Source: Herminiimonas fonticola | GTDB lineage: Bacteria; Pseudomonadota; Gammaproteobacteria; Burkholderiales; Burkholderiaceae_D | NCBI RefSeq assembly: GCF_003293745.1 | Contig: NZ_PTLZ01000002.1 | Coordinates: 310,001-374,000, forward strand | Direction: 5' to 3' | DNA length: 64,000 nucleotides | Shown: positions 1-64,000 of the stretch, in pieces | Position numbering within the stretch: the first letter of the stretch is position 1 | Layout of the letters: each line of letters starts with the position of its first letter | Notes under the pieces: model-generated | What the model was told of the DNA's origin: nothing | Databases searched by the model: none | Seen by the model: only the letters and a program-made list of their open reading frames with translations | Translations under genes and position numbers: made by a program

Positions 1-1
1 C

Positions 2-130
2 AGCGACAAGCAGGGCACCAGCGCGCCTGTTCCAAAGGCGGTAACGGAAACCTCCACATTATCTGGCCGCCTGAGTTGGAGGGAGATTGTCAATTGGGTG
101 GAGTTGCGTACGTCAATTATTAAAAAATAG
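2..130 (+). CDS. PilY1-like protein, C-terminal end (partial)
   Basis: This is the last 42 codons of a gene that begins before the window, read in frame 2 and ending with TAG at 128-130. The residues GRLSWREIV near the end resemble the C-terminal GRxSWRE signature of PilY1-type pilus tip proteins. The position directly upstream of pilin genes agrees with that. PilY1 proteins are large exported proteins that support type IV pilus extension and adhesion. Only the tail is visible, so domain content cannot be judged. The stop codon overlaps the ribosome binding site of the next gene (AGGAGG, 129-134), which suggests one transcript with the pilin gene. Confidence 0.55.
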   Translation, partial: SDKQGTSAPVPKAVTETSTLSGRLSWREIVNWVELRTSIIKK

Positions 131-138
131 GAGGATGA

Positions 139-585
139 ATGTCTTGCAAGTACGTTCGTGGCTTCACGATGATAGAACTGATGATCACGCTGCTTATTCT
201 CGCGATCCTGGCGGTGGTTGCTTTTCCATCCTATCAAGAGTCGGTATTGAAGACGAGGCGAACAGAGGGACGTGCTGCACTGATGAAGGCCATGCAGCAA
301 CAGGAACGTTATTACTCGCTGCATACAACTTATCTGGCCTTTTCTTCGATGTCTACCGATCTAAATGAAAAGAGATTCAACTGGTTTTCTGGAGAAAATG
401 CACAAGCCAGTTTTTATGAAATCAGTGCACAGTCCTGCAAAGACAAAACTTTACGCGAATGCGTGTTGTTGAAAGCAGAGCCAGGGACCAGCAAGGTCAA
501 TGCGAAGTACCGTGATCCAAAATGCGGGAAGTTGACTTTGGCCAGTAGCGGGGAGAAAACTGCAGAAGCTGATGGTTGCTGGTAA
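139..585 (+). CDS. pilE: Type IV pilin / minor pilin, PilE-like
   Basis: The product is 148 residues with a short basic leader (MSCKYVRG) followed by FTMIEL, the classic class III prepilin signal: cleavage by prepilin peptidase after Gly8, N-methylated Phe, and Glu at position +5 of the mature protein. The next 20 or so residues are a hydrophobic helix that would anchor the subunit in the inner membrane and form the pilus core. The C-terminal region has Cys residues (such as QSCKDK, DPKCGK, ADGCW) that may form the pilin disulfide loop. The start ATG at 139 sits 4 nt after a strong AGGAGG. Gene order after PilY1 suggests a minor-pilin operon, so this may be PilE-type minor pilin rather than the major subunit. 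Confidence 0.85.
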   Translation: MSCKYVRGFTMIELMITLLILAILAVVAFPSYQESVLKTRRTEGRAALMKAMQQQERYYSLHTTYLAFSSMSTDLNEKRFNWFSGENAQASFYEISAQSCKDKTLRECVLLKAEPGTSKVNAKYRDPKCGKLTLASSGEKTAEADGCW

Positions 586-1153
586 TGCCATGCCTTTAAT
601 ACTGCCCCAGTTCAGATCGGATATCGATGCGCGCACCGAAGGCTTCTCCATTGTTGAATTGATGGTGATAATGCTGATTGCCGGCATCCTGCTGGCGATT
701 GGCATCCCGAGTTTCCGGGGCATGATACAAAATCACCGCTTGATTACAGCTACGAATGCCTTGTTCATGGCAGTCAATTTGACGCGTTCAGAAGCGATAC
801 ATCGTGGCGTGCGGGTGGATATGGTGCCGGCCGGAGATGGCACAAAGTGGACGAATGGTTGGGTGATTTTTGTCGATGAAGACAACAACCAGCGACCAGA
901 TACGAATGAAACGATTATTTATTCGCATGGCGAGCTGCACCGCGATGTACGGATCACGCCCAGTTTTACCGATTCGAAAGTACAATATATTGCATACAAC
1001 GGGACTGGCCGTACGCGTACCAATGCGAATAGTCAGACTGCGCAATCCGGGAACTGGTTGCTTGAAGCCGGTGCGCAATCGCGCAAAGTGGTGCTCAATT
1101 TTCTCGGACGGGCGCGCGTATGCGACCCAAACAAGGAAGCGTCAAGCTGCTGA
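572..1153 (+). CDS. GspH/FimT-type pseudopilin
   Basis: The product has 193 residues from ATG 572, or 187 from the in-frame ATG at 590. A leader ends in EG and is followed by FSIVELMV, the prepilin peptidase site with Glu5, and then a hydrophobic helix (IAGILLAIGIPSF). Such proteins prime or cap type IV pilus or type II secretion pseudopili at the inner membrane. The C-terminal part contains a GspH/FimT-like stretch (NLTRSEAIHRGVRV, then GWVIFVDEDNN) typical of the family. The coding region overlaps the preceding pilin gene by 14 bp, so the two are probably translated from one mRNA. The leader of about 23 residues is longer than in the upstream pilin. Confidence 0.8.
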   Translation: MVAGNAMPLILPQFRSDIDARTEGFSIVELMVIMLIAGILLAIGIPSFRGMIQNHRLITATNALFMAVNLTRSEAIHRGVRVDMVPAGDGTKWTNGWVIFVDEDNNQRPDTNETIIYSHGELHRDVRITPSFTDSKVQYIAYNGTGRTRTNANSQTAQSGNWLLEAGAQSRKVVLNFLGRARVCDPNKEASSC

Positions 1154-1208
1154 GCTGTTTATAGCTAAGCAGTTGCGGTAACAATCCATCATTCTAGAAA
1201 AGACTCTC

Positions 1209-2300
1209 GTGGAAATTCATAGCGACGTGCAAGGGATACGCCTTGCATTGGAACTGGCAGCCAAAGGCATGTTCACGACGACGCCGAATCCGCGCGTCGG
1301 TTGCGTTATCGTCAAGGAAAACCAGATCATCGGTACCGGCTACACGCAGCCGGTTGGTCATGCGCACGCGGAAGTGCAAGCATTGAACGATGCGGCTGAC
1401 AAAGGTTTCGACGTCGAAGGTTCTACCGTGTATGTCACGCTGGAGCCATGCAGCCATCACGGTCGCACACCGCCTTGCGCCGATGCCTTGATCAAGGCAC
1501 GTGTGGCGCGTGTGGTTGCCGCGATTGCAGATCCAAATCCTTTGGTCGCTGGTCAAGGTTTGGCGCGACTTGAAGCAGCAGGCATACACGTCGCGTGTGG
1601 CGTATTGGAAGATGAGGCGCGCGAAATCAATATCGGTTTTCTGTCGCGCATGCAGCATGGCAAACCGTGGGTGCGTATGAAAAGTGCCGCCAGTCTGGAT
1701 GGCATGACCGCGCTGCATAACGGCATCAGCCAATGGATTACTGGCGATGAAGCGCGCGCAGACGGTCATTACTGGCGCGCGCGGGCTTGCGCAATCCTGA
1801 CTGGTATCGGCACCGTGATGGAGGACGATCCGCAATTGACGGTGCGCGCAATCGACACACCGCGCCAGCCGCAACGCATCGTCATCGATAGCCAGTTGCA
1901 GATCAGCCCGCATGCACGCGTATTGAGCGGCGGCAGTACCTTGATCGTGGCGGCAGAAGCCAAACCTGAAAAAGAAAAAGCCCTGCGCGATCTCGGCAAT
2001 GAAGTGATCGTGTTACCGAATGCCAGCGGCAAGGTCGATTTGCAGGCGCTGATGCTGGAATTGGGACGACGCCAGATCAACGAGCTACATGTGGAAGCTG
2101 GCTTCAAACTGAATGGCTCCTTGATACGCGAAGCTTGCGTCGACGAGTTGCTGGTTTATCTTGCGCCAACTTTATTGGGCGACGCGCAACGCATGTTCAA
2201 TTTGCCCGCATTGGATTCACTTGAACAGAAAAAGAATCTGACTTTCCATGAGGTTAAGCAGATTGGTGCCGATTTGCGTATCCTTGCTCGTTTTATCTAA
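1209..2300 (+). CDS. ribD: Bifunctional pyrimidine deaminase/reductase RibD
   Basis: This 363-residue protein has the N-terminal deaminase domain with the zinc motif HAE (HAHAEVQAL) and PCSHHGRTPPC, followed by a C-terminal reductase domain (WVRMKSAASLDGMTA, then the LTGIGTVMEDDPQLTVR segment). It catalyses the second and third committed steps of riboflavin synthesis: deamination of the pyrimidinone nucleotide, then NADPH-dependent reduction of the ribose chain. Translation starts at GTG 1209. It lies 17 bp upstream of ribE and forms an operon with it. The partner genes ribBA and ribH lie at 19702-21430, separated by the island at ribE and several other genes. Confidence 0.96.
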   Translation: MEIHSDVQGIRLALELAAKGMFTTTPNPRVGCVIVKENQIIGTGYTQPVGHAHAEVQALNDAADKGFDVEGSTVYVTLEPCSHHGRTPPCADALIKARVARVVAAIADPNPLVAGQGLARLEAAGIHVACGVLEDEAREINIGFLSRMQHGKPWVRMKSAASLDGMTALHNGISQWITGDEARADGHYWRARACAILTGIGTVMEDDPQLTVRAIDTPRQPQRIVIDSQLQISPHARVLSGGSTLIVAAEAKPEKEKALRDLGNEVIVLPNASGKVDLQALMLELGRRQINELHVEAGFKLNGSLIREACVDELLVYLAPTLLGDAQRMFNLPALDSLEQKKNLTFHEVKQIGADLRILARFI

Positions 2301-2317
2301 CTTACTTCGCCATCATC

Positions 2318-2929
2318 ATGTTTACTGGAATCGTTGCCGCCATCGGCAAAATTACTACTATTTCCCCTCTCGGCGATGCAGCAGCCGGGCATCGTTTGAC
2401 GGTAGATGCAGGCGGTTTACCTTTGGCCGATGTTGCCCTCGGCGATTCGATCACCCTGAATGGTGCTTGCATGACAGTGGTTGCGAAGACCGATAAACAG
2501 TTTGAAGTCGATGTCTCGCGTGAGAGCCTGAACTGTACCGCCGGCCTGGATGCCATCGGGGAAGTGAATCTGGAAAAGGCGGTTACCTTGTCGGAACGCT
2601 TGGGCGGTCATCTGGTATCCGGTCATGTTGATGGGCTCGGTGTCGTCAGCAAGTTTGAGCCGGTAGGCGAATCATGGCTGCTGGCGGTGGCTGCGCCGAA
2701 AGAACTGGGAAAATTTATTGCAGTGAAGGGATCGATTGTGATCAACGGCGTGTCGCTGACGGTGAATACCGTTACAGATAGCGCTGATGCATGTACTTTC
2801 TCTGTGAACCTGATTCCGCATACAGTCCAGGTCACCACGCTCAAGCATTTGAAGTCGGGTAGCAAGGTCAACCTGGAAATTGATTTGATCGCACGTTATG
2901 TAGAAAGAATGCTCTCTGCGTCTAAGTAA
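2318..2929 (+). CDS. ribE: Riboflavin synthase alpha chain
   Basis: The 203-residue product begins MFTGIV, the invariant start of riboflavin synthase, and carries two lumazine-binding repeats. The first has LNGACMTVV and SGHVDG; the second has INGVSLTVN and ends with the NLEIDLIARYVERML segment. It dismutates two molecules of 6,7-dimethyl-8-ribityllumazine to riboflavin. The last 13 codons lie inside the attachment site of the downstream island: the copy here uses different synonymous codons from the remnant at 14512-14553, so the present 3' end was supplied by the inserted element while the protein sequence was preserved. Confidence 0.96.
   Translation: MFTGIVAAIGKITTISPLGDAAAGHRLTVDAGGLPLADVALGDSITLNGACMTVVAKTDKQFEVDVSRESLNCTAGLDAIGEVNLEKAVTLSERLGGHLVSGHVDGLGVVSKFEPVGESWLLAVAAPKELGKFIAVKGSIVINGVSLTVNTVTDSADACTFSVNLIPHTVQVTTLKHLKSGSKVNLEIDLIARYVERMLSASK
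2888..2929 (+). repeat. attL: left attachment site inside ribE
   Basis: The identical core is ATCGCACGTTATGT (2888-2901), one mismatch (A here, G at 14526), then GAAAGAATGCT (2903-2913). Beyond it the two copies differ in bases but both read LSASK and stop. Because sequence to the right of the crossover in attL comes from the element, the codons GTA, CTC, TCT, GCG, TCT, AAG, TAA are the element's replacement ribE end. Confidence 0.85.
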
Positions 2930-3002
2930 GTGTATTAATTCTTTTAAAATCAATAACTTGATTTAATTTTCTTCCTGGATATGTCTATGTGAATCCATAT
3001 CG

Positions 3003-3072
3003 ATACCGTAAAAAATCACGTTTATTACGGTATAATTTACGGTATTAAAATGAATTTATTCAAAATACCGTA
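3003..3072. promoter_or_regulatory. Four TACGGTAT octamers upstream of the integrase gene
   Basis: The octamer TACGGTAT occurs at 3026-3033 and 3038-3045 on the plus strand, and as its complement at 3003-3010 and 3065-3072. The last copy overlaps the integrase start codon. Related GACGGTATTT units lie at 14432-14453 near attR. Multiple short repeats beside both att cores fit integrase arm-type binding sites, and the copies around the promoter could also allow autoregulation. Binding is inferred from position only. Confidence 0.55.
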
Positions 3073-4250
3073 TGAAACTGACCGATTTAAAGGTATCAAA
3101 AGCGAAAGCGATTGATCGCCCACAAAAGCTCACCGATGGAGGTGGGCTTTATTTATATATATCCCCAACTGGCGTTAAATCTTGGCGTTTGGATTACAGC
3201 CATAACAACAAGCGTTATACCCATACGATTGGTAAATATCCTGTCATTACTTTGGCAGAAGCGCGTGCTAGAAAATTGGAGTTAAAGAAGGAGTTATCAG
3301 CTGGTTTAAGCCCCAGTGTTGAGAAACATAAGGAAAAAATTCGAAGATCAGAAGAGGCGGCTCAAACATTTGAGTTGCTTGCCAATGAATGGTTTCAAGG
3401 AAAAAAAGACATACGGTCAAAAGCTTGGCAAGAAGGAAATGGTCTTTATCTTCGACGCGATTTGATCCCTGCGATTGGAAAAATACCGATCGATGAAATC
3501 AATGGAAAAACACTTTTACTAGTTTTGCAGTCAATTGCAAAAGATCGTGGTGTTAGAACTGCTGATCGTGCGCGTCAGACCGCGCTTCAGGTTTTTGAGC
3601 ACGCTATTTTAAATTTTAAGACGGAAAAAAATCCGGCAGCTATTTTAAGGAAATGGGCCGAGATTCCAGCTGCTGTAAACCGCCCTCATTTAGAAGAGGG
3701 TGATGTACATCAACTGATTGATGCAATGGATGCATATCCTGGTTATCTCACTACAAAGCTGGCCGCCAAATTATTGTTGTTAACTTTTGTTAGAAAAATG
3801 GAAGTTACGGATGCTCAGTGGGATGAGTTTGATCTTCAGAATAAAAAATGGATAATTCCTGCCGAACGCATGAAGATGAAAGAGGCCCATGTTGTCCCGC
3901 TATCTGCTCAAGCGGTCTCACTAATAAATCAACTGCAGCCATATACGCGCGGCTCTAAATATTTATTCCCGAAGAACAGTACAGTTTTGAAGCCTATGAG
4001 TGCCGCGTCTTTGAACAAGATGTTTGACACGATGGGATACAAAGGAAGATTTTCGCCTCATGGTATTAGAGCTACGGCTAGTACTTGGTTGAATGAAAAA
4101 GGTTTTCGGCATGATGTAATAGAACGTCAGTTGGCGCATACCGAACGCAATCAAGTTCGAGCTAGCTACAATCATGCAGATTACTTATTGGAACGCCGGG
4201 AGATGATGCAAGCATGGGCAGATTTTTTATTCCCTAGTGCCAGTAAGTAG
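3072..4250 (+). CDS. P4-type tyrosine integrase
   Basis: This 392-residue protein has the N-terminal DUF4102 arm-binding domain (LTDLKVSKAK, then LTDGGGLYLYISPTGVKSW), a central core-binding region, and a C-terminal tyrosine recombinase domain. Catalytic residues can be placed: Arg in TFVRKMEV, the HVVPLS segment, HGIR (His-x-x-Arg), and the nucleophile Tyr in VRASYNHAD. It would catalyse site-specific recombination between the element and the 3' end of ribE. The reading frame is full length and undamaged. It is transcribed away from attL, as is usual for this family. Confidence 0.93.
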   Translation: MKLTDLKVSKAKAIDRPQKLTDGGGLYLYISPTGVKSWRLDYSHNNKRYTHTIGKYPVITLAEARARKLELKKELSAGLSPSVEKHKEKIRRSEEAAQTFELLANEWFQGKKDIRSKAWQEGNGLYLRRDLIPAIGKIPIDEINGKTLLLVLQSIAKDRGVRTADRARQTALQVFEHAILNFKTEKNPAAILRKWAEIPAAVNRPHLEEGDVHQLIDAMDAYPGYLTTKLAAKLLLLTFVRKMEVTDAQWDEFDLQNKKWIIPAERMKMKEAHVVPLSAQAVSLINQLQPYTRGSKYLFPKNSTVLKPMSAASLNKMFDTMGYKGRFSPHGIRATASTWLNEKGFRHDVIERQLAHTERNQVRASYNHADYLLERREMMQAWADFLFPSASK

Positions 4251-4463
4251 TTGTAGCAATACGTATTGGACTAACAACTCCACATACGGAGCAATCGATT
4301 AGAGCTTGGAAAGTCGTGAAATTAAGGGTATTGATGACTATGCTGCTGCCCAAGATAAATGGCCAGAAAAACTTATAAAACTGGGTCCACTCCTCAGAAT
4401 ATTGAATTTTTACTCAATTTATCTGAACGAGACGCTGGCTGACGGACCAATTACTTATCCAAT

Positions 4464-5714
4464 ATGTTCACTATTCTTTATCCAGAAATTGCAGAGGAGG
4501 CTCTTAAGTATCCAGGGGGTATTCATGCATTTCGCCTTCCGGAAGAGAGCATTCCGTTTTTCTTTGTAAAAATGATGCCTCAATATCTATTAACTGCAAA
4601 GATTAACAAAGGGTTCAAGATTTACGTTGTACCTTTGGAGGTTTCTGGAATCGTGACCGTGGGGTTGATGGCTGCATTCTTTGACGATTCTGACAATCCA
4701 TTAACGGTATGGAGACCTTTGGCGGATGAGCCGGCTACTAGGCAACTAGTAGCCGCATTATCGGCAAAGAACTTGAAAGTACACCTCTTTGATGAGCATA
4801 ATCGCGAGCTACTCGGTTATGCAGCAAGCGTTGGTATGCCTCTTGAAGCCCAAATAAGATTGGAGTGCGCGAACTTTCATGCCTTATCTCATCCCGTTGC
4901 TCATGCGTTAGGAGATGCTGCCAAAGCTTGGTTTTCTACTCGTACTGAAAAAGATGACACGGAGGCTATTTCCATTGCGTTCGACGAGCCGCTCTTTCCT
5001 GAAGATATTGTAATCACGGATATGAACAGTGACCGTTACGATTTCCATGGCAGCAAAGGATTTAACCAAACTTCATTGATTAAAACTGAGCCTGGATACA
5101 CACAAGAAATCGATATCATTCTACTGTTACAGCGAATTTTCCATCCTAGCCAAATATTCCACGCGCCGAAAAGAATCAATGACGGTGAAGAGATTTCTGA
5201 TGTGATGGTGATTACCGATAAGTTATGTCTCATAGTTCAAGCGAAGGACTCTCCAAATACAGACTTAATGCTGCAGAACAGTTTAGAAAGAAAACGTAAG
5301 AAAGCACTTAAACAGCTTAAAGAAGGTATCACTCAGGCATCCGGCGCCATCGGTTATTTACGCAGGGTCAGGCCACTAAAATTTCTAATCGATGGTGAGC
5401 AGATAGAAATCGACTTGGCAAACAGGAATATTCTGTCGCTAGTTGTAGTCCGCGAACTTTTTGATGATGGTTTTACAGAATACAGTGAGCTCTTATTCGA
5501 CTTTCTTAACAAAATAGACTTGCCATGCATCGCGCTAGACTATTCAGAGCTTCATAACTACACCTCGTATTGCGACGATGCTGACGAATTCATCTTCGCA
5601 TTCTTTGAAGTTTTCAACTATGCACTGGCGAATGGGCAATTTCCGCGGTTGCGTTTTGGAATGAATGACCTGTTCTGCGAAGACGGAGCTATCAAGTTTA
5701 ATAAGCCGCGTTAG
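4464..5714 (+). CDS. Unknown protein with PD-(D/E)XK nuclease-like core
   Basis: The frame encodes 416 residues. I do not recognise the full-length family. Residues 243-261 (EEISDVMVITDKLCLIVQAK) fit the pattern of a restriction-endonuclease-like fold: an acidic residue (D246) before one beta strand, then a second strand ending in QxK (Q259, K261), a known variant of (D/E)xK. It is followed by a basic helix (ERKRKKALKQLKEG), which would suit DNA contact. No signal peptide or clear membrane segment is seen. There is no good ribosome binding site before ATG 4464 and a stop lies seven codons upstream in frame, so the start is uncertain; a reading frame from TTG 4306 could be a displaced N-terminus. 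Location beside an island integrase suggests accessory or defence function, but that is inference. Confidence 0.6.
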   Translation: MFTILYPEIAEEALKYPGGIHAFRLPEESIPFFFVKMMPQYLLTAKINKGFKIYVVPLEVSGIVTVGLMAAFFDDSDNPLTVWRPLADEPATRQLVAALSAKNLKVHLFDEHNRELLGYAASVGMPLEAQIRLECANFHALSHPVAHALGDAAKAWFSTRTEKDDTEAISIAFDEPLFPEDIVITDMNSDRYDFHGSKGFNQTSLIKTEPGYTQEIDIILLLQRIFHPSQIFHAPKRINDGEEISDVMVITDKLCLIVQAKDSPNTDLMLQNSLERKRKKALKQLKEGITQASGAIGYLRRVRPLKFLIDGEQIEIDLANRNILSLVVVRELFDDGFTEYSELLFDFLNKIDLPCIALDYSELHNYTSYCDDADEFIFAFFEVFNYALANGQFPRLRFGMNDLFCEDGAIKFNKPR

Positions 5715-5767
5715 AGCTGGGCCTGTACTTCAATTGGCAAGACGAATGGAAAGACAAATCTTTGTGT

Positions 5768-6397
5768 CTAACAAGGCATTATCTTGGCGGCTAATTCAAT
5801 CCGTGCGTGTTTGACGACTGACCATGCGCCCGTTAGCCCTAAAGTACCCATCAGAGTAGCGACCACAATATCCGGCCATCCAGAACCCGTCCCGTAGACT
5901 CCCAACGCTGCAAGCATGACTGCAATATTCCCAATCGCATCATTGCGTGAACATAACCAAACCGAACGCATATTGGCATCGCCTTCTCGGTAGGCGTAAA
6001 GCAGCACGGCAACTGATGCATTCGCTACCAGCGCAAGGAAGCCAATGACGCCCATGGTTGATGATTCGGGGACAATGCCCGACGCCAAATGATATGCAAC
6101 GCTTCCCAGCACAAAAAGCCCATAACTTCCCATGATGAGACCTTTGGCAAGCGCAGTACGGGAACGCCAAACAGGTGCCAGCCCAAGAACGAAAAGGCTG
6201 ACTGCGTAGTTGCCAGCATCACCGAAGAAGTCAACGGCATCAGCTAAAAGCGATACCGAACCGGCATGCCACCCGCCGACCAGCTCTACTACGAACATCA
6301 CGGCATTAACGATGAGAGCAACCCACAAGATGCATCGATAGCGAGCGTCAACCGGTGGTTTATCTGAAGAGCAAGGGCCAGTGCAGCAATCCGCCAT
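5768..6397 (-). CDS. Cation diffusion facilitator-type heavy metal transporter, short form
   Basis: The 209-residue protein starts with a Cys-rich cytosolic leader (MADCCTGPCSSD) followed by six predicted membrane segments. The segment SLLADAVDFFGDAGNY matches the CDF signature with metal-coordinating Asp residues in helix II, and SRNDAIGNIAVMLAA matches the paired site in helix V. It stops after the sixth helix, so the cytoplasmic C-terminal dimerisation domain of CzcD-like transporters is absent. It probably exports Cd2+, Zn2+ or Pb2+ across the inner membrane. It is divergent from a CadR-like regulator, and its promoter contains the MerR-type dyad. An AAGGA ribosome binding site precedes the ATG. 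Confidence 0.85.
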   Translation of the reverse strand: MADCCTGPCSSDKPPVDARYRCILWVALIVNAVMFVVELVGGWHAGSVSLLADAVDFFGDAGNYAVSLFVLGLAPVWRSRTALAKGLIMGSYGLFVLGSVAYHLASGIVPESSTMGVIGFLALVANASVAVLLYAYREGDANMRSVWLCSRNDAIGNIAVMLAALGVYGTGSGWPDIVVATLMGTLGLTGAWSVVKHARIELAAKIMPC

Positions 6398-6423
6398 GAT
6401 GAGTCCTTTAAGGTATATTCATG

Positions 6424-6454
6424 ATTAAACACCCTGTAGTAGCTATAGGGTCAA
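6424..6454 (-). promoter_or_regulatory. MerR/CadR-type promoter-operator of the metal efflux gene
   Basis: Read on the minus strand, TTGACC (6449-6454) and TTTAAT (6424-6429) form -35 and -10 boxes separated by 19 bp, the over-long spacer typical of MerR-activated promoters. Between them lies the dyad ACCCTATAG/CTACAGGGT (6431-6451), with 8 of 9 arm positions complementary. It closely resembles known CadR/PbrR operators. It drives the minus-strand transporter and lies 26 bp upstream of the regulator start, so it may also set regulator levels. Confidence 0.88.
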
Positions 6455-6476
6455 GAAATATATAAAAGGAGTTGTC

Positions 6477-6932
6477 ATGTCTGGTTCAGCGTTGAAGATT
6501 GGCGAGTTGGCAAAGATGACCGGCTCGCAAGTAGAGACTGTTCGTTATTACGAACGTGAAGGCTTACTACCTGCGCCACATAGGTCGGAAGGCAATTATC
6601 GTCTTTACGATTTAACGCACGTCGAGCATCTGCAGTTTGTATTACGGTGCAGGTCGCTTGATATGACGCTTAACGAGATACGGGAGTTGCTTAAGTTTAG
6701 AGATTCGCCAGAAGAAAACTGTGGCGCGGTCAATGAGCTGCTGGACCACCACATCGGACATGTGACCACTCGTATTGCGGAATTGCAGTCGTTAGAAAAA
6801 CAATTGAAGAAGCTGCGGAAGTTGTGCGGACAATCGCAAAAGGCTAAAGACTGTCAGATACTGCAAGGCTTGTCTAAGCCTCAGAGTACCAAGGCGAGAA
6901 AGCTTGCTTCACATGGACCTGGATGCCATTAA
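6477..6932 (+). CDS. cadR: MerR-family heavy-metal regulator, CadR/PbrR type
   Basis: The 151-residue protein opens with the MerR winged-helix domain (LKIGELAKMTGSQVETVRYYEREGLL), followed by the dimerisation helix. Three cysteines at positions 82 (ENCGAV), 117 (KLCGQS) and 126 (KDCQIL) match the Cys77/112/119 metal-site pattern of CadR and PbrR. The C-terminus is HGPGCH, which adds another possible metal ligand set as in CadR. It would untwist the 19-bp-spacer promoter and activate the divergent efflux gene when cadmium, lead or zinc is bound. The exact metal cannot be read from sequence. An AAAAGGAG ribosome binding site lies 5 nt before the ATG. Confidence 0.9.
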   Translation: MSGSALKIGELAKMTGSQVETVRYYEREGLLPAPHRSEGNYRLYDLTHVEHLQFVLRCRSLDMTLNEIRELLKFRDSPEENCGAVNELLDHHIGHVTTRIAELQSLEKQLKKLRKLCGQSQKAKDCQILQGLSKPQSTKARKLASHGPGCH

Positions 6933-7053
6933 TTTGAATTACGAATGTCCGCTCTGGGTCGGAAGCAGACGTCTGCCAAAGGCCAAAAGCTGACATTGAG
7001 CTATCTAATTCTCTCATCACATTCTCAACTCAATTTTCACGTACTTTATATTG

Positions 7054-7365
7054 ATGTTAATCGGTGCCTCTACGGTATTCTTTGTGCGCATCAGACCTTG
7101 AGCTATGGCATTGCCGTCGCTACACTTTTGCATTTGGTAATGGATTACGGAATTAGCGCACATTGCGTCTGTTGGGAAAGCCGCTGTCTATGTTGAAACT
7201 ATTGCCCTAAGCCTAACGGCCTTCTTGTTGATGGCGTCTACCATAAGCGAGACGTTACGACGCGTTCCGGATGGCTATGCATTCGGAACTGACCTTAAGT
7301 CTCCACTTCTTCTTGGATTCCAAGGGGATCTCTTTCTTCTTATCGTCGGGGGATTCCTCAAATAA
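7054..7365 (+). pseudogene. Degenerate reading frame in a 666-bp gap
   Basis: The stretch 6933-7598 has no intact gene. In one frame from ATG 7054 to TAA 7365 there is protein-like sequence interrupted by stops at 7099 and 7138. The last 74 codons stay open and include hydrophobic runs (ETIALSLTAFLLMAS and GDLFLLIVGGFLK), which look like membrane helices. No start codon with a ribosome binding site precedes the open part. I read it as the remains of a small membrane protein gene, family unknown. The rest of the gap shows only a terminator near its right end. Confidence 0.3.
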
Positions 7366-7514
7366 TATTTCTACGCAGAGAGGAAGGTCAATCTCTCAGT
7401 GAGCACGATTTTACACGGCGTGTTGCCGAGTCGAATTGTTAAAGTGATTGTTTCTTGCTGCAAGTGTGACCGACAGTTTTCCGATTAGCTGAAAACATAA
7501 TTCATACGTTAAAA

Positions 7515-7548
7515 AGCCTGGGCCAATCAGATTGGTCCAGGCTTTTTT
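7515..7548 (-). terminator. Rho-independent terminator of the MFS gene
   Basis: A 13-bp stem (AGCCTGGGCCAAT at 7515-7527 with 7531-7543, one G-T pair) has a 3-nt loop and is flanked by A-run and T-run. It lies 50 bp beyond the stop of the minus-strand MFS gene. It could act in both directions. Confidence 0.85.
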
Positions 7549-7598
7549 AGAGATTCAAGCGCTTAACTCAAATCTAACTTAGCTGTACATGTAAAACC

Positions 7599-8978
7599 TT
7601 ATGCAGAAACTTCTTCAAGCGATTTTCCTTTGGTCTCTATACCCATCGTAATGACGATCAGAGCTGCGGCAGTGAAAGAAATGGCGCCCAGAGTAAACAC
7701 ACCTGTATGACCCGTGAACGGCAAGATTACGCCAACTGCAAACGGGCCGAGCAATGAACCCAGGCGACCTATCGATGAAGCAAAACCGGCACCCGTTGCA
7801 CGAGAGCGCGTAGGGTAGAGTTCTGGCGTGTACGCATAGAGTACGGACCACATGCCGAACATAAAGAATTGCATGCAGAGACCGGCACCTATCAGTTGTG
7901 CAACCGGTGCTTGCGCCGTCGCGACTTGGCCATACACATAGGCGGCACATGCACTGCCGATCAGCATCAAGACGCAGGTTGGTTTTCTGCCCCACGCTTC
8001 CAGCAGCCATGCAGAAAAGATGAAACCCGGGATACCTGCCAGCGAAATATAGATTGTGTAAGTAACCGATTTGGTGACTTCATAACCGGCTTGCTGCAGC
8101 AACGCACCCAGCCATGTGGTGAGACCGTAGTAACCGAGCAAGGCGAAGAACCATAGCGACCACAACATGATGGTGCGCTTCGCATATACGCCGTGCCAAA
8201 GTTCTGCGAACAATGCGCGCTTGTTTACTTTTTCAGGCATCGCGATGGCGGCAGTTGGTGGTGGCAGCGGCTTGCCCTTGTTGGCAGCGATCACGCGTTG
8301 TTCGATGTGGGTCGTGACGCGATCTGCTTCTTCAATGCGGCCGACTTCTTCCAGCCAGCGAGGTGACTCAGGCACATAGCGGCGGATCACGAAAACGAAT
8401 ACTGCAGGAACCGATAGCGCGATAAAGATGCCGCGCCAGCCTATCAATGGCAAGGTCAGGTAGGCAACGATGCCGGCTGCAATAAAACCGAGCGGCCAGA
8501 AACCTTCCAGAATCGCTACGTATTTGCCACGACTTTTAGCCGGAACGATTTCAGAAACCATAGATAAACCGATAGGGAATTCCATCCCCATACCGAAGCC
8601 GAGCAGCACACGGAACATCATTAACTGTTCAACGTTTTGCGAGAAGCCGCACAGCAAACTACCTACACCCCAGAACACCATGCTCCATTGGAACACCGGC
8701 TTGCGACCAAATTTATCTGCCAGCATGCCGGCCGTTGCGGCGCCAAGAAACATGCCGAGAAAACTGGAGCTTGCCAGCAAACCGGCTTGCGTCGTACTGA
8801 GGCCGAACTCTGCCTTGATGGAGCCAAGCACAAAGGTCATGATGCCAAGATCCATCGAATCGAAAAACCAGGCTGTCGCAATAATCGCGAATAGAGAACG
8901 CTGGTAGCGTGTCATCGGCAGCCGTTCCAGGCGTGCCGCCACATTAGAAAGAAGCTGAGCTCCAGGGGTTGCATTCAT
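7599..8978 (-). CDS. Major facilitator superfamily transporter
   Basis: The 459-residue protein has 12 predicted membrane helices in two halves with a cytosolic loop of about 50 residues. The loop 2-3 signature GMLADKFGRKPV and its second-half counterpart SAWLLEAWGRKPT are present, as are RVLLGFGMGMEFPIGLSMVSE and PESPRWLEEVGR, which are typical of the sugar/metabolite and aromatic-acid porter branches. It is a secondary carrier in the inner membrane and probably imports an organic acid. The substrate is unknown; the adjacent hydrolase and alcohol dehydrogenase suggest it supplies their substrate. An ATATAT-centred palindrome lies 65-78 bp upstream of the start. A terminator follows. Confidence 0.9.
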   Translation of the reverse strand: MNATPGAQLLSNVAARLERLPMTRYQRSLFAIIATAWFFDSMDLGIMTFVLGSIKAEFGLSTTQAGLLASSSFLGMFLGAATAGMLADKFGRKPVFQWSMVFWGVGSLLCGFSQNVEQLMMFRVLLGFGMGMEFPIGLSMVSEIVPAKSRGKYVAILEGFWPLGFIAAGIVAYLTLPLIGWRGIFIALSVPAVFVFVIRRYVPESPRWLEEVGRIEEADRVTTHIEQRVIAANKGKPLPPPTAAIAMPEKVNKRALFAELWHGVYAKRTIMLWSLWFFALLGYYGLTTWLGALLQQAGYEVTKSVTYTIYISLAGIPGFIFSAWLLEAWGRKPTCVLMLIGSACAAYVYGQVATAQAPVAQLIGAGLCMQFFMFGMWSVLYAYTPELYPTRSRATGAGFASSIGRLGSLLGPFAVGVILPFTGHTGVFTLGAISFTAAALIVITMGIETKGKSLEEVSA

Positions 8979-9042
8979 TTTTGTCTCCGGTAATGCCGCA
9001 TCATTTGTGTGGCTTTTTATTGGATTAATGTTTTTGTTTCTA

Positions 9043-9056
9043 ACTAATATATTACA
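9043..9056. promoter_or_regulatory. Candidate GntR operator upstream of the MFS gene
   Basis: ACTAATATATTACA is an imperfect palindrome whose centre resembles the sites at 11176-11187 and 12914-12927, all in front of genes around the GntR regulator. It sits 65-78 bp before the MFS start codon. Function is inferred from recurrence only. Confidence 0.35.
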
Positions 9057-9154
9057 TGAATCTTAGTTATATTCAATGAAAATTCAAGAAGACTTTTGTC
9101 GCGTTGAAAACTTTCAACTGAATGCATTATTTTCACGACGATATTCGCCCGGCA

Positions 9155-10396
9155 TTACGCCCTTCCTAGCTCTCCGGCCCATGCGCGCTTAACGATTCGG
9201 GCATATGTAGCGGCAACATCTTCGACCGGAAACGCTTTGGCCAGGCGGGTCACGGCCAATGCATCCTCAATCAATGCGGGCAGTTGTTCTTGCGCAATAC
9301 CAAAATCTCTTAAATTGGTCGGAATCCCGAGTTGGGCTATCAGGTCTCGGATCAGGGCTGGTAATTGCTGGACGACTTGCTGTTCATCTTTGTCATCCAG
9401 GCCGAATAAACGCGCGACTTCAAGAAGTTCTTTATGTCGTGTGATTCGTAAGGCATCAAGTACATACGGCAACATGACGGCATTGGTGCTGCCGTGCGAC
9501 TGATGCGTCAAACCTGCGACTGCGTATGCGATGCCATGCACTGCATTCAAACCTGCACCGCCGTACGATAATGCCGCGTAATGACTTGCATACGCCATGC
9601 CGATGCGTGCTTCAGTGTCGCCGCCATCGTGATAGGTGCGCATCAGAAAACGGGCGCAGAGGTCGATCGCTTGATGCGCGAACAACATGGTCAGTGACGA
9701 ACGGCCGCTATAGCCGGGATCGGGATGCCCGCCTCTATCGAAGTCGAATGAATCCAGCGTTATGTACGATTCCAGCGCATGCGTCAGAGCGTCTATGCCA
9801 GAGTCTGCGGTGACGCGTGGTGGGCAAGTGTAGGTGAACTCGGGATCGATCAGTGCAATCACAGGGCGCAATACATTGTCCATAACCGCAACCTTGGTCG
9901 CATTGCTGGGATCAATCAGGATCGCGCCGGGTGTGGCTTCCGAACCGGTGCCGGCGGTGGTTGGTAGCGCGATCAAAGGGAGTGCGTGCGGCGCAGCGGG
10001 CAGAGCCCCTATAAATTGTTTGACTGGCTTGCCATCCGGGATCGTGACACATAAGGCTTTTGCCAGATCGATGTTGCTGCCCCCACCGAGTGCGATGACG
10101 TGGTCTGGACGTGTGTTGCCCAGCTTGCTGCGAATTTCCTGTGTTGCATCGTCGCAGAGAGTGGTGGTTGGATCTGGTTTTCCTCCTTCAAATAAGACAG
10201 TTTCTATACCGAGGGCGGTGGCTGCATCGATATATTCTTTTACCCAGGGAGTTTGTTTGCTGAAAAAAGTGTCTGTGACAAGGACGCCGGACTTGTAGCC
10301 TAGGCGTGCGAGCAAAGTCGGCAACTGGGCCCGACTGCCGCAACCTAAAATGACACGCGCAGGGGGGCAAAAATGGATTTGATCATTGGTTCGCAT
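9155..10396 (-). CDS. Iron-containing alcohol dehydrogenase family protein
   Basis: From ATG 10396 the product is 413 residues. A longer frame to 10564 exists, but this ATG has a GGAGAG ribosome binding site and starts just inside the end of the upstream hydrolase gene. The nucleotide-binding GGGSNIDLAK (104-113), PTTAGTGSEAT and the metal ligands D202, H206, H287 and H301 are all present. This identifies a group III metal-dependent alcohol dehydrogenase, which interconverts alcohols or hydroxyacids and carbonyl compounds with NAD(P)H. It resembles maleylacetate reductases in overall form, but the intact metal site argues for an ordinary Fe-dependent enzyme. It overlaps the upstream gene by 14 bp, so the two are translationally coupled. 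Confidence 0.85.
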   Translation of the reverse strand: MRTNDQIHFCPPARVILGCGSRAQLPTLLARLGYKSGVLVTDTFFSKQTPWVKEYIDAATALGIETVLFEGGKPDPTTTLCDDATQEIRSKLGNTRPDHVIALGGGSNIDLAKALCVTIPDGKPVKQFIGALPAAPHALPLIALPTTAGTGSEATPGAILIDPSNATKVAVMDNVLRPVIALIDPEFTYTCPPRVTADSGIDALTHALESYITLDSFDFDRGGHPDPGYSGRSSLTMLFAHQAIDLCARFLMRTYHDGGDTEARIGMAYASHYAALSYGGAGLNAVHGIAYAVAGLTHQSHGSTNAVMLPYVLDALRITRHKELLEVARLFGLDDKDEQQVVQQLPALIRDLIAQLGIPTNLRDFGIAQEQLPALIEDALAVTRLAKAFPVEDVAATYARIVKRAWAGELGRA

Positions 10397-11138
10397 GAGA
10401 CTCTCCGTGGGTCGGGATAGTAGAAAGAAAAGCGCGCATTTCGTCTGCAACGCGCACTGTGTTTTGCTTGAGGATGCTGTGTTTGCCACCGTTAATAATG
10501 CGTAGGTTTGCATTCGGCAAGCCCTGTGCAAGCAAATGCGCATGGGCGATTGGTGAGTCTTCATCGTCGCTGCCGTGCACGATTAAAGTCGGTGTGTGGA
10601 TTGCGGATAGCAAGGGACGTTGATCTGTATCGCTGATGGCTTGCCAGGTCCACGCGACGGCATCGCGATCAGCCGCATTGTGCAGACCTAATCGAACTTC
10701 ACGCGCTTCAATTTCCTGCAATAGCGGGACGTAATCGGTTTGATGAAACCATTCTGTCTGTTGCAGTACAGGGCTGCCCGACATCAGGATTAGTGCGGCA
10801 GGCATGTGCAGCTTTTCACGCTGCAGCAAAGCGATTGTGGCCAGCGTGACCGACACGCCCATGCTCCAGCCCGCCAGCACGAAGTTTGGCGTTGTTACGT
10901 GCGTTGCGACTACCTCTGCAATATCTGCAGCAAATTTTTCCAATGTGTAGTCGCTGGTTTGCATGCCGCGAAAGGCATCTGCGCGACCACGTAAATTGGG
11001 TTGTATCCAGCGTGCATCGTTCGGCAATAGTTGCACTACCGGATCCCAACTACTGCGCGTTCCCTGTATGCCATGAATCGCAATGATGCTTAAGTCGCTT
11101 GCATCGTTGCCAGTGATGGCTACATCAAATTTTTCCAT
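10383..11138 (-). CDS. Alpha/beta-hydrolase fold esterase or lactonase
   Basis: The 251-residue protein has the oxyanion motif HGIQG (22-26), nucleophile elbow GWSMG with Ser92, an acidic residue near 191-194 in HGSDDEDSP, and catalytic His220 in GGKHS. It is a soluble hydrolase of the pimeloyl-ester/haloperoxidase type acting on esters, lactones or C-C bonds; the precise substrate cannot be inferred. The gene is first in a two-gene operon with the alcohol dehydrogenase, divergent from a GntR regulator. A perfect 12-bp palindrome lies 38-49 bp upstream. Together with the MFS carrier this suggests uptake and degradation of a small ester or lactone. Confidence 0.82.
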   Translation of the reverse strand: MEKFDVAITGNDASDLSIIAIHGIQGTRSSWDPVVQLLPNDARWIQPNLRGRADAFRGMQTSDYTLEKFAADIAEVVATHVTTPNFVLAGWSMGVSVTLATIALLQREKLHMPAALILMSGSPVLQQTEWFHQTDYVPLLQEIEAREVRLGLHNAADRDAVAWTWQAISDTDQRPLLSAIHTPTLIVHGSDDEDSPIAHAHLLAQGLPNANLRIINGGKHSILKQNTVRVADEMRAFLSTIPTHGESHANQ

Positions 11139-11175
11139 TATTCCTCCACGTTTTACTTGGATATTCTTCGTATAT

Positions 11176-11187
11176 AAGATATATCTT
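11176..11187. promoter_or_regulatory. Candidate GntR operator in the divergent promoter region
   Basis: AAGATATATCTT is a perfect 12-bp palindrome between the divergent hydrolase (start 11138) and GntR (start 11278) genes, where a local regulator would be expected to bind. It shares the ATATAT centre with the sites at 9043 and 12914. Confidence 0.45.
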
Positions 11188-11277
11188 TAGCTGTTCCTGA
11201 TCGCGTGAACTCTGTAGAGTTATGGTTCACAGCCGTCATATACAATCGTTTTTTCACTAGGTATTGATTCACACTCC

Positions 11278-12018
11278 ATGGCAACTACAAGAAAAACATC
11301 AGTCAAGACCAAAGCGGCGGAGCCGAAAAAGAAAACCACACGTCAGGCCAGCAGCATTAATGGCATGGCGGATCCCAAACCGAAGCTGACTGATCTCGCA
11401 TACGACCAACTCGAAGAGGCGATCATTACCTTGCGTATTCCTCCAGGTTCGGTCATCTCTGAACTGACCTTGAGCGAAATGTTTAACATCGGTCGTACGC
11501 CTATACGCGAAGCTATCCAGCGGTTGGCGCGCGAGCATTTGTTACTGGTCTTGCCGCAACGCGGTTTGATGGTTCCTGAAATCGATCTCAAGAAACAGTT
11601 GAAGCTTCTGGAAACACGCCGCGAAGTAGAGCGCCTGATTTGCAAAAGTGCTGCGCGCCGTGCGACGCCTGCCGAGCGCGAGATCTTTGCCAGACTGCAC
11701 GATGAATTCATGCATGCTTCTTCCACTAACGACGACGTCACTTTTATGCGTTCGGATCGTGAGTTCAATGAACTCACACTGGTCGCAGCGCGTAATGAAT
11801 TTGCCGAAGGTGCTATGCGCCTGATGCATGGCTTATCGCGTCGCTTCTGGTATTTCCATTACAAACAGGCAGCAGATCTTCCGGAAATGGCGCGCTTGCA
11901 TGCCAATGTGGCCGGAGCGATTGCCAAGGGCGATGTGGCAGCAGCGGGCGAGGGACTCGATCGACTGCTGGACAATATCGAAACCTTTGCAAAAGCAACA
12001 CTGATGTCCGACATGTAA
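11278..12018 (+). CDS. GntR/FadR-family transcriptional regulator
   Basis: The 246-residue protein has a 35-residue Lys-rich N-terminal extension, then the GntR winged helix (AYDQLEEAIITLRIPPGSVISE, ...NIGRTPIREAIQRLARE), and an all-helical FCD effector domain with the expected residues (RREVERLICKSAARRA, DREFNELTLVAARN, LHANVAGAIAKGD). FCD regulators usually bind a metal plus a small carboxylate and release DNA on binding. It is divergent from the hydrolase-dehydrogenase operon and convergent with the membrane hydroxylase gene. Likely it controls this whole metabolic block including the MFS carrier. The effector is unknown. Confidence 0.92.
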   Translation: MATTRKTSVKTKAAEPKKKTTRQASSINGMADPKPKLTDLAYDQLEEAIITLRIPPGSVISELTLSEMFNIGRTPIREAIQRLAREHLLLVLPQRGLMVPEIDLKKQLKLLETRREVERLICKSAARRATPAEREIFARLHDEFMHASSTNDDVTFMRSDREFNELTLVAARNEFAEGAMRLMHGLSRRFWYFHYKQAADLPEMARLHANVAGAIAKGDVAAAGEGLDRLLDNIETFAKATLMSDM

Positions 12019-12053
12019 AAAAAAGCGGTTGCCGGGATCAATTCGGCAACCGC
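12017..12053 (-). terminator. Terminator of the membrane hydroxylase gene
   Basis: A perfect 10-bp stem GCGGTTGCCG (12025-12034 with 12044-12053) has a 9-nt loop and is followed, on the minus strand, by a run of eight T. It lies in the 43-bp space between convergent genes and mainly serves the minus-strand gene. Confidence 0.85.
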
Positions 12054-12061
12054 GAAGAGCA

Positions 12062-12880
12062 TCAAATAACGAGGCCGCGATCAATGGTTTCGTTTTCTTC
12101 TTTAGTTAATTGAGGTCCATCCAGCGTGACGCGTGAATCATCGAGACGGAAGCGCTTGATGATGGGCTTCAACTCTTCCTTCACATGTTTTTCGCTATAG
12201 CCGTTAAACAGGTGGCCGATCAATCCACGATTAAGATCAGTCGTACCCATTGCCCAGTCGGCGATAGGGAAAGTCAGGTTCATGTTGTACTTCATCATGA
12301 TGCCCTGATTGTGATGCGCAGTATGGTGGCGACGTATCGTGTTGATGAATGGCATATTGCGTACAAACCAGTTCTCATGCACGTGGCAGCAGTAGTGAAA
12401 TGTTTCATAGATCAGATACTGCGCGACCATCGTAATGAACAGGATATAACCGGCATTCAGATTAAAAATGATGGAGGCCAGATAACCAAACGTCAGACCA
12501 CCAACACCCAAAGTGATTAATACACGCCAAGGGAAGAAAACGATACGAAATTCACGTGTTGTATCTATCGTCGCTTCGTTATCGGTGAAGTATTGGTGAT
12601 GCTGGCGGGTGTGGCGATCGTAAATCGCACGTAATGCGTAGACGTCAATGCGACGGTGCATGACGAAACGATGCATCGCCCATTCGACAAAATTCCCGGC
12701 CAGAAAAACCGGTATCGCAATCAACCATTCCCAGCCCGCACCGTCCAGTTGCGTCAGGCAATACCAGATTGCTGCAATCCCTACCGAGTACATCACCCCA
12801 ATATGCAACAGGCCGTTGTATAGCGGGCTGATATCGGCTTTGTATTCTTCGCGGAATTTCCGCTGGCGTTCGCTCATCAT
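12062..12880 (-). CDS. Sterol desaturase / fatty acid hydroxylase superfamily protein
   Basis: The 272-residue integral membrane protein carries the histidine clusters of di-iron membrane hydroxylases: HRFVMH, HTRQHH, FHYCCH with nearby HENW, and RRHHTAHH. Hydrophobic segments separate the clusters. Family members hydroxylate or desaturate lipids and sterols, or cleave ether lipids, using O2. The exact substrate here is not visible. The start may be either of two consecutive ATG codons, with GGAG just upstream. A near-perfect ATATAT-centred palindrome lies 34-47 bp upstream, suggesting control by the neighbouring GntR protein. It is part of the island cargo. Confidence 0.87.
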   Translation of the reverse strand: MMSERQRKFREEYKADISPLYNGLLHIGVMYSVGIAAIWYCLTQLDGAGWEWLIAIPVFLAGNFVEWAMHRFVMHRRIDVYALRAIYDRHTRQHHQYFTDNEATIDTTREFRIVFFPWRVLITLGVGGLTFGYLASIIFNLNAGYILFITMVAQYLIYETFHYCCHVHENWFVRNMPFINTIRRHHTAHHNQGIMMKYNMNLTFPIADWAMGTTDLNRGLIGHLFNGYSEKHVKEELKPIIKRFRLDDSRVTLDGPQLTKEENETIDRGLVI

Positions 12881-12913
12881 GATTATCTCCTTAATCGTTG
12901 TGCTTGATGTATG

Positions 12914-12927
12914 ACTGATATATTAGT
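12914..12927. promoter_or_regulatory. Candidate GntR operator upstream of the membrane hydroxylase gene
   Basis: ACTGATATATTAGT is a 14-bp palindrome with a single non-complementary pair, 34-47 bp before the start at 12880. It shares the TRATATATYA centre with the site at 9043. Confidence 0.45.
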
Positions 12928-13041
12928 GGTGTATATTTTCGATGTCAAGGTCGATATTTGGATGCATGGTGATTTTGTGTGAGGTTTGTTGCATGAACGG
13001 AAATCCGCAAATCGATAAAATCAAAACGAAAGGAGATGAAT

Positions 13042-13707
13042 ATGGAATTGATACCTCGTCTGCAGAAACTGGTGGATACCTTGAATGGTTTGTTCGAGAG
13101 TGAAGGTAAAAAAGACGAACAGCAAAAACTTTCCATTGCGGGTGAGGCGTTAAAAATGCTGGTCGCGACTGATGACTGGTTGCCGGAGGAATTTGCGCAA
13201 TCCCATCCTCAGTACTATCAGCAATACTTGCTGTACTGTGATCCACAGCAACGGTTTTCCATTGTCAGTTTTGTGTGGGGGCCTGGCCAAACCACACCTA
13301 TACACGATCACAAAGTGTGGGCATTGATAGGCATGCTGCGTGGTGCAGAACGCAGCGAGCGTTTCGTGGTGGCGTCGCAGGCTCAGCCTATGAAGTGCAT
13401 AAGCAGGGACATACTGTTTCAAGGGGAGATTGAAAGCTTGTCGCCGTCTTTGGGCGATATACATCGTGTGTCAAACGCGTATGCAAACCGCTTATCGATC
13501 AGTATCCACATCTATGGTGGGAATATTGGCCAAATTAAACGACACATTTATGATCAGGCCACTGGGAATATGAGCGAATTTATTTCTGAATATTCAAATA
13601 TCCCGTGCAATTCGGGCTCCTGTTTTCCGACATCTTCGGCGTGTATATCGGGTAATCCTTGTCCTCGATACTTGAAATTTTGCTTTCGGGCAATAGCACA
13701 CGATTGA
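13042..13707 (+). CDS. Cysteine dioxygenase-type cupin (thiol dioxygenase)
   Basis: The 221-residue product is read from ATG 13042, which has AAGGAG 6 nt upstream; an in-frame ATG at 13036 directly abuts that site and is less likely. The iron ligands H88, H90 (TPIHDHKVW) and H141 (GDIHRVSN) match the 3-His site of cysteine and 3-mercaptopropionate dioxygenases, with SISIHIYGGNIG near the end of the cupin. It would oxidise a thiol to a sulfinate using O2. After residue 185 (FISEYSN) the sequence becomes Cys/Ser-rich and no longer resembles the family, so the true 3' end may have been lost by frameshift or rearrangement near the island's right part. Confidence 0.8.
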   Translation: MELIPRLQKLVDTLNGLFESEGKKDEQQKLSIAGEALKMLVATDDWLPEEFAQSHPQYYQQYLLYCDPQQRFSIVSFVWGPGQTTPIHDHKVWALIGMLRGAERSERFVVASQAQPMKCISRDILFQGEIESLSPSLGDIHRVSNAYANRLSISIHIYGGNIGQIKRHIYDQATGNMSEFISEYSNIPCNSGSCFPTSSACISGNPCPRYLKFCFRAIAHD

Positions 13708-14511
13708 GTGGCAGCTTTGGGTCGACAGTAGATAGCAGTTTTATTAGAAAATTTGGAGTTGCGTTTTATGAGGAGGAATTCATAAAAGTTGCTTTGAAAA
13801 TACAACTTATTTACGACACATTCATCGGAATAACTATTTCCGTACGGCAATTTAAGATAACCTGAAATCTGCGACTGTGCAATACGGTGCAAGGCATCAC
13901 ATGATGCAATACGAACAACTATTTTCCATTCATTTAGATAGAATCTTTCTCATTTCAAAACCATGTTTTCCTCCCCGTTTTCCAAGAATCTATCTTTGCA
14001 AGCATGGGGTACCCTCGTTCTTGGCTGGACAGTAAGGGTTTCACTTTCTAAAAGTGCTTTAAGGGCACAAGGGGTTGCAACAAGTAAGCCCAGGGCAAAC
14101 GGTGTAACTATATTCTTTGATTGCGACTCTAATATTGAACGCGCAATTTGTTCTTCAATTTCATCTTTGTTCATGTGTACTTTCAGAGTGCGAACGCGCG
14201 CCTTCCTTGTTAAAAAGAAAAGGATGCATTCGAGGGAAACAGGAGAGTTTTCTAGTACAGGTATTCGAGAGAATTCCTGAATGATTGAATGCTTGGGTCG
14301 TAAGATATGCACACTCAATAATTGCAATTATTATAACATTTAAGTTGCTATTTTGAAATATTCAGAAGAGAATAGCGGGCGGTTTTATATCTCAGTTTGT
14401 CTGTCTTTGTATCGCTGAAGCCATGAAATTAGACGGTATTTTTGACGGTATTTCTGTAATGAAATTATATTAAATATAATTAAATCAAAGACTTATGATT
14501 TTTATTTCATA
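13708..14511. other. AT-rich right end of the island, mostly without genes
   Basis: No well-supported gene is seen in this 0.8-kb stretch. A minus-strand frame of 74 codons from ATG 14174 to 13950 has a predicted helical N-terminus (MNKDEIEEQIARSI) and one hydrophobic segment, but its ribosome binding site is weak. I give it little weight. The last 100 bp are very AT-rich and contain the tandem arm-type repeats next to attR. Confidence 0.5.
14432..14453 (+). repeat. Arm-type repeats near attR
   Basis: GACGGTATTT occurs twice in tandem at 12-bp spacing (14432-14441 and 14444-14453), about 60 bp left of the right attachment core. The ACGGTAT part is shared with the four octamers beside the integrase gene at 3003-3072, which supports integrase binding at both ends. 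Confidence 0.5.
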
Positions 14512-14553
14512 ATCGCACGTTATGTGGAAAGAATGCTGAGCGCTTCAAAATGA
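14512..14553 (+). repeat. attR: displaced original 3' end of ribE
   Basis: Read in frame it encodes IARYVERMLSASK and stop, exactly the last 13 residues of ribE, but with different codons at six positions after the crossover region and TGA instead of TAA. There is no start codon or upstream ribE sequence, so this is the host's original gene end left behind by integration. Confidence 0.88.
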
Positions 14554-14559
14554 GTTTTT

Positions 14560-14587
14560 AATGAACCTGCTTAAATGAACCTGCTTA
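14560..14587 (+). repeat. 14-bp tandem duplication
   Basis: AATGAACCTGCTTA is present twice without a gap, immediately right of attR. It probably arose by slippage; no function is apparent. Confidence 0.6.
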
Positions 14588-14738
14588 CTTTGCAGCTTCA
14601 TCTGTCGTGTAGATATCGGTTCAATGCTCCGAGTAGCAGGAAATTAATGCCGATGCTGTATTTTGTGAAAACTCTATAGCCCCGTTGCTAGTCAGATAGC
14701 TCGCATTGTTTTGATGTAATAAGAAAAGGTGTACCACC

Positions 14739-15206
14739 ATGAATTCCTCCCTCCGTCTTCGCCTCGCTTGCTTCGTCGTAATAACAGGCGCCGCGTTTCA
14801 CGCAAATGCAGAGAGTTTTGCATCGTCGGCTTCAAGTGCCGGTTCAGCCTCTAGCGGCAGCGTGTCGGACTCGTTGCATGATTCGAGCAACAGTTCGAGC
14901 AACAGTTCGAGTACGGATGAGAAGAGAGCCGATGGCGACTACCGCATCATCGATGTTGCCGCAGCGCCTAATCGAGGCGATTTCCGACGGGTCACTATGC
15001 AGGCTGACACTTCGCAGCAACGTATTGTGCTCGACCTGCCTGCGACCATTCTAGACAAGCAAGGTCTTAGTCGTGGTGATCTGGTGCACGCGCAACATCG
15101 CGTGTACGGCCTGGAGTTTGCTCGCAGCGATACGCGCGAAGCGTTCTATCTCGTGCTGGACGACAAGTGGCATGAAGAACTTGCGCCGCGCATCGTCGGT
15201 CTGTGA
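14739..15206 (+). CDS. Exported Ser-rich protein of unknown function
   Basis: The 155-residue product has an N-terminal signal peptide (hydrophobic core LACFVVITGAAF, likely cleavage after ANA), then a low-complexity Ser-rich linker with repeated SNS/SS units (about residues 26-60), then a folded-looking C-terminal part (GDYRIIDVAAAP ... FYLVLDDKWHEEL). I do not recognise the family. It would be periplasmic or outer-membrane attached by charge. Its stop overlaps the GTG start of the next gene by 4 bp, so the two are translationally coupled and probably work together. Confidence 0.75.
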   Translation: MNSSLRLRLACFVVITGAAFHANAESFASSASSAGSASSGSVSDSLHDSSNSSSNSSSTDEKRADGDYRIIDVAAAPNRGDFRRVTMQADTSQQRIVLDLPATILDKQGLSRGDLVHAQHRVYGLEFARSDTREAFYLVLDDKWHEELAPRIVGL

Positions 15207-16126
15207 GGCTTAGGCCGCTCCTATTACTCTTGTTGACGGTTGCAGCCGTTACAGTCGCTGGCGCGGCAAATGCTGCCTCCGGCTTATCGGCCGCATCGAA
15301 TTTCTGTGATCGGGCGCATCAGCTCTCCGCGGGCCAGCAAGATCGCATATTGCGATTTGCGGCTGTCGTGCGCGAGGAGTTGGCTGCGATTAACAGTAGT
15401 GCGGTATTGATCAGCCGCTCCGGTCTGGATTTGTCACGCTTTCATATACGTTACTCGCATGCCGCCATTGCCTGGCGAGATGAGGATGAGGTGTGGACTG
15501 CTCGCCAGCTCTACTATGCATGTGATGAAGAGCGCCCCCGCATTTATGACCAGGGCATTGCCGGATTCGCGATGGGTATCGACAATCCGTCGCTTGGCTA
15601 CATCTCGATAGTCAAACTGCCATCTGACTCGGCACAGATACTTAGAGACGCATCGCTGGATAAAGCGCGCGTACTGAGATTGCTGGCGGCGACCTATAGC
15701 GCCAATGCCTATGCATATGGTCTGAGCTATCAGAATTGCAATCAGTGGGTGATGGAAACACTGGCGGCGGCATGGGGCGGGCTGGCTGATGGCGAGGACT
15801 TGCGCGAGCGTGCCCAGCTTTGGTTACGCCAGGCTGGCTATGCGCCGCAACCGACGGCTGTCGATTCCCACTGGCTAATGTTTGCTGCAGGTTTTGTGCC
15901 GCTTTTGCATCTTGATGATCATCCAGCAGATGATCGCTTTGCGATGAAACTGAAGATCAGTTTGCCGGCCACCGTCGAAACTTTCATCCAGGAGAAATTC
16001 CCTGGTACTGAACACATCGAGATTTGCCACGATGGCAAACGCGTCGTTGTACATCACGGCTGGTCGCCTATCGCCGACGGATGTATACCGGGAGAAGGTG
16101 ATCGTATTGTCTACCTGGATGAGTAA
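15203..16126 (+). CDS. Exported DUF2145-family protein
   Basis: This 307-residue protein begins at GTG 15203, overlapping the previous stop as GTGA. A signal peptide (LLLLLLTVAAVTVAGAANA) precedes the mature region. Segments such as SGLDLSRFHIRYSHAA, QLYYACDEERPRIYDQG and YQNCNQWVMETLAAAW match my memory of DUF2145 proteins. The conserved Cys in NCNQW together with the His in RYSHAA recalls a papain/NlpC-like Cys-His arrangement, so a periplasmic hydrolase role is possible but unproven. It forms a two-gene operon with the Ser-rich exported protein. Confidence 0.75.
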   Translation: MRLRPLLLLLLTVAAVTVAGAANAASGLSAASNFCDRAHQLSAGQQDRILRFAAVVREELAAINSSAVLISRSGLDLSRFHIRYSHAAIAWRDEDEVWTARQLYYACDEERPRIYDQGIAGFAMGIDNPSLGYISIVKLPSDSAQILRDASLDKARVLRLLAATYSANAYAYGLSYQNCNQWVMETLAAAWGGLADGEDLRERAQLWLRQAGYAPQPTAVDSHWLMFAAGFVPLLHLDDHPADDRFAMKLKISLPATVETFIQEKFPGTEHIEICHDGKRVVVHHGWSPIADGCIPGEGDRIVYLDE

Positions 16127-16264
16127 CAAATATCCTCTTCGTTACCAACCGACCTACATTAGGTAAATTGATCGGCTAAGGTTTTTGGCGCTTGCTGCGG
16201 ATAAACTGAGGTGCCGAAGTTGCCTATACGATGTCTAGTGGCAGCACGATGATTGGTATCAATG

Positions 16265-18364
16265 TCATGCGATTTTTGAGGCAGACATTGCATTTTCTTC
16301 CTTCAGGAATTGAAGGGGGGACATAGGTCTTCCCATCAAATAGCCTTGCAGTACGTCGCATCCTAATGATGTCAAACAATCCTGCTGATTAGTGGTTTCA
16401 ACTCCTTTACCGACAATGCGTAAATTGAGCGAATGTCCCAATGAGATGATCGCTGCGACAATAGCAGCATCGTTTGTTCCATACGCTAGCTCACGTATAA
16501 AATCGCGATCAATTTTCAATTCACTGGCTGGCATGTGTTTTAGGTAGCGAAGGCTAGAGTAAGCCGAGCCAAAATCATCAATCGAAATTTCCACACCCAA
16601 CTCAGCTAATTTTTTCAATATAAGCAAACTAGCTTCTATATTGTGCATGGTCGCTGACTCTTTCACCTCCAGAATAAGGCAGCCTGGAGGCAGACTACGC
16701 CCAATGAGTGTTGCGGCTACGAATTCAACCAGGTTAGTTTGTCGAAACTGGCTCGCAGATAAATTGACTGATATTTTCCATGTCGAGTAACCGACGTCAT
16801 GCCATTCACGCATCTGCCTGCATGCTTCGTCCAGTACCCATTCTCCGATTGTGTCAATTAATCCCGTTTTCGTCGCAATAGGTACGAAATCATCAGGTTC
16901 AATTATTCCGCGCGTTGGATGTTTCCAGCGCAACAAGGCCTCTGCGCCTACAATCGAACCGTTTTGCGCGTGAAACTTTGGTTGATAATCTAAATAGAAT
17001 TCACCAAGTTTCAATGCATTGCGCAGGTCTTGAATGAATTGAAGTTGATTATGGGCGTTAGCATTCATCGACGATTCGAAGAAGCGATAGCCAGCACGGC
17101 CAGTATGCTTGGTATGGTACATCGCTGCATCGGCATTCACTAACAAGTCATGTTCCGTGACTCCATTTTCAGGAAATACGGCAATGCCGATACTGCTTGA
17201 TATACAAAAGTCATATTCGTTTATTTGGACCGGCTGATTGATGGCAATGACAAGTTTATTGGCGACTGAGGCAGCATCTTCGAGATCATTTATTTCAATC
17301 AAAATTACAAACTCGTCTCCTCCCAAACGGGCGACAATATCTTGTTCGCGAAGATTGTTGCGAATGCGTGCGGCGACCTCAATCAATAGCAAGTCCCCGG
17401 TGTGGTGTCCAAGCGAATCATTGACTGTTTTAAAACCATCCAGATCAAGAAACATGATCGCAAATCGACTTCCTTCTCGAGTCGCATTACTCAGCATTTG
17501 CTTCAGTCGCTCTTCCAGAAATCTGCGGTTTGCCAATTTAGTTAAGTTGTCATGTAGTGTTTGTTTTGTTAGCTCTGAGTTTGCATCAGCCAGCGAGCGA
17601 GCCAGTTTCTCTGTCTGTGTTTCTAATTTTTCATCCAGAGCCGACGTTAGTAATGCCGATGCAAATGCCAACACTGCCAAGGTCGTAACAATGACAAGCA
17701 CAGTTAATTGACCCGGCTTGATGCCATCGGCTACTGCGCTACAAACACTACCGATGGGGAAATTCGCTGCCGCCATTCCTGTGTAGTGCATCCCAACAAT
17801 CGCGCCACCCATGATGATGGAAGCAAGCGCTCTAAATGTCTTCGTGTGACGCGCGTCTTTGCGCAACTTGAATGCGATCCAAAGTGCTGCGCCAGACGCA
17901 AAGACCGCTATGACTATAGACGTGCCGAATAGGAAGCGGTCATATTCAATGCCGGGAGTCATGCGTAATGCAGCCATGCCGGTGTAGTGCATGGCCGCGA
18001 TAGCCGATCCCATGATAACGGCACTGATGGATAGATGAGTGACCGGAAGATGAGGCTGATTAATTTGCCAAAGAGCAAATCCGGATGCGAGAACGGCGAT
18101 GACTAAAGACAGAGCCGAAATTTTAAAATCGTAAGCCAGCGGTATGGGTAGTTGGAATGCCAGCATGCCGATGAAATGCATGGACCATATCCCGACTCCC
18201 ATTACGAGAGCACCACCGACCAGCCAGCCAAAGATGTTTTTTTCTTGGAGAGAGTTGATTCGGCCGGCCAAATTCAGCGCAGTATAAGACGTCAGAATGG
18301 CGACCATGAAAGAAAGAGATACCAATGACGAATCATAGCTTGTACTTAGCATGACGTACCTCAT
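16265..18364 (-). CDS. MHYT-GGDEF-EAL cyclic-di-GMP signalling protein
   Basis: The 699-residue protein has an N-terminal MHYT sensor of about seven membrane helices (motifs SMHFIGMLAF, AMHYTGMAAL, GMHYTGMAAA; such domains are proposed to bind copper and sense O2, CO or NO). A GGDEF domain with an intact RLGGDEF site follows, then an EAL domain (GAEALLRW, IDDFGSAYSS, KID). In the EAL domain the usual AEGVET motif reads GKGVET: Lys653 replaces the conserved Glu, codon AAA at 16406-16408. The ITES-like motif is also altered to VKES. The diguanylate cyclase is therefore probably active while phosphodiesterase activity is doubtful. It stands alone on the minus strand. Confidence 0.92.
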   Translation of the reverse strand: MRYVMLSTSYDSSLVSLSFMVAILTSYTALNLAGRINSLQEKNIFGWLVGGALVMGVGIWSMHFIGMLAFQLPIPLAYDFKISALSLVIAVLASGFALWQINQPHLPVTHLSISAVIMGSAIAAMHYTGMAALRMTPGIEYDRFLFGTSIVIAVFASGAALWIAFKLRKDARHTKTFRALASIIMGGAIVGMHYTGMAAANFPIGSVCSAVADGIKPGQLTVLVIVTTLAVLAFASALLTSALDEKLETQTEKLARSLADANSELTKQTLHDNLTKLANRRFLEERLKQMLSNATREGSRFAIMFLDLDGFKTVNDSLGHHTGDLLLIEVAARIRNNLREQDIVARLGGDEFVILIEINDLEDAASVANKLVIAINQPVQINEYDFCISSSIGIAVFPENGVTEHDLLVNADAAMYHTKHTGRAGYRFFESSMNANAHNQLQFIQDLRNALKLGEFYLDYQPKFHAQNGSIVGAEALLRWKHPTRGIIEPDDFVPIATKTGLIDTIGEWVLDEACRQMREWHDVGYSTWKISVNLSASQFRQTNLVEFVAATLIGRSLPPGCLILEVKESATMHNIEASLLILKKLAELGVEISIDDFGSAYSSLRYLKHMPASELKIDRDFIRELAYGTNDAAIVAAIISLGHSLNLRIVGKGVETTNQQDCLTSLGCDVLQGYLMGRPMSPLQFLKEENAMSASKIA

Positions 18365-18611
18365 TCAATAGGGCGGCGCATTGCGCAAGTCACACGCGGA
18401 AAAGACGGTATTTCTCCATTCATACGGCCAGCAATATGCCGAAGAAAGTGCGATGAAGCACTTTTATAATAAGCGTTGATTTGTGTCAATAAAATTAACG
18501 CGCTCTTAATGTCATTTCAAGGAGCTTTATCCATTTGTACGTGTTTTTCAATGCAGAATGAATGCCTTCTGCTCCCAAATGCTTAGGTCTGGAAGTCTTC
18601 TGCTGAGTATT

Positions 18612-19319
18612 TCAAGCAGGCAGGGTTGGCGGCATAGACGTTTTGTATGGGATCAGGTAGCGGGTATTAAATAGAAGGGCAAGTGCGCTTACCCAAGCCA
18701 GAGACAACATCCAGCCCGCTAAAATATCGCTTGGGTAATGGAAGCCCTGGTACATACGACATACGCCAACCAAAAGAACGGCGGCGATACTGATTGCAAC
18801 GATTATCGGAATCTTGCGGCTGGAACGCCATAGGATTACTAAGGCTATCGCGATGGCCATCGACTGCGTTGCATGACCACTGGGGAATCCAAAAGATGCA
18901 TGAGTTATCCACAAATCCGGTCGACTTCGCTGAATTGCTATTTTGAGAATTGATGCGAGGATAGCCGAACCGGCGATCGCCACTAGCCAGAACAAGGCTG
19001 TGCGCCACAGACGTTGGTACAGCAGATAGCACAAGATAAAAACGCTCAGCAGAGTGACCAGCATAGAAATCGTTGACGCAATATGATCCAGCAATGGTGT
19101 CGCATACACACGGAGAGACCATAGAAGAGTTTTCTCGAAGACAGGAAAACCGCCGCGGTTTATGCGCTCTGCGAGGGAAAAGAAAAAAATCATTGGCAGG
19201 ATGACGCCAAATAGAAGCAAGGCTTTCCTGATCTGTCCAATATATGCATGATTACCCCGCAAGCTCCGAAGAGTCCATCCATCCTGTTTTGTGAAGTAAT
19301 TTCGAACTGGATTTGTCAT
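18612..19319 (-). CDS. PAP2-family membrane phosphatase
   Basis: The 235-residue protein has about six membrane helices and the three phosphatase motifs: KIAIQRSRP (KxxxxxxRP), FPSGHAT (PSGH), and CRMYQGFHYPSD (normally SRxxxxxHxxxxD, here Cys for Ser). PAP2 enzymes dephosphorylate lipid phosphates such as phosphatidic acid, undecaprenyl pyrophosphate or phosphatidylglycerophosphate at the periplasmic face of the inner membrane. No neighbour narrows the substrate. The gene stands alone between the signalling protein and the rib genes. Confidence 0.88.
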   Translation of the reverse strand: MTNPVRNYFTKQDGWTLRSLRGNHAYIGQIRKALLLFGVILPMIFFFSLAERINRGGFPVFEKTLLWSLRVYATPLLDHIASTISMLVTLLSVFILCYLLYQRLWRTALFWLVAIAGSAILASILKIAIQRSRPDLWITHASFGFPSGHATQSMAIAIALVILWRSSRKIPIIVAISIAAVLLVGVCRMYQGFHYPSDILAGWMLSLAWVSALALLFNTRYLIPYKTSMPPTLPA

Positions 19320-19701
19320 GTGCTAACTCAGCTAGAGTCTGTTTAAGGATGTATGTCAGTTCGTCAATTTTTTGCCATTAACTGAGTCGGGGCAAACCGG
19401 TGCAGGCTGGTTTGCAAGAAGCGCAAGGAAAAGAAAAGCAGGGCCCAATGTTATGCAAGTAGGGTGACAACTTAATGACAAATTCTTAATGAACGGTGGC
19501 TGAGGCCAGTGGCATCGCTTTAATCCACAGCGTCAACATCGATTACAAACAGGCAGTCCAAAAACAGCCGCAGATCACACTAAAATGTCTGCGGGCCGGC
19601 ACAAATCGCCGAATTCCGCTCAAACCGGCCGATTCTTGCGTAATCCAGAGAGTAGAAGGCCGCCAAATCCTTTAAAATAGCGACCTACTCCGAGATTACC
19701 C
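19320..19701. other. Leader region before ribBA, no gene
   Basis: This 382-bp stretch holds no convincing gene. It contains a 7-bp hairpin GCAAACC/GGTTTGC at 19392-19415. I looked for the conserved pieces of an FMN riboswitch and did not find them. A promoter for the ribBA-ribH-nusB group is likely here but cannot be pinpointed. Confidence 0.5.
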
Positions 19702-20814
19702 ATGTCTATTTCAACTACCCAAGAAATCGTTACAGAATTACGTGCCGGCCGTATGGTGATACTGGTCGATGAAGAAGATCGTGAAAACGAAGGCGATCTG
19801 GTGTTGGCGGCCGAGTTCGTCACGCCGGAAGCGATCAATTTCATGGCCAAGTTCGGTCGCGGTCTGGTTTGTTTGACATTGACCGAAGAACGCTGCGATC
19901 AACTTGCGCTGGCGATGATGACGTCGCGTAATGGCACTTCGTACGGCACGAATTTCACGGTATCGATCGAAGCGGCTGAGGGCGTGACGACTGGGATTTC
20001 TGCCGCGGATCGTGCAAAAACCATTCAGGTTGCGGTATCGAAGAATGCCAAGCCGTCAGACATTGTGCAGCCCGGCCATATTTTCCCCTTGAAGGCACAA
20101 AAAGGCGGCGTGCTGATGCGTGCTGGTCATACCGAAGCCGGTTGCGATTTTGCCGAATTGGCCGGCTTGACGCCTGCCGCGGTGATTTGCGAAATCATGA
20201 AGGACGACGGTACGATGGCGCGTCTGCCGGATTTGATCGAATTCGCCAAAGAACATAATTTGAAAATCGGCACGATTGCCGACCTGATTCATTACCGCAG
20301 CCAACATGAAAGCTTCGTCGATCGCATCGGCGAACGTACGATGGAAACCGTACACGGTACTTTCCAGGCCGTGCTGTATCGCGACAAGCCTAGCGGCGGC
20401 GCGCATCTGGCGCTGGTGCATGGAAAAATTGTACCCGGCGAGGAAACCCTGGTGCGCGTGCATCAGCCAGTATCGATTCTCGATCTGCTGGAAACCAAGG
20501 CGACCACGCATTCATGGAATATGGCTTCAGCGATGGCGGCGATCAAACAGTCCGAGCGCGGCGTGATGGTTTTGTTGAATTGCGAAGAATCGGCTGATGA
20601 GCTGTTCTCTCAATTTGAAGCGCTGACCAATCCTGATATACGCCCACAACAACGCGCGGCGCGTATGGATCTGCGTACCTACGGTATTGGTGCGCAGATT
20701 TTGAAAGATCTGTCGGTTTGCAAAATGAAGCTGCTTGCCAATCCACGCAAGATGCCCTCGATGACAGGTTTCAACCTGGAAGTAACCGGTTATCGGGCAA
20801 CCCCTGAAAATTGA
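19702..20814 (+). CDS. ribBA: DHBP synthase RibB fused to degenerate GTP cyclohydrolase II
   Basis: The 370-residue protein has an N-terminal 3,4-dihydroxy-2-butanone-4-phosphate synthase domain (residues 1-205) with the acidic active-site loop [11 protein letters not shown], the [14 protein letters not shown] segment and HTEAGCD. The C-terminal half aligns with GTP cyclohydrolase II, but the zinc-binding cysteines are gone: HSEC is HQPV (254-257) and the CDCG region reads THSWN. Only the RibB activity, ribulose-5-phosphate to the four-carbon riboflavin precursor, is expected. Betaproteobacteria commonly carry this RibBX form with a separate ribA. It is followed 127 bp later by ribH. Confidence 0.93.
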
Positions 20815-20941
20815 GCGCTCGTTCAATTTTCATGAAATTATTTAATTAAATCAAGAGACAAGCTGTTGTTTCGGCAGAATTGAAATGCAGCAAAGTTGAA
20901 CCAGTAATGTATCCAGCGCTTTGCGCATGAAGGGAAATACC

Positions 20942-21430
20942 ATGACAGTTGGCACCTACGATATGAATTTGGCAGGAGAAGGTTTGCGCATAGGCATCGT
21001 GCAGGCACGTTTCAATCAGGACGTATGTCATGGTTTGCTGGCAGCTTGCCTGGCCGAACTGAAGCATCTGGGTGTCGAAGACGAAGACGTCTTGCATGTG
21101 ACGGTTCCCGGCGCGCTGGAAATTCCTTTGGCCTTGCGCAAAATGGCAGAAACGCTGCAGTTCGATGCATTGATTGCGATTGGCGCAGTGATTCGCGGCG
21201 AGACCTACCACTTTGAACTGGTATCAAATGAATCCGGCGCTGGCATCACACGCGTAGCTCTCGATTTCGGCCTGCCGATTGCGAATGCTGTATTGACCAC
21301 AGATACCGACGAACAAGCCGAAGTACGGATGGCGGAAAAAGGTGCCGATGCGGCACGTGTCGCCGTCGAGATGGCCAATCTGACGATCGCGCTGGAAGAT
21401 CTGGCCGACGCCGGCGACGCAGAAGAGTAA
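20942..21430 (+). CDS. ribH: 6,7-dimethyl-8-ribityllumazine synthase
   Basis: The product is 162 residues from ATG 20942, chosen because AGGGA lies 6 nt before it; in-frame starts at 20921 and 20927 would add a few residues. It carries the lumazine synthase signatures [23 protein letters not shown] and [14 protein letters not shown]. It condenses the pyrimidine intermediate with DHBP to form lumazine, the substrate of RibE. Subunits of this family assemble into pentamers or icosahedra. The gene lies between ribBA and nusB, a common bacterial arrangement. Confidence 0.95.
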
Positions 21431-21518
21431 TCGTCCGAGAGTAAATGTTTTTATCGCCTGCTTGCAGTGCGCGCTTTTTAACCTTTTTTGCGCCTTCTGA
21501 AATGAAGTGCTGTGAGCC

Positions 21519-21989
21519 ATGACCCAAAAAACCGACCACGCCAATCCGAGCAAAAACCGTACGCCGCGTCATCGCGCGCGTGAATTTGCCTTGCAAGGCC
21601 TGTATCAATGGCTGTTGAATAACGAAGACGTGCGCGTGATCGAAACGCATATTCGTCAGGCGCATGGCTTCGACAAGGCCGATGCCGAGCATTTCGATGC
21701 GCTGCTGTATGGCAGCATCAAGCAAGTGGCCGAACTGCGCGCCGGTTTGTCGCCGCTGATCGATAGAGAGATTTCGGCTTTGTCACCAGTGGAACATGCA
21801 GCTTTGCTGATCGGCGCATTTGAATTGAAGAACCACATCGAGATTCCGTACAAGGTTGTCATCAATGAAGCGGTTGAATTGACTAAATCCTTTGGCGGTA
21901 TCGATGGCCACAAGTATGTGAATGGCGTGCTGGATAAGTTTGCGGCAAGCGTGCGCGAGCCTGAAATCAACGGCGGACGTAAGGGCTGA
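21519..21989 (+). CDS. nusB: Transcription antitermination protein NusB
   Basis: The 156-residue helical protein has the NusB features [15 protein letters not shown] near the N-terminus, [16 protein letters not shown], and [18 protein letters not shown] with the C-terminal [10 protein letters not shown]. It binds boxA RNA with NusE (S10) and supports antitermination on rRNA operons. The N-terminal 15 residues are polar and rich in Lys/Arg. It follows ribH by 88 bp, and a terminator hairpin lies 50-100 bp after its stop. Confidence 0.95.
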
Positions 21990-22038
21990 TCTGTTGTTTG
22001 CCGATTACTTTTGTTTCGAAAGTAAGGCTGAAAAATAA

Positions 22039-22087
22039 AATTGCCGCCACCTTGTTTCCGTTTGCTCGGATGCCGGTGGCGGTTTTC
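22039..22087 (+). terminator. Terminator after nusB
   Basis: GCCGCCACC (22043-22051) pairs with GGTGGCGGT (22075-22083), flanked by AAAA on the left and TTTTC on the right. The hairpin ends the rib-nusB transcript just before the aminotransferase start. Confidence 0.7.
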
Positions 22088-22101
22088 ATTGGGGAATTAG
22101 T

Positions 22102-23286
22102 TTGCCTTCGAATTTGACTCAACTCGCTTCGCGTCTCGATAACATCGCGCCTTTCCACGTTATGGAGTTGGCAAAGATGGCCGCCGAACTGGAGCGGCAA
22201 GGGCGCCACATCATTCATATGGGCATAGGCGAGCCGGACTTTACGGCTGCGCCGTCTGTGCAAGCGGCCGCGGCGCAAGCCATGGCCGATGGCAAGATGC
22301 AGTACACGTCTGCGACCGGCTTGCCGGAATTGCGAGCAGCGATTGCCCGGCATTACCACGATAAATACGGTGTTGAAGTGGCGCCATCGCGCATCATCGT
22401 GACGCCTGGCGCATCCGGCGCTTTATTGCTGGCTTGCGCTGCGTTGGTCGAAAAAGGGGCGGAAGTATTGATGTCCGACCCTTCATATCCGTGTAACCGG
22501 CATTTCGTCGCAGCTTTTGATGGGACGTCGAAGTTAATTGCGAGCGGTCCTGAGCATCGCTTTCAGCTGTCGGCAGATATGGTGCGTGAAAACTGGGGCG
22601 AACAAACCTGCGGCGTGTTGTTGGCTTCACCATCGAACCCGACTGGCACTTCGATCGCAGAAGATGAACTGCGCAGCATTGTCGAAGTCGTGCGTGAAAA
22701 GCAGGGCTTCACGATAGTCGACGAGATTTATCATGGGCTGCGCTACGACGCAGCGCCATTTTCTGCGCTGTCGCTGGGCGACGATGTGATCGTCATTAAC
22801 AGCTTCTCCAAATATTTCAATATGACGGGCTGGCGTTTAGGCTGGCTGGTAGTGCCGGAAGCGTTAGTACAGCCTATCGAAAAACTGGCGCAGAACCTGT
22901 TCATCTGTCCGTCGAGTCTGGCGCAGCATGCCGGTCTGGCCTGCTTTGAACCGGAGGCGACCACAGTTTATGAAGCGCGCAAAGCCGAGTTCAAGCGCCG
23001 TCGCGATTACATAGTGCCTGCGCTGGAAGGGCTTGGTTTCAAAGTGCCTGTCATGCCGGACGGTGCGTTTTATGTGTATGCCGATTGCAGCGCCTTGTCT
23101 GACGACGCAGATAGCCTGACGATAGCGATGTTGAATGAGGCGGGAGTGGTGATGGTGCCGGGGCTGGATTTCGGTCCGTCCACGGCGCATCAATATATCC
23201 GCGTGTCGTATGCAACGTCGATGGAGAATTTGCAGGAGGCGGTAGCGCGCTTGCGGGTTTTCTTTGAAAAGCGCAATAAAGCGTGA
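22102..23286 (+). CDS. Class I/II PLP-dependent aminotransferase
   Basis: The 394-residue enzyme begins at TTG 22102 with GGGGAA upstream. It has the fold-type I features ITPGASGALLLA-like turn, ASPSNPTGT, VDEIYHGLRY and the PLP lysine in NSFSKYFNMTGWRLGW. It is a pyridoxal-phosphate transaminase of the AspC/tyrosine aminotransferase branch, probably acting on aromatic or branched amino acids. The substrate cannot be set from sequence alone. It is monocistronic, with a strong terminator after it. Confidence 0.9.
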   Translation: MPSNLTQLASRLDNIAPFHVMELAKMAAELERQGRHIIHMGIGEPDFTAAPSVQAAAAQAMADGKMQYTSATGLPELRAAIARHYHDKYGVEVAPSRIIVTPGASGALLLACAALVEKGAEVLMSDPSYPCNRHFVAAFDGTSKLIASGPEHRFQLSADMVRENWGEQTCGVLLASPSNPTGTSIAEDELRSIVEVVREKQGFTIVDEIYHGLRYDAAPFSALSLGDDVIVINSFSKYFNMTGWRLGWLVVPEALVQPIEKLAQNLFICPSSLAQHAGLACFEPEATTVYEARKAEFKRRRDYIVPALEGLGFKVPVMPDGAFYVYADCSALSDDADSLTIAMLNEAGVVMVPGLDFGPSTAHQYIRVSYATSMENLQEAVARLRVFFEKRNKA

Positions 23287-23308
23287 GAATTCAGGAATAA
23301 ATGGAAAT

Positions 23309-23337
23309 AAAAAAGGAGCCAAGGGCTCCTTTTTTTA
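23309..23337 (+). terminator. Terminator after the aminotransferase gene
   Basis: AAAAGGAGCC / GGCTCCTTTT forms a 10-bp perfect stem with a 3-nt loop, followed by seven T. It lies between convergent genes and can serve both. Confidence 0.9.
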
Positions 23338-23369
23338 TGACTTCATTTGCGGCTTTAATATCGAGCGGC

Positions 23370-24326
23370 TTACAGTGAAGTGTATTGTGCGACATTCGCC
23401 TGACGACGCGCGCGATCTTCCAGCGCTGTTTTGTCGTTGATCATATCTGCAGTTTTTTCCTGTGCCGAATTTGGAATTGGCTGGATGCGTGGCGCTGCAC
23501 GGCTGGCCATCGTGGCAAAAGCCGATACGCGTTTGCCGCCTGCAACCGCTTTCAAGCGATCATATTCACCTAATACCTTGGCACCGTAACCGTCGTCGCT
23601 AGCCATAGCTGCTGCGCCTACATAGCGTTTCAAGCCAGCTTCAACCGAGCCGCCACGTGCCACGTATTCCTTCAGGATCAAGGCGCCGACACGGATGTTG
23701 GCGACTGGATTCAGCGCTGCATGTGTGCCGCCCATTTCTGCAAATTTGTCGCGATGCACTTTTGACATGACTTGCATCAGGCCTTGTGCGCCAACCGGGC
23801 TTTCAGCAAACGGATTGAAGCGCGATTCGATCGCCATCACTGCCAAAATCAACAAGGGGTCAATCTGGACCTCCTTGCCGGTCAGGTAAGCTGCAGAAAC
23901 CAGCATATTGGTTGCATCGTTGGCGACGCGATAGCGCTTGGCGATCCATTGCGTTACGCGTTGCTGTTGCAAGTCGGTACCTATCATGGCGGCATTGCCG
24001 GATGATGTGCTTGGGGTTGGGTCTTCGGAGTCGGCAGCAGTTGCCGCTTCATCCATCAGATTTGCCATAGGCGGCATTTCTTCAGGTGCTGGTGACGCAA
24101 TGGCTTCGCTGAATGGTGACAGTGCTTGTACGCGGTCTGCAATTTCCGGCTTGAAAAACATCAAGGCGAGGGTTGCGATGGCAGTCAGGCCTAAAGCCAT
24201 GACTGCGTGGCGTCCAGTTGCAACGAGGCGACTGGTTGAGCTGCGGACGGAGATCGACGTTGCGATCGCCTGTCGTGCTGATTGGTTGGCGACTTTACGC
24301 ATCGCCGAGTTGATTCGATTTAACAT
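23370..24326 (-). CDS. Lytic transglycosylase (SLT family), membrane-anchored
   Basis: The 318-residue protein has a basic N-terminus, one membrane helix (about residues 41-57) and an Ala/Pro/Ser-rich linker. The SLT domain follows with the catalytic Glu in AVMAIESRFNPFA, the SPVGAQGLMQVM motif, and NPVANIRVGALILKEY. It would cleave peptidoglycan between MurNAc and GlcNAc to anhydromuropeptides in the periplasm. The C-terminal tail (about residues 250-318) is hydrophilic and of unknown role. It is convergent with the aminotransferase gene. Confidence 0.88.
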   Translation of the reverse strand: MLNRINSAMRKVANQSARQAIATSISVRSSTSRLVATGRHAVMALGLTAIATLALMFFKPEIADRVQALSPFSEAIASPAPEEMPPMANLMDEAATAADSEDPTPSTSSGNAAMIGTDLQQQRVTQWIAKRYRVANDATNMLVSAAYLTGKEVQIDPLLILAVMAIESRFNPFAESPVGAQGLMQVMSKVHRDKFAEMGGTHAALNPVANIRVGALILKEYVARGGSVEAGLKRYVGAAAMASDDGYGAKVLGEYDRLKAVAGGKRVSAFATMASRAAPRIQPIPNSAQEKTADMINDKTALEDRARRQANVAQYTSL

Positions 24327-24807
24327 GCAAAACTCCAGGATTGACGCGGCAAATAAAGGGCTCCACTACAAATGACGCACATCTGTAGAACCCTGCACAT
24401 GCCGTGAATCAGAGAAATCGCTTGCTGTCGCGCGTCGCGTACGGCAAGCGTCGGAGTTGATTACTTATCGGGCGCGCATCGTATGCGGCATGCCCTTGGC
24501 AAACAACTTTTTCGGGGAGAAGGCGAGAAGCCTTTTGAAAACACTCCTAAAATGTCATGTGGGACCCCGATCCCGTGAAATGAAGAGTGTTTCTTTTCTG
24601 CCCGGTTTGGTGTTCCAATACGGGGCCTGCTCTTCAAGTTGTGCGGATTGTAGGAGGCGGTTTATATCAAGTCAATACTATAAAAACTAAATTCTATTAC
24701 TTTTAAATCTTAAGTTTTGGTCGCTAGTCCGGTAAAACCTAAGTGAATCAGGTACTTGGCTGTTTTATTTGAAAATTCAAGTGCACTGTGCAAAATGGCG
24801 AAAAAAT
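24327..24807. other. Intergenic region between transglycosylase and ubiD
   Basis: These 481 bp between divergent genes show no convincing coding sequence. One open frame of 77 codons (24457-24690) has a TTG start, no ribosome binding site and an unbalanced composition. Promoters for both flanking genes must lie here; a specific one was not identified. Confidence 0.4.
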
Positions 24808-26292
24808 ATGAAATATTCAGATTTACGTGACTTTATTTCTCAGTTGCAACAGATGGGCGAACTTAAACGCATAAACATGCCAGTTTCGCCGTATTTAGAG
24901 ATGACGGAGATCTGTGATCGCACTCTTCGCGCCCAAGGTCCGGCACTTTTGTTCGAGCAGCCGACCGGGCATAAAATTCCCGTACTAGGTAATCTTTTCG
25001 GTACGCCGCAGCGCGTTGCTCTGGGTATGGGGGCAACCGATGTCAGTGAATTGCGCAAAATCGGTCACGTGCTGGCGATGCTGAAGGAGCCGGAACCGCC
25101 GAAAGGATTCAAGGACATGTTGGGTCTTGGATCGTTGGTGAAGTCGTTATGGGATATGGCGCCTAAGGAGCGCAGCAGCGCGCCATGCCAGGAAATCGTA
25201 TGGGAAGGTAATGATGTCGATCTGGCGCGCCTGCCGATTCAGCATTGCTGGCCGGGCGATATCGCCCCTCTTATTACATGGGGTTTGGTGATTACCAAAG
25301 GTCCGCACAAGAAACGCCAGAATCTGGGTATATATAGGCAGCAGGTTATTGGCCGCAACAAAGTCATCATGCGCTGGCTGGCACAACGTGGCGGCGCGCT
25401 GGATTTTCGTGAGCACAGTATTGTTAACCGCGGCCAGCCGTATCCGATCGCGGTCGCACTCGGTGCCGATCCCGCTACTATATTAGGAGCGGTGACGCCG
25501 GTGCCGGACAGTTTGTCGGAATACCAGTTCGCCGGCTTGTTGCGCGGCAGCCGGACTGAATTGGTCAAGGCGATCGGTAGCGAGTTGCGCGTGCCAGCTT
25601 CCGCTGAAATTGTGCTGGAAGGGCATATTTATCCGGACGAATCGCATCCGTCCGGTTACGAGCATGCGCTCGAAGGCCCGTATGGCGATCACACTGGTTA
25701 TTACAACGAGCAGGATACATTTCCCGTCTTCACGATCGATCGCATCACGATGCGACAAGATCCGATTTATCACTCTACGTATACAGGCAAGCCGCCGGAT
25801 GAGCCGGCCGTGCTCGGTGTGGCCTTGAATGAGGTATTCATTCCGCTGCTGCAAAAGCAGTTTTCGGAAATACTGGATTTCTATCTGCCGCCCGAAGGAT
25901 GCAGCTACCGGATGGCGGTTGTGCAGATCAAGAAAGCCTACCCGGGTCATGCCAAGCGCGTCATGTTCGGCGTATGGAGCTTTTTGCGTCAGTTCATGTA
26001 TACCAAGTTCATCATCGTAGTGGATGAGGACGTGAATATCCGCGACTGGAAAGAAGTGATCTGGGCGATTACAACCCGGGTTGATCCTACGCGTGACACG
26101 ACGCTGGTCGACAACACGCCTATCGATTATCTGGATTTTGCGTCACCGGTCAGCGGCCTGGGCAGCAAAATGGGTATAGACGCGACCAATAAATGGCCGG
26201 GTGAAACCAGTCGCGAATGGGGCACGACCATCGCCATGACGCCGGAAGTAAAAAAACGTGTCGATCAGATCTGGCAGGAGCTGGGGATTTAA
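24808..26292 (+). CDS. ubiD: 3-octaprenyl-4-hydroxybenzoate carboxy-lyase UbiD
   Basis: The 494-residue product begins [10 protein letters not shown], the usual UbiD start; an in-frame upstream start at 24769 would add 13 atypical residues. Landmarks are [23 protein letters not shown], the [13 protein letters not shown] stretch and [12 protein letters not shown], which contribute to prenylated-FMN, metal and substrate binding. It decarboxylates the polyprenyl-hydroxybenzoate intermediate in ubiquinone synthesis. The cofactor maker UbiX is not in this window. A strong terminator follows, and the SRP RNA gene begins about 160 bp downstream. Confidence 0.96.
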
Positions 26293-26335
26293 TCGGCGAA
26301 GTCTATGACGTCTCGTTGATCTGCATAGCACAAAT

Positions 26336-26363
26336 AAAGGGCCGCTTCAAAGAGCGGCCCTTT
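26336..26363 (+). terminator. Terminator after ubiD
   Basis: AAAGGGCCGCT (26336-26346) pairs perfectly with AGCGGCCCTTT (26353-26363) around a 6-nt loop. Confidence 0.88.
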
Positions 26364-26454
26364 ATGTATGCACTGGTATTGCTCTGAGGATTTGCCGTGC
26401 TGCCGCAGCTAATTCCTGCAGCGCGCTTCGTTTTTTGCTGTTAAAATTCACCTC

Positions 26455-26552
26455 GGCGGGCCCCTGCGCATTGCGGCATGGCCAACCTGGTCAGGTCGGG
26501 AACGAAGCAGCCACAGTCATTTCCTGCAAGTGCCGCAGACAAGGCTCGCCTC
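26455..26552 (+). ncRNA. ffs: 4.5S signal recognition particle RNA
   Basis: The conserved SRP domain IV core is present: GGTCAGGTCGGGAACGAAGC, closely matching the E. coli 4.5S sequence including the asymmetric and symmetric loops that bind Ffh. The ends GGCGGGCC (26455-26462) and GGCTCGCC (26543-26550) pair, and TGCGGCA pairs with TGCCGCA further in, giving a hairpin of about 98 nt. A T-rich stretch follows directly and should terminate transcription; TAAAAT about 10 bp upstream is a candidate -10 box. Confidence 0.95.
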
Positions 26553-26678
26553 TTTATCTTTTTATAGCCACAGCTCTAGTCGCTATACCTTCCAAGTAGC
26601 ATCCATATATAGACAGTCCCACCAGTTGATCTGCTCGGCTGTTTTGTGATTCTCTAATTTAATCTCGCTCAGCTTGTA

Positions 26679-27134
26679 CTAATCAGGCAGCAAATTACTT
26701 TTCATTCTGCGCATGACTTGTGTGCTACTTTCGATTTCACTAATCGACAAGCCTTGCATCATCTCTGCGCGTAGTTCTTTCGATAACTTTTCGATAATCT
26801 TCAATTGTTCATTCGCCTTGGGGGTCAGTACCGCATATTTACGTCGCTTGTCGGCGCTGGATGCGGTGCGCTGTACCCATTCCTTTTCTTCTAGTATGTC
26901 TAGCAGGCGAACCAGCGTCGGGCTTTCGATGCCTAGCTTGCGTGCCAGGTCGCGTTGCATCAAGCCTTGCGGATGTCTATGCAACTGTAATAGGACCTGA
27001 CGAGTCGAAAGGTTCAAGCCGAACGGTTTGAGGCGCTGATTCATCTGGTAACGCCAGGCGCGCGAGATGTCGCCTATCGTTTGTCCGAGTTCGGTTTGGT
27101 AATCGGTCAGATTGCCGTGTATGTCTGCTGTCAT
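26679..27134 (-). CDS. MarR-family transcriptional regulator
   Basis: The 151-residue protein has the MarR winged-helix: GLNLSTRQVLLQLHRHPQGLMQRDLARKLGIESPTLVRLLDILEEKEWVQR in sections, with the wing SSADKRRKYAVLTPKA. It is divergent from the RND efflux genes across 157 bp, and the region contains an inverted repeat that could be its operator. Likely role: repression of the pump until a phenolic or antibiotic ligand binds. Confidence 0.9.
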   Translation of the reverse strand: MTADIHGNLTDYQTELGQTIGDISRAWRYQMNQRLKPFGLNLSTRQVLLQLHRHPQGLMQRDLARKLGIESPTLVRLLDILEEKEWVQRTASSADKRRKYAVLTPKANEQLKIIEKLSKELRAEMMQGLSISEIESSTQVMRRMKSNLLPD

Positions 27135-27184
27135 TTTTCCGTCAGCCTGTTGCGATGAATGATAATTGGCATGTTAAGCTAGCA

Positions 27185-27199
27185 GTTAGTATAGCTAAC
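27185..27199. promoter_or_regulatory. Candidate MarR operator
   Basis: GTTAGTATAGCTAAC has perfect 5-bp arms (GTTAG/CTAAC) around a 5-bp centre. It lies 51-65 bp before the MarR start and 93-107 bp before the pump adaptor start. Binding is inferred from its location. Confidence 0.4.
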
Positions 27200-27291
27200 G
27201 AATTGATGCTTGGTAACGTTGGCACTTGCGCTTATTTTCATGAATTGCTTTTTCAGCAGTTCATTTCATCAGTTCACACTAAATAGTCAGC

Positions 27292-28437
27292 ATGCAACAA
27301 ACGAAAAAATATCTTTTGATAGGCGCAGCAGTCGTGGTGCTTGGTGGCGTCGCTTATCTGGGTTTGCGCGCTCCTGCGGAGCACGGCAAAAAATCCGATA
27401 ACGTGCAAATCGTCAAAACCGCTATCGCTGAACAAAAGACGATTCCGATCAAGGTTCTGGCCAATGGCTATGTAACGGCGATTAATACAGTCGACGTGCG
27501 GCCTAAAGTGCAGAACATTGTGCGCACGATACACGTGAAGGAAGGGCAGTTCGTCAAAGCCGGCCAATTGCTGTTCACGCTGGATGAACGCAGCGATCAA
27601 TCGAACGTGGCAAAAGCGCGTGCTGAACTGGCCGCCAGTCAATCAGATCTGGCGGACGCAGAGTTGACGCTCAAACGCAACGAAGATCTGCTGGCGCGTA
27701 ATTTTGTTTCCAAGGCCGTCGTCGATACCTCGCGTAACAAGGTTGAGTCATTACGTAATACCGTCAAGGCGAATCAGGCGATTACAGAATCCGGCAATGT
27801 TGCCCTCAGTGATAACCGTATCGAAGCCAGTATTTCCGGCCGTATCGGCATTATCAGTGTGCATCCTGGCAGCTTGGCGCAACCGTCCGGTGACGCGATG
27901 GTGACAATCTCTCAGCTCGATCCGATAGCGGTGAGCTTTACCTTGCCTGAGCGTGAATTGGCAAATATCACCGCGACTTATCCACAAGGTAATGCACCGG
28001 TTAAAGTGCAATTGCCGGGACAACCGGAAGTGACCGGCAAACTTATCTTTATCGACAACACTGCAGATACACAAAGCGGCACGATACGCATGAAGGCGCA
28101 ATTCGATAACGCGGCGCAAAAATTATGGCCAGGCACTTTTGTCAGTGTGAATATGATTTCGCGTAACGTGGCGGATGCAGTGCTGGTACCGGCGCAAGCG
28201 GTAGTCACCGGGCCGGAATACAAATTCATCTATGTTGTGCAGGCAGATGACACGGTCAAGGAACAAAAGATTGAAGTCGTGGCGATCGAAGAGGGCCAGG
28301 CAGCGGTCACTGGCCTGGTTGCGAATGCACGCGTTGTAGTCGAGGGCACGCAAAATCTGCGCGCCGGCAGCAAAATCAGTGAAGCAAAAGATAAGTCGCC
28401 CGCTGGTGCAAAACCATCTGTCGCCCCAGTTCATTAA
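27292..28437 (+). CDS. RND efflux periplasmic adaptor (membrane fusion protein)
   Basis: The 381-residue protein has an N-terminal membrane anchor (LLIGAAVVVLGGVAYLGL), a lipoyl half-motif (GQFVKAGQLLFTLDERSD), an alpha-helical hairpin (about residues 100-165, with LARNFVSKAVVD), and the second lipoyl half plus beta-barrel domain (IEASISGRIGIISVHPGSLAQ). It is of the MdtA/HlyD type and links an inner-membrane RND transporter to an outer-membrane channel. The C-terminal 20 residues are Lys/Pro/Ala-rich. The partner pump gene lies 106 bp downstream. No outer-membrane factor gene follows. Confidence 0.92.
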   Translation: MQQTKKYLLIGAAVVVLGGVAYLGLRAPAEHGKKSDNVQIVKTAIAEQKTIPIKVLANGYVTAINTVDVRPKVQNIVRTIHVKEGQFVKAGQLLFTLDERSDQSNVAKARAELAASQSDLADAELTLKRNEDLLARNFVSKAVVDTSRNKVESLRNTVKANQAITESGNVALSDNRIEASISGRIGIISVHPGSLAQPSGDAMVTISQLDPIAVSFTLPERELANITATYPQGNAPVKVQLPGQPEVTGKLIFIDNTADTQSGTIRMKAQFDNAAQKLWPGTFVSVNMISRNVADAVLVPAQAVVTGPEYKFIYVVQADDTVKEQKIEVVAIEEGQAAVTGLVANARVVVEGTQNLRAGSKISEAKDKSPAGAKPSVAPVH

Positions 28438-28543
28438 TTGGTATTTCCAATCGCAAGATCGCAGGTGGCGCTCAGCATTTGTACATGCGAGCGCATGCTT
28501 CTTAAATTGATCAACACAGTGTTATTGCCCGACTGATTATCCA

Positions 28544-31500
28544 GTGAATATTTCCGAACTTTGCATACGTCGGCCGGTCATGACCGTGCTCTTGTCGATC
28601 GCGGTGGTCGTGATCGGTATCTTTTGCTATTTCAAGTTGCCGATTGCGGCCTTGCCTAGCTACGACACGCCGATCATTAACGTTACGGCATCCTTGCCCG
28701 GCGCCAGCCCGGAAGTCATGGCATCGTCTGTCGCAACGCCGCTGGAAAAACAGTTTTCCACCATCGCCGGCGTTGCCACTATCAGTTCCAGCAGCACCCT
28801 GGGCAATACCTCCATCGTTTTAGAGTTCGATCAAAATCGCGATATCGATGCCGCTGCGGTCGATGTACAAGCTGCATTGCTGCGCGCGCAGCGCAGTCTG
28901 CCGGACGAGATGAATGATTTGCCGGCATACCGCAAGGTCAATCCGGCCGATGCCGCGATCTTGTTGCTGGCATTAACGTCGCCATCGATCTCTTTATCCG
29001 ATCTGAACGACTATGCAGAGAATCTGATTTCACCATCACTGTCGACAATTGACGGGGTGGCGCAGGTGCAGGTGTACGGTCAACGGCGTTATGCAGTGCG
29101 CATCAAGGTCAAGCCGAACGAACTGGCGGCACGCAATATGACGCTGGATGAAATTGCTGCATCGCTGCGTGCCTCGAATGCCAATTCACCGGTCGGCGTT
29201 CTGGATGGCCCGCGTCAGACGCTGACCTTGCAGGCAAATGAACAATTGAAAAATGCAGAAGCGTTCAGCAATCTGGTTATCAGCAGCAGCAACGGACAAA
29301 CCACGCGTCTGAAAGATGTAGCGACGGTCGAAGATAGTGTGGAATCGACCAAGAGCGGTAGCTGGGTAAACGGCAAGCCTTCGATTGTTCTTGCAGTGCA
29401 GCGCCAGCCGAATGCCAACACGGTGGCCGTGGTCGATGGCGTCAAACGCACCTTGCCGCAATTCAAATCACAAATGCCTGCATCCATCGAGTTGCAGGTT
29501 TTGAACGATAGGTCAGTCTCGATACGCGAGGCGATTCATGACGTCAAACTGACTTTGCTGCTGACCATCGCATTGGTGGTGCTGGTAATTTTCCTGTTTT
29601 TGAAGCGACTGACTGCGACACTGATTCCAGTGTTGTCTTTGCCGATTTCGTTGATCGGTTGTTGCGCCTTGATGTACTGGTTTGGCTACAGTCTCGACAA
29701 TATCTCGCTGCTTGGCATCACGATTGCTGTCGGGCTGGTGGTGGATGATGCGATCGTCATGCTGGAAAACATCGTGCGTCATATAGAAGATGGCATGGAG
29801 CCTTTGGCTGCGGCCTTGAAGGGATCGCGTGAAGTCAGCTTCACGATTATTTCGATTTCGATTTCTCTGGTCGCTGTCTTCATCCCTATCTTTTTCATGC
29901 CGGGCGTGATCGGTTTGCTGTTCCATGAATTTGCCGCTGTGGTGTCATTGGCGGTGCTGGTTTCCGCGGTCATGTCTTTGACGCTGGTGCCGATGATGTG
30001 CAGCCGTTTGCTGAAGCATGAAGAACAGGATGGCAACGAAGGCGCTCACTCACAGGAAAAAGAAAACTGGCTTATCAGAACGTTCGAAAAAGGATTCAAT
30101 CGCGTACTCGATAGTTATACGCATGCACTTGATTGGTCGCTCGCACATAGAGTCACGATGTTGTGGGTTGCCGTGGGCACTTTTGTGTTGACCGCGTTTT
30201 TATTCATCACGATTCCAAAAGGTTTTTTCCCTTCAGAAGATATCGGCCAGATCAGCGTCACGATAGAAGGGCCTCAGGATGCCTCGTACCCCACCATGGT
30301 GCAACTGGTAACTGCCGTCGGTACCATCATTCAAAATGATCCGAATGTAGCGACCGCGACGATGCGCGCGCGCGATAGCAATGTCGGCAACATGTTCGTT
30401 GGCCTCAAGCCGCGTTCCGAACGTGCTTCGATGGAGAAAGTATTAAGCGATTTGCGCCGCAAGGTGAAAGCGGTTCCGGGAGCGACGGTTTATTTGACGC
30501 CAGTGCAAAATTTACGGCTGGGCGGCCGCACATCCAAGAGTCAGTTCCAGTATGTATTGCAAAGCGTGCAAGCAGAGGAGTTGAATACGTGGGCGGAAAA
30601 AATGCAGGCGCAGATGCGCGCTGACGGTTCTTTCATTGACGTCACCAGCGATTCGCAACTGAAGGGTTTGCAGGCAGTGGTAGAAATCAACCGCGATCGC
30701 GCGAATGAAGCGGGTGTCGGTATCGCCGACATACGCACCGCGCTGTACAGTGCTTACGGTGATCGCCAAGTCTCGACGATTTATACCAGCAGCAATAGTT
30801 ACTCGGTGATCATGCAGGATGACAGCACGGGCATGCAGGATGAATCGACGCTGAGCAAAATTTATCTGCGTAGCAAAACCGGTGCGCTGGTGCCGTTATT
30901 AAGTGTGGCAACAGTCAAGCGTACTGCGGGGCCTATCTCGGTCAATCATCAGGGACAACTGCAGGCGATTACACTGTCTTTCAATCTGGCGCCCGGCATT
31001 CCTCTGGGTGATGCGACCAAGAAAGTCGATCAGATCAAGGATGCCATCAATTTTCCGGCTGGCATCGCAACCAATTATGCGGGTGATGCCGCTGTATTCC
31101 AGTCGTCACAAAGCAGCCAGATTGCCTTGGTCGTGCTGGCACTGGTCGTGATCTATATTCTGCTCGGCGTTTTGTATGAAAGTTATATTCATCCGATCAC
31201 GATTCTTGCCGGTTTGCCGTCTGCTGCGGTGGGTGCACTGCTGACGTTGCGTATCTTTGGTTTTGAACTGACGATGATTGCGGTGATCGGTATCTTGCTG
31301 TTGATTGGTTTGGTGAAAAAGAACGCGATCATGATGATCGACTTTGCACTGGCTGCACAACGGGAACAAGGTATGACACCGGCCGAAGCGATTCGTACTG
31401 CATGTATTTTGCGCTTCCGTCCTATCATGATGACGACGCTGGCAGCAGCATTTGGTGCGCTGCCGATTGCGCTTGGCCTGGGTGCCGGTGCAGAGTTGCG

Positions 31501-31651
31501 ACAGCCGCTAGGCTTGGCTGTGGTGGGTGGTTTGCTGGTGTCGCAAGTGATTACGCTGTTGATTACACCAGTGATCTATCTATACCTCGATCGCTTCAGT
31601 GGCGATGGTCCGTTGCAGATCACAGCTGAGCAGGAACTGGCTGCACGTTGA
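28544..31651 (+). CDS. RND multidrug efflux transporter (HAE1, MdtB/MdtC-like)
   Basis: The protein is 1035 residues from a GTG start (28544), with the RND topology of 12 helices and two large periplasmic loops. It starts SELCIRRPVMTVLLS, typical of MdtB/MdtC. The proton relay is intact: adjacent Asp in GLVVDDAIVMLENI (helix 4) and Lys in LIGLVKKNAIMMIDFAL (helix 10). It would expel drugs or bile-salt-like compounds using the proton gradient. It works with the upstream adaptor and presumably a TolC-like channel encoded elsewhere. It is probably controlled by the divergent MarR protein. Confidence 0.94.
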   Translation: MNISELCIRRPVMTVLLSIAVVVIGIFCYFKLPIAALPSYDTPIINVTASLPGASPEVMASSVATPLEKQFSTIAGVATISSSSTLGNTSIVLEFDQNRDIDAAAVDVQAALLRAQRSLPDEMNDLPAYRKVNPADAAILLLALTSPSISLSDLNDYAENLISPSLSTIDGVAQVQVYGQRRYAVRIKVKPNELAARNMTLDEIAASLRASNANSPVGVLDGPRQTLTLQANEQLKNAEAFSNLVISSSNGQTTRLKDVATVEDSVESTKSGSWVNGKPSIVLAVQRQPNANTVAVVDGVKRTLPQFKSQMPASIELQVLNDRSVSIREAIHDVKLTLLLTIALVVLVIFLFLKRLTATLIPVLSLPISLIGCCALMYWFGYSLDNISLLGITIAVGLVVDDAIVMLENIVRHIEDGMEPLAAALKGSREVSFTIISISISLVAVFIPIFFMPGVIGLLFHEFAAVVSLAVLVSAVMSLTLVPMMCSRLLKHEEQDGNEGAHSQEKENWLIRTFEKGFNRVLDSYTHALDWSLAHRVTMLWVAVGTFVLTAFLFITIPKGFFPSEDIGQISVTIEGPQDASYPTMVQLVTAVGTIIQNDPNVATATMRARDSNVGNMFVGLKPRSERASMEKVLSDLRRKVKAVPGATVYLTPVQNLRLGGRTSKSQFQYVLQSVQAEELNTWAEKMQAQMRADGSFIDVTSDSQLKGLQAVVEINRDRANEAGVGIADIRTALYSAYGDRQVSTIYTSSNSYSVIMQDDSTGMQDESTLSKIYLRSKTGALVPLLSVATVKRTAGPISVNHQGQLQAITLSFNLAPGIPLGDATKKVDQIKDAINFPAGIATNYAGDAAVFQSSQSSQIALVVLALVVIYILLGVLYESYIHPITILAGLPSAAVGALLTLRIFGFELTMIAVIGILLLIGLVKKNAIMMIDFALAAQREQGMTPAEAIRTACILRFRPIMMTTLAAAFGALPIALGLGAGAELRQPLGLAVVGGLLVSQVITLLITPVIYLYLDRFSGDGPLQITAEQELAAR

Positions 31652-31653
31652 AA

Positions 31654-33321
31654 TTACGCCGCCCAGGCGCGTTCAAGTATTGCGCGCTGTATGACCGCTG
31701 TACTGTGCGTGTCGCCTAAGGTTCCAAATACACGACCGGATGCTGCATCGCTGCGACTGCTGATGAATAGCTCAGCATTTGCAGCAGGTGCATGTTGCAG
31801 CATCAGGCAGGATTGAATGATTAGTACTAAACGCTGTGCAATACGGCGCGCCAGCATTTCTCTCTGTTCTGCTGAAGTTGCCAGGTCTGCGTGCAAAGCC
31901 TTGATCGCATCGAGCAGAGCAGGGTGAGCTGCTGCAGTATTTTTCAGTTCGCTCAACAGCAGAGCAAAACCTTCCTGCTCTTTTTCGATGGCGCGCAATA
32001 CGTCCAAACACATCACATTGCCGGAACCTTCCCAGATTGAATTGACTGGCGCTTCGCGGTACATGCGTGCCATCGCACCGGTTTCCACATAGCCGTTACC
32101 ACCCCAAATTTCCATGCATTCGCCGGTAAATTCCAGTGCGCGCTTGCAGATCCAGAACTTGGCTGCCGGTGTAACAATGCGACGCCATGCGCGTTCCCGC
32201 AGATCGTTCGGAGATTCCTGAGATGCATCGGCGGCGCGCGCCAATCGCAGCATCAGCAAGGTGGCGGCTTCGCTTTCCAATGCTAGATCGGATAGCACAT
32301 TGCGCATCAGCGCTTGTTCTGCCAACGGACGTCCGAATGCATTGCGGTGCCGTGCATGATGAATGGCTTGCACCAGTGCATTGCGCATCAAGCCAGCGCT
32401 ACCGATGACGCAATCAAGTCGCGTGTGATTCGCCATTTCTATAATGGTTGGAATGCCGCGACCTTCTTCGCCCACCATTACGCCGCAGGCATCCTGAAAC
32501 TCGACTTCGCTGCTGGCATTGGAGCGATTGCCGAGTTTGTCTTTCAAGCTTTGTATCAATATCGAATTCTTGCTGCCGTCAGGACACCAGCGCGGCACGA
32601 AGAAGCAGGACAATCCTGCTCCTGTAAGTGCCAACACCATATGGGCGTCGCACATAGGCGCGGAGAAGAACCATTTGTGACCGGTCAGCAGATATTCTTT
32701 GCCACGTCCTTGGCCCTGAATGGGATGTGCGACAGTGGTATTACTGCGCACATCGGAGCCTCCCTGTTTTTCCGTCATGCCCATACCTATCAGCATGGAA
32801 TGTTTTTGCTCCAAAGGCAGATCGCGTGGATCGTGTTCAAGGGAAAACAGTTTTTTCTTCAGTGTTGCAAACAATTTTTCTTCTTGCTGCAGCAAGGGAA
32901 TCGACGCAAAGGTCATTGTTACCGGGCATAGCGAACCCGATTCGACCTGTGCCTGCAGATAATAGGCTGCGGTGCGTGCGACATGCGCGCCGCTACGTGG
33001 CTGCGACCAGGGTAGGGCATGCAGGTTTTCACGTCTTTGCATGGCAAGTAATTGATGCCAGCTGGGGTGGAAGTCGACTGCATCGATGCGATTGCCGAAG
33101 CGATCGTGGGTGCGCAGTTCCGGGATATGCTGATTGGCGAATTGGCCCAGATGCAAGGTTTCCTGCGTGCCGAGTTCTGCTCCATAACGGATCAGATCCT
33201 GTTCATGCCAGGCTGCCTGCTCGCGTTGTACGGCGGCGGCCAGGGTCAGATCAGTAGAGTACAAATTGTAGTCGCGCAGATCCGGCGCCTGATTGGTGAC
33301 GTCGTGAGTAGGCCATTGCAT
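31654..33321 (-). CDS. aidB: AidB-type acyl-CoA dehydrogenase
   Basis: The 555-residue flavoprotein aligns along its whole length with E. coli AidB as I remember it: it begins MQWPTHDVTNQ, contains the diagnostic GMGMTEKQGGSDVRSNTT, KDKLGNRSNASSEVEF, and NSIWEGSGNVMCLDVLRA. AidB binds FAD and DNA and is part of the adaptive response to alkylation, perhaps destroying alkylating agents. No ada or alkB gene is nearby in this window. Its 3' end meets the 3' end of the RND pump gene with two bases between them. Confidence 0.93.
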   Translation of the reverse strand: MQWPTHDVTNQAPDLRDYNLYSTDLTLAAAVQREQAAWHEQDLIRYGAELGTQETLHLGQFANQHIPELRTHDRFGNRIDAVDFHPSWHQLLAMQRRENLHALPWSQPRSGAHVARTAAYYLQAQVESGSLCPVTMTFASIPLLQQEEKLFATLKKKLFSLEHDPRDLPLEQKHSMLIGMGMTEKQGGSDVRSNTTVAHPIQGQGRGKEYLLTGHKWFFSAPMCDAHMVLALTGAGLSCFFVPRWCPDGSKNSILIQSLKDKLGNRSNASSEVEFQDACGVMVGEEGRGIPTIIEMANHTRLDCVIGSAGLMRNALVQAIHHARHRNAFGRPLAEQALMRNVLSDLALESEAATLLMLRLARAADASQESPNDLRERAWRRIVTPAAKFWICKRALEFTGECMEIWGGNGYVETGAMARMYREAPVNSIWEGSGNVMCLDVLRAIEKEQEGFALLLSELKNTAAAHPALLDAIKALHADLATSAEQREMLARRIAQRLVLIIQSCLMLQHAPAANAELFISSRSDAASGRVFGTLGDTHSTAVIQRAILERAWAA

Positions 33322-33572
33322 GGAGAACTCCTTTTGCTATGTTGCAAACTGCTTCAAGGCTGCCGGAAGACTGCATCTGAACCGAGTCTATAACTATGCG
33401 CTGCAGCTTGCCATTTTAGATGGGCTTGGCTTGATTCTGCGCCGTTTTTTCCATCAATTTTTCCATGAATTATTACCGTACAAGCAAGGAAAACAGGAAC
33501 ACTGTAAATCTACTGCCGTCGTCAGGTAAAATGCGGTTTGCGTTTTTATTGTTTTTATCCAGATCGGCTCTC

Positions 33573-35621
33573 ATGTCCTATCAAGTTCTCGCCCGTAAAT
33601 ATCGTCCGAAAAGCTTCGACACGCTGGTCGGGCAGGAGCATGTCGTGCGAGCCTTGACGCATGCGCTGGATAACAAGCGTTTGCACCATGCCTATCTGTT
33701 CACCGGTACACGCGGCGTCGGCAAGACCACTTTGTCGCGGATTCTGGCTAAATCGTTCAATTGCATAGGTACTGACGGTAGCGGCGATATCACGGCGACG
33801 CCGTGTGGCGTATGTGATGCCTGCGTAGCGATCGATGCCGGCCGCTTTGTCGACTATATCGAAATGGATGCTGCATCCAACCGCGGTGTAGACGAAATGG
33901 CGCAGTTGCTGGAGCAGGCGATTTACGCGCCATCCAATGCGCGCTTCAAGGTCTACATGATCGATGAGGTGCACATGCTCACCAACCATGCTTTCAACTC
34001 GATGTTGAAAACGCTGGAAGAGCCGCCTGAACACGTCAAATTTATTTTGGCAACGACCGATCCGCAAAAAATTCCAGTCACCGTTTTATCGCGTTGTCTG
34101 CAATTCAATCTGAAACAAATGCCGCCTGGCCATATCGTTGCGCATCTGGACGATATTCTGGGCCAGGAACAAATCGAATTTGAAACACCCGCATTGCGTT
34201 TGCTGGCGCAGGGCGCACACGGTTCCATGCGTGATGCGCTATCGCTGACCGATCAGGCGATTGCCTACGCCGCCGGCAAGGTCACACTGGAAGCAGTGCA
34301 GGGCATGCTCGGTGCGCTGGATCAATCCTTCCTGATTCGCCTGCTGGATGCATTGGCGCAAAAAGACGGCGCCGGCTTGCTGGCGGTGGCCGATGAGATG
34401 GCGACACGCAGCTTGTCGTACAACGCCGCGCTGCAGGACCTGGGTACGCTATTGCATTGCGTCGCATTGGCGCAAACAGTCCCGGCTGCATTGCCGGATG
34501 ATTTGCCGGAACGCGAAGATGTTTTGCGATTGGCCGCTTTGTTCGATGCTGAAGAGATACAACTGTTTTATCAAATTGCAGTGCATGGTCGCAATGAGTT
34601 GGGATTGGCACCGGATGAATACGCCGGTTTCTCGATGACCTTGTTGCGCATGCTCGCCTTCCGTCCCGGCTTTGGTCCGGCAGAAGCACAGACTGGCACA
34701 CAGGCAGCACCGCTGGCGGCCCGACCATCTGTACCTGTCGCAGCGACACCTGCTGCACGTTTGAGCGCTGCGCCGCAGGCAGTAACGAATAGCGCGCCGG
34801 TTACGCGGCCCGCCGGCATGAGTCCGGCCATGGCGGCGTTGCAAGCAGCTCGCTCCGGCAGCAAGGTGGCAGCGCCTGCTGCTCCTACTTCTGCAGCGGC
34901 CGCACCTGCACCTGCACCAGCTCAGTCGCCAGTGCAGGCATCGGCACAAGCTGAAAAATCAGTCGCCATCGATATGCCACCAGCCCCGCCGTGGGATGAT
35001 GAAATGCCTGCTGAACGCGGCAACGTCAACGAAGAGTTTTCCAGTCCGGCAGCTCAAAAAAAAACTGAACCGCAAGCTGGACGACCACTAGCGGCTGGTA
35101 ATGCAAGTGCAGCTATGGCCGCTGCATCAAGCACAAGCTCATCATCAACGCAACAGCCAGCGCCGCCACAATCCTCGACACCGGCGGCATTACCATCGCG
35201 TCCTTTTACTTTACATCCGGTAGCTTCCTTGAAGTGGGATGGCAACTGGCCTGCACTTGCGGCAATTTTGCCGGTGCGCGGTGTGGCACAACAGTTGGCC
35301 TTGCAGAGTGAATTGCTCACATGCGGACCAACAATCGAGAGCGATCAAATTCAATTCGAGTTGCTGGTTGCCGTGGACGTCTTGCTGGCCAACGGTAGTG
35401 CGGAAAAACTGACGGCCGTTTTGTCAGAACATTTCGGTCAAACCGTGCGCGTGCAAACCAGGATTGGTGCGGTAGAACACACCGCCAGTGCAGCTGCGAT
35501 GGCGGATCGTGCCGAACGGCAGAATGAAGCAGAACAAGCTATGCAGGAAGATCCCTTCGTACAAAAATTGATGCGCGAATTTGGCGCAACCATCGTGCCC
35601 GGCTCGGTCAGGCCGATCTGA
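33573..35621 (+). CDS. dnaX: DNA polymerase III subunit tau (with probable gamma)
   Basis: From ATG 33573 (MSYQVLARKYRP, the family start) the product is 682 residues; the longer frame from 33465 adds atypical sequence. It has Walker A GTRGVGKTT with Lys51, a Cys cluster (C64, C78, C81, C84) binding zinc, DEVHML (Walker B), SRC sensor LATTDPQKIPVTVLSRCLQF, then domain III, an Ala/Pro-rich linker (about residues 365-560), and the tau-specific C-terminal domain that binds polymerase alpha and DnaB helicase. Tau loads the sliding clamp and holds the replisome together. A nine-A run at 35056 may give the short gamma form. It is upstream of ybaB and recR, the classical order. Confidence 0.96.
   Translation: MSYQVLARKYRPKSFDTLVGQEHVVRALTHALDNKRLHHAYLFTGTRGVGKTTLSRILAKSFNCIGTDGSGDITATPCGVCDACVAIDAGRFVDYIEMDAASNRGVDEMAQLLEQAIYAPSNARFKVYMIDEVHMLTNHAFNSMLKTLEEPPEHVKFILATTDPQKIPVTVLSRCLQFNLKQMPPGHIVAHLDDILGQEQIEFETPALRLLAQGAHGSMRDALSLTDQAIAYAAGKVTLEAVQGMLGALDQSFLIRLLDALAQKDGAGLLAVADEMATRSLSYNAALQDLGTLLHCVALAQTVPAALPDDLPEREDVLRLAALFDAEEIQLFYQIAVHGRNELGLAPDEYAGFSMTLLRMLAFRPGFGPAEAQTGTQAAPLAARPSVPVAATPAARLSAAPQAVTNSAPVTRPAGMSPAMAALQAARSGSKVAAPAAPTSAAAAPAPAPAQSPVQASAQAEKSVAIDMPPAPPWDDEMPAERGNVNEEFSSPAAQKKTEPQAGRPLAAGNASAAMAAASSTSSSSTQQPAPPQSSTPAALPSRPFTLHPVASLKWDGNWPALAAILPVRGVAQQLALQSELLTCGPTIESDQIQFELLVAVDVLLANGSAEKLTAVLSEHFGQTVRVQTRIGAVEHTASAAAMADRAERQNEAEQAMQEDPFVQKLMREFGATIVPGSVRPI
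35056..35064 (+). promoter_or_regulatory. A9 slippery run in dnaX, candidate gamma-forming frameshift
   Basis: In frame zero the codons read CAA AAA AAA ACT GAA. A -1 shift, or one extra A added by polymerase slippage, reads AAA AAA AAC TGA and stops at 35066-35068. That would yield a 498-residue gamma protein lacking the tau C-terminal domain. Thermus dnaX uses an A9 run and E. coli uses A AAA AAG for the same purpose. A strong stimulatory stem-loop was not identified downstream. Confidence 0.6.
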
Positions 35622-35672
35622 GTGCGATTGCAAACTACTCATTCATACAGCGTTATTTAAAGGAGCAACATC

Positions 35673-35999
35673 ATGATGAAAAACCAATTGGCTGGCCTGA
35701 TGAAGCAGGCGCAAGCAATGCAAGACAATATGAAAAAGACACAGGATCAACTGGCGTTGATTGAAGTCGAAGGTCAATCCGGTGCAGGCCTGGTAAAAAT
35801 CGTCATGTCGTGCAAGAACGATGTAAAACGCGTTTCCATCGACCCATCCTTGCTGGCTGACGATAAGGATATGCTGGAAGATCTGGTCGCCGCGGCATTC
35901 AACGATGCAGTGCGCAAGGCAGAGGCTACCTCGCAAGAAAAAATGGCTGGCGTGACTGCCGGCATGCCTATGCCGCCTGGCTTCAAAATGCCTTTCTAA
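35673..35999 (+). CDS. ybaB: YbaB/EbfC nucleoid-associated protein
   Basis: The 108-residue protein shows the YbaB pattern: [21 protein letters not shown], a central [21 protein letters not shown] strand region, and a C-terminal [11 protein letters not shown]. It is a homodimeric DNA-binding protein of the nucleoid. AAGGAG lies 7 nt before the first of two adjacent ATG codons. It sits between dnaX and recR, the conserved order, and a role alongside recombination or replication repair is often proposed. Confidence 0.95.
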
Positions 36000-36049
36000 G
36001 CCAGCATCGCAGCTTGGCAATAATCACAGCTTGAATTGAAGGTCATCGT

Positions 36050-36646
36050 TTGAAATCGACATCGAGTCTTGATTTTTTGACAGAGGCATTGCGTCGCCTG
36101 CCCGGCGTCGGGCCCAAGTCTGCGCAACGCATGGCGTATCACTTGATGCAGCACGACAGAGATGGTGCTGCGATGCTGGGGCGCGCCTTGTCGCAAGCGG
36201 TGGACCGGGTGCAGCACTGTGCAATGTGCAATACTTTTACCGAGCATGCGGTATGCGAAACCTGCCTCGATGCTGAACGAAATTCCGCTTTGTTGTGTGT
36301 GGTCGAAACGCCGGGCGATCAGTTGATGATAGAACAGACGCTGACCTTCAAAGGTTTGTACTTCGTGTTGATGGGGCGCTTGTCACCGCTGGATGGCATA
36401 GGCCCCAAAGATATTCATCTGGAAAAACTGATCAGTCGTGCCACTGACGGTATGGTGCAAGAGGTTGTATTGGCAACCAACTTCACGAATGAAGGAGAAG
36501 CCACCGCGCACTACATCAGCGAAACGCTGAAAGCACGGGGCCTCAAAGTGAGTCGCTTGGCACGTGGTGTGCCAGTAGGCGGCGAACTGGAATACGTGGA
36601 TGCCGGCACCATCGCGCGCGCGATGCTTGATAGACGCACGACATAA
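36050..36646 (+). CDS. recR: Recombination protein RecR
   Basis: The 198-residue product from TTG 36050 has the N-terminal helix-hairpin-helix ([20 protein letters not shown]), the zinc finger [16 protein letters not shown], and the Toprim domain ([28 protein letters not shown]). It acts with RecF and RecO to load RecA at single-strand gaps. It closes the dnaX-ybaB-recR group. Confidence 0.96.
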
Positions 36647-36710
36647 GTTTTCGTCTTCAGCTTGAAGTGTTGATCGTGCTGTCTACTTCTCTAATTTCTT
36701 CCTGAACATC

Positions 36711-37955
36711 ATGACTAAAGCTACTTCGTCCGGGCCGCTGGCCGGCATCAAGGTTCTTGAACTCGGTACATTAATTGCCGGCCCGTTTTGTTCGCGCATG
36801 CTGGCAGAATTCGGTGCGGATGTGATCAAGATCGAATCGCCGGATGGTGGTGATCCGATTCGCCAATGGCGAGTACTGAAGGATGGTACTTCCTTGTGGT
36901 GGTCGGTACAGGCGCGCAACAAGAAGAGTCTGACGCTGAATCTGAAAGACCCACGCGGCCAACAGATAGCGAAAAAGCTCGCGCTCGAAGCTGACATCAT
37001 CATTGAAAACTACAGACCTGGCGTGTTGGAAAAGTGGTCTCTCGGTTACGAACAATTGAAAGCTGAAAATCCGGCCACCATCATGGTGCGACTATCCGGC
37101 TTCGGCCAGACCGGGCCGTTGAAGGATCAACCCGGCTTTGGTGCCATCGGCGAATCGATGGGCGGCATGCGTTATGTTTCCGGCTTCCCTGATAGACCGC
37201 CGCTGCGCATAGGTATTTCCATCGGCGATTCTGTCGCGGCAATGCATGGCGTGATAGGCGCGATGATGGCCTTGCGCCATCGCGATACAACAGGCGGTCG
37301 CTGGAACGGCAAGTCTGGCGATGAACAAGTTGCAGGGCAGGGTCAGATGGTGGACGTCGCCTTGTATGAAGCGGTCTTCAACATGATGGAATCACTGGTG
37401 CCTGAATACGATTACGCAGGCGTGGTCCGCGAACGCACAGGCGGCGCTTTACCAGGCATCGTGCCATCGAACACTTACACAACCGGAGACGGTGAAAACA
37501 TCGTCATCGCCGGCAATGGTGATGCCATTTTCAAACGCCTCATGCTGGCGATGGGACGCGATGATCTTGCCAATGATATGCAACTCGCACGCAACGATGG
37601 TCGCGTACCGCGCACGGCAGAAATCGACGAAGCGATACAAGCTTGGTGCGCGACGCAAACTATCAACAGCGCGATGGAAAAATTGCAGGCAGCCGATGTG
37701 CCCGTCGGGAAGATCTATTCAGTGCGTGACATGATGAGCGACCCGCAATTTCTCGCACGGAAAATGTTCGAACAGCATACTTTTGCAGATGGTACACCCA
37801 TCAAATTGCCGGCGATCACACCCAAGTTATCCGAGACACCAGGCGAAACAAAATGGCTGGGCCCGACCTTGGGCGAGCATACCGACGACGTATTGAAAAC
37901 GCTGGGTTATGATGATGCTGCCATTGCCGAGTTGCGACGCGACGGTGTAGTGTGA
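36711..37955 (+). CDS. CaiB/BaiF family (class III) CoA-transferase
   Basis: The 414-residue enzyme has the family motifs GIKVLELGTLIAGPF, FGADVIKIESPDGGDP, the RNKKSLTLNLKDP segment, and GQGQMVDVALYEAVF, which contains the nucleophilic Asp. Such enzymes move CoA between organic acids, for example formyl-CoA/oxalate or carnitine/butyrobetaine systems. The substrate is not evident. It is followed 49 bp later by a 29-codon membrane peptide gene; the two may share a transcript. Confidence 0.9.
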   Translation: MTKATSSGPLAGIKVLELGTLIAGPFCSRMLAEFGADVIKIESPDGGDPIRQWRVLKDGTSLWWSVQARNKKSLTLNLKDPRGQQIAKKLALEADIIIENYRPGVLEKWSLGYEQLKAENPATIMVRLSGFGQTGPLKDQPGFGAIGESMGGMRYVSGFPDRPPLRIGISIGDSVAAMHGVIGAMMALRHRDTTGGRWNGKSGDEQVAGQGQMVDVALYEAVFNMMESLVPEYDYAGVVRERTGGALPGIVPSNTYTTGDGENIVIAGNGDAIFKRLMLAMGRDDLANDMQLARNDGRVPRTAEIDEAIQAWCATQTINSAMEKLQAADVPVGKIYSVRDMMSDPQFLARKMFEQHTFADGTPIKLPAITPKLSETPGETKWLGPTLGEHTDDVLKTLGYDDAAIAELRRDGVV

Positions 37956-38004
37956 TCAAGCTCGCCGTCACCGCAATAATCCGAATAAAAATCGAGGAGA
38001 TGAA

Positions 38005-38094
38005 ATGAACAAGAATTTCTTGAAGCAGTTTGCGATTGCCCTGGGACTTTTTTTGCTCGGCTACTGGACGTTTAACGGTTTGATCTTCAACTAA
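38005..38094 (+). CDS. 29-residue single-span membrane peptide
   Basis: An ATG at 38005 has GAGGAG 5 nt upstream and opens a 29-codon frame ending TAA at 38092-38094. The peptide starts MNKNFLKQ, with positive charge on the cytosolic side, then a hydrophobic span FAIALGLFLLGYW and a short tail TFNGLIFN. The arrangement is typical of small bacterial inner-membrane proteins. It lies 49 bp after the CoA-transferase stop. I do not recognise a family. Support comes from the strong ribosome binding site and the clean helix. Confidence 0.6.
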   Translation: MNKNFLKQFAIALGLFLLGYWTFNGLIFN

Positions 38095-38130
38095 ATCAGT
38101 TGCATTAAAAATCCACACTTCTCATCCGTT

Positions 38131-38646
38131 TTAAAAACGGACACCTGCCGTCCACATCGCCCCCGCTGTTCCGAAGACGATCAGCTCGGTGCACAAATGT
38201 TGATAACAATATCCGACTGCCGGCAAAATGACTGGTGCCGTTCCGTATTTGTTAAACGGAATATTGTCCTTGTATTGATCCTTGTAGCCATGAATCAATC
38301 CGCCGACAATTTTCACGTACATATCCGGAGTTGCGTCTAGCGGGCGAAATTTCGCGCCCCAGTAAACGAGCTGGGTATCCTGATTGTATGAGTTGCTGAA
38401 GGTTGCGCCACCCACCACAAAATTTTTGTCATAGTTCCATTCCAGATTAATCAAGCCTTGGTGATTATTGTGGATTGGGGAAGGGCGAAAATGTCTGGTC
38501 GCAACGCTAGTGAATAGTGTCAAGTTGTTGGCGCTGTAGGAAGCAACGGAATCTGTATTTTCTTGTGCATGAGCAGGGATGGCCACTGTAAATAAAAGTG
38601 CGAGAAGGGCCGGAATGCCTGAATTTGGCAGGATATTTTTTTGCAT
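38131..38646 (-). CDS. Probable outer-membrane beta-barrel protein
   Basis: The 171-residue protein has a signal peptide (PALLALLFTVAIPAHA, cleavage after AHA) and then alternating-pattern strands rich in aromatic residues (NLEWNYDKNFVVGGATFSN, QLVYWGAKFRP), ending in GVRF with a terminal Phe as in outer-membrane barrels. It has two Cys in GYCYQHLC. The size suggests an 8-strand barrel, perhaps with a lipid-modifying role, but no catalytic motif was identified. It is convergent with the 29-residue peptide gene. Confidence 0.65.
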   Translation of the reverse strand: MQKNILPNSGIPALLALLFTVAIPAHAQENTDSVASYSANNLTLFTSVATRHFRPSPIHNNHQGLINLEWNYDKNFVVGGATFSNSYNQDTQLVYWGAKFRPLDATPDMYVKIVGGLIHGYKDQYKDNIPFNKYGTAPVILPAVGYCYQHLCTELIVFGTAGAMWTAGVRF

Positions 38647-38926
38647 GTAGTGAGCGCAATCTGAATAAAGCGTAGTTAAAGAATAAGCGGCTGTTGTGAT
38701 CGTATCCGGATGCTGGCCAGGTAATTGGCCGCATTGTTATTTATAGTCAGGATAGATAAGCCTTGTTATATACGACCCTAGGTTCGGGAATCCGTTCATA
38801 TTATTTTCTCTATTCGGATTCTTTCCTAAAAAACAATTGAATGCTGGTCTGTTGCTCGGTCAATAAGGGACGTTTATTCGACGTATTTGACCTTACATAG
38901 ATATTCAAAAAGGGGATTGCATAATA

Positions 38927-39367
38927 ATGTTTAAAAAAGTTCTGCTTATATCGCTTGTTTTGGGGATGTTGTCATCGTTGTCTGGGTGTGCAGTTAATCA
39001 TGCAACAGCTATGGTTACACCCGGCACGGATATTAAAGCCATGAAGACATTCTATGTTGTTAAGGGGCCGGATGCATCTGACAAGACTGATCAGATCATC
39101 AAAGATTATCTGACCAAAAAGGGTTATTCGGCAACGGTAGGGCCGGAGTTAACACCTCCATATAACGCTGATGGAGTAATAACTTACGTAGATAAGTGGT
39201 TTTGGGATATCACGATGTACATGATCGAATTAACGATTAATGTCAGGAATCCGGTTAATAATTTTCCTGTGGCTGTGGGCAATTCGTATCACACCTCACT
39301 CACTAGATTGTCTCCGACAGAGATGGTGAATGAGGTCATGACTAATATTTATAAAGAAGCTAAATAA
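38927..39367 (+). CDS. Lipoprotein of unknown function
   Basis: The 146-residue protein has a type II signal peptide with lipobox LSGC (Cys21). The mature part contains KTFYVVKGPDASDKTDQIIKDYL and GYSATVGPELTPPYNADGVITYVDKW, which looks like the two-strand-helix pattern of DUF4136-like lipoproteins, but identification is uncertain. It is followed 18 bp later by a second lipoprotein gene, so the pair is one operon. Codon usage is more AT-rich than flanking genes. Confidence 0.7.
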   Translation: MFKKVLLISLVLGMLSSLSGCAVNHATAMVTPGTDIKAMKTFYVVKGPDASDKTDQIIKDYLTKKGYSATVGPELTPPYNADGVITYVDKWFWDITMYMIELTINVRNPVNNFPVAVGNSYHTSLTRLSPTEMVNEVMTNIYKEAK

Positions 39368-39385
39368 TCTCAGGGAGAGATAAAA

Positions 39386-39943
39386 ATGAAATTGATGATT
39401 AAAACTATTTTTTCGAATAAGTCGTTATCCGCAGCGGCACTTGTTTTTGCAGTCTCTATGCTTGGTGGTTGTGCAGCTCCTTCGACATCAAAAGGCATGA
39501 CACCTGATTCGATTAAAACTACAAACAAGCATGCCAAGTCTGTAAGTGTGAATGTGGCCGGTGGCAAAGAGACGGATAAGATAGGCAAGTCACAAATTGC
39601 AGATACTGCATTTTCTCAGGCACTTGTCGATTCGATTAACAATTCCAAGACGTTTTCGAGCGTAATCCAGGGCAAGGGTGCGGACTATCTTTTGACAGTA
39701 AGCATTTTTAATATTGACCAGCCATCCTTTGGTTTTTCGTTTACCGTCAAGATGGAAGCAGGTTGGTCATTGCAGCGTGCTGATACGGGCGCAGTGGTCT
39801 GGCAGGAATCGATTAAGTCAGAACATACGGCTACAACAAGCGATGCATTTGCCGGTGTTGAACGACTGCGTTTGGCAAATGAAGGTGCGGCTAAAAATAA
39901 TATTTCGCAAGGTTTAAGCAAAATATCTGCATTGAAGTTATAA
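39386..39943 (+). CDS. Lipoprotein of unknown function, YajG-like pattern
   Basis: The 185-residue protein has a signal peptide and lipobox LGGC (Cys29). The mature region shows FSQALVDSINNSKTFSSV and GADYLLTVSIFNIDQPSFGFSF, a pattern seen in periplasmic-facing lipoproteins that sum beta strands around one helix. It is preceded by GGGAGA 10 nt before the ATG and coupled to the upstream lipoprotein. Function is unknown; both may form an outer-membrane complex. A strong terminator follows the gene. Confidence 0.7.
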   Translation: MKLMIKTIFSNKSLSAAALVFAVSMLGGCAAPSTSKGMTPDSIKTTNKHAKSVSVNVAGGKETDKIGKSQIADTAFSQALVDSINNSKTFSSVIQGKGADYLLTVSIFNIDQPSFGFSFTVKMEAGWSLQRADTGAVVWQESIKSEHTATTSDAFAGVERLRLANEGAAKNNISQGLSKISALKL

Positions 39944-39951
39944 ACTTAATT

Positions 39952-39992
39952 GAAAGTAAAAAGGCCGATCATTGATCGGCCTTTTTACTTTC
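39952..39992. terminator. Bidirectional terminator between lipoprotein and tal genes
   Basis: A perfect 19-bp stem (39952-39970 with 39974-39992) surrounds a 3-nt loop ATT, with A-run in the left arm and T-run in the right. It lies between convergent genes and should end both. Confidence 0.92.
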
Positions 39993-40018
39993 ATGCGCAG
40001 GAAAAGCATCAGTATTTG

Positions 40019-40954
40019 CTATTTCAAAGCCTCAATCAGTTTGTCCAGCTTCACGGCATCTGCGCAAAATGCACGGATTCCTTCGGCCAGTTTTTCCGTT
40101 GCCATCGCATCGTCATTCAACATGCTGCGGAAGATCTTTTCATTCAGCGTCAGCTTTGCGATATCCACATTTTTTGCTTCTGCAGGAACCAGCTTGCGCG
40201 CCAATGGCACGTCTGATTCGGCCAGTTTTTGCAACAGTTCCGGACTGATGGTCAGCAGATCGCAGCCTGCGAGTTCGGTAATTTGCGAGGTGTTGCGAAA
40301 GCTGGCGCCCATCACTTCTGTCTTGTAGCCGAACTTGCGATAGTAGGTGTAGATGCGTTTGACGGATTGCACGCCTGGATCATCTGCACCTGTGTAATCG
40401 GTGCCGGTAGCTTTTTTATACCAATCATAGATGCGGCCAACGAAAGGCGAGATCAATTGCACGTTCGCATCTGCGCAGGCTATCGCTTGCGGCAAGGAGA
40501 ACAACAAAGTCAGGTTGCAATGTATGCCTTCTTTTTCCAATACTTCGGCTGCGCGTATGCCTTCCCAGGTTGATGCGATCTTGATCAACACGCGCTCGCG
40601 TGAGATGCCGGCAGCTTCGTACAGTTTGATCAGTGTGCGACCTTTGGCAATCGAGCCTTCGGTATCGAAAGACAGGCGTGCGTCGGTTTCTGTCGAGACG
40701 CGACCGGGAATGATTTTGAGAATTTCAGTACCGAATGCGACCAGCAAATGATCGACGATCTGCTCTGTACTTTTGCCTGCATGTTCGCGCGCGATTTTTT
40801 CCATGATCGGGCGGTATTCATCCTTCTGCACGGCTTTCAAAATCAATGAAGGGTTAGTCGTTGCATCTTGCGGTGCAAATGCCTTGATCGACTGGAAGTC
40901 GCCTGTATCGGCAACGATAGTGGTGTACTGCTTCAGTTGTTCGAGTTGGTTCAT
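40019..40954 (-). CDS. tal: Transaldolase
   Basis: From ATG 40954 ([19 protein letters not shown]) the product is 311 residues; the frame stays open to 41062 but upstream sequence is atypical. It has the class I Schiff-base Lys in [12 protein letters not shown], the [10 protein letters not shown] motif, and [11 protein letters not shown]. It exchanges three-carbon units between sedoheptulose-7-phosphate/GAP and erythrose-4-phosphate/F6P in the pentose phosphate pathway. It is the first of a carbon-metabolism cluster and follows hexR at 185 bp distance on the same strand. Confidence 0.96.
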
Positions 40955-41139
40955 GGCGAGACTTATTCGTGAGAAAGATATTTGGTTTCGATAATCTATT
41001 GTACGCAAAGTGCGGGCGACTCTGCAGGAACAAAGATTCTTTAATAGTTTGATACAAAACAAGATGATTGATCCGTGACGGGATCAATAAAAATCGCAAT
41101 AAAGGTACCAGTGAAAGCAATAACCACAGGCGTACAGAT

Positions 41140-41991
41140 TTAGCGCAGGAATGAATCGAATTGCATCTCGATTTTTTCCAGCGCTTTCTGGGCTGTGATC
41201 ATTTTTTTGCGACGTTCCGGACTGAGGCGCAATGCCAGGCCGACCGCCAGAATATCGATGACAACCAGATGCGCGAGACGTGCCGAGATCGGGGTGTATG
41301 GATCGGTATGGAAGTGCAGATCGATAGGTATCAATACAGTCGCCAGTTCTGCCAGCGGTGTACCGCTTGGTGCCAGTATGACGACATCGGCGCCACAGGA
41401 ACGTGCCAGTTGTACGCTGCGCAGCAAAGCGATGCTGTTGCCGCGCTGCGAGATAGCGACGACTGCATCACCTTTTTTCAATAAGGATGCGGCAATGCTG
41501 TGTATGTGCGGATCGGCATAGGCGACGGTGGGCACGCCGGAGCGAAAGAATTTGTGTTGTGCATCGGCGGCGATGATGCCGGATGTGCCTTGACCATAAA
41601 ATTCGATGCGGCTGGCACGCGACAATACTTGCAAAGCCTGTTCTATCGCATTGGCATCGAGGCTGTTGCGCAGGTCGAGCAGGGTGTTGATAGAACGGCC
41701 GCAAATCTTGTTGACCAGATCTGCAGCCAGATCTTCCGGAGCCGGCGATTCGTCGGCACCGGGTGACAGAGCCAAGCCTTGCGCCAGCTTCATCTTGAAT
41801 GCATGCCAGCCATCGAAGCCGATTGCACGGCAAAAACGCACGACGGTTGGTTCTGACACTTCGGCTTTTTTAGCCAGCGCGGTGATGTTTTCTGCGATGG
41901 CTAATTCCGGCTGTTCCAATACGGCAAGCGCGACTTTTTTTTCCGATTTGGAAAGCGAGTCGTACTGTGTGCGTATCGAATCAAGCAGCAT
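41140..41991 (-). CDS. hexR: RpiR-family regulator HexR
   Basis: The 283-residue protein has an N-terminal RpiR helix-turn-helix (LSKSEKKVALAVLEQP, ITALAKKAEVSEPTVVRFCRAIGF) and a C-terminal SIS sugar-phosphate binding domain (RIEFYGQGTSGIIAADAQHKF, AISQRGNSIALLRSV). HexR normally represses zwf, edd and eda and is released by KDPG. It is 24 bp downstream of zwf on the same strand. Two matching operator-like sites lie between pgi and edd (45280 and 45511). Confidence 0.93.
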   Translation of the reverse strand: MLLDSIRTQYDSLSKSEKKVALAVLEQPELAIAENITALAKKAEVSEPTVVRFCRAIGFDGWHAFKMKLAQGLALSPGADESPAPEDLAADLVNKICGRSINTLLDLRNSLDANAIEQALQVLSRASRIEFYGQGTSGIIAADAQHKFFRSGVPTVAYADPHIHSIAASLLKKGDAVVAISQRGNSIALLRSVQLARSCGADVVILAPSGTPLAELATVLIPIDLHFHTDPYTPISARLAHLVVIDILAVGLALRLSPERRKKMITAQKALEKIEMQFDSFLR

Positions 41992-42015
41992 GCAGCTTTT
42001 CCCTTATTCGTCCGT

Positions 42016-43485
42016 CTATTCCGGCAACGCTTCTTCGCGCCATTGCAAGCCGTCGCGGCCTATCAGTGCGCTGGCTGCTGCTGGACCCCATGTACCTGAG
42101 GCGTAAGGCAAAGGCTCGTTGCCTTCCTGTTCCCAATGACGCAACACTGGCTCCACCCATTCCCATGCGGCTTCCAGTTCATCGCTACGCATAAACAACG
42201 TCAGCTGACCGCGCAAGACGTCGAGCAGCAAGCGCTCGTAGGCATCCATGCGCGGAGTCTTGAAGGTTTCGGCGAAATCGAGTTCGAGTTCGACTGGTTT
42301 CAGGCGCATGCCATCGCCTGGTGTTTTTGCCATCAGGTTCAATTGCAAGCCGTCGTCCGGTTGCAGGCGTATCACCAGGCAGTTCGGTTGGAAGCTGCTG
42401 GTCGATTGCGCGAAGATAGAATGCGGGATGGCTTTGAAGCGCACCACGATTTCGGCCAATTGATCGGCCATACGTTTGCCGGTGCGCAGATAGAAAGGCA
42501 CGCCAGCCCAGCGCCAGGTATCGATCTCGGCTTTGACGGCGACGAAGGTTTCGGTATTCGATTCCGGGTTGGCATTTTTTTCCTGGCGATAGGCCGGGAC
42601 TGCCTTGCCTTCTACATGGCCGGCGCGATATTGGCCGCGCACGATGTTTTTGGCCAAGGCGGTAGGTGTGAATGGCTTTAGCGAGCGCAAGACTTTCAGT
42701 TTTTCATCGCGCACTGCGTCAGGGGTGACGGACAGCGGCGGTTCCATCGCGACGATACACAGCAACTGCAGCAAATGGTTTTGCATCATGTCGCGCAAGG
42801 CACCTGAAGTTTCGTAGTAACCCATGCGATTGCCGACGCCGATTTCTTCCGCAATCGTGATCTGCACGTCGGAAATCCATTCACGCCGCCACAACGGTTC
42901 GAACAAGACATTGCCGAAGCGCAGAGCCAGCAGGTTTTGCACAGCTTCCTTACCGAGGTAATGATCGATACGGAAGATCTGCGATTCCTTGAATACTTGA
43001 CCGACTTCCAGATTGATTTGCTTGGCGCTGGCCAGATCGCGGCCCAATGGTTTTTCCAGAACGACGCGAGAATTGTCTGTCGCCAATCCACGTTTGGACA
43101 AGTTGTGGCAAATCTTTGCGAACAGTGTAGGTGGGGTCGCCAGATAAAACACGCGGGTCAATGTTGCATCGGTACGCAATACATCGTTCAGCGGCTGATA
43201 CGTCGTGGCATCGGTTGCATCCAGCGACACGTAACGCACGCGTGCGCAAAATTTGTCCCAGGATGCCTGTGCGAATACTTTTTCATTGATATGCGGTCGT
43301 GAATTTTCATTCAGGGCATCGACGAATTCGGCATCGCTCCAGCTTTGACGACCTATGCAAATGATCTGCGCGGTGGGTGGCAAGTCGCCGGCACGGTCGC
43401 GTGCATACATTGCAGGAATCAGTTTGCGCATGGACAAATCGCCGCCGCCGCCAAACAGTACGAGATCAAAATCGGTAAGAGCCAT
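42016..43485 (-). CDS. zwf: Glucose-6-phosphate 1-dehydrogenase
   Basis: The 489-residue enzyme has the nucleotide-binding start LFGGGGDLSMRKLIPAMY (the usual GATGDL reads GGGGDL), the catalytic RIDHYLGKEAVQN with the substrate His, and EKPLGRD. It oxidises glucose-6-phosphate to 6-phosphogluconolactone, the first step of the Entner-Doudoroff and oxidative pentose phosphate routes. It lies 92 bp after pgi and 24 bp before hexR, so pgi-zwf-hexR is probably one operon. No pgl gene is present beside it. Confidence 0.96.
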   Translation of the reverse strand: MALTDFDLVLFGGGGDLSMRKLIPAMYARDRAGDLPPTAQIICIGRQSWSDAEFVDALNENSRPHINEKVFAQASWDKFCARVRYVSLDATDATTYQPLNDVLRTDATLTRVFYLATPPTLFAKICHNLSKRGLATDNSRVVLEKPLGRDLASAKQINLEVGQVFKESQIFRIDHYLGKEAVQNLLALRFGNVLFEPLWRREWISDVQITIAEEIGVGNRMGYYETSGALRDMMQNHLLQLLCIVAMEPPLSVTPDAVRDEKLKVLRSLKPFTPTALAKNIVRGQYRAGHVEGKAVPAYRQEKNANPESNTETFVAVKAEIDTWRWAGVPFYLRTGKRMADQLAEIVVRFKAIPHSIFAQSTSSFQPNCLVIRLQPDDGLQLNLMAKTPGDGMRLKPVELELDFAETFKTPRMDAYERLLLDVLRGQLTLFMRSDELEAAWEWVEPVLRHWEQEGNEPLPYASGTWGPAAASALIGRDGLQWREEALPE

Positions 43486-43577
43486 GATTATTTTTATTAA
43501 GTTTGTGTACTAAGTTGAGATGTGTGAATTTATATTTTTCAAAACATCCACAGTAAATGTTTTATTTGACCGCTTGA

Positions 43578-45233
43578 TTACAGTGCAGCCTTGGCGCGTG
43601 CAATCAAGCCATTGGTCGAGCTGTCGTGCTGCGCCGGTTTGGCTTGTTCCGTCAGTTCGGCGGCAATGTTCTTGGCGAGTATTTTGCCCAGTTCCACACC
43701 CCATTGATCGAAACTGTTGATGCCCCAGATTACGCCCTGTACAAACACCTTGTGTTCATACAACGCAATTAACGCACCAAGTGTGTTCGGGGTTAACGCA
43801 TCCATCAAAATAGTATTGCTTGGACGATTGCCGGGAAAGGTACGGTGCGGCAGCAGCTTTTCAATTTCGTCGTTCGGCAAACCTTGCTTCTGCATATCTG
43901 CGCGGACTTCTTCCGCATTCTTGCCACGCATGAAGGCTTCCGATTGGGCAAAGCAGTTTGCCAATAACAGAACTTGATGCGATTCAAGTTGATGTGACGG
44001 TTTCAACGCAGCGATGAAATCAACTGCCATGACGTCGGTGCCTTGATGCAGTAACTGGAAGTAGGCGTGCTGACCATTAGTACCGACATCGCCCCAGATA
44101 ATTGGACAGGTCGCCACATCGACTTTTGAACCGTCGACCTTGACGCGCTTGCCGTTACTTTCCATTTCCAGTTGTTGCAGGTAACCGGGAAACAGACGTA
44201 GATCCTGATGGTAGGGCGCTATCGAAATGGAATTGCTTTCGACAAAATTACGATTCCAGATGCCAATCAGGGCCAGAATCACGGGCAGATTTTTCTCTAG
44301 CGGCGTTTGCTGGAAGTGTTGATCCATCGCATGCGCACCAGCAAGAAACTCCTTGAAATTGTCTATGCCTATCGAGATGATCAGCGCCAAACCGATGGCT
44401 GACCATATTGAATAACGACCGCCTACCCAATCCCAGAACGGGAACATGTTTTCTGCGGCGATCCCGAATTCGGTCACCAGATCGAGTTGCGTGGATACTG
44501 CAACAAAATGCTTGTGCAGGTCTGCTTCGGTCGCGCTTCGTAGAAGCCATGCGCGAGCCGAACGTGCATTTGTCATCGTTTCCGATGTGCCAAAAGTTTT
44601 GGATGCGACGATGAAAAGAGTGGTCGCCGGATCGATGCGGGATAACAAGGCATCGAGATCGTGACCGTCAACATTCGAGACGAAATGCATGACGAGGCGT
44701 GAATGGCCGAATGAACGCAACGCCTGACAAGTCATTTTCGGACCGAGGTAGGAACCACCTATGCCGATATTCACGATGTCGGTAATTTCGCGGCCATCGT
44801 ATCCGCGCCATTCGCCTGAACGTACGCGCTCGGAAAATACACCCATCCTATCGAGGACTGCATGAATATCCGGAATGATGTCTTTGCCATCGAGCAGCAA
44901 TTGGTCGCTGCGCGGTCGACGCAAGGCGGTGTGCAAGACAGCGCGATGTTCTGTGCGATTGATTTCCTTGCCGGCAAACATCGCATCGCGTTGTGTTTCT
45001 ACCTGCGTCTCGCGTGCGAGATCGCATAGCAGTTGCATCGTTTTGTCGTCGACACTATTTTTCGAAAAATCGAGAAACAGGCCCGCGGCTTCAACGGATA
45101 ATTTGGTGAAGCGGGCAGGGTCTTGCGTAAAAAGATCGCGGACCTGCCGGTTTTTTGTTTCAACGTGATGCTGTTGTAGCGCTTGAAACGCAGCAGTAGC
45201 AATGAGCGTAGATGTTGGATTGGACGTGCGCAT
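43578..45233 (-). CDS. pgi: Glucose-6-phosphate isomerase
   Basis: The product is 551 residues from ATG 45233; a TTG two codons earlier is possible. Signature stretches are IGIGGSYLGPKM, SNVDGHD, KTFGTSETMTNARSA and NSFDQWGVELGK. In the usual WGEPGTNGQH motif the sequence reads WGDVGTNGQH: Asp382 sits where the catalytic base Glu is found in well-studied enzymes (codon 44088-44090). It interconverts glucose-6-phosphate and fructose-6-phosphate. A HexR-like site lies 47-63 bp upstream. It heads the pgi-zwf-hexR operon. Confidence 0.95.
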   Translation of the reverse strand: MRTSNPTSTLIATAAFQALQQHHVETKNRQVRDLFTQDPARFTKLSVEAAGLFLDFSKNSVDDKTMQLLCDLARETQVETQRDAMFAGKEINRTEHRAVLHTALRRPRSDQLLLDGKDIIPDIHAVLDRMGVFSERVRSGEWRGYDGREITDIVNIGIGGSYLGPKMTCQALRSFGHSRLVMHFVSNVDGHDLDALLSRIDPATTLFIVASKTFGTSETMTNARSARAWLLRSATEADLHKHFVAVSTQLDLVTEFGIAAENMFPFWDWVGGRYSIWSAIGLALIISIGIDNFKEFLAGAHAMDQHFQQTPLEKNLPVILALIGIWNRNFVESNSISIAPYHQDLRLFPGYLQQLEMESNGKRVKVDGSKVDVATCPIIWGDVGTNGQHAYFQLLHQGTDVMAVDFIAALKPSHQLESHQVLLLANCFAQSEAFMRGKNAEEVRADMQKQGLPNDEIEKLLPHRTFPGNRPSNTILMDALTPNTLGALIALYEHKVFVQGVIWGINSFDQWGVELGKILAKNIAAELTEQAKPAQHDSSTNGLIARAKAAL

Positions 45234-45279
45234 GGGCAATATATGCGATAGAAGTTGGATTTAACTATACAGCAAATTA

Positions 45280-45296
45280 TGGTAATTTCACTACAA
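45280..45296 (-). promoter_or_regulatory. HexR-like operator upstream of pgi
   Basis: On the minus strand the site reads TTGTAGTGAAATTACCA. It matches 14 of 17 positions of the site at 45511-45527 and fits the remembered HexR consensus TGTAATnnnATTACA in length and centre. It lies 47-63 bp before the pgi start. Confidence 0.6.
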
Positions 45297-45510
45297 ATAT
45301 ATTTCGTGTAAACAACGCGTCAAATCAAATGCGCGTTGCCGCTTATCTGTAGCTAGCCTGTTACGGATACGCTTAATGGGTGAAAGTTCAATCCGCTAGG
45401 ATGATTTGGCAAGTTTGCAGGATAATGGCGAAGAAGTGAATTTCCTGCGCGATTGCGTGTCGTATGCTTTCGTAGGAAAACCAAAAAAGATGATAGCTTG
45501 GCACGTTTTA

Positions 45511-45527
45511 TTGTAGTAAAATTTCAA
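45511..45527 (+). promoter_or_regulatory. HexR-like operator upstream of edd
   Basis: TTGTAGTAAAATTTCAA lies 22-38 bp before the edd start, where bound repressor would block transcription or initiation. It is divergent to the similar site at 45280, so one regulator could control both promoters. Confidence 0.6.
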
Positions 45528-45548
45528 AACTGTTTTCAAGGATTCCAT

Positions 45549-47462
45549 ATGCCGCTCAATCCCGTCGTGTCTGCTGTCACCGAGCGGATCATAGAGCGCA
45601 GTCGCCCTTATCGCGCTGCTTACCTGAATCAACTGTCGGATTCCATACAACAAGGCGTGCAGCGCAGCACCTTGTCCTGTACCAATCTTGCGCACGGCTT
45701 TGCAGCGTTTCCCGCCAACGACAAGCTGGTGTTGAAGCAGCAAAAGAATCCATCCGTCGCCATCATCTCGGCTTACAACGATATGTTGTCGGCGCATCAG
45801 CCCTATGAACGTTTCCCTGCAATCATCAAGGATGCGGTGCGCCAAGTCGGTGGCGTGGCGCAATTCGGCGGTGGTGTGCCGGCGATGTGCGATGGGATTA
45901 CGCAAGGGCAGCCTGGCATGGAGTTATCGCTGTTTTCACGCGATACGATCGCCATGTCGACGGCGATTGCGTTGTCGCACAATATGTTTGACGCTGCGGT
46001 TTATCTCGGTATTTGCGACAAGATCGTGCCCGGTTTGCTGATAGGTGCCTTGCATTTCGGCCATCTGCCTGCAGTGTTTATTCCTAGCGGTCCGATGACG
46101 ACGGGCATGTCCAATTCTGAAAAATCCAGAATCCGTCAGTTGTATGCGCAGGGCAAGATAGATCGCGAAGCCTTGCTGGAAGCCGAGTCCAAGTCGTATC
46201 ACGATGCCGGCACCTGTACTTTTTACGGCACTGCCAACAGCAATCAAATGCTGATGGAAGTGATGGGCCTGCATTTGCCGGGCTCAGCCTTTGTCACGCC
46301 GAATACGCCTTTGCGCGATGCCTTGACGGTACGCGCGGCGCAACGCGCAGTAGAGATCAGCGCGCAGGGAAAAACCTTTACTCCTATTGGCCGTTTGGTT
46401 GATGAAAAAACTATCGTCAATGCGATCATCGCCTTGCTGACGACCGGTGGTTCGACCAATCACACTATCCATTTAATTGCGATTGCAAAAGCAGCGGGCA
46501 TCGTGGTCGACTGGAATGATTTCGACAAATTGTCGGCGGTAATCCCATTACTCACGCGTATTTATCCTAACGGCGAAGCCGACGTGAATCATTTCCACGC
46601 GGCTGGCGGTACCGGTTTCGTGATTCGCGAATTGCTGGATGCAGGTTTGTTGCACGACGATGTGACGACCATACTTGGCAAGGGATTGCGCGCACATTGC
46701 ACCGAGCCTTTTCTTGATGGTGAGAAAGTCGTCTGGAAGCCAACTCCGGAAGTTAGTGCTGATGAAAACGTATTGCGCCCGGCCGACAGACCGTTTGCGC
46801 CGGATGGCGGCTTGCGACTGTTGACCGGCAATCTAGGTCGCGCCGTGATCAAGATTTCTGCAGTCAAACCGCAATACCATGTGGTTGAAGCACCAGCGAT
46901 AGTCTTTACGTCGCAAGAAGATTTCATGCATGCGTATCAGGATGGCAAACTGAATCAGGATTTCGTTGCCGTGGTGCGTTTCCAGGGGCCGAAGGCGAAT
47001 GGCATGCCGGAATTACATGCACTGACCCCCGCGCTAGGCAGTTTGCAGGATGCCGGTTTTCATGTCGCACTGGTGACAGATGGACGCATGTCCGGTGCGT
47101 CAGGCAAGGTACCGGCGGCGATTCATGTTTCGCCGGAAGTGCTGGCTGGCGGCCCATTGGGGCGCATACGCGACGGCGATATTATCCGCTTGGATGCGGA
47201 GGCCGGGACCTTGCAGGCTTTGGTCGATGAAGCGGAATGGCAGCAGCGTCCGCACGCATCTGCCGACCGCTCTTCGAACGTAGTGAGGATGGGGCGTGAG
47301 CTGTTTGCAATGTTCCGTTCATCGGTCAGTGTGGCAGAAGATGGCGCGACGACCTTTGCCTTGCCGCGTTTGATTGTGCCGACCGATACCGAGATCAATC
47401 TGCCGAAAGGCGATGCGGAACCTTTCAGCGATGAAGACACCCACGTTCAACAATCCATTTAA
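45549..47462 (+). CDS. edd: 6-phosphogluconate dehydratase
   Basis: From ATG 45549 the protein is 637 residues; the open frame upstream to 45453 is atypical and contains the operator. It belongs to the IlvD/Edd family: [69 protein letters not shown] with the [4Fe-4S] cysteines, and [15 protein letters not shown]. It dehydrates 6-phosphogluconate to KDPG. eda follows 9 bp after its stop, so the two form an operon. Confidence 0.95.
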
Positions 47463-47471
47463 ATCAAAAAG

Positions 47472-48104
47472 ATGAATCAGCCCATGAACCTGCTTGAAAT
47501 TATGCGGAGCTCGCCGGTGATTCCGGTGATTGCGATTGATGATCTTGCACATGCAGTGCCATTGGCACGTGCATTGGTCGCGGGCGGTATCCGCGTACTG
47601 GAAGTCACCTTGCGTACCCAGCATGGTCTGGCTGCGATTCGCGCGATAGCCGAGCAAGTACCGGAAGCGATACTCGGTGTTGGCACCTTGACGCGACATG
47701 AAGATTTTGCTGCGGCACGCGATGCCGGTGCGATCTTTGGTGTGTCGCCGGGATTGACGAAAGATTTGATCGAGGGTTCTCGCTCCAGCGGTTTGCCTTT
47801 GTTGCCTGGCGTGATGACACCATCTGAAGTGATGAGTGCACGCGAGGCTGGTTTCCGTCAGGTGAAGCTTTTCCCTGCTGTGCCTGCCGGCGGTGTGGGC
47901 ATGTTGAACGCGATTGCCGGGCCGTTGCCGGATATGCTGTTTTGTCCGACGGGTGGAATTTCGCAAGAGACTGCGGCACAGTTCCTCGCTTGTAAAAACG
48001 TTGCTTGCGTCGGTGGGTCTTGGTTGACGCCTAAGGATGCGTTGGTAGCTGGAGATTGGGCGCGGGTTACCGCCTTGGCTAAGGCGGCTTCGGCGCTTAA
48101 ATAG
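47472..48104 (+). CDS. eda: KDPG aldolase
   Basis: The 210-residue enzyme has the Schiff-base Lys in FRQVKLFPA, the Glu in VLEVTLRT, and the phosphate-binding CPTGGISQET. It cleaves 2-keto-3-deoxy-6-phosphogluconate to pyruvate and glyceraldehyde-3-phosphate. Starts at 47472 or 47484 are both possible; neither has a strong ribosome binding site, which suggests coupling to edd translation. Confidence 0.95.
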   Translation: MNQPMNLLEIMRSSPVIPVIAIDDLAHAVPLARALVAGGIRVLEVTLRTQHGLAAIRAIAEQVPEAILGVGTLTRHEDFAAARDAGAIFGVSPGLTKDLIEGSRSSGLPLLPGVMTPSEVMSAREAGFRQVKLFPAVPAGGVGMLNAIAGPLPDMLFCPTGGISQETAAQFLACKNVACVGGSWLTPKDALVAGDWARVTALAKAASALK

Positions 48105-48137
48105 CATTTATTAATTAATTGTTTTCTCCGTGGTAAG

Positions 48138-48654
48138 TTGCCGGGGGTAGCCCGGCGGCTACTCACTTTTCTTGCTTCGCCAAGAAAAGTAAGCAAAAGA
48201 AGGCGACCGCACAGCCGCTGCCCTTCGGGTTCCCGTTTGTGCACATCAAAAAATGGGAAGCGAACGAAACTCGCTGCGCTCAGACAGCGTTCACTTCTTT
48301 ATCCATTTTCTGCTCCGCACAAACGGCAGCGTCACAGCGGTTGAACTTCAACGGCAGTTCAACCGCAACTTCCCAAACCAATTCAAGAGCAACCGTAGTC
48401 GTCACTTAAATAAGCGACGTTGTAGAAGTTGCCGTTGACGTTAATCGCATGTGACTTTGCCAAGGCAAGCGGTCGTCAGGCGGATAAAGAGCGCAAACCT
48501 GTTTGAGCCGAAGGCAAGTTTGTTTGTGCTCCCGACTGATGGTCGTTTGACTTGGGTACCCGCGCAGCGGGCAACGGCTTCTGCGTCGCCTTTCTTTGCT
48601 TTCTTTCTTTGGCGAAGCAAAGAAAGAAGGTGGCTGCCGGGCCACCCCCGGCAA
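48138..48654. repeat. 517-bp element with long imperfect terminal inverted repeats
   Basis: The left end begins TTGCCGGGGGTAGCCCGGCG and the right end, read in reverse, TTGCCGGGGGTGGCCCGGCA. Similarity continues for about 100 bp on each side (48138-48234 and 48554-48654), including a nested hairpin around CTTCGCCAAG and then GGCGAC...GCCG.TGCCC. The 320-bp centre is not obviously repeated and holds no convincing gene. Short frames through the arms translate to Arg/Lys/Ser-rich strings that I recall as common spurious ORFs in beta- and gammaproteobacteria. It may be a dispersed, MITE-like repeat. It fills most of the gap between eda and rpiA. Confidence 0.75.
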
Positions 48655-48820
48655 CTGAGCCTCATCGAAGAAAAACAGTTTCAATTATCACCAGACGCTG
48701 ACAAGACAGGGAAACATCCCTGAAAGCACCGATATATTCCCGCATTACATAATGCAAGCACCTCATCCGGTAAAATAGCGCCTTAGGCCTAATATCAACC
48801 ATCAATTTCCCGCATACGCC

Positions 48821-49492
48821 ATGACCCAAGATGAAATGAAACAAGCTGTTGCCCGTGCCGCAATCGAATATGTTGTTCCGGGTGAAATTATTGGGGTCGG
48901 TACCGGCTCTACTGCCAATTTCTTCATCGATGAACTGGGCAAGATCAAGGATAGGATCAAAGGTGCCGTGGCTTCGTCAGAAGCGACCGCACAACGTTTG
49001 CAATCGCATGGCATTACAGTGTTCGATTTGAATGATATCGATAGCATGTCGGTGTATATCGACGGCGCAGATGAGATTACAGCGACAGGCGCGATGATCA
49101 AGGGCGGCGGTGCGGCATTGACGCGTGAAAAAATTGTGGCCTCGGTTGCCAAGCAGTTTGTGTGTATTGCCGACGGTTCAAAATTGGTGGATTTGCTGGG
49201 TAATTTCCCGTTGCCGGTGGAAGTGATTCCGATGGCGCAAGCCGTGGTGGCACGCAAGCTGGCTGCGCTCGGCGGTGAGCCGCGTCTGCGTGTGAAGGAT
49301 GGCAAGCCTGTGGTGACTGACAACTGTTGCTACATTATCGATGTGCTGGGCTTGCGGATTCAAAACCCGGTAGAGCTGGAAGCGCAAATCAACGATATCG
49401 TTGGTGTTGTGACGGTTGGTCTGTTCGCACGCCGTGCTGCTGATATCGGCTTGCTGGGTACTGCTGACGGCGTGCAACGTCTGACGTTTTAA
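48821..49492 (+). CDS. rpiA: Ribose-5-phosphate isomerase A
   Basis: The 223-residue enzyme has [16 protein letters not shown], the catalytic region YIDGADEI (Asp) with [14 protein letters not shown] (Lys/Glu), and [10 protein letters not shown]. It interconverts ribose-5-phosphate and ribulose-5-phosphate; the latter is the substrate of RibB in this window. No clear ribosome binding site precedes the ATG. It is monocistronic, next to the carbon-metabolism cluster. Confidence 0.95.
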
Positions 49493-49498
49493 TTAAAA

Positions 49499-49529
49499 CA
49501 ACTGATAACTGTCATAGGCTTATCAGTTG
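49499..49529 (-). terminator. Hairpin between rpiA and the GGDEF-EAL gene
   Basis: CAACTGATAA (49499-49508) pairs perfectly with TTATCAGTTG (49520-49529). On the minus strand it is followed by TTTTAATT, so it suits the minus-strand gene better than rpiA, but may serve both. Confidence 0.6.
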
Positions 49530-49534
49530 CTGCA

Positions 49535-51649
49535 TCAAGAGTATTGCCGGATTCCTTCATGCAGCAGTTTGATGAATGCATGATTGGAAACCGGCTTGCT
49601 CATCAAATATCCCTGTCCCTCATTGCAGCCGTTTTTCAGAAGAAACTGAAAGTGTTCTTCAGTCTCTATACCTTCGGCCAGCACGGTCAGATTCAAGTTG
49701 TGCCCGAGTGAAATGATCGCCTTGATGATCGCGGCACTATCCGGATTGGTGGCGATATCGCGCACGAAAGATTGATCGATTTTCAAGGTATCGACCGGGA
49801 AACGCTTCAGGTAACTCAAACTTGAATAGCCGGTACCGAAATCATCCAGAGAAATTTTTACACCTAGTGCACGCAAGCGTGTCAGCAAGGAAAAGGATTT
49901 TTCGACATCGGTGGCCATCACGCTTTCGGTAATTTCCAACTCCAGATATTTCGCTTCCATTCCGGTTTCTGCGAGTATGCGCTCCACCAGTTCAACGATG
50001 TCCCCGCGTGCGAGTTGGCGTGGCGACAAATTGACCGAGACGGGAATAGGCGGGTGACCAGCAAGTTGCCAGGTGCGATTTTGTCTACATGCGGTGCGCA
50101 ATACCCACTCACCAATCTGGATAATCAGTCCGGTTTCTTCTGCGAGTGGAATGAAGTTGGCAGGGGAAACGGTACCTTCAGGACTGTTCCAGCGTATCAG
50201 GGCTTCCGATCCTATGATTTTTCCGCTGCCGAGATCTACCTTCGGTTGGTAGTGCAACACGAATTCATTGTTTGGAATGGCTTGGCGCAGACGATTCAAT
50301 AGCGCCAGGCGATCTGTCACGGTGTCGTTCATTTCCGCAGCAAAATACTGGAAGTTATTGCGTCCCAGCTCTTTTGCCTTGTACATTGCAGAATCTGCAT
50401 TCTTCAGCAGAGTTTCCACGTCGCGGCCATCATCTGGACACAAGGTGACGCCTATGCTGCAGGTAATGCGGAATTCCAGATCGTTCGCCATCCACGGTTG
50501 AGAAACTTCATGCAGTACTCGTTGCATGGTTTGTGTAATCGATTCTTCGTCGGGTTGGCTGGTCAGCAATAGTACAAATTCATCGCCACCTTGGCGCGCA
50601 ACGGTATCGCTTTCACGTAGACAGGACGTAAGACGTTGCGCAGTAATTTTCAGCAGCTCGTCGCCCACTTGATGACCGAGACTGTCATTGATGAATTTGA
50701 ATTGATCGAGATCGAGGAAGGCGATTGCCGTGATATTACTGTAACGCTCGGAGTGCAAAACCGCTTGTTGCATGCGATCGTAAAGCAGTGTTCGATTCGG
50801 CAAGCCGGTCAATGCGTCATGCGTAGCCTGAAACTGGATTTCCGCTTCATGCAATTTGCGTTCAGTGATGGCTTCTACCGTACCTTCATAAAATACCAGG
50901 TCGCCCGTACTGTTGAATACGGCGCGCGCGTTTTCAGAGATCCAGATTATTTCCCCGTCACGTTTGTAGATGCGTGACTCAAAATTGGTGACCACGCCAT
51001 TCTTCAGCATCAACTGCATGAATTCAATGCGACGCTTGGGTTCGACATAGACTTGATGCTCGATGTCTTTCAAGGTCGAGATTAAATCGTGCGGTGAGTT
51101 GTAGCCATACATGCGTGCCAGAGCAGGATTGACGGCAAGATAGCCGTTGCCTGGCGTGGATTGATAGATGCCCTCGATCGCGTTTTCAAAAATGCTGCGA
51201 TAGCGACGTTCGGCTTCGCGCAAGGCTTCGTCAGCTTGCCGACGTTCGGTAATGTCCTGGATAAAACCTTCGAGTACGTCCCACTGCTTGTTGTCATGCG
51301 AAATATTGGTGCCGCGTTCCCATACCCAACGCACTTCGCCATCGGCACGCACGATCCGGTATTCGATATCAAAGCGGCGATTGTTTTTTACGGCCGCGAG
51401 AACGGCATTCCGTACGAGATCCCTATCATCCGGATGCGTGATGTCATCGTATGAAACACGGCTGTTGAATAAAATATCTTCTTCCGGATGGCCGGTAAGT
51501 GCCAAACATCCTTCACTGACAAATTCCATCGTCCAGTGCGCGTCCAGCCGGCAGCGATAAACCATGCCTTCCAGATTGGCCAGCAGCGTGCCGAGCAAGC
51601 GGGCTTGTAATGTCGGGTCAGAAGGATGGGAGGGCATTGAAAGCAGCAT
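49535..51649 (-). CDS. PAS-PAS-GGDEF-EAL cyclic-di-GMP signalling protein
   Basis: The 704-residue soluble protein has two PAS/PAC sensor domains (about residues 20-140 and 145-270, each ending near DITERRQ or AITERKL), a GGDEF domain with RQGGDEFV (RQ rather than the usual RL/RW), and an EAL domain with complete catalytic residues: SEALIRW, NLSPRQ, EITES, DDFGTGYSS, LKID and AEGIET. Both synthesis and hydrolysis of c-di-GMP are possible; many such tandem proteins act mainly as phosphodiesterases. The start is ATG 51649, or ATG 51637 four codons later. No membrane segment is seen. Confidence 0.94.
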   Translation of the reverse strand: MLLSMPSHPSDPTLQARLLGTLLANLEGMVYRCRLDAHWTMEFVSEGCLALTGHPEEDILFNSRVSYDDITHPDDRDLVRNAVLAAVKNNRRFDIEYRIVRADGEVRWVWERGTNISHDNKQWDVLEGFIQDITERRQADEALREAERRYRSIFENAIEGIYQSTPGNGYLAVNPALARMYGYNSPHDLISTLKDIEHQVYVEPKRRIEFMQLMLKNGVVTNFESRIYKRDGEIIWISENARAVFNSTGDLVFYEGTVEAITERKLHEAEIQFQATHDALTGLPNRTLLYDRMQQAVLHSERYSNITAIAFLDLDQFKFINDSLGHQVGDELLKITAQRLTSCLRESDTVARQGGDEFVLLLTSQPDEESITQTMQRVLHEVSQPWMANDLEFRITCSIGVTLCPDDGRDVETLLKNADSAMYKAKELGRNNFQYFAAEMNDTVTDRLALLNRLRQAIPNNEFVLHYQPKVDLGSGKIIGSEALIRWNSPEGTVSPANFIPLAEETGLIIQIGEWVLRTACRQNRTWQLAGHPPIPVSVNLSPRQLARGDIVELVERILAETGMEAKYLELEITESVMATDVEKSFSLLTRLRALGVKISLDDFGTGYSSLSYLKRFPVDTLKIDQSFVRDIATNPDSAAIIKAIISLGHNLNLTVLAEGIETEEHFQFLLKNGCNEGQGYLMSKPVSNHAFIKLLHEGIRQYS

Positions 51650-52026
51650 ATTCAGATTTGGAAATTTGAGTCACGGACTGTTTTAAATGGATAGGCAATT
51701 TCTGGGACCATGACAATCTGCCTATGCATTTGCGTGACAGGGATAATTACTTCCCATGTAGCAATAAAGATGCCACGGCAAACAGCAAGCGCGAGCACTT
51801 AATTGGTGCAACGGAATGTGAGTTGAATGACAAGGAAGGCATTTTTCCGCTGAGCGCTTATTTTCTGGCGTAGCTTGTGCTGAGTGAGCCAAGTCTAATC
51901 TTTGCAGGGTGACGGCGACGCAGGTTTCAGGCGGGGGAGTAATGCGACCTGCTTAACTAACTAAAGGCTAGCAAGGTTGCTGGTCTTTATTGTTTTTGCT
52001 TGTGTTTATTACGCGAGCTATACGGA
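51650..52026. other. Intergenic region with a hairpin, no gene seen
   Basis: This 377-bp stretch lacks a convincing gene. At 51963-51988 an 11-bp stem (AAAGGCTAGCA with TGCTGGTCTTT, two G-U pairs) with a 4-nt loop is followed on the plus strand by ATTGTTTTT, like an intrinsic terminator. No plus-strand gene precedes it, and on the minus strand it lies 39 bp beyond the 56-residue gene, so it may end that gene or an unseen small RNA. Confidence 0.4.
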
Positions 52027-52197
52027 TCAGCGCGGTTTATCGATGATTTCGCGCGCCATGCGATCTTGCCTGTCATAGAAATCCAGCGTGCCGATGTCGC
52101 CGCTATTGCGTTGTCTCGATGGCACTAAATACTCGACGTCGAGCATCAATTCGTCATCGATTTCCATATCATCTTCACTGCCCCAGCTGCTATTCAT
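52027..52197 (-). CDS. 56-residue acidic protein of unknown function
   Basis: An ATG at 52197 is preceded at 4 nt by GGAGGA on the minus strand and opens a 56-codon frame ending TGA (52027-52029). The peptide starts MNSSWGSEDDMEIDDELMLD, is strongly acidic in its first half, then has VEYLVPSRQRN and DFYDRQDRMAREIIDKPR, which is basic. There is no signal or membrane segment. It could be a small binding partner or antirepressor, but no family is recognised. Support is the ribosome binding site and an amphipathic, non-random composition. Confidence 0.55.
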   Translation of the reverse strand: MNSSWGSEDDMEIDDELMLDVEYLVPSRQRNSGDIGTLDFYDRQDRMAREIIDKPR

Positions 52198-52246
52198 AGA
52201 TCCTCCGTAAGGACTGTATTTTACGATGTTTTTTCGAAGTTTTTGA

Positions 52247-52279
52247 TACGTGCTCCGAAGTCACATTTCGGAACACGTA
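52247..52279. repeat. 13-bp inverted repeat
   Basis: TACGTGCTCCGAA (52247-52259) is matched by TTCGGAACACGTA (52267-52279) with one mismatch and a 7-nt loop. It lies between the end of the monooxygenase-like gene and the start of the 56-residue gene. It has no T-run on either side, so it may be a weak terminator or an operator for the small gene. Confidence 0.5.
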
Positions 52280-52292
52280 CCAAGCTACACAC

Positions 52293-52622
52293 TTAGCCGA
52301 GAGAGTCTGGCACTTCGCCGCTGCCGGGTAATTTGGCGGCGAGGACGGCAAATTTTTCGATGGCGGGCGGATGTGCCAGCAGGCTTGCGGCAGTTGTTCC
52401 CAATGCTTTGGCGATTTCTCCCTGGAGATGTGCCTGACTCGCATTTTCATCCGGGAATGCATCGAAGATGCCAAAAGTTTTTGCATCCAGCTTGATGGCA
52501 AACCATGCGGTAGTGCCGGGCTCGCCCAAAGCGTAAGACAGTTGCGCATGCAAAAACTCTTCCAGCTCTTTTTCCTTGCCTGGCTTTGCTTCCAGGCGAA
52601 CCTGCAATCCGACGTTAACCAT
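52293..52622 (-). CDS. Antibiotic biosynthesis monooxygenase (ABM)-fold small protein
   Basis: The 109-residue protein has the ABM/dimeric alpha-beta barrel pattern: VGLQVRLEAKPGKEKELEEFL, then TTAWFAIKLDAKTFGIFDAFPDENASQAHLQGE, ending in a C-terminal helix. Members include quinol monooxygenases and detoxifying enzymes; here the residues needed for chemistry cannot be assigned. It stands alone on the minus strand. Confidence 0.8.
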   Translation of the reverse strand: MVNVGLQVRLEAKPGKEKELEEFLHAQLSYALGEPGTTAWFAIKLDAKTFGIFDAFPDENASQAHLQGEIAKALGTTAASLLAHPPAIEKFAVLAAKLPGSGEVPDSLG

Positions 52623-52867
52623 AGTGCCTCCTGTCGATGACGATTGAGTGTGTATGTGGCGAATCAGCTCTTCGCGTTGTTGGAGCTGTGTTTAATTGTA
52701 TTCCTCATCTTCATTTAATGGGCAATGCTGATGGGGGGTAGCACTACTGTAAGCTGTCAGACTTTTGCGCAAGCTGCCGGAGAAAATGCTTCTGCAGCGG
52801 AGAAAATAAACACACCCTGCGGTCTATGACTTATCATCGTGGCCCGTTTCATTTACAGAGGTTTTTC

Positions 52868-54118
52868 ATGGCAAACGCGTGCGGCGTCGATTTTGGGACG
52901 TCGAATTCGACAGTCGGCTGGAGCCGACCCGGCACTTCAGCACTGTTGCAGCTGGAAGATGGCAAAACAACATTGCCATCCGTGGTTTTTTTCAATGCAG
53001 ATGAAGAGCAGGTGTACTACGGACGCGCCGCGCTGGCCAATTATCTGCAAGGTTATGAAGGTCGCCTGATGCGCTCGTTGAAGAGTTTGCTCGGCACCAG
53101 CCTGATCGACGATCAGACCGAGGTAATGGGCAAGGCTTTGCCGTTCCGGACCTTGTTGACGCAATTCATAGGCGAGTTGAAGCATAGGGCTGAAACAGCG
53201 GCGGGTCGCGAATTCACCAGCGTCGTCATGGGCAGACCTGTCCATTTTGTCGACGGCGATGAAGAAGCGGACATCCTGGCCGAAGATACTCTGTACGAAA
53301 TTGCCCAATCGGTGGGCTTCAAAGACATTGATTTTCAATATGAGCCGATTGCCGCAGCTTTCGACTATGAGTCGCAAATCGAGAAGGAAGAGCTGGTACT
53401 GATCGCCGATATCGGTGGTGGTACTTCCGATTTTTCTATCGTGCGCTTGTCACCGGAACGTGCAAAAAAGGTGGATCGACGCGACGATATTCTTGCAACC
53501 GCTGGTGTGCATATCGGCGGTACCGATTTCGACAAGTATTTGAGTCTGAACAGCATCATGCCTTTGCTCGGACTAGGCAGTCGCTTGAATAATAATAATG
53601 AAGTGCCGTCCAGCTACTACTTCAATCTGGCAACCTGGCACACGATCAATCTGGCGTACACGCAAAAGACCTGGTTGCAGATCAAGGATATCTATCGCGA
53701 TGCGCGCGAAAAAGACAAGCTCGACAGTTTGTTGAACCTGATTGAAAACCGCTCCGGCCATTGGCTGGCGTTGAAGGCAGAAGAAGGCAAGATTGCCCTG
53801 TCAGCAGAGCTGGAAACGCAACTGGTGCTGGAACGTTTGTCGCCAACGCATACGCTGACCTTGAAGCGTGATGAATTTGACGAAGCGATCTACAGAATGG
53901 TGACGAATGTTGAAAATACAGTTGCCGATTTGTTGCGCGACGCAGACATCGATGCGGATGAGATCGATACGGTGGTGTTTACCGGTGGTTCCAGCGGCGT
54001 GCAACTGTTGCGCGAAAAAATTGCTTCCTTGCTGCCGAATGCGCGTCGTGTCGAAGGCGATCTGTTTGGCAGTATCGGTGCCGGCCTGGCGCTGGATGCT
54101 GTCAGAAAATTTGGCTAA
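52868..54118 (+). CDS. yegD: Hsp70-family protein, YegD-like
   Basis: From ATG 52868 (MANACGVDFGTSNSTVGW) the protein is 416 residues; the frame extends to 52826 without reason to prefer it. The actin-like ATPase motifs are seen: phosphate 1 DFGTSNS, phosphate 2 LIADIGGGTSDFS, adenosine VVFTGGSSGVQLL, and connect residues EPIAAAFDYE. It lacks the substrate-binding and lid domains of DnaK. YegD-type proteins are presumed chaperone relatives of unknown clients. It is followed by a strong terminator. Confidence 0.9.
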   Translation: MANACGVDFGTSNSTVGWSRPGTSALLQLEDGKTTLPSVVFFNADEEQVYYGRAALANYLQGYEGRLMRSLKSLLGTSLIDDQTEVMGKALPFRTLLTQFIGELKHRAETAAGREFTSVVMGRPVHFVDGDEEADILAEDTLYEIAQSVGFKDIDFQYEPIAAAFDYESQIEKEELVLIADIGGGTSDFSIVRLSPERAKKVDRRDDILATAGVHIGGTDFDKYLSLNSIMPLLGLGSRLNNNNEVPSSYYFNLATWHTINLAYTQKTWLQIKDIYRDAREKDKLDSLLNLIENRSGHWLALKAEEGKIALSAELETQLVLERLSPTHTLTLKRDEFDEAIYRMVTNVENTVADLLRDADIDADEIDTVVFTGGSSGVQLLREKIASLLPNARRVEGDLFGSIGAGLALDAVRKFG

Positions 54119-54153
54119 ATAAACAAAAAACAAGTCAAAAATAAATCAAGAAA

Positions 54154-54200
54154 AAAATTAGTCATGCCAACAGCGAAGACTGCTTGGCATGACTAATTTT
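54154..54200. terminator. Terminator after yegD
   Basis: AAAATTAGTCATGCCAA (54154-54170) pairs perfectly over 17 bp with 54184-54200, with a 13-nt loop and TTTT at the end. Confidence 0.85.
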
Positions 54201-54432
54201 AAAATGGTATAAACAATTTGCGCATTTATGCGCAATTTTTTTGTCGGTGAAATTTTTCTGCAATAGTTGCAGCACGATGCAGCATCAGTTTGACTGATCG
54301 TTCGTGTGCCCGATTTGTCATTACAGCGTAATAATGCAGGCTTATTGTCACGCACTTTTCACGCGCAGTTACGAACCGCGATGAAACTTGATTGGTTATA
54401 AGCAAGCACAAGCAGGTGATTGAGGAGATGGA

Positions 54433-55890
54433 ATGTTCGCTGCAGTAGATCTGGGTTCCAATAGTTTCAGGTTGCATATAGGGCGACATGATGGCGAGAC
54501 GATTCGCATCATCAAGAGCGCGCGCGACCCGGTGCGATTGGGCGCAGGTTTGGACAGCAAGGGAAACCTGACGCCGGCCGCAATGCAAGGCGCGATTGAA
54601 TCCCTGGCACGTTTCAATTCCATTTTAAGCACGTATCCATTGAATGCGGTGCGTGTGGTTGCAACCAACACGATGCGCATAGCGAAGAATTCTGCTGCAT
54701 TTCTGCCGGCAGCAGAAGCCGCCATCGGCTATCCGATAGAGATTATTTCCGGTGAAGAAGAAGGGCGCCTGATTTATATGGGTGTAGCCAGCACTTTGCC
54801 ATCGTTGACCGAGCGTCGCCTGGTGCTGGATATCGGTGGCGGCTCGACAGAATTGATCCTGGGCAAGGGGTTGGAAATCGAGCAGGTCGAATCGTTCAGC
54901 ATAGGCACGGTGCCGCAGACATTGTCATTTTTCCGCGAGGGCAATATTAATGCTGCGACCTTTGATGCGGCGATTCTATCCGCGCGTTCGCGCTTTGAAG
55001 ATGCGGCGCCTGTATATCGCTCGGAACGTTGGTCTGGCGCCTATGGTTCTTCCGGAACGATACGGGCGATCTCCGATGCGATCAGCAAGAACGGATTGGG
55101 TGATGGTAACTTGTCGCTCAAGAGTCTGGATGCGCTCAAGCGTCGCCTGATCCAATTTGGTCATGCCAGCAAAATCGATCTGATCGGCATGAAAGCAGAT
55201 CGCGCCACCACTATTCCTGGCGGACTCGCGATTCTGATCGCAGTCATGCAGGAATTAGGGATCAAGGTCATGAAGCCGATTGATGCCGGCCTGCGCATGG
55301 GCGTACTGTGGGATTTGCAATTACGCGCTACCAAGCGCGATAGACGTGAACAATCGGTGCGCGACTGTCTGCGACGCTTTCATGCGGATGAAAAGCGGGC
55401 CGAATTTGCGGCGCAAACGGCCAGTGCCTTGTTCAGTTTAATGAAACCGGCAGACAATACTTATGCCAAGTTATTGAACTGGGCCGGCTTGCTGCATGAA
55501 ATCGGCTTGTCTGTATCGCACAGCGGTTATCACAAGCATGCTGCTTACATGATCGAGAATGCGGACTTGTCAGGCTTTACAACGCGCGAACAACGTCTGA
55601 TGAGTTATCTGGTGCTGGCGCAAAAGGGCAATCTGCGCAAGGTTGGCGACTCGTTGATGGATAGCGATTTTGCGAAGGCGATTTTGGCCTTGCGACTTGC
55701 CGTGATGTTCATGCATGCACGGATCAAGGTCGACCTCGATGAGGTAAGACTGAAAATGAAAAGCAAAATCGAATTTGAATTACCCAAGGCCTGGGTGAGT
55801 GATCACCCGACCGTCGCATACTGGATTGAGAAGGAAAAGGAATGCTGGAGCGATGTCGGCGTCGATTTTTCTATCAAGCTCAATAGCTGA
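54433..55890 (+). CDS. ppx: Exopolyphosphatase (Ppx/GppA family)
   Basis: The 485-residue enzyme has the ASKHA fold: FAAVDLGSNSFRLHIGR, the catalytic GEEEGRLIYMGV with Glu, VLDIGGGSTELIL, and a C-terminal HD-like region (LLHEIGLSVSHSGYHKHAAYMIEN). It degrades inorganic polyphosphate from the ends or hydrolyses pppGpp. ATG 54433 has GAGGAGATGG upstream. ppk, which makes polyphosphate, lies at the right edge of the window (62419 on), on the opposite strand. The Pho-box operon lies between them. Confidence 0.94.
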   Translation: MFAAVDLGSNSFRLHIGRHDGETIRIIKSARDPVRLGAGLDSKGNLTPAAMQGAIESLARFNSILSTYPLNAVRVVATNTMRIAKNSAAFLPAAEAAIGYPIEIISGEEEGRLIYMGVASTLPSLTERRLVLDIGGGSTELILGKGLEIEQVESFSIGTVPQTLSFFREGNINAATFDAAILSARSRFEDAAPVYRSERWSGAYGSSGTIRAISDAISKNGLGDGNLSLKSLDALKRRLIQFGHASKIDLIGMKADRATTIPGGLAILIAVMQELGIKVMKPIDAGLRMGVLWDLQLRATKRDRREQSVRDCLRRFHADEKRAEFAAQTASALFSLMKPADNTYAKLLNWAGLLHEIGLSVSHSGYHKHAAYMIENADLSGFTTREQRLMSYLVLAQKGNLRKVGDSLMDSDFAKAILALRLAVMFMHARIKVDLDEVRLKMKSKIEFELPKAWVSDHPTVAYWIEKEKECWSDVGVDFSIKLNS

Positions 55891-56055
55891 ATAAGCTTGT
55901 CCTGAGAGCAAAAAGGGCGCTCGCGATGACTATCCTTGCTACACGCTGTGAACCTTTTCCCGTCTTGTCCTTCTGAGTAAGCGTATTCCTCGTACATTAC
56001 AATGCACCTGGAAATCTGTGGCCCTACAGATGGCCCATTCATTCTGGAGATTGTC

Positions 56056-56658
56056 TTGTTTAACAACATCGTCGATATCGTGTCGCAGAGCGGCTATCTG
56101 GGGATTTTTCTGTTGATGCTGGCAGAGAACGTGTTTCCGCCTATCCCATCCGAACTGATCATGCCGCTGGCCGGTTTTGTTTCCGCACGCGGCGAGTTGA
56201 ATTTGCTGCTGGTGATCCTGGCTGGTACTGCAGGCTCTGTGGTGGGCGCCTTGCCCTGGTATTACGCGGGTGCGATATTTGGCAAGGACAGGCTCAAGCG
56301 CATCGCTAACAAGCATGGCCGCTGGTTCACCTTGTCGCCACGCGATATTGATATGGCGTCAGACTGGTTTTCACGACATGGTGCGGCGGCGGTGTTTTTC
56401 GGGCGCTTGATTCCGGCGATACGCACCTTGATTTCAGTGCCGGCCGGCATAGTTCGCATGCCTTTGCTGCCGTTTTTGGCGTATTCGACGATCGGTTCCT
56501 TGATATGGACCGCCTTGCTGGCCGTTACCGGCTTCGTACTGCAATCACAGTACGAACAGGTTGAACACTATGTGGAACCTGTTTCGAAAGCCGTGGTATT
56601 TCTGGTAATCGCAATTTACATCTATCGTTTTATACGCTTCAAGCCGCAGCCATCGTAA
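56056..56658 (+). CDS. DedA-family membrane protein
   Basis: I favour TTG 56056 (MFNNIVDIVSQSGYLG) because GGAG lies 6 nt before it, giving 200 residues; ATG 56002 lacks a ribosome binding site. The family motifs ENVFPPIPSELIMPLAGF and FFGRLIPAIRTLISVPAGI are present with four or more membrane segments. DedA proteins are undecaprenyl-phosphate or phospholipid flippase-like transporters linked to envelope homeostasis. Its stop directly abuts the stop of the minus-strand gene that follows. Confidence 0.88.
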   Translation: MFNNIVDIVSQSGYLGIFLLMLAENVFPPIPSELIMPLAGFVSARGELNLLLVILAGTAGSVVGALPWYYAGAIFGKDRLKRIANKHGRWFTLSPRDIDMASDWFSRHGAAAVFFGRLIPAIRTLISVPAGIVRMPLLPFLAYSTIGSLIWTALLAVTGFVLQSQYEQVEHYVEPVSKAVVFLVIAIYIYRFIRFKPQPS

Positions 56659-57786
56659 TCAAAAAATCAAACCGTTCTTTTTGAATAATGCGATATCGAC
56701 ATAGTTGGACAGATGATTGCTCTTGCCGGATACATTCACTGACAGGCCGCCCAGTTCGATATTCGTATCCTGTGCCATCAAATCCTGCAATGCCATGCGG
56801 GTAGAGCGTTTCGATCGTTGTATGGTCTTGGTCAGGGCCTTGGCTACGACAAACCCTTCCAGCGTCAACGATGATGGCGGCTCATCGCGATACTTCTTCA
56901 TCATCGTCAGGTGTTCGAGCTGGATCGGTGTTTTACCGGTATTCGGATTCGGCACGACTTGCGAAAATACCGTCCATTCCACAGCGCGCGCACCAGCTAG
57001 CTCACGCAAGGTTTCCAGATTGATTAGCGAAGTACCGGCTACGTAGGTTTGCGATGCGAACTTGCGGAACTCTTTCAGGAAAAGGGCGGTGCCTATCGTA
57101 TCGGCAATCACGATGACGAAACCTGGTTGAGTCGATGCGAGACGGCTGGCTTCTTGCGCATTCAACTTTTCGTTGCTACCCAAACGTACCGTGCCGGTCA
57201 GGTTCAAGCCACGTCCACGCAATTCGGTCGACAGACTGCTGAATGCCTCCTGGGTAGTTGGGCTGTCCTGATAAACGATGCCGACGTTCTTGATTCCCAG
57301 TGGTGCGAAATGCGAAAGAATATGCTGCACTTCCTGCAGATAGCCAGGCCGCCAGAACAGAATTCTATTATTGCTCAACTCAATGGCATCCACTAAGGGA
57401 GCAAATAAAACCAGATTGCTGCGCTTGAATGCAGGCGCATTCAGCACAGCCTGCGTCACGTTATCGCCCACGCCGCCCAGTAAAAAATCCACCTGATCAC
57501 GTTCTATCAATTCGGTCACTGCCTTGGCGGCAACGCTTGGCGTAGCCTGATCGTCACGCACGACGTATCGCACTTTTTTGCCGCCTATGCCGCCGGTCGA
57601 GTTCAATGCATCGAAATAGGTTTTAATGCCGGCGACATAATCGCGGCCGATAGCAGCATTGGGGCTGGAGAGATCAATGGCCTGGCCGATGACGATGGCG
57701 TTGGCGTCTTCCGCGGAGAACGCGGCAGAGGACATCATGAAGGCAGCGGAGGCAAGAGAGAATAAACACAGGGATCGAAGGATCAT
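56659..57786 (-). CDS. Periplasmic branched-chain amino acid-type binding protein
   Basis: The 375-residue protein has a signal peptide (cleavage near SSAAFSAED) and a type I periplasmic binding fold: IVIGQAIDLSSPNAAIGRDYVAGIKTYFDALN, DDQATPSVAAKAV, and FLLGGVGDNVTQAV. It resembles LivJ/Leu-Ile-Val binding proteins and urea/amide receptors. No permease or ATPase genes adjoin it, so it may feed a distant ABC transporter or a sensor. The ligand is unknown. It is tail-to-tail with the DedA gene with no spacer. Confidence 0.88.
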   Translation of the reverse strand: MILRSLCLFSLASAAFMMSSAAFSAEDANAIVIGQAIDLSSPNAAIGRDYVAGIKTYFDALNSTGGIGGKKVRYVVRDDQATPSVAAKAVTELIERDQVDFLLGGVGDNVTQAVLNAPAFKRSNLVLFAPLVDAIELSNNRILFWRPGYLQEVQHILSHFAPLGIKNVGIVYQDSPTTQEAFSSLSTELRGRGLNLTGTVRLGSNEKLNAQEASRLASTQPGFVIVIADTIGTALFLKEFRKFASQTYVAGTSLINLETLRELAGARAVEWTVFSQVVPNPNTGKTPIQLEHLTMMKKYRDEPPSSLTLEGFVVAKALTKTIQRSKRSTRMALQDLMAQDTNIELGGLSVNVSGKSNHLSNYVDIALFKKNGLIF

Positions 57787-58013
57787 GAAAGATAATTGTA
57801 GTTGTCAGATCAGACCGGAATTTTGCGCGGGAATTATGACCGCACCATGAATTCAGAAAATCCGTGATGGCTAAGTACAACAATTGGATGTCGCCATATA
57901 CAAAAAACGTATTTGCTAATACGCTCGCAGAACAAGTGCCGGCGCTATTCTTCTTGCATTAAAAGAATAAACTATATATATTATTTATACGATTTAAATC
58001 ATGGGAGGACATC

Positions 58014-58643
58014 TTGTCGATAGAAAATACAGTTAAGGATGCAGTCAAGCCGGTAGCAGCGCCAGTAACAACGGCAGCGCCAGCCAAAAAAGCGGTAGCA
58101 AAAAAAGTGACTAAACCTGCAGTGAAGGCAGTTACCAAGAAAGCTGCTGCACCTGCGAAAAAGGCTGCACCAAAAACCGCTGCAACGAAGGCTGTTAAAC
58201 CAGCAGCCAAGCCTGCCGCTAAAAAGGCTGCAACAAAAGTAGCTGTGAAAGCAGTGAAAAAAGTAGCAACGAAAGCTGCGCCTAAGAAAGCAGCTGCCAA
58301 GAAAGTTACGGCTAAACAGCCTTTGGCCAAGAAACCGATAGTGAAGCCTTCCGCTAAAGTGAAGGTGGCAAGCAAGCCGCTGCAAGTCAAGCCGGTCGCA
58401 TTGCCAAAAGAAAAGATCAAAAAAGCCAAGCTCGTCAGAGACAGTTTCACGATGCCTGAGGTCGAATATCAGGTCTTGAGCGACGTCAAAAAAGCATTTT
58501 TGAAATCCGGCGTATCAGTCAAGAAAAGTGAACTCTTGCGCGCAGGTGTTGCCTTGATCAAAACACTGGATCTGAAAAAATTGAATGCCGTCATTTCTGC
58601 ATTGGCACCGATCAAGGCTGGCCGTCCGAAGAACGACAAGTAA
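58014..58643 (+). CDS. Histone H1-like protein with C-terminal domain
   Basis: The 209-residue protein starts at TTG 58014 with GGGAGGA 4 nt before it. The first 130 residues are low-complexity Lys/Ala/Pro/Val repeats (KKAVAKKV, AAPAKKAAPK types) as in bacterial H1-like DNA compaction proteins. The last 65 residues form a separate, folded-looking part (SFTMPEVEYQVLSDVKKAFLKSG, KKSELLRAGVALIK, ending GRPKNDK) that may be a DNA- or partner-binding module. It is probably nucleoid-associated. A terminator follows. Confidence 0.8.
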   Translation: MSIENTVKDAVKPVAAPVTTAAPAKKAVAKKVTKPAVKAVTKKAAAPAKKAAPKTAATKAVKPAAKPAAKKAATKVAVKAVKKVATKAAPKKAAAKKVTAKQPLAKKPIVKPSAKVKVASKPLQVKPVALPKEKIKKAKLVRDSFTMPEVEYQVLSDVKKAFLKSGVSVKKSELLRAGVALIKTLDLKKLNAVISALAPIKAGRPKNDK

Positions 58644-58698
58644 GCGATGATGATGTGCGCATGACATGCCGCATAAGCGATATGCCTGAAGCAAAATT

Positions 58699-58727
58699 AA
58701 GCCGGTGCTGATGCATCGGCTTTTTTA
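58699..58727 (+). terminator. Terminator after the histone-like gene
   Basis: AAGCCGGTGC (58699-58708) pairs with GCATCGGCTT (58713-58722, one G-U pair) and is followed by TTTTATTG. Confidence 0.85.
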
Positions 58728-58762
58728 TTGTTGTCTCAAAAATTGAAATTGATAGTGTTGCA

Positions 58763-58791
58763 GTGTCACGAAAATGACATGTTCCTGTCAT
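58763..58791 (+). promoter_or_regulatory. Triple PhoB box upstream of the lipid-remodelling operon
   Basis: Three 7-bp units, GTGTCAC, ATGACAT and CTGTCAT, start at 58763, 58774 and 58785, exactly 11 bp apart. This is the spacing of the E. coli Pho box (CTGTCAT, 4-bp AT-rich spacer, CTGTCAT). A possible -10 box TATTCG starts 10 bp after the last unit. It lies 56-84 bp before the olsB-like start. The middle unit deviates at the third base. Confidence 0.72.
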
Positions 58792-58846
58792 TTTGCTGAA
58801 GTATTCGCCAGTTACGCTTTGCTCGTCACAATATAAAGGACGACAC

Positions 58847-59638
58847 ATGCGATTACTGAATGCTTCTGCCGATACAACCTCCGCTTCCCCAAGACTGACC
58901 TTGAGTATGGCCAGCACGCCGGAAGAAGTGCGGGAAGTACAGCGTTTGCGTTACAAGGTATTTATCGAAGGTATGGGTTTGACCGCATTGGCAAACGCCG
59001 AACGCCTCGATAAAGATGAATACGATGCGTATTGCGATCACCTGATCGTACGCGACTCCACCACGTTGAAAGTGGTCGGCACCTATCGTGTGCTGAGCCC
59101 GCAAGCGGCGCGCAAGATAGGCGGCTTTTACTCCGAGCAGGAATTCGATTTGAGCCGACTCGACAATCTGCGTGGTCGGATTGCCGAAGCGGGCCGTGCC
59201 TGCATCCATCCTAAATACCGCAGCGGCGCGGTCATCATGATGCTGTGGGCAGGGATCGCGGCTTTCATGCAAAAAGAAAAATGCGAATACCTGATCGGCT
59301 GCGCCAGCATCAGTCTGGCGGATGGCGGTCACAATGCGGCAGCGCTGTATCACGCGATTGCTGAAACCAATCTGGCGCCTGCCGAGTATCGCGTCAAACC
59401 GCACTTGCCATTCCCGATTACAGAACGTGAAGCCGGCCACAAGCCGGAAATGCCAGCATTGATCAAAGGCTATCTGCGTAGCGGTGCATGGATATGCGGT
59501 GAACCGGCGTGGGATCCTGATTTTCACAGCGCGGATTTGTTCATGATGCTGCCGCTGGCCAAACTCGATAGCCGTTACGCCCGTCACTATCTAAAAAATG
59601 GCGCGAAAGATGAAGCGAAAGAGGATGCGCCAGCATGA
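58847..59638 (+). CDS. olsB: OlsB-like ornithine N-acyltransferase (GNAT fold)
   Basis: The product is 263 residues from ATG 58847, preceded by AAAGGA. It follows the OlsB pattern as I remember it: VQRLRYKVFIEGM, DEYDAYCDHLIV, VVGTYRVL, GGFYSEQEFDL, AGRACIHPKYRSG, MMLWAGIAAF, GCASIS and LIKGYLRSGAW with SADLFMMLPL. OlsB moves a 3-hydroxyacyl group from acyl carrier protein to ornithine, giving lyso-ornithine lipid, a phosphorus-free membrane lipid precursor. The olsA partner is not in this window. Its stop overlaps the start of the next gene by 4 bp (ATGA). Confidence 0.82.
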   Translation: MRLLNASADTTSASPRLTLSMASTPEEVREVQRLRYKVFIEGMGLTALANAERLDKDEYDAYCDHLIVRDSTTLKVVGTYRVLSPQAARKIGGFYSEQEFDLSRLDNLRGRIAEAGRACIHPKYRSGAVIMMLWAGIAAFMQKEKCEYLIGCASISLADGGHNAAALYHAIAETNLAPAEYRVKPHLPFPITEREAGHKPEMPALIKGYLRSGAWICGEPAWDPDFHSADLFMMLPLAKLDSRYARHYLKNGAKDEAKEDAPA

Positions 59639-60519
59639 AACCACGCGACCAGTTTCTGACGAATGATTTTATCGGTGCGGACGCTGGCAACATGCGTGAA
59701 AAAACGCACGATCCGGTTCGCGCTCCTATTCGATTCCGTACGATCTGGATTTCAGACGTCCACCTGGGAACCACAGGTTGCCAGGCACAACGTCTGCTGG
59801 AATTTTTGCGTAAAACCGAATCGGATACCTTGTATCTGGTCGGTGACATCATCGACGGCTGGCAACTCAAGCGTCGCTGGTACTGGGATCAGTCGCATAA
59901 CAATGTCGTGCAAACGGTGTTGAAAAAAGCCAAGAAGGGCACCAAGGTTATCTTCGTGCCAGGCAATCACGATGAAGCGGTGCGCCAATTCATTGATCTT
60001 GATTTTGGCGGCATCCGTGTACGCGATGAGTTGATCCATACGACCGTGCAAGGCAAGCGCATGCTGGTGTTGCACGGCGACCGTTTCGACGGCGTGATCT
60101 CTTGTGCCAAATGGCTGGCCTACGTTGGCGACAATCTGTACACGATGATCCTCAAGTGGAATCAGTGGCTCAATAGCTGGCGTGCACGCGCCGGCCTGCC
60201 GTACTGGTCGCTGTCGCAGTATCTGAAATTGAAGGTGAAGAATGCAGTCAGTTACATTTCTTCATTTGAAAATGCCTTGGCTGCGGAAGCCAAGCGTCGC
60301 GGCCTCGACGGCGTGATTTGCGGCCATATCCACAAGCCGGAAATCCGCGAAATCGATGGCATTACCTATTGCAACGACGGTGACTGGGTCGAAAGTTTAT
60401 CGGCACTGGTCGAAGATTATGCCGGCGAATTACGTCTGGTCACATGGCAGGAAATTGTGATGCCGCATCAAAGCGCCAAACATCAAAAGGAAGAAGAGCT
60501 ATGCGTATCGCCATCATAA
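59635..60519 (+). CDS. plcP: PlcP-like phospholipase C (metallophosphoesterase)
   Basis: The 294-residue protein has a calcineurin-like metal site: D41/H43 (SDVHLGTTGCQ), D71 (VGDIIDGW), N111/H112 (GNHDE), H147 (LHGD), H231/H233 (CGHIHKPE). Family members are often labelled UDP-2,3-diacylglucosamine hydrolase (LpxH-like). The RRWYWDQSHN and YWSLSQYLKLKVKNAV segments and the GT4 neighbour instead match PlcP, which cleaves phosphatidylcholine-type lipids to diacylglycerol in phosphate starvation. It overlaps olsB by 4 bp and the glycosyltransferase gene by 19 bp, so all three are translationally coupled. Confidence 0.78.
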   Translation: MKPRDQFLTNDFIGADAGNMREKTHDPVRAPIRFRTIWISDVHLGTTGCQAQRLLEFLRKTESDTLYLVGDIIDGWQLKRRWYWDQSHNNVVQTVLKKAKKGTKVIFVPGNHDEAVRQFIDLDFGGIRVRDELIHTTVQGKRMLVLHGDRFDGVISCAKWLAYVGDNLYTMILKWNQWLNSWRARAGLPYWSLSQYLKLKVKNAVSYISSFENALAAEAKRRGLDGVICGHIHKPEIREIDGITYCNDGDWVESLSALVEDYAGELRLVTWQEIVMPHQSAKHQKEEELCVSPS

Positions 60520-61538
60520 CGGATGCCTGGGCACCGCAAGTCAATGGTGTCGTCAATACATTGAAGGCCACGCGCAAGCAATTGCGCGCCAACGGTCACG
60601 CGGTATTGATGGTGACGCCGGAGAACATGAAGACCTATTCCTGCCCCAGCTATCCGGAAATCCGTCTGGCCTACAAGCCGTATGGCAAGGTTGCGGCGGC
60701 GCTGGATGACTTCGATGCGGATTGCATACACATCGCGACCGAAGGGCCTATGGGTCTGGCGGCGCGACGTTACTGCCTCAATCGCGGGCTGGATTTCACA
60801 ACCGCGTATCACACGCGTTTTCCTGAGTATTTGCGTGCGCGCTATCACTTGCCGCTGGCATTGACGTATCGCTGGCTGAAGTGGTTCCACAAACCATCAA
60901 AGGCGGTGATGGTACCGACGCCACGCATGCAGGATGCGCTGGAACAAAGCGGCTTCAAGAACGTCGTGCAATGGAGTCGAGGAGTGGACACTAATTACTT
61001 CAAACCTGGACCGCGCGAAGAAGCGACCTTGAAGCGTCCACTGTATTTGTATGTGGGTCGTATCGCGGTCGAAAAAAATATCGAAGCCTTCCTGCAGATG
61101 GAATTACCTGGCGCGAAATGGGTCATTGGTGATGGTCCCATGCGCGAGGAACTGGAGCAGAAGTATCCAGACGTGCGCTTCCTCGGTGCCAAACCGCATG
61201 AAGCCTTGCCGGCGTATTACAACTGTGCCGACGTATTCGTTTTCCCTAGTCGTACCGATACTTTCGGTCTGGTACTGATAGAGGCGATGGCCTGTGGCGT
61301 GCCGGTGGCGGCTTATCCGGTTGAAGGGCCGATTGACGTCGTGGCACACGGCAAGTCCGGCATTCTTGATGCGGATCTGATGCGCGCTTGCTTTGAAGCC
61401 TTGAACTTGAAGCGCTCAGTGGTGAGGGAACATGCCTTGTGCTATTCGTGGAATGCTGCGACACAACAGTTCTTGAGGCATTTGCATCCGGTGCGCAAGA
61501 ACAATCTTATTCCGATGGTGCAGTCGTCGATTGCATAA
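60501..61538 (+). CDS. agt: GT4-family glycosyltransferase, Agt-like diacylglycerol glycosyltransferase
   Basis: The 345-residue enzyme from ATG 60501 (GGAAGAAGAG upstream) has the GT-B start RIAIITDAWAPQVNGVVNTL and the donor site VFPSRTDTFGLVLIEAMACGVPVAAYPVEGP. It is of the GT4 type related to Agt and SqdX-like enzymes that add glucose, galactose or glucuronate to diacylglycerol. With plcP upstream it would convert phospholipid-derived diacylglycerol to glycolipid. The sugar donor cannot be predicted. It ends the operon; a 14-bp hairpin lies 109 bp downstream. Confidence 0.78.
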   Translation: MRIAIITDAWAPQVNGVVNTLKATRKQLRANGHAVLMVTPENMKTYSCPSYPEIRLAYKPYGKVAAALDDFDADCIHIATEGPMGLAARRYCLNRGLDFTTAYHTRFPEYLRARYHLPLALTYRWLKWFHKPSKAVMVPTPRMQDALEQSGFKNVVQWSRGVDTNYFKPGPREEATLKRPLYLYVGRIAVEKNIEAFLQMELPGAKWVIGDGPMREELEQKYPDVRFLGAKPHEALPAYYNCADVFVFPSRTDTFGLVLIEAMACGVPVAAYPVEGPIDVVAHGKSGILDADLMRACFEALNLKRSVVREHALCYSWNAATQQFLRHLHPVRKNNLIPMVQSSIA

Positions 61539-61646
61539 GCCGAATTCCATAGCGCGTTTCTTGTCGATAAGATTCTGGCCTGAGCTTGCTCCAGACTAAT
61601 ACCCTATCAAGTTAAACATCGACTTGTCGCATGCCTTGCCTATACT

Positions 61647-61678
61647 GAAAACATGCGCAAAGTATTGCGCATGTTTTC
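61647..61678 (+). terminator. Terminator after the lipid-remodelling operon
   Basis: GAAAACATGCGCAA pairs perfectly over 14 bp with TTGCGCATGTTTTC around the loop AGTA, followed by TTTATT. It also lies 28 bp before the DUF1059 gene, whose promoter may overlap. Confidence 0.75.
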
Positions 61679-61705
61679 TTTATTGGCTGAAACATGGAGT
61701 CGATC

Positions 61706-61909
61706 ATGGCACGTAAATATATTGATTGTCGTGAATTTCCCAGCGACATGAATTGTTCGGTTGCGATCGCGGCAGATAGTGAAGATGAGTTGTTGAACGC
61801 AGCCGTGCAGCATGCGGTCGCGGTACACCAACATGTCGACACGCCGGAGTTGAGAGAGCAAATTCGGGAATTATTCAAGGACGGCACGCCGCCGCTTGTA
61901 TACCGTTGA
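61706..61909 (+). CDS. DUF1059 small protein
   Basis: The 67-residue protein from ATG 61706 (GGAGT 5 nt upstream; ATG 61694 is an alternative) starts MARKYIDCREFPSDMNCSVA and continues DSEDELLNAAVQHAVAVHQH and TPELREQIRELFK. This Cys-containing N-terminus and helical C-terminus fit the DUF1059 family. Function is unknown. Confidence 0.8.
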   Translation: MARKYIDCREFPSDMNCSVAIAADSEDELLNAAVQHAVAVHQHVDTPELREQIRELFKDGTPPLVYR

Positions 61910-61955
61910 TAAGCCAGCAAGATGGCAGGTATGCAAAGCTGATTTATTTGCGGGC

Positions 61956-62414
61956 TTATTTACTCAGTAAATCAGGCGCCATGACGGCGCGTACAAAGTT
62001 ACCGGCGATTTCATCCCGTTCGCGTTGGACTATCCACCAGGCATTGCCTTTGCGGATAGTCCAGTCTTGTGCGGTGCCGGTCACGAGTAGCGCGGCTAGT
62101 TGGCCCAGCGTTGGCTGATGGCCGATAATCAGTACCGGTTCGCGACTGCCCGGCCAATGGGCTGCAGCTAGAATCTTTTCGGCGGTCGAGCCGGGTGCCA
62201 GATCATCAACAATCTTGAACTTGCGCCCCAACGCTTCTGCGGTCTGGACGGTGCGGGTGGCCGGGCTGACCAGGATCTTGCAACTGTTGGGCAGATTATG
62301 ATCCAGCCACTCAGCCATTTTCCATGCTTGCTTGTGGCCTTTTGCCGTCAATGCGCGGCCCTCGTCGGGCTCTCCCATTTCTGCTTCTGCATGCCGCCAC
62401 AAGATCAATTCCAT
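61956..62414 (-). CDS. sixA: SixA-type phosphohistidine phosphatase
   Basis: The 152-residue protein has the histidine phosphatase motif LILWRHAEAE (RHG-type), SPATRTVQTAEAL, and IGHQPTLGQL with the second catalytic His. SixA enzymes remove phosphate from phosphohistidine on phosphotransfer proteins. It lies 4 bp downstream of ppk on the same strand, so it is in the ppk operon; a role in phosphate signalling is plausible. Confidence 0.88.
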   Translation of the reverse strand: MELILWRHAEAEMGEPDEGRALTAKGHKQAWKMAEWLDHNLPNSCKILVSPATRTVQTAEALGRKFKIVDDLAPGSTAEKILAAAHWPGSREPVLIIGHQPTLGQLAALLVTGTAQDWTIRKGNAWWIVQRERDEIAGNFVRAVMAPDLLSK

Positions 62415-62418
62415 GTTG

Positions 62419-64000
62419 TCACTCCAAAGGGGTGCCTAGAACTTCCATCAAATGTTGTTGTGCGCTGAAGGCGCTCGCCTTGCTGCGTGGTTTACGTTTT
62501 TGATATACGCCGTTGGAATCCAGTTCCCAGGTATTCATATTATCTTTGAGGTAGGGATTCAAACCTTCCGCGATCACACGTTTTTTCAAGGCCGGATCGA
62601 GGATGGGAAAAGCGACTTCAATCCGGCGAAACAGATTGCGGTTCATCCAGTCTGCGCTAGACAGAAAAATGTCGTGTGCCAGATCGTTGCGGAAATAATA
62701 GATGCGGCTATGTTCCAGGAAACGTCCGACATTGGAGCGAACCCGAATATTCTCGGACAAGCCCGATACGCCTGGACGCAAGGCGCAGGCACCACGCACG
62801 ATCAGATCGATTTTCACGCCGTCGGCAGATGCCGCATACAGAGCGCGAATCACGGATTCATCCAGCAAGGCATTCATCTTGGCGATGATGCGCCCAGGAC
62901 GACCTGCTTTTGCAATCTTTGCTTCGTTGCGGATGGCCTTGATGAATTCCTTTTGCAAGGCGAAAGGTGCCAGCCACAGATGGTTCAGCGTTTTTGGCTT
63001 GGTCAGGCTGGTCAGGTGAATAAAAACTTCATTGACCTCGGTAGCGATCACCGGATTCGCCGTCAGCATGCCGAAGTCGGTATAAAACTTGGTGGTACTC
63101 GGATGATAATTGCCTGTGCCCAGATGCGCGTAGTAGCGTAACGCGCCTTCTTCGCGGCGTATCACCAGTGCCAGCTTGGCATGCGTCTTCAAACCGACCA
63201 CGCCATATACAACCTGCGCGCCTGCACGTTCCAGTCTGTCGGCCCAGTTGATATTCGCTTCTTCATCAAAGCGCGCCATCAATTCCACGACTACGGTGAC
63301 TTCCTTGCCGCGTTGCGCAGCGAGGATCAGCGATTCCATCAAGTCGGAATTCATGCCAGTGCGATAAATCGTTTGCTTGATCGCGACCACAGCCGGATCG
63401 TGCGCGGCACTGCGTATGAAGTCGAGCACCGGCTGGAAGGATTGGAAAGGATGGTGCAGCAGTACATCATGCTTGCCTATGACGGCAAACAGATCCGTAT
63501 TCGACAACTTGGGCGGATACAGCGGCGAGTAAGGCGGGAAGCGCAGCTCAGGTTTGGTCACATGGTCGATCAACTCCGACAGGCGCACCATATTGACCGG
63601 CCCATCGACCGCATACAGGCGATTCTGGTCGATGGAGAACTGTTCCAGCAGGAATTGCGACAGATGCGGCGGGCAGTTTTTGGCGACTTCCAGTCGTACG
63701 GCAACGCCGAAATTGCGGCTTTGCAATTCCCCCTGCAATGCCTGGCGCAGGTTCTTGACCTCTTCTTCATCCACCCACAGGTCGCTGTTACGCGTCACGC
63801 GGAATTGCGAATAGGCCAGCACTTCGCGGCCTGTGAACAAATCGTTGATGTGCGCATGGATGATGGAAGACAGCAGACAGAAGGAAATGCCGTTCTTTGA
63901 TAGCTCGGGTGGCAACTGTATGACGCGCGGCAAAACGCGTGGTGCTTTCAGGATCGCGATGGCAGTGCCGCGACCGAAGGCATCCTTGCCGGACAGCTCA
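62419..64000 (-). CDS. ppk: Polyphosphate kinase 1 (5' part outside the window)
   Basis: The visible 526 codons continue beyond the right edge. Segments include SGKDAFGRGTAIAILKAPR, FRVTRNSDLWVDEEEV, the phospholipase D-like catalytic domain with IKQTIYRT, VVELMARFDEEANINWADRLE, and YAHLGTGNYHPSTTKFYTD, in which the His is autophosphorylated. The C-terminal domain has FLEHSRIYYFRN and LSSADWMNRNLFRRIEVAFP. It polymerises the gamma-phosphate of ATP into polyphosphate. sixA follows 4 bp downstream. Confidence 0.95.
   Translation of the reverse strand, partial: ELSGKDAFGRGTAIAILKAPRVLPRVIQLPPELSKNGISFCLLSSIIHAHINDLFTGREVLAYSQFRVTRNSDLWVDEEEVKNLRQALQGELQSRNFGVAVRLEVAKNCPPHLSQFLLEQFSIDQNRLYAVDGPVNMVRLSELIDHVTKPELRFPPYSPLYPPKLSNTDLFAVIGKHDVLLHHPFQSFQPVLDFIRSAAHDPAVVAIKQTIYRTGMNSDLMESLILAAQRGKEVTVVVELMARFDEEANINWADRLERAGAQVVYGVVGLKTHAKLALVIRREEGALRYYAHLGTGNYHPSTTKFYTDFGMLTANPVIATEVNEVFIHLTSLTKPKTLNHLWLAPFALQKEFIKAIRNEAKIAKAGRPGRIIAKMNALLDESVIRALYAASADGVKIDLIVRGACALRPGVSGLSENIRVRSNVGRFLEHSRIYYFRNDLAHDIFLSSADWMNRNLFRRIEVAFPILDPALKKRVIAEGLNPYLKDNMNTWELDSNGVYQKRKPRSKASAFSAQQHLMEVLGTPLE

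Follow-up and report, generated by a model that had tools for sequence, protein, structure and literature searches.

Phage 21 inserts, like prophage e14, in the icd gene, and islands carrying P4-type integrases have tRNA genes as their main targets. The e14 insertion in icd of Escherichia coli K-12 comes with 10 synonymous and 2 non-synonymous differences (PMC6379469), and 43.4% of the about 1.75 million islands of the TIGER/Islander collection lie in coding sequences (PMC12424338). Here we consider ribE, the essential vitamin B2 gene for riboflavin synthase, in the window, that is, the whole 64,000-nucleotide stretch of Herminiimonas fonticola DNA analysed. Very probably, positions 2889-14519 are a genomic island that integrated by recombination between its attP and the ribE 3' end, catalysed by its own tyrosine integrase of the P4 type.

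The genome search found a single ribE copy, while the 3' end of the gene occurs twice in the window (Table 1), as the initial annotation had claimed, each copy translating to IARYVERMLSASK followed by a stop. Positions 2888-2931 and 14512-14555 are 80% identical over 44 nt, and the 42-nt attL and attR copies differ at 9 positions (15, 27-30, 33, 36, 39 and 41), all of them silent. The same annotation had listed six codon pairs and a stop pair as exchanged after the shared core; all of these pairs are right, but GTA/GTG lies inside the core, the others following it. Allowing up to three mismatches, a 26-nt core with one free position has two matches in the window and no match in 100 shuffles; in the whole genome, a 361-nt probe taken from the end of ribE matches at these two places only (E ≤ 0.001). 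Given the genome probe, the repeat alignment and the shuffles, the duplicated ribE end is not expected by chance. About 11.6 kb separate the two ends, and the integrase and arm repeats reported earlier are indeed there: the integrase is full-length and reads away from ribE, and ACGGTAT repeats are present on both sides, with two further copies elsewhere in the element. As in a tyrosine-recombinase genomic island, the integrase lies inside the element near one end, and attL and attR are direct repeats, one of them within the target gene.

Table 1. Coordinates of the ribE locus, of the putative island and of its right flank in the window.
Feature	Position	Strand	Basis or remark
ribE, riboflavin synthase	2318..2929	+	ORF; Pfam Lum_binding; last codons probably element-supplied
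attL, current ribE end; host DNA to the left of the crossover, element DNA to the right	2888..2929	+	direct repeat D1; attR comparison
7-bp crossover (overlap) block TCGCACG, most likely	2889..2895	+	inferred from four att pairs
Left arm, ATACCGT/ACGGTAT repeats at 3003, 3027, 3039, 3065	3003..3071		motif positions
Tyrosine integrase	3072..4250	+	ORF; Pfam Arm-DNA-bind_3, Phage_int_M, Phage_integrase
Cargo, protein of no recognised family, 416 aa	4464..5714	+	no Pfam, PADLOC or NCBIfam match
Cargo, CDF-type cation efflux protein	5768..6397	-	PF01545; CDF superfamily model below NCBIfam cut-off
Cargo, CadR/PbrR-type MerR regulator	6477..6932	+	TIGR02047 above cut-off
Cargo, MFS transporter, nearest aromatic acid type	7599..8978	-	PF07690; TIGR00895 best, below cut-off
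Cargo, iron-containing alcohol dehydrogenase	9155..10564	-	PF00465
Cargo, alpha/beta hydrolase	10383..11138	-	PF00561
Cargo, GntR/FCD regulator	11278..12018	+	PF07729, PF00392
Cargo, fatty acid hydroxylase family protein	12062..12880	-	PF04116
Cargo, cysteine dioxygenase-like protein	13036..13707	+	PF05995
Right arm, pair of ACGGTAT direct repeats (14433, 14445), 12 bp apart	14433..14451	+	similar place in three sister elements
attR, displaced older ribE end, now outside gene	14512..14553	+	direct repeat D1; resembles G002/G010 ribE ends
Right flank outside element: small ORF, DUF2145 gene, GGDEF/EAL-like gene, 235-aa ORF	14739..19319
Next riboflavin cluster gene, taken to be a ribBA homologue	19702..20814	+	adjoins ribE in G011

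When the four attL/attR pairs are compared (that of the window and those of three sister elements described below), no other 7-bp block is free of mismatches at a shared position. The crossovers most likely fell within 2889-2895 and 14513-14519, at TYGCRCG in the IAR codons, where the shared block has its left edge. The expressed ribE sequence 3' of the crossover would then be element DNA, comprising the YVERML codons, a short tail and the stop, and the old host end would have been shifted beyond the island's other end. Since attP would carry the codons of the C-terminal helix in frame, riboflavin synthase would stay whole and the host would survive; a role of this helix in trimerization has been suggested (PMC10366380). 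We infer that RibE works with the element-supplied end and that the island is probably still mobile; in the predicted excised circle, the right arm (TTTCATA) would be followed by the core and then by CTCTCTGCGTCTAAGTAA. The window contains no tRNA or tmRNA gene and hence no tRNA attachment site, and Rfam gave no match at gathering score in positions 1-24000.

The search for similar integrases beside ribE ends that the initial annotation had suggested led to three sister islands of the same layout, in N. humi, in genome G043 and in a Rhodocyclales MAG. Their integrases all lie directly downstream of ribE and are the closest full-length ones found elsewhere (63, 59-60 and 49-50% identity, respectively), and the second ribE end follows at 12,833, 16,217 and 45,068 bp. 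In all four elements the ribE frame continues through attL to a stop, ACGGTAT arm repeats are common to them, and ACGGTAT-like repeats stand about 105 and about 93 bp from the right end; two elements have exact copies at both distances, the other two a single base change at one of them. Residues R241, K268, H330, R333, H356 and Y366, presumably the catalytic residues of a tyrosine integrase, are invariant in the alignment of the four proteins. ribBA starts 245 bp after the start of attR in N. humi and 81 bp in the MAG; in G043, where ribBA sits on another contig, attR lacks an in-frame stop nearby, so this right end may be decayed or non-native. The earlier claim that the element brought its own ribE end is borne out by this shared arrangement and by the likeness of the displaced 14512 copy to the ribE ends of two relatives, G002, where the gene ends ATGCTGAGCGCAGCCAAATAA, and G010, where it reads GTGGAAAGAATGCTGAGTGCATCT.

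In a 100-row tree of the window integrase and 99 of 100 chosen loci, many fetched loci being outside the tree, the four ribE integrases cluster together (support 100/97), a grouping recovered in 100% of 200 bootstrap trees and equalled in clustering by none of 500 label shuffles. A long-branched row, L069, whose locus is without ribE, adjoins this group with weak support (87/68). ribE is adjacent to 5 of 289 integrase loci (4 genomes), a count that can miss further cases, with or without ribE, since at least 400 nt of sequence before the integrase are present in just 189 of 287 aligned loci. No ribE was found beside the viral-contig integrases among the loci kept (80 of 90 and 80 of 402, one common to both), many of these contigs beginning at the integrase. 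Two viral loci looked close when judged by their best segment: L250, a fragment of 93 residues truncated at the contig end (58% identity), and L247, which is 50% identical in its C-terminal part and 29% in the remaining portion (best aligned piece below 330 residues; absent from the tree). Neither was counted, because integrases away from ribE are equally conserved in that C-terminal region (65% in L080, for example) and L247 is so divergent elsewhere. The 28 plasmid records reached at best 41% in the integrase comparison, and an order-level search, with 45 of 399 genomes at E ≤ 1e-100, added 29 new loci, ribE being beside none of them. The group is a ribE-specific integrase lineage, one that would restore the codons of the riboflavin synthase C-terminal helix.

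In the window, ribBA is now 16.8 kb from ribE. Relatives lacking the island had been predicted to read from the ribE end directly into 14554 onward, which fails within the genus, because the ribE-ribBA interval is already altered there: the two genes are adjacent in one of 12 genus relatives (G011), and the interval is altered in the other 11. Noviherbaspirillum does fit the logic of an empty site, with ribBA within 1.5 kb beside ribE in 13 of 15 genomes; within the species of the window itself, no empty site was found. The 12 genus relatives have no integrase match near ribE, their interval being too different for a clean empty site, nor did the stretches scanned in all 12 contain a second ribE end (seven by a first motif scan and five by a second; in G001, G003, G005, G007, G009 and G010 the interval is partly covered or ribBA is on another contig). 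The best background for such an end was 20/30 matches in the 7-relative scan, against 26/30 in the window and 25/30 in N. humi. As to the right flank, the gene that we take from its sequence to be GGDEF/EAL-like has a DNA match in the same interval of G002, and DUF2145 is present in 5 of 13 genus genomes, near ribE in the window alone.

The 14512 copy could be the tail of an earlier ribE element and not the original host end, ribE ends having been replaced serially; we consider this unlikely. In G010, the ribE tail is similar to the 14512 copy and the DNA that follows ribE aligns to the left arm of the element (score 26, reached by 0 of 300 shuffles, largest 20), a likeness that could also reflect past capture by the element of DNA from such a relative. 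The ribE-ribBA interval of the window does hold 5 kb of further DNA past attR, but no recognisable arm follows 14553 (score 9, matched by 293 of 300 shuffles), and the G002 tail is similar though no such arm shows in its flank (a score equalled by 41 of 300 shuffles). More speculatively, and improbably, a dedicated ribE-integrase lineage with hosts named Oxalobacteraceae and Rhodocyclales would repeatedly swap the RibE end, the diversity of C-termini and the break-up of the rib cluster in this genus being partly its footprint, the 14512 tail an earlier gift, and ribE and ribBA uncoupled in the process.

The initial annotation had further inferred that the element was selected to keep the protein, which, as a property of the element, the sisters do not support: in each of them (N. 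humi, G043 and the Rhodocyclales MAG) the tail supplied by the element and the one it displaced have different amino acids, and the peptide is identical only in the window genome. The tails of the relatives vary as well after ARYVERM or ARYCERI (SAAK, SASR, SQSQ, SQSK, TWSRAE and others in the genus). With the identical tail being a single case, strong selection for SASK itself, as opposed to a coincidence of short similar tails, is doubtful, even though 9 random substitutions preserved the peptide in 0 of 400,000 sequences and, over SASK and the stop, the two codon sets are no more alike than randomly chosen synonymous ones (7 differences, against a mean of 5.75; 36% of encodings with at least 7). 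This suggests that the element must preserve the C-terminal helix and not the exact tail. Local duplication or homologous rearrangement without site-specific integration is very improbable: although the interval is altered in most genus relatives and the second end was not found in the stretches scanned there, a recent duplication would not leave 42 nt with 9 differences that are all silent, the copy begins and stops at the ribE end with an integrase and arm repeats inside, and the layout recurs in three other genomes.

The cargo of the integrated island is listed in Table 1. PADLOC gave no match for the six island proteins submitted, and Pfam, applied to 11 of the larger island ORFs, recognised no phage structural, primase or packaging genes among them; nor did it recognise among them the relaxase or type IV secretion genes expected of an integrative conjugative element. 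Genes with matches to anti-phage defence models are present in all three sister islands, which makes the ribE site worth searching for more.

Gene-end replacement is known from e14 and icd, and it is well supported that ribE is a further target gene, one that is new as far as the literature search reaches: no report of ribE as an integration target was found in the open literature searched, the TIGER/Islander sites, which may include ribE, lying outside that search. Riboflavin synthase thereby joins the genes serving as integration sites, the four att pairs provide a readout of core and arm sites for one integrase lineage, and in related bacteria the lineage may offer a tool for insertion at ribE. 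As in e14, the element's own sequence restores the reading frame of its target; it differs from e14 in that the target is ribE and not icd, that the 11 Pfam-scanned ORFs include no recognised phage genes, and that the replaced end is probably shorter, about 34 nt. Like the coding-gene islands of the TIGER/Islander collection, it would be site-specific. With P4-type (Arm-DNA-bind_3) integrase islands it shares the domain architecture and the position of the integrase gene next to attL, but whereas those lie mainly in tRNA genes, the group described here uses ribE.

A repeat search recovered two 3′ ends of the riboflavin synthase gene ribE in the window, one closing the gene (attL) and the other, the displaced older end (attR), lying beyond an element of about 11.6 kb. 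The 26-nt core of these ends occurs twice in the window at up to three mismatches and never in 100 shuffles, and a 361-nt ribE-end probe matched the genome at these two places only. The initial annotation described a duplication with synonymous differences, and this holds: attL and attR differ at 9 of 42 positions and encode the same 13 residues and stop. Both tails read SASK, with seven differences between their codons (mean for random synonymous choices, 5.75); since these codons are as unlike as random synonymous ones, there is no sign that one tail was recently copied from the other. The displaced tail resembles the ribE tails of two relatives from the genus (G002 and G010).

The integrase and arm repeats noted earlier are likewise present. 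The called integrase gene starts 142 bp past ribE and is oriented away from it, and Pfam assigns its product arm-binding, central and catalytic domains. The element has two further copies of the arm repeat ACGGTAT/ATACCGT outside its arms. A Pfam scan of 11 island ORFs recovered neither phage structural nor conjugation families. The island has a G+C content of 46.9%, compared with 54.2% for ribD-ribE (1209-2929) and 48.7% for 14554-19590. The 416-aa protein adjoining the integrase has no match in Pfam, PADLOC or NCBIfam, and contains a D...QAK stretch that may be nuclease-like.

Features of the window around ribE, the island and ribBA
Feature	Coordinates	Remarks
ribE	2318-2929 (+)	riboflavin synthase
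attL	2888-2929	in ribE
Left arm	2930-3071	four ACGGTAT/ATACCGT repeats
Cargo between integrase and attR	4464-5714	protein without matches
Cargo between integrase and attR		cation efflux protein and CadR/PbrR-type regulator
Cargo between integrase and attR		transporter, nearest to aromatic-acid type
Cargo between integrase and attR		iron alcohol dehydrogenase
Cargo between integrase and attR		alpha/beta hydrolase
Cargo between integrase and attR		GntR regulator
Cargo between integrase and attR		fatty acid hydroxylase-like protein
Cargo between integrase and attR		cysteine dioxygenase-like protein
Right arm repeats	14433, 14445	two ACGGTAT/ATACCGT repeats
attR	14512-14553	displaced ribE end
Small ORF and DUF2145 gene	14739-16126	
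Stretch matching G002	16256-18500	78.5%
ribBA	19702-20814 (+)	next riboflavin-cluster gene

A search for other integrases beside ribE ends was productive. A genome-contig scan retained 80 of 191 loci, of which the best two, from Noviherbaspirillum humi (63%) and from a Rhodocyclales MAG (49%), sit immediately 3′ of ribE; no ribE was found in the others within the fetched DNA, some flanks being short. A family search (392 genomes, E up to 1e-90) returned four genomes: the window's own, N. humi (G035, same coordinates as G013), G043, whose integrase (60% identity) is also located after ribE, and G010 (44%), with no ribE in the fetched locus. Overall, ribE adjoins the integrase in 5 of 289 loci searched, from four genomes; 189 of 287 aligned loci include 400 nt or more of sequence preceding the integrase. 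Maximum-likelihood analysis of 100 rows placed the four ribE integrases in one group (support 100/97).

All three sister elements carry a second ribE end: at 12,833 bp in N. humi, with ribBA 245 bp further on; at 45,068 bp in the MAG, with ribBA 81 bp further on; and at 16,217 bp in G043, where the contig stops 361 bp away and ribBA is found on a different one. The attL and attR tails read, respectively, MLSLSQVD-stop and MISLRAHGDTDAG-stop (the latter read from sequence) in N. humi, MLSVSHNV-stop and MLSWINESSKP... (no near stop) in G043, and MLIAAE-stop and MLTAGVAA-stop in the MAG. The proposal that the element brought its own ribE end thus gains from three similar islands, but conservation of the peptide fits the window, where both tails are SASK, and not the sisters, whose differing tails indicate that the donated end keeps ARYVERML and not the residues beyond.

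Core mismatches fall at position 15 in the window, 9, 12 and 25 in N. humi, 1 and 20 in G043, and 9, 21 and 25 in the MAG, leaving positions 2-8 (TYGCRCG) as the sole seven-position block free of mismatches in all four pairs. A 7-bp overlap fits a tyrosine recombinase. From these att pairs we infer a crossover at positions 2-8, by which the element would supply everything from the tyrosine codon onward. A crossover at 13-19 would also be allowed, given one later mutation at window position 15; the MAG codons alone favour neither side.

The sister islands also contain defence-like genes: a CBASS-like pair in N. humi (L159, 12003-13918; SMODS cyclase with AGS_C, and SLATT_6 two-TM effector); a type IIG/type ISP restriction-methylation protein, a QatC-like protein and an RmrA-like HTH/peptidase protein in G043 (L256, 592-7251); and, among six chosen MAG proteins scanned, three adjoining genes that match HmaC, HmaB and HmaA over nearly the full length (L258, 5519-14776).

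The expected empty site, with 14554 directly after ribE, was not seen in relatives. All 15 Noviherbaspirillum genomes have ribE, with ribBA within 1.5 kb in 13 (exceptions, N. humi and G147). Among the 12 genus relatives, the two genes are adjacent in G011 only (about 0.13 kb) and not in the DNA examined for the other 11: they lie 4.9 to 138 kb apart in six (G002, G004, G006, G007, G008, G012), 1.3 Mb apart in G001, and on separate contigs in G003, G005, G009 and G010. As no ribE-end duplicate was found in the stretches scanned, other insertion or rearrangement events have affected this locus. The G002 match lies within its own ribE-ribBA interval, and DNA matching the DUF2145 pair is placed well away from ribE or on a separate contig in G002 and G010, so that the interval was probably altered before the island arrived. 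Just 3′ of ribE in G010 (L017) lies DNA resembling the left arm of the window element, a likely relic beside which no integrase match was found; such a relic makes serial replacement of ribE ends possible.

Because a single ribE turned up in the genome, any riboflavin made by the cell would require the rebuilt end to be functional. Of nine sequences matched by window RibE, five belong to solved full-length riboflavin synthases and align with it through residue 199-201; the rest are lumazine or fusion proteins, or incomplete chains. A review notes a suggested role of the C-terminal helix in trimerization and describes the subunits as touching mainly through their C-termini, which form a triple helix (PMC10366380). 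Among the open papers searched, which do not include the key 2020 survey, none was found to describe ribE as an integration target. A precedent for the mechanism is the e14 prophage in icd of E. coli K-12, with 10 synonymous and 2 non-synonymous differences (PMC6379469). Replacement sequence for the target gene is usually carried by the island, according to a paper on satellites (PMC10111431), and 43.4% of catalogued islands are located in coding sequences (PMC12424338).
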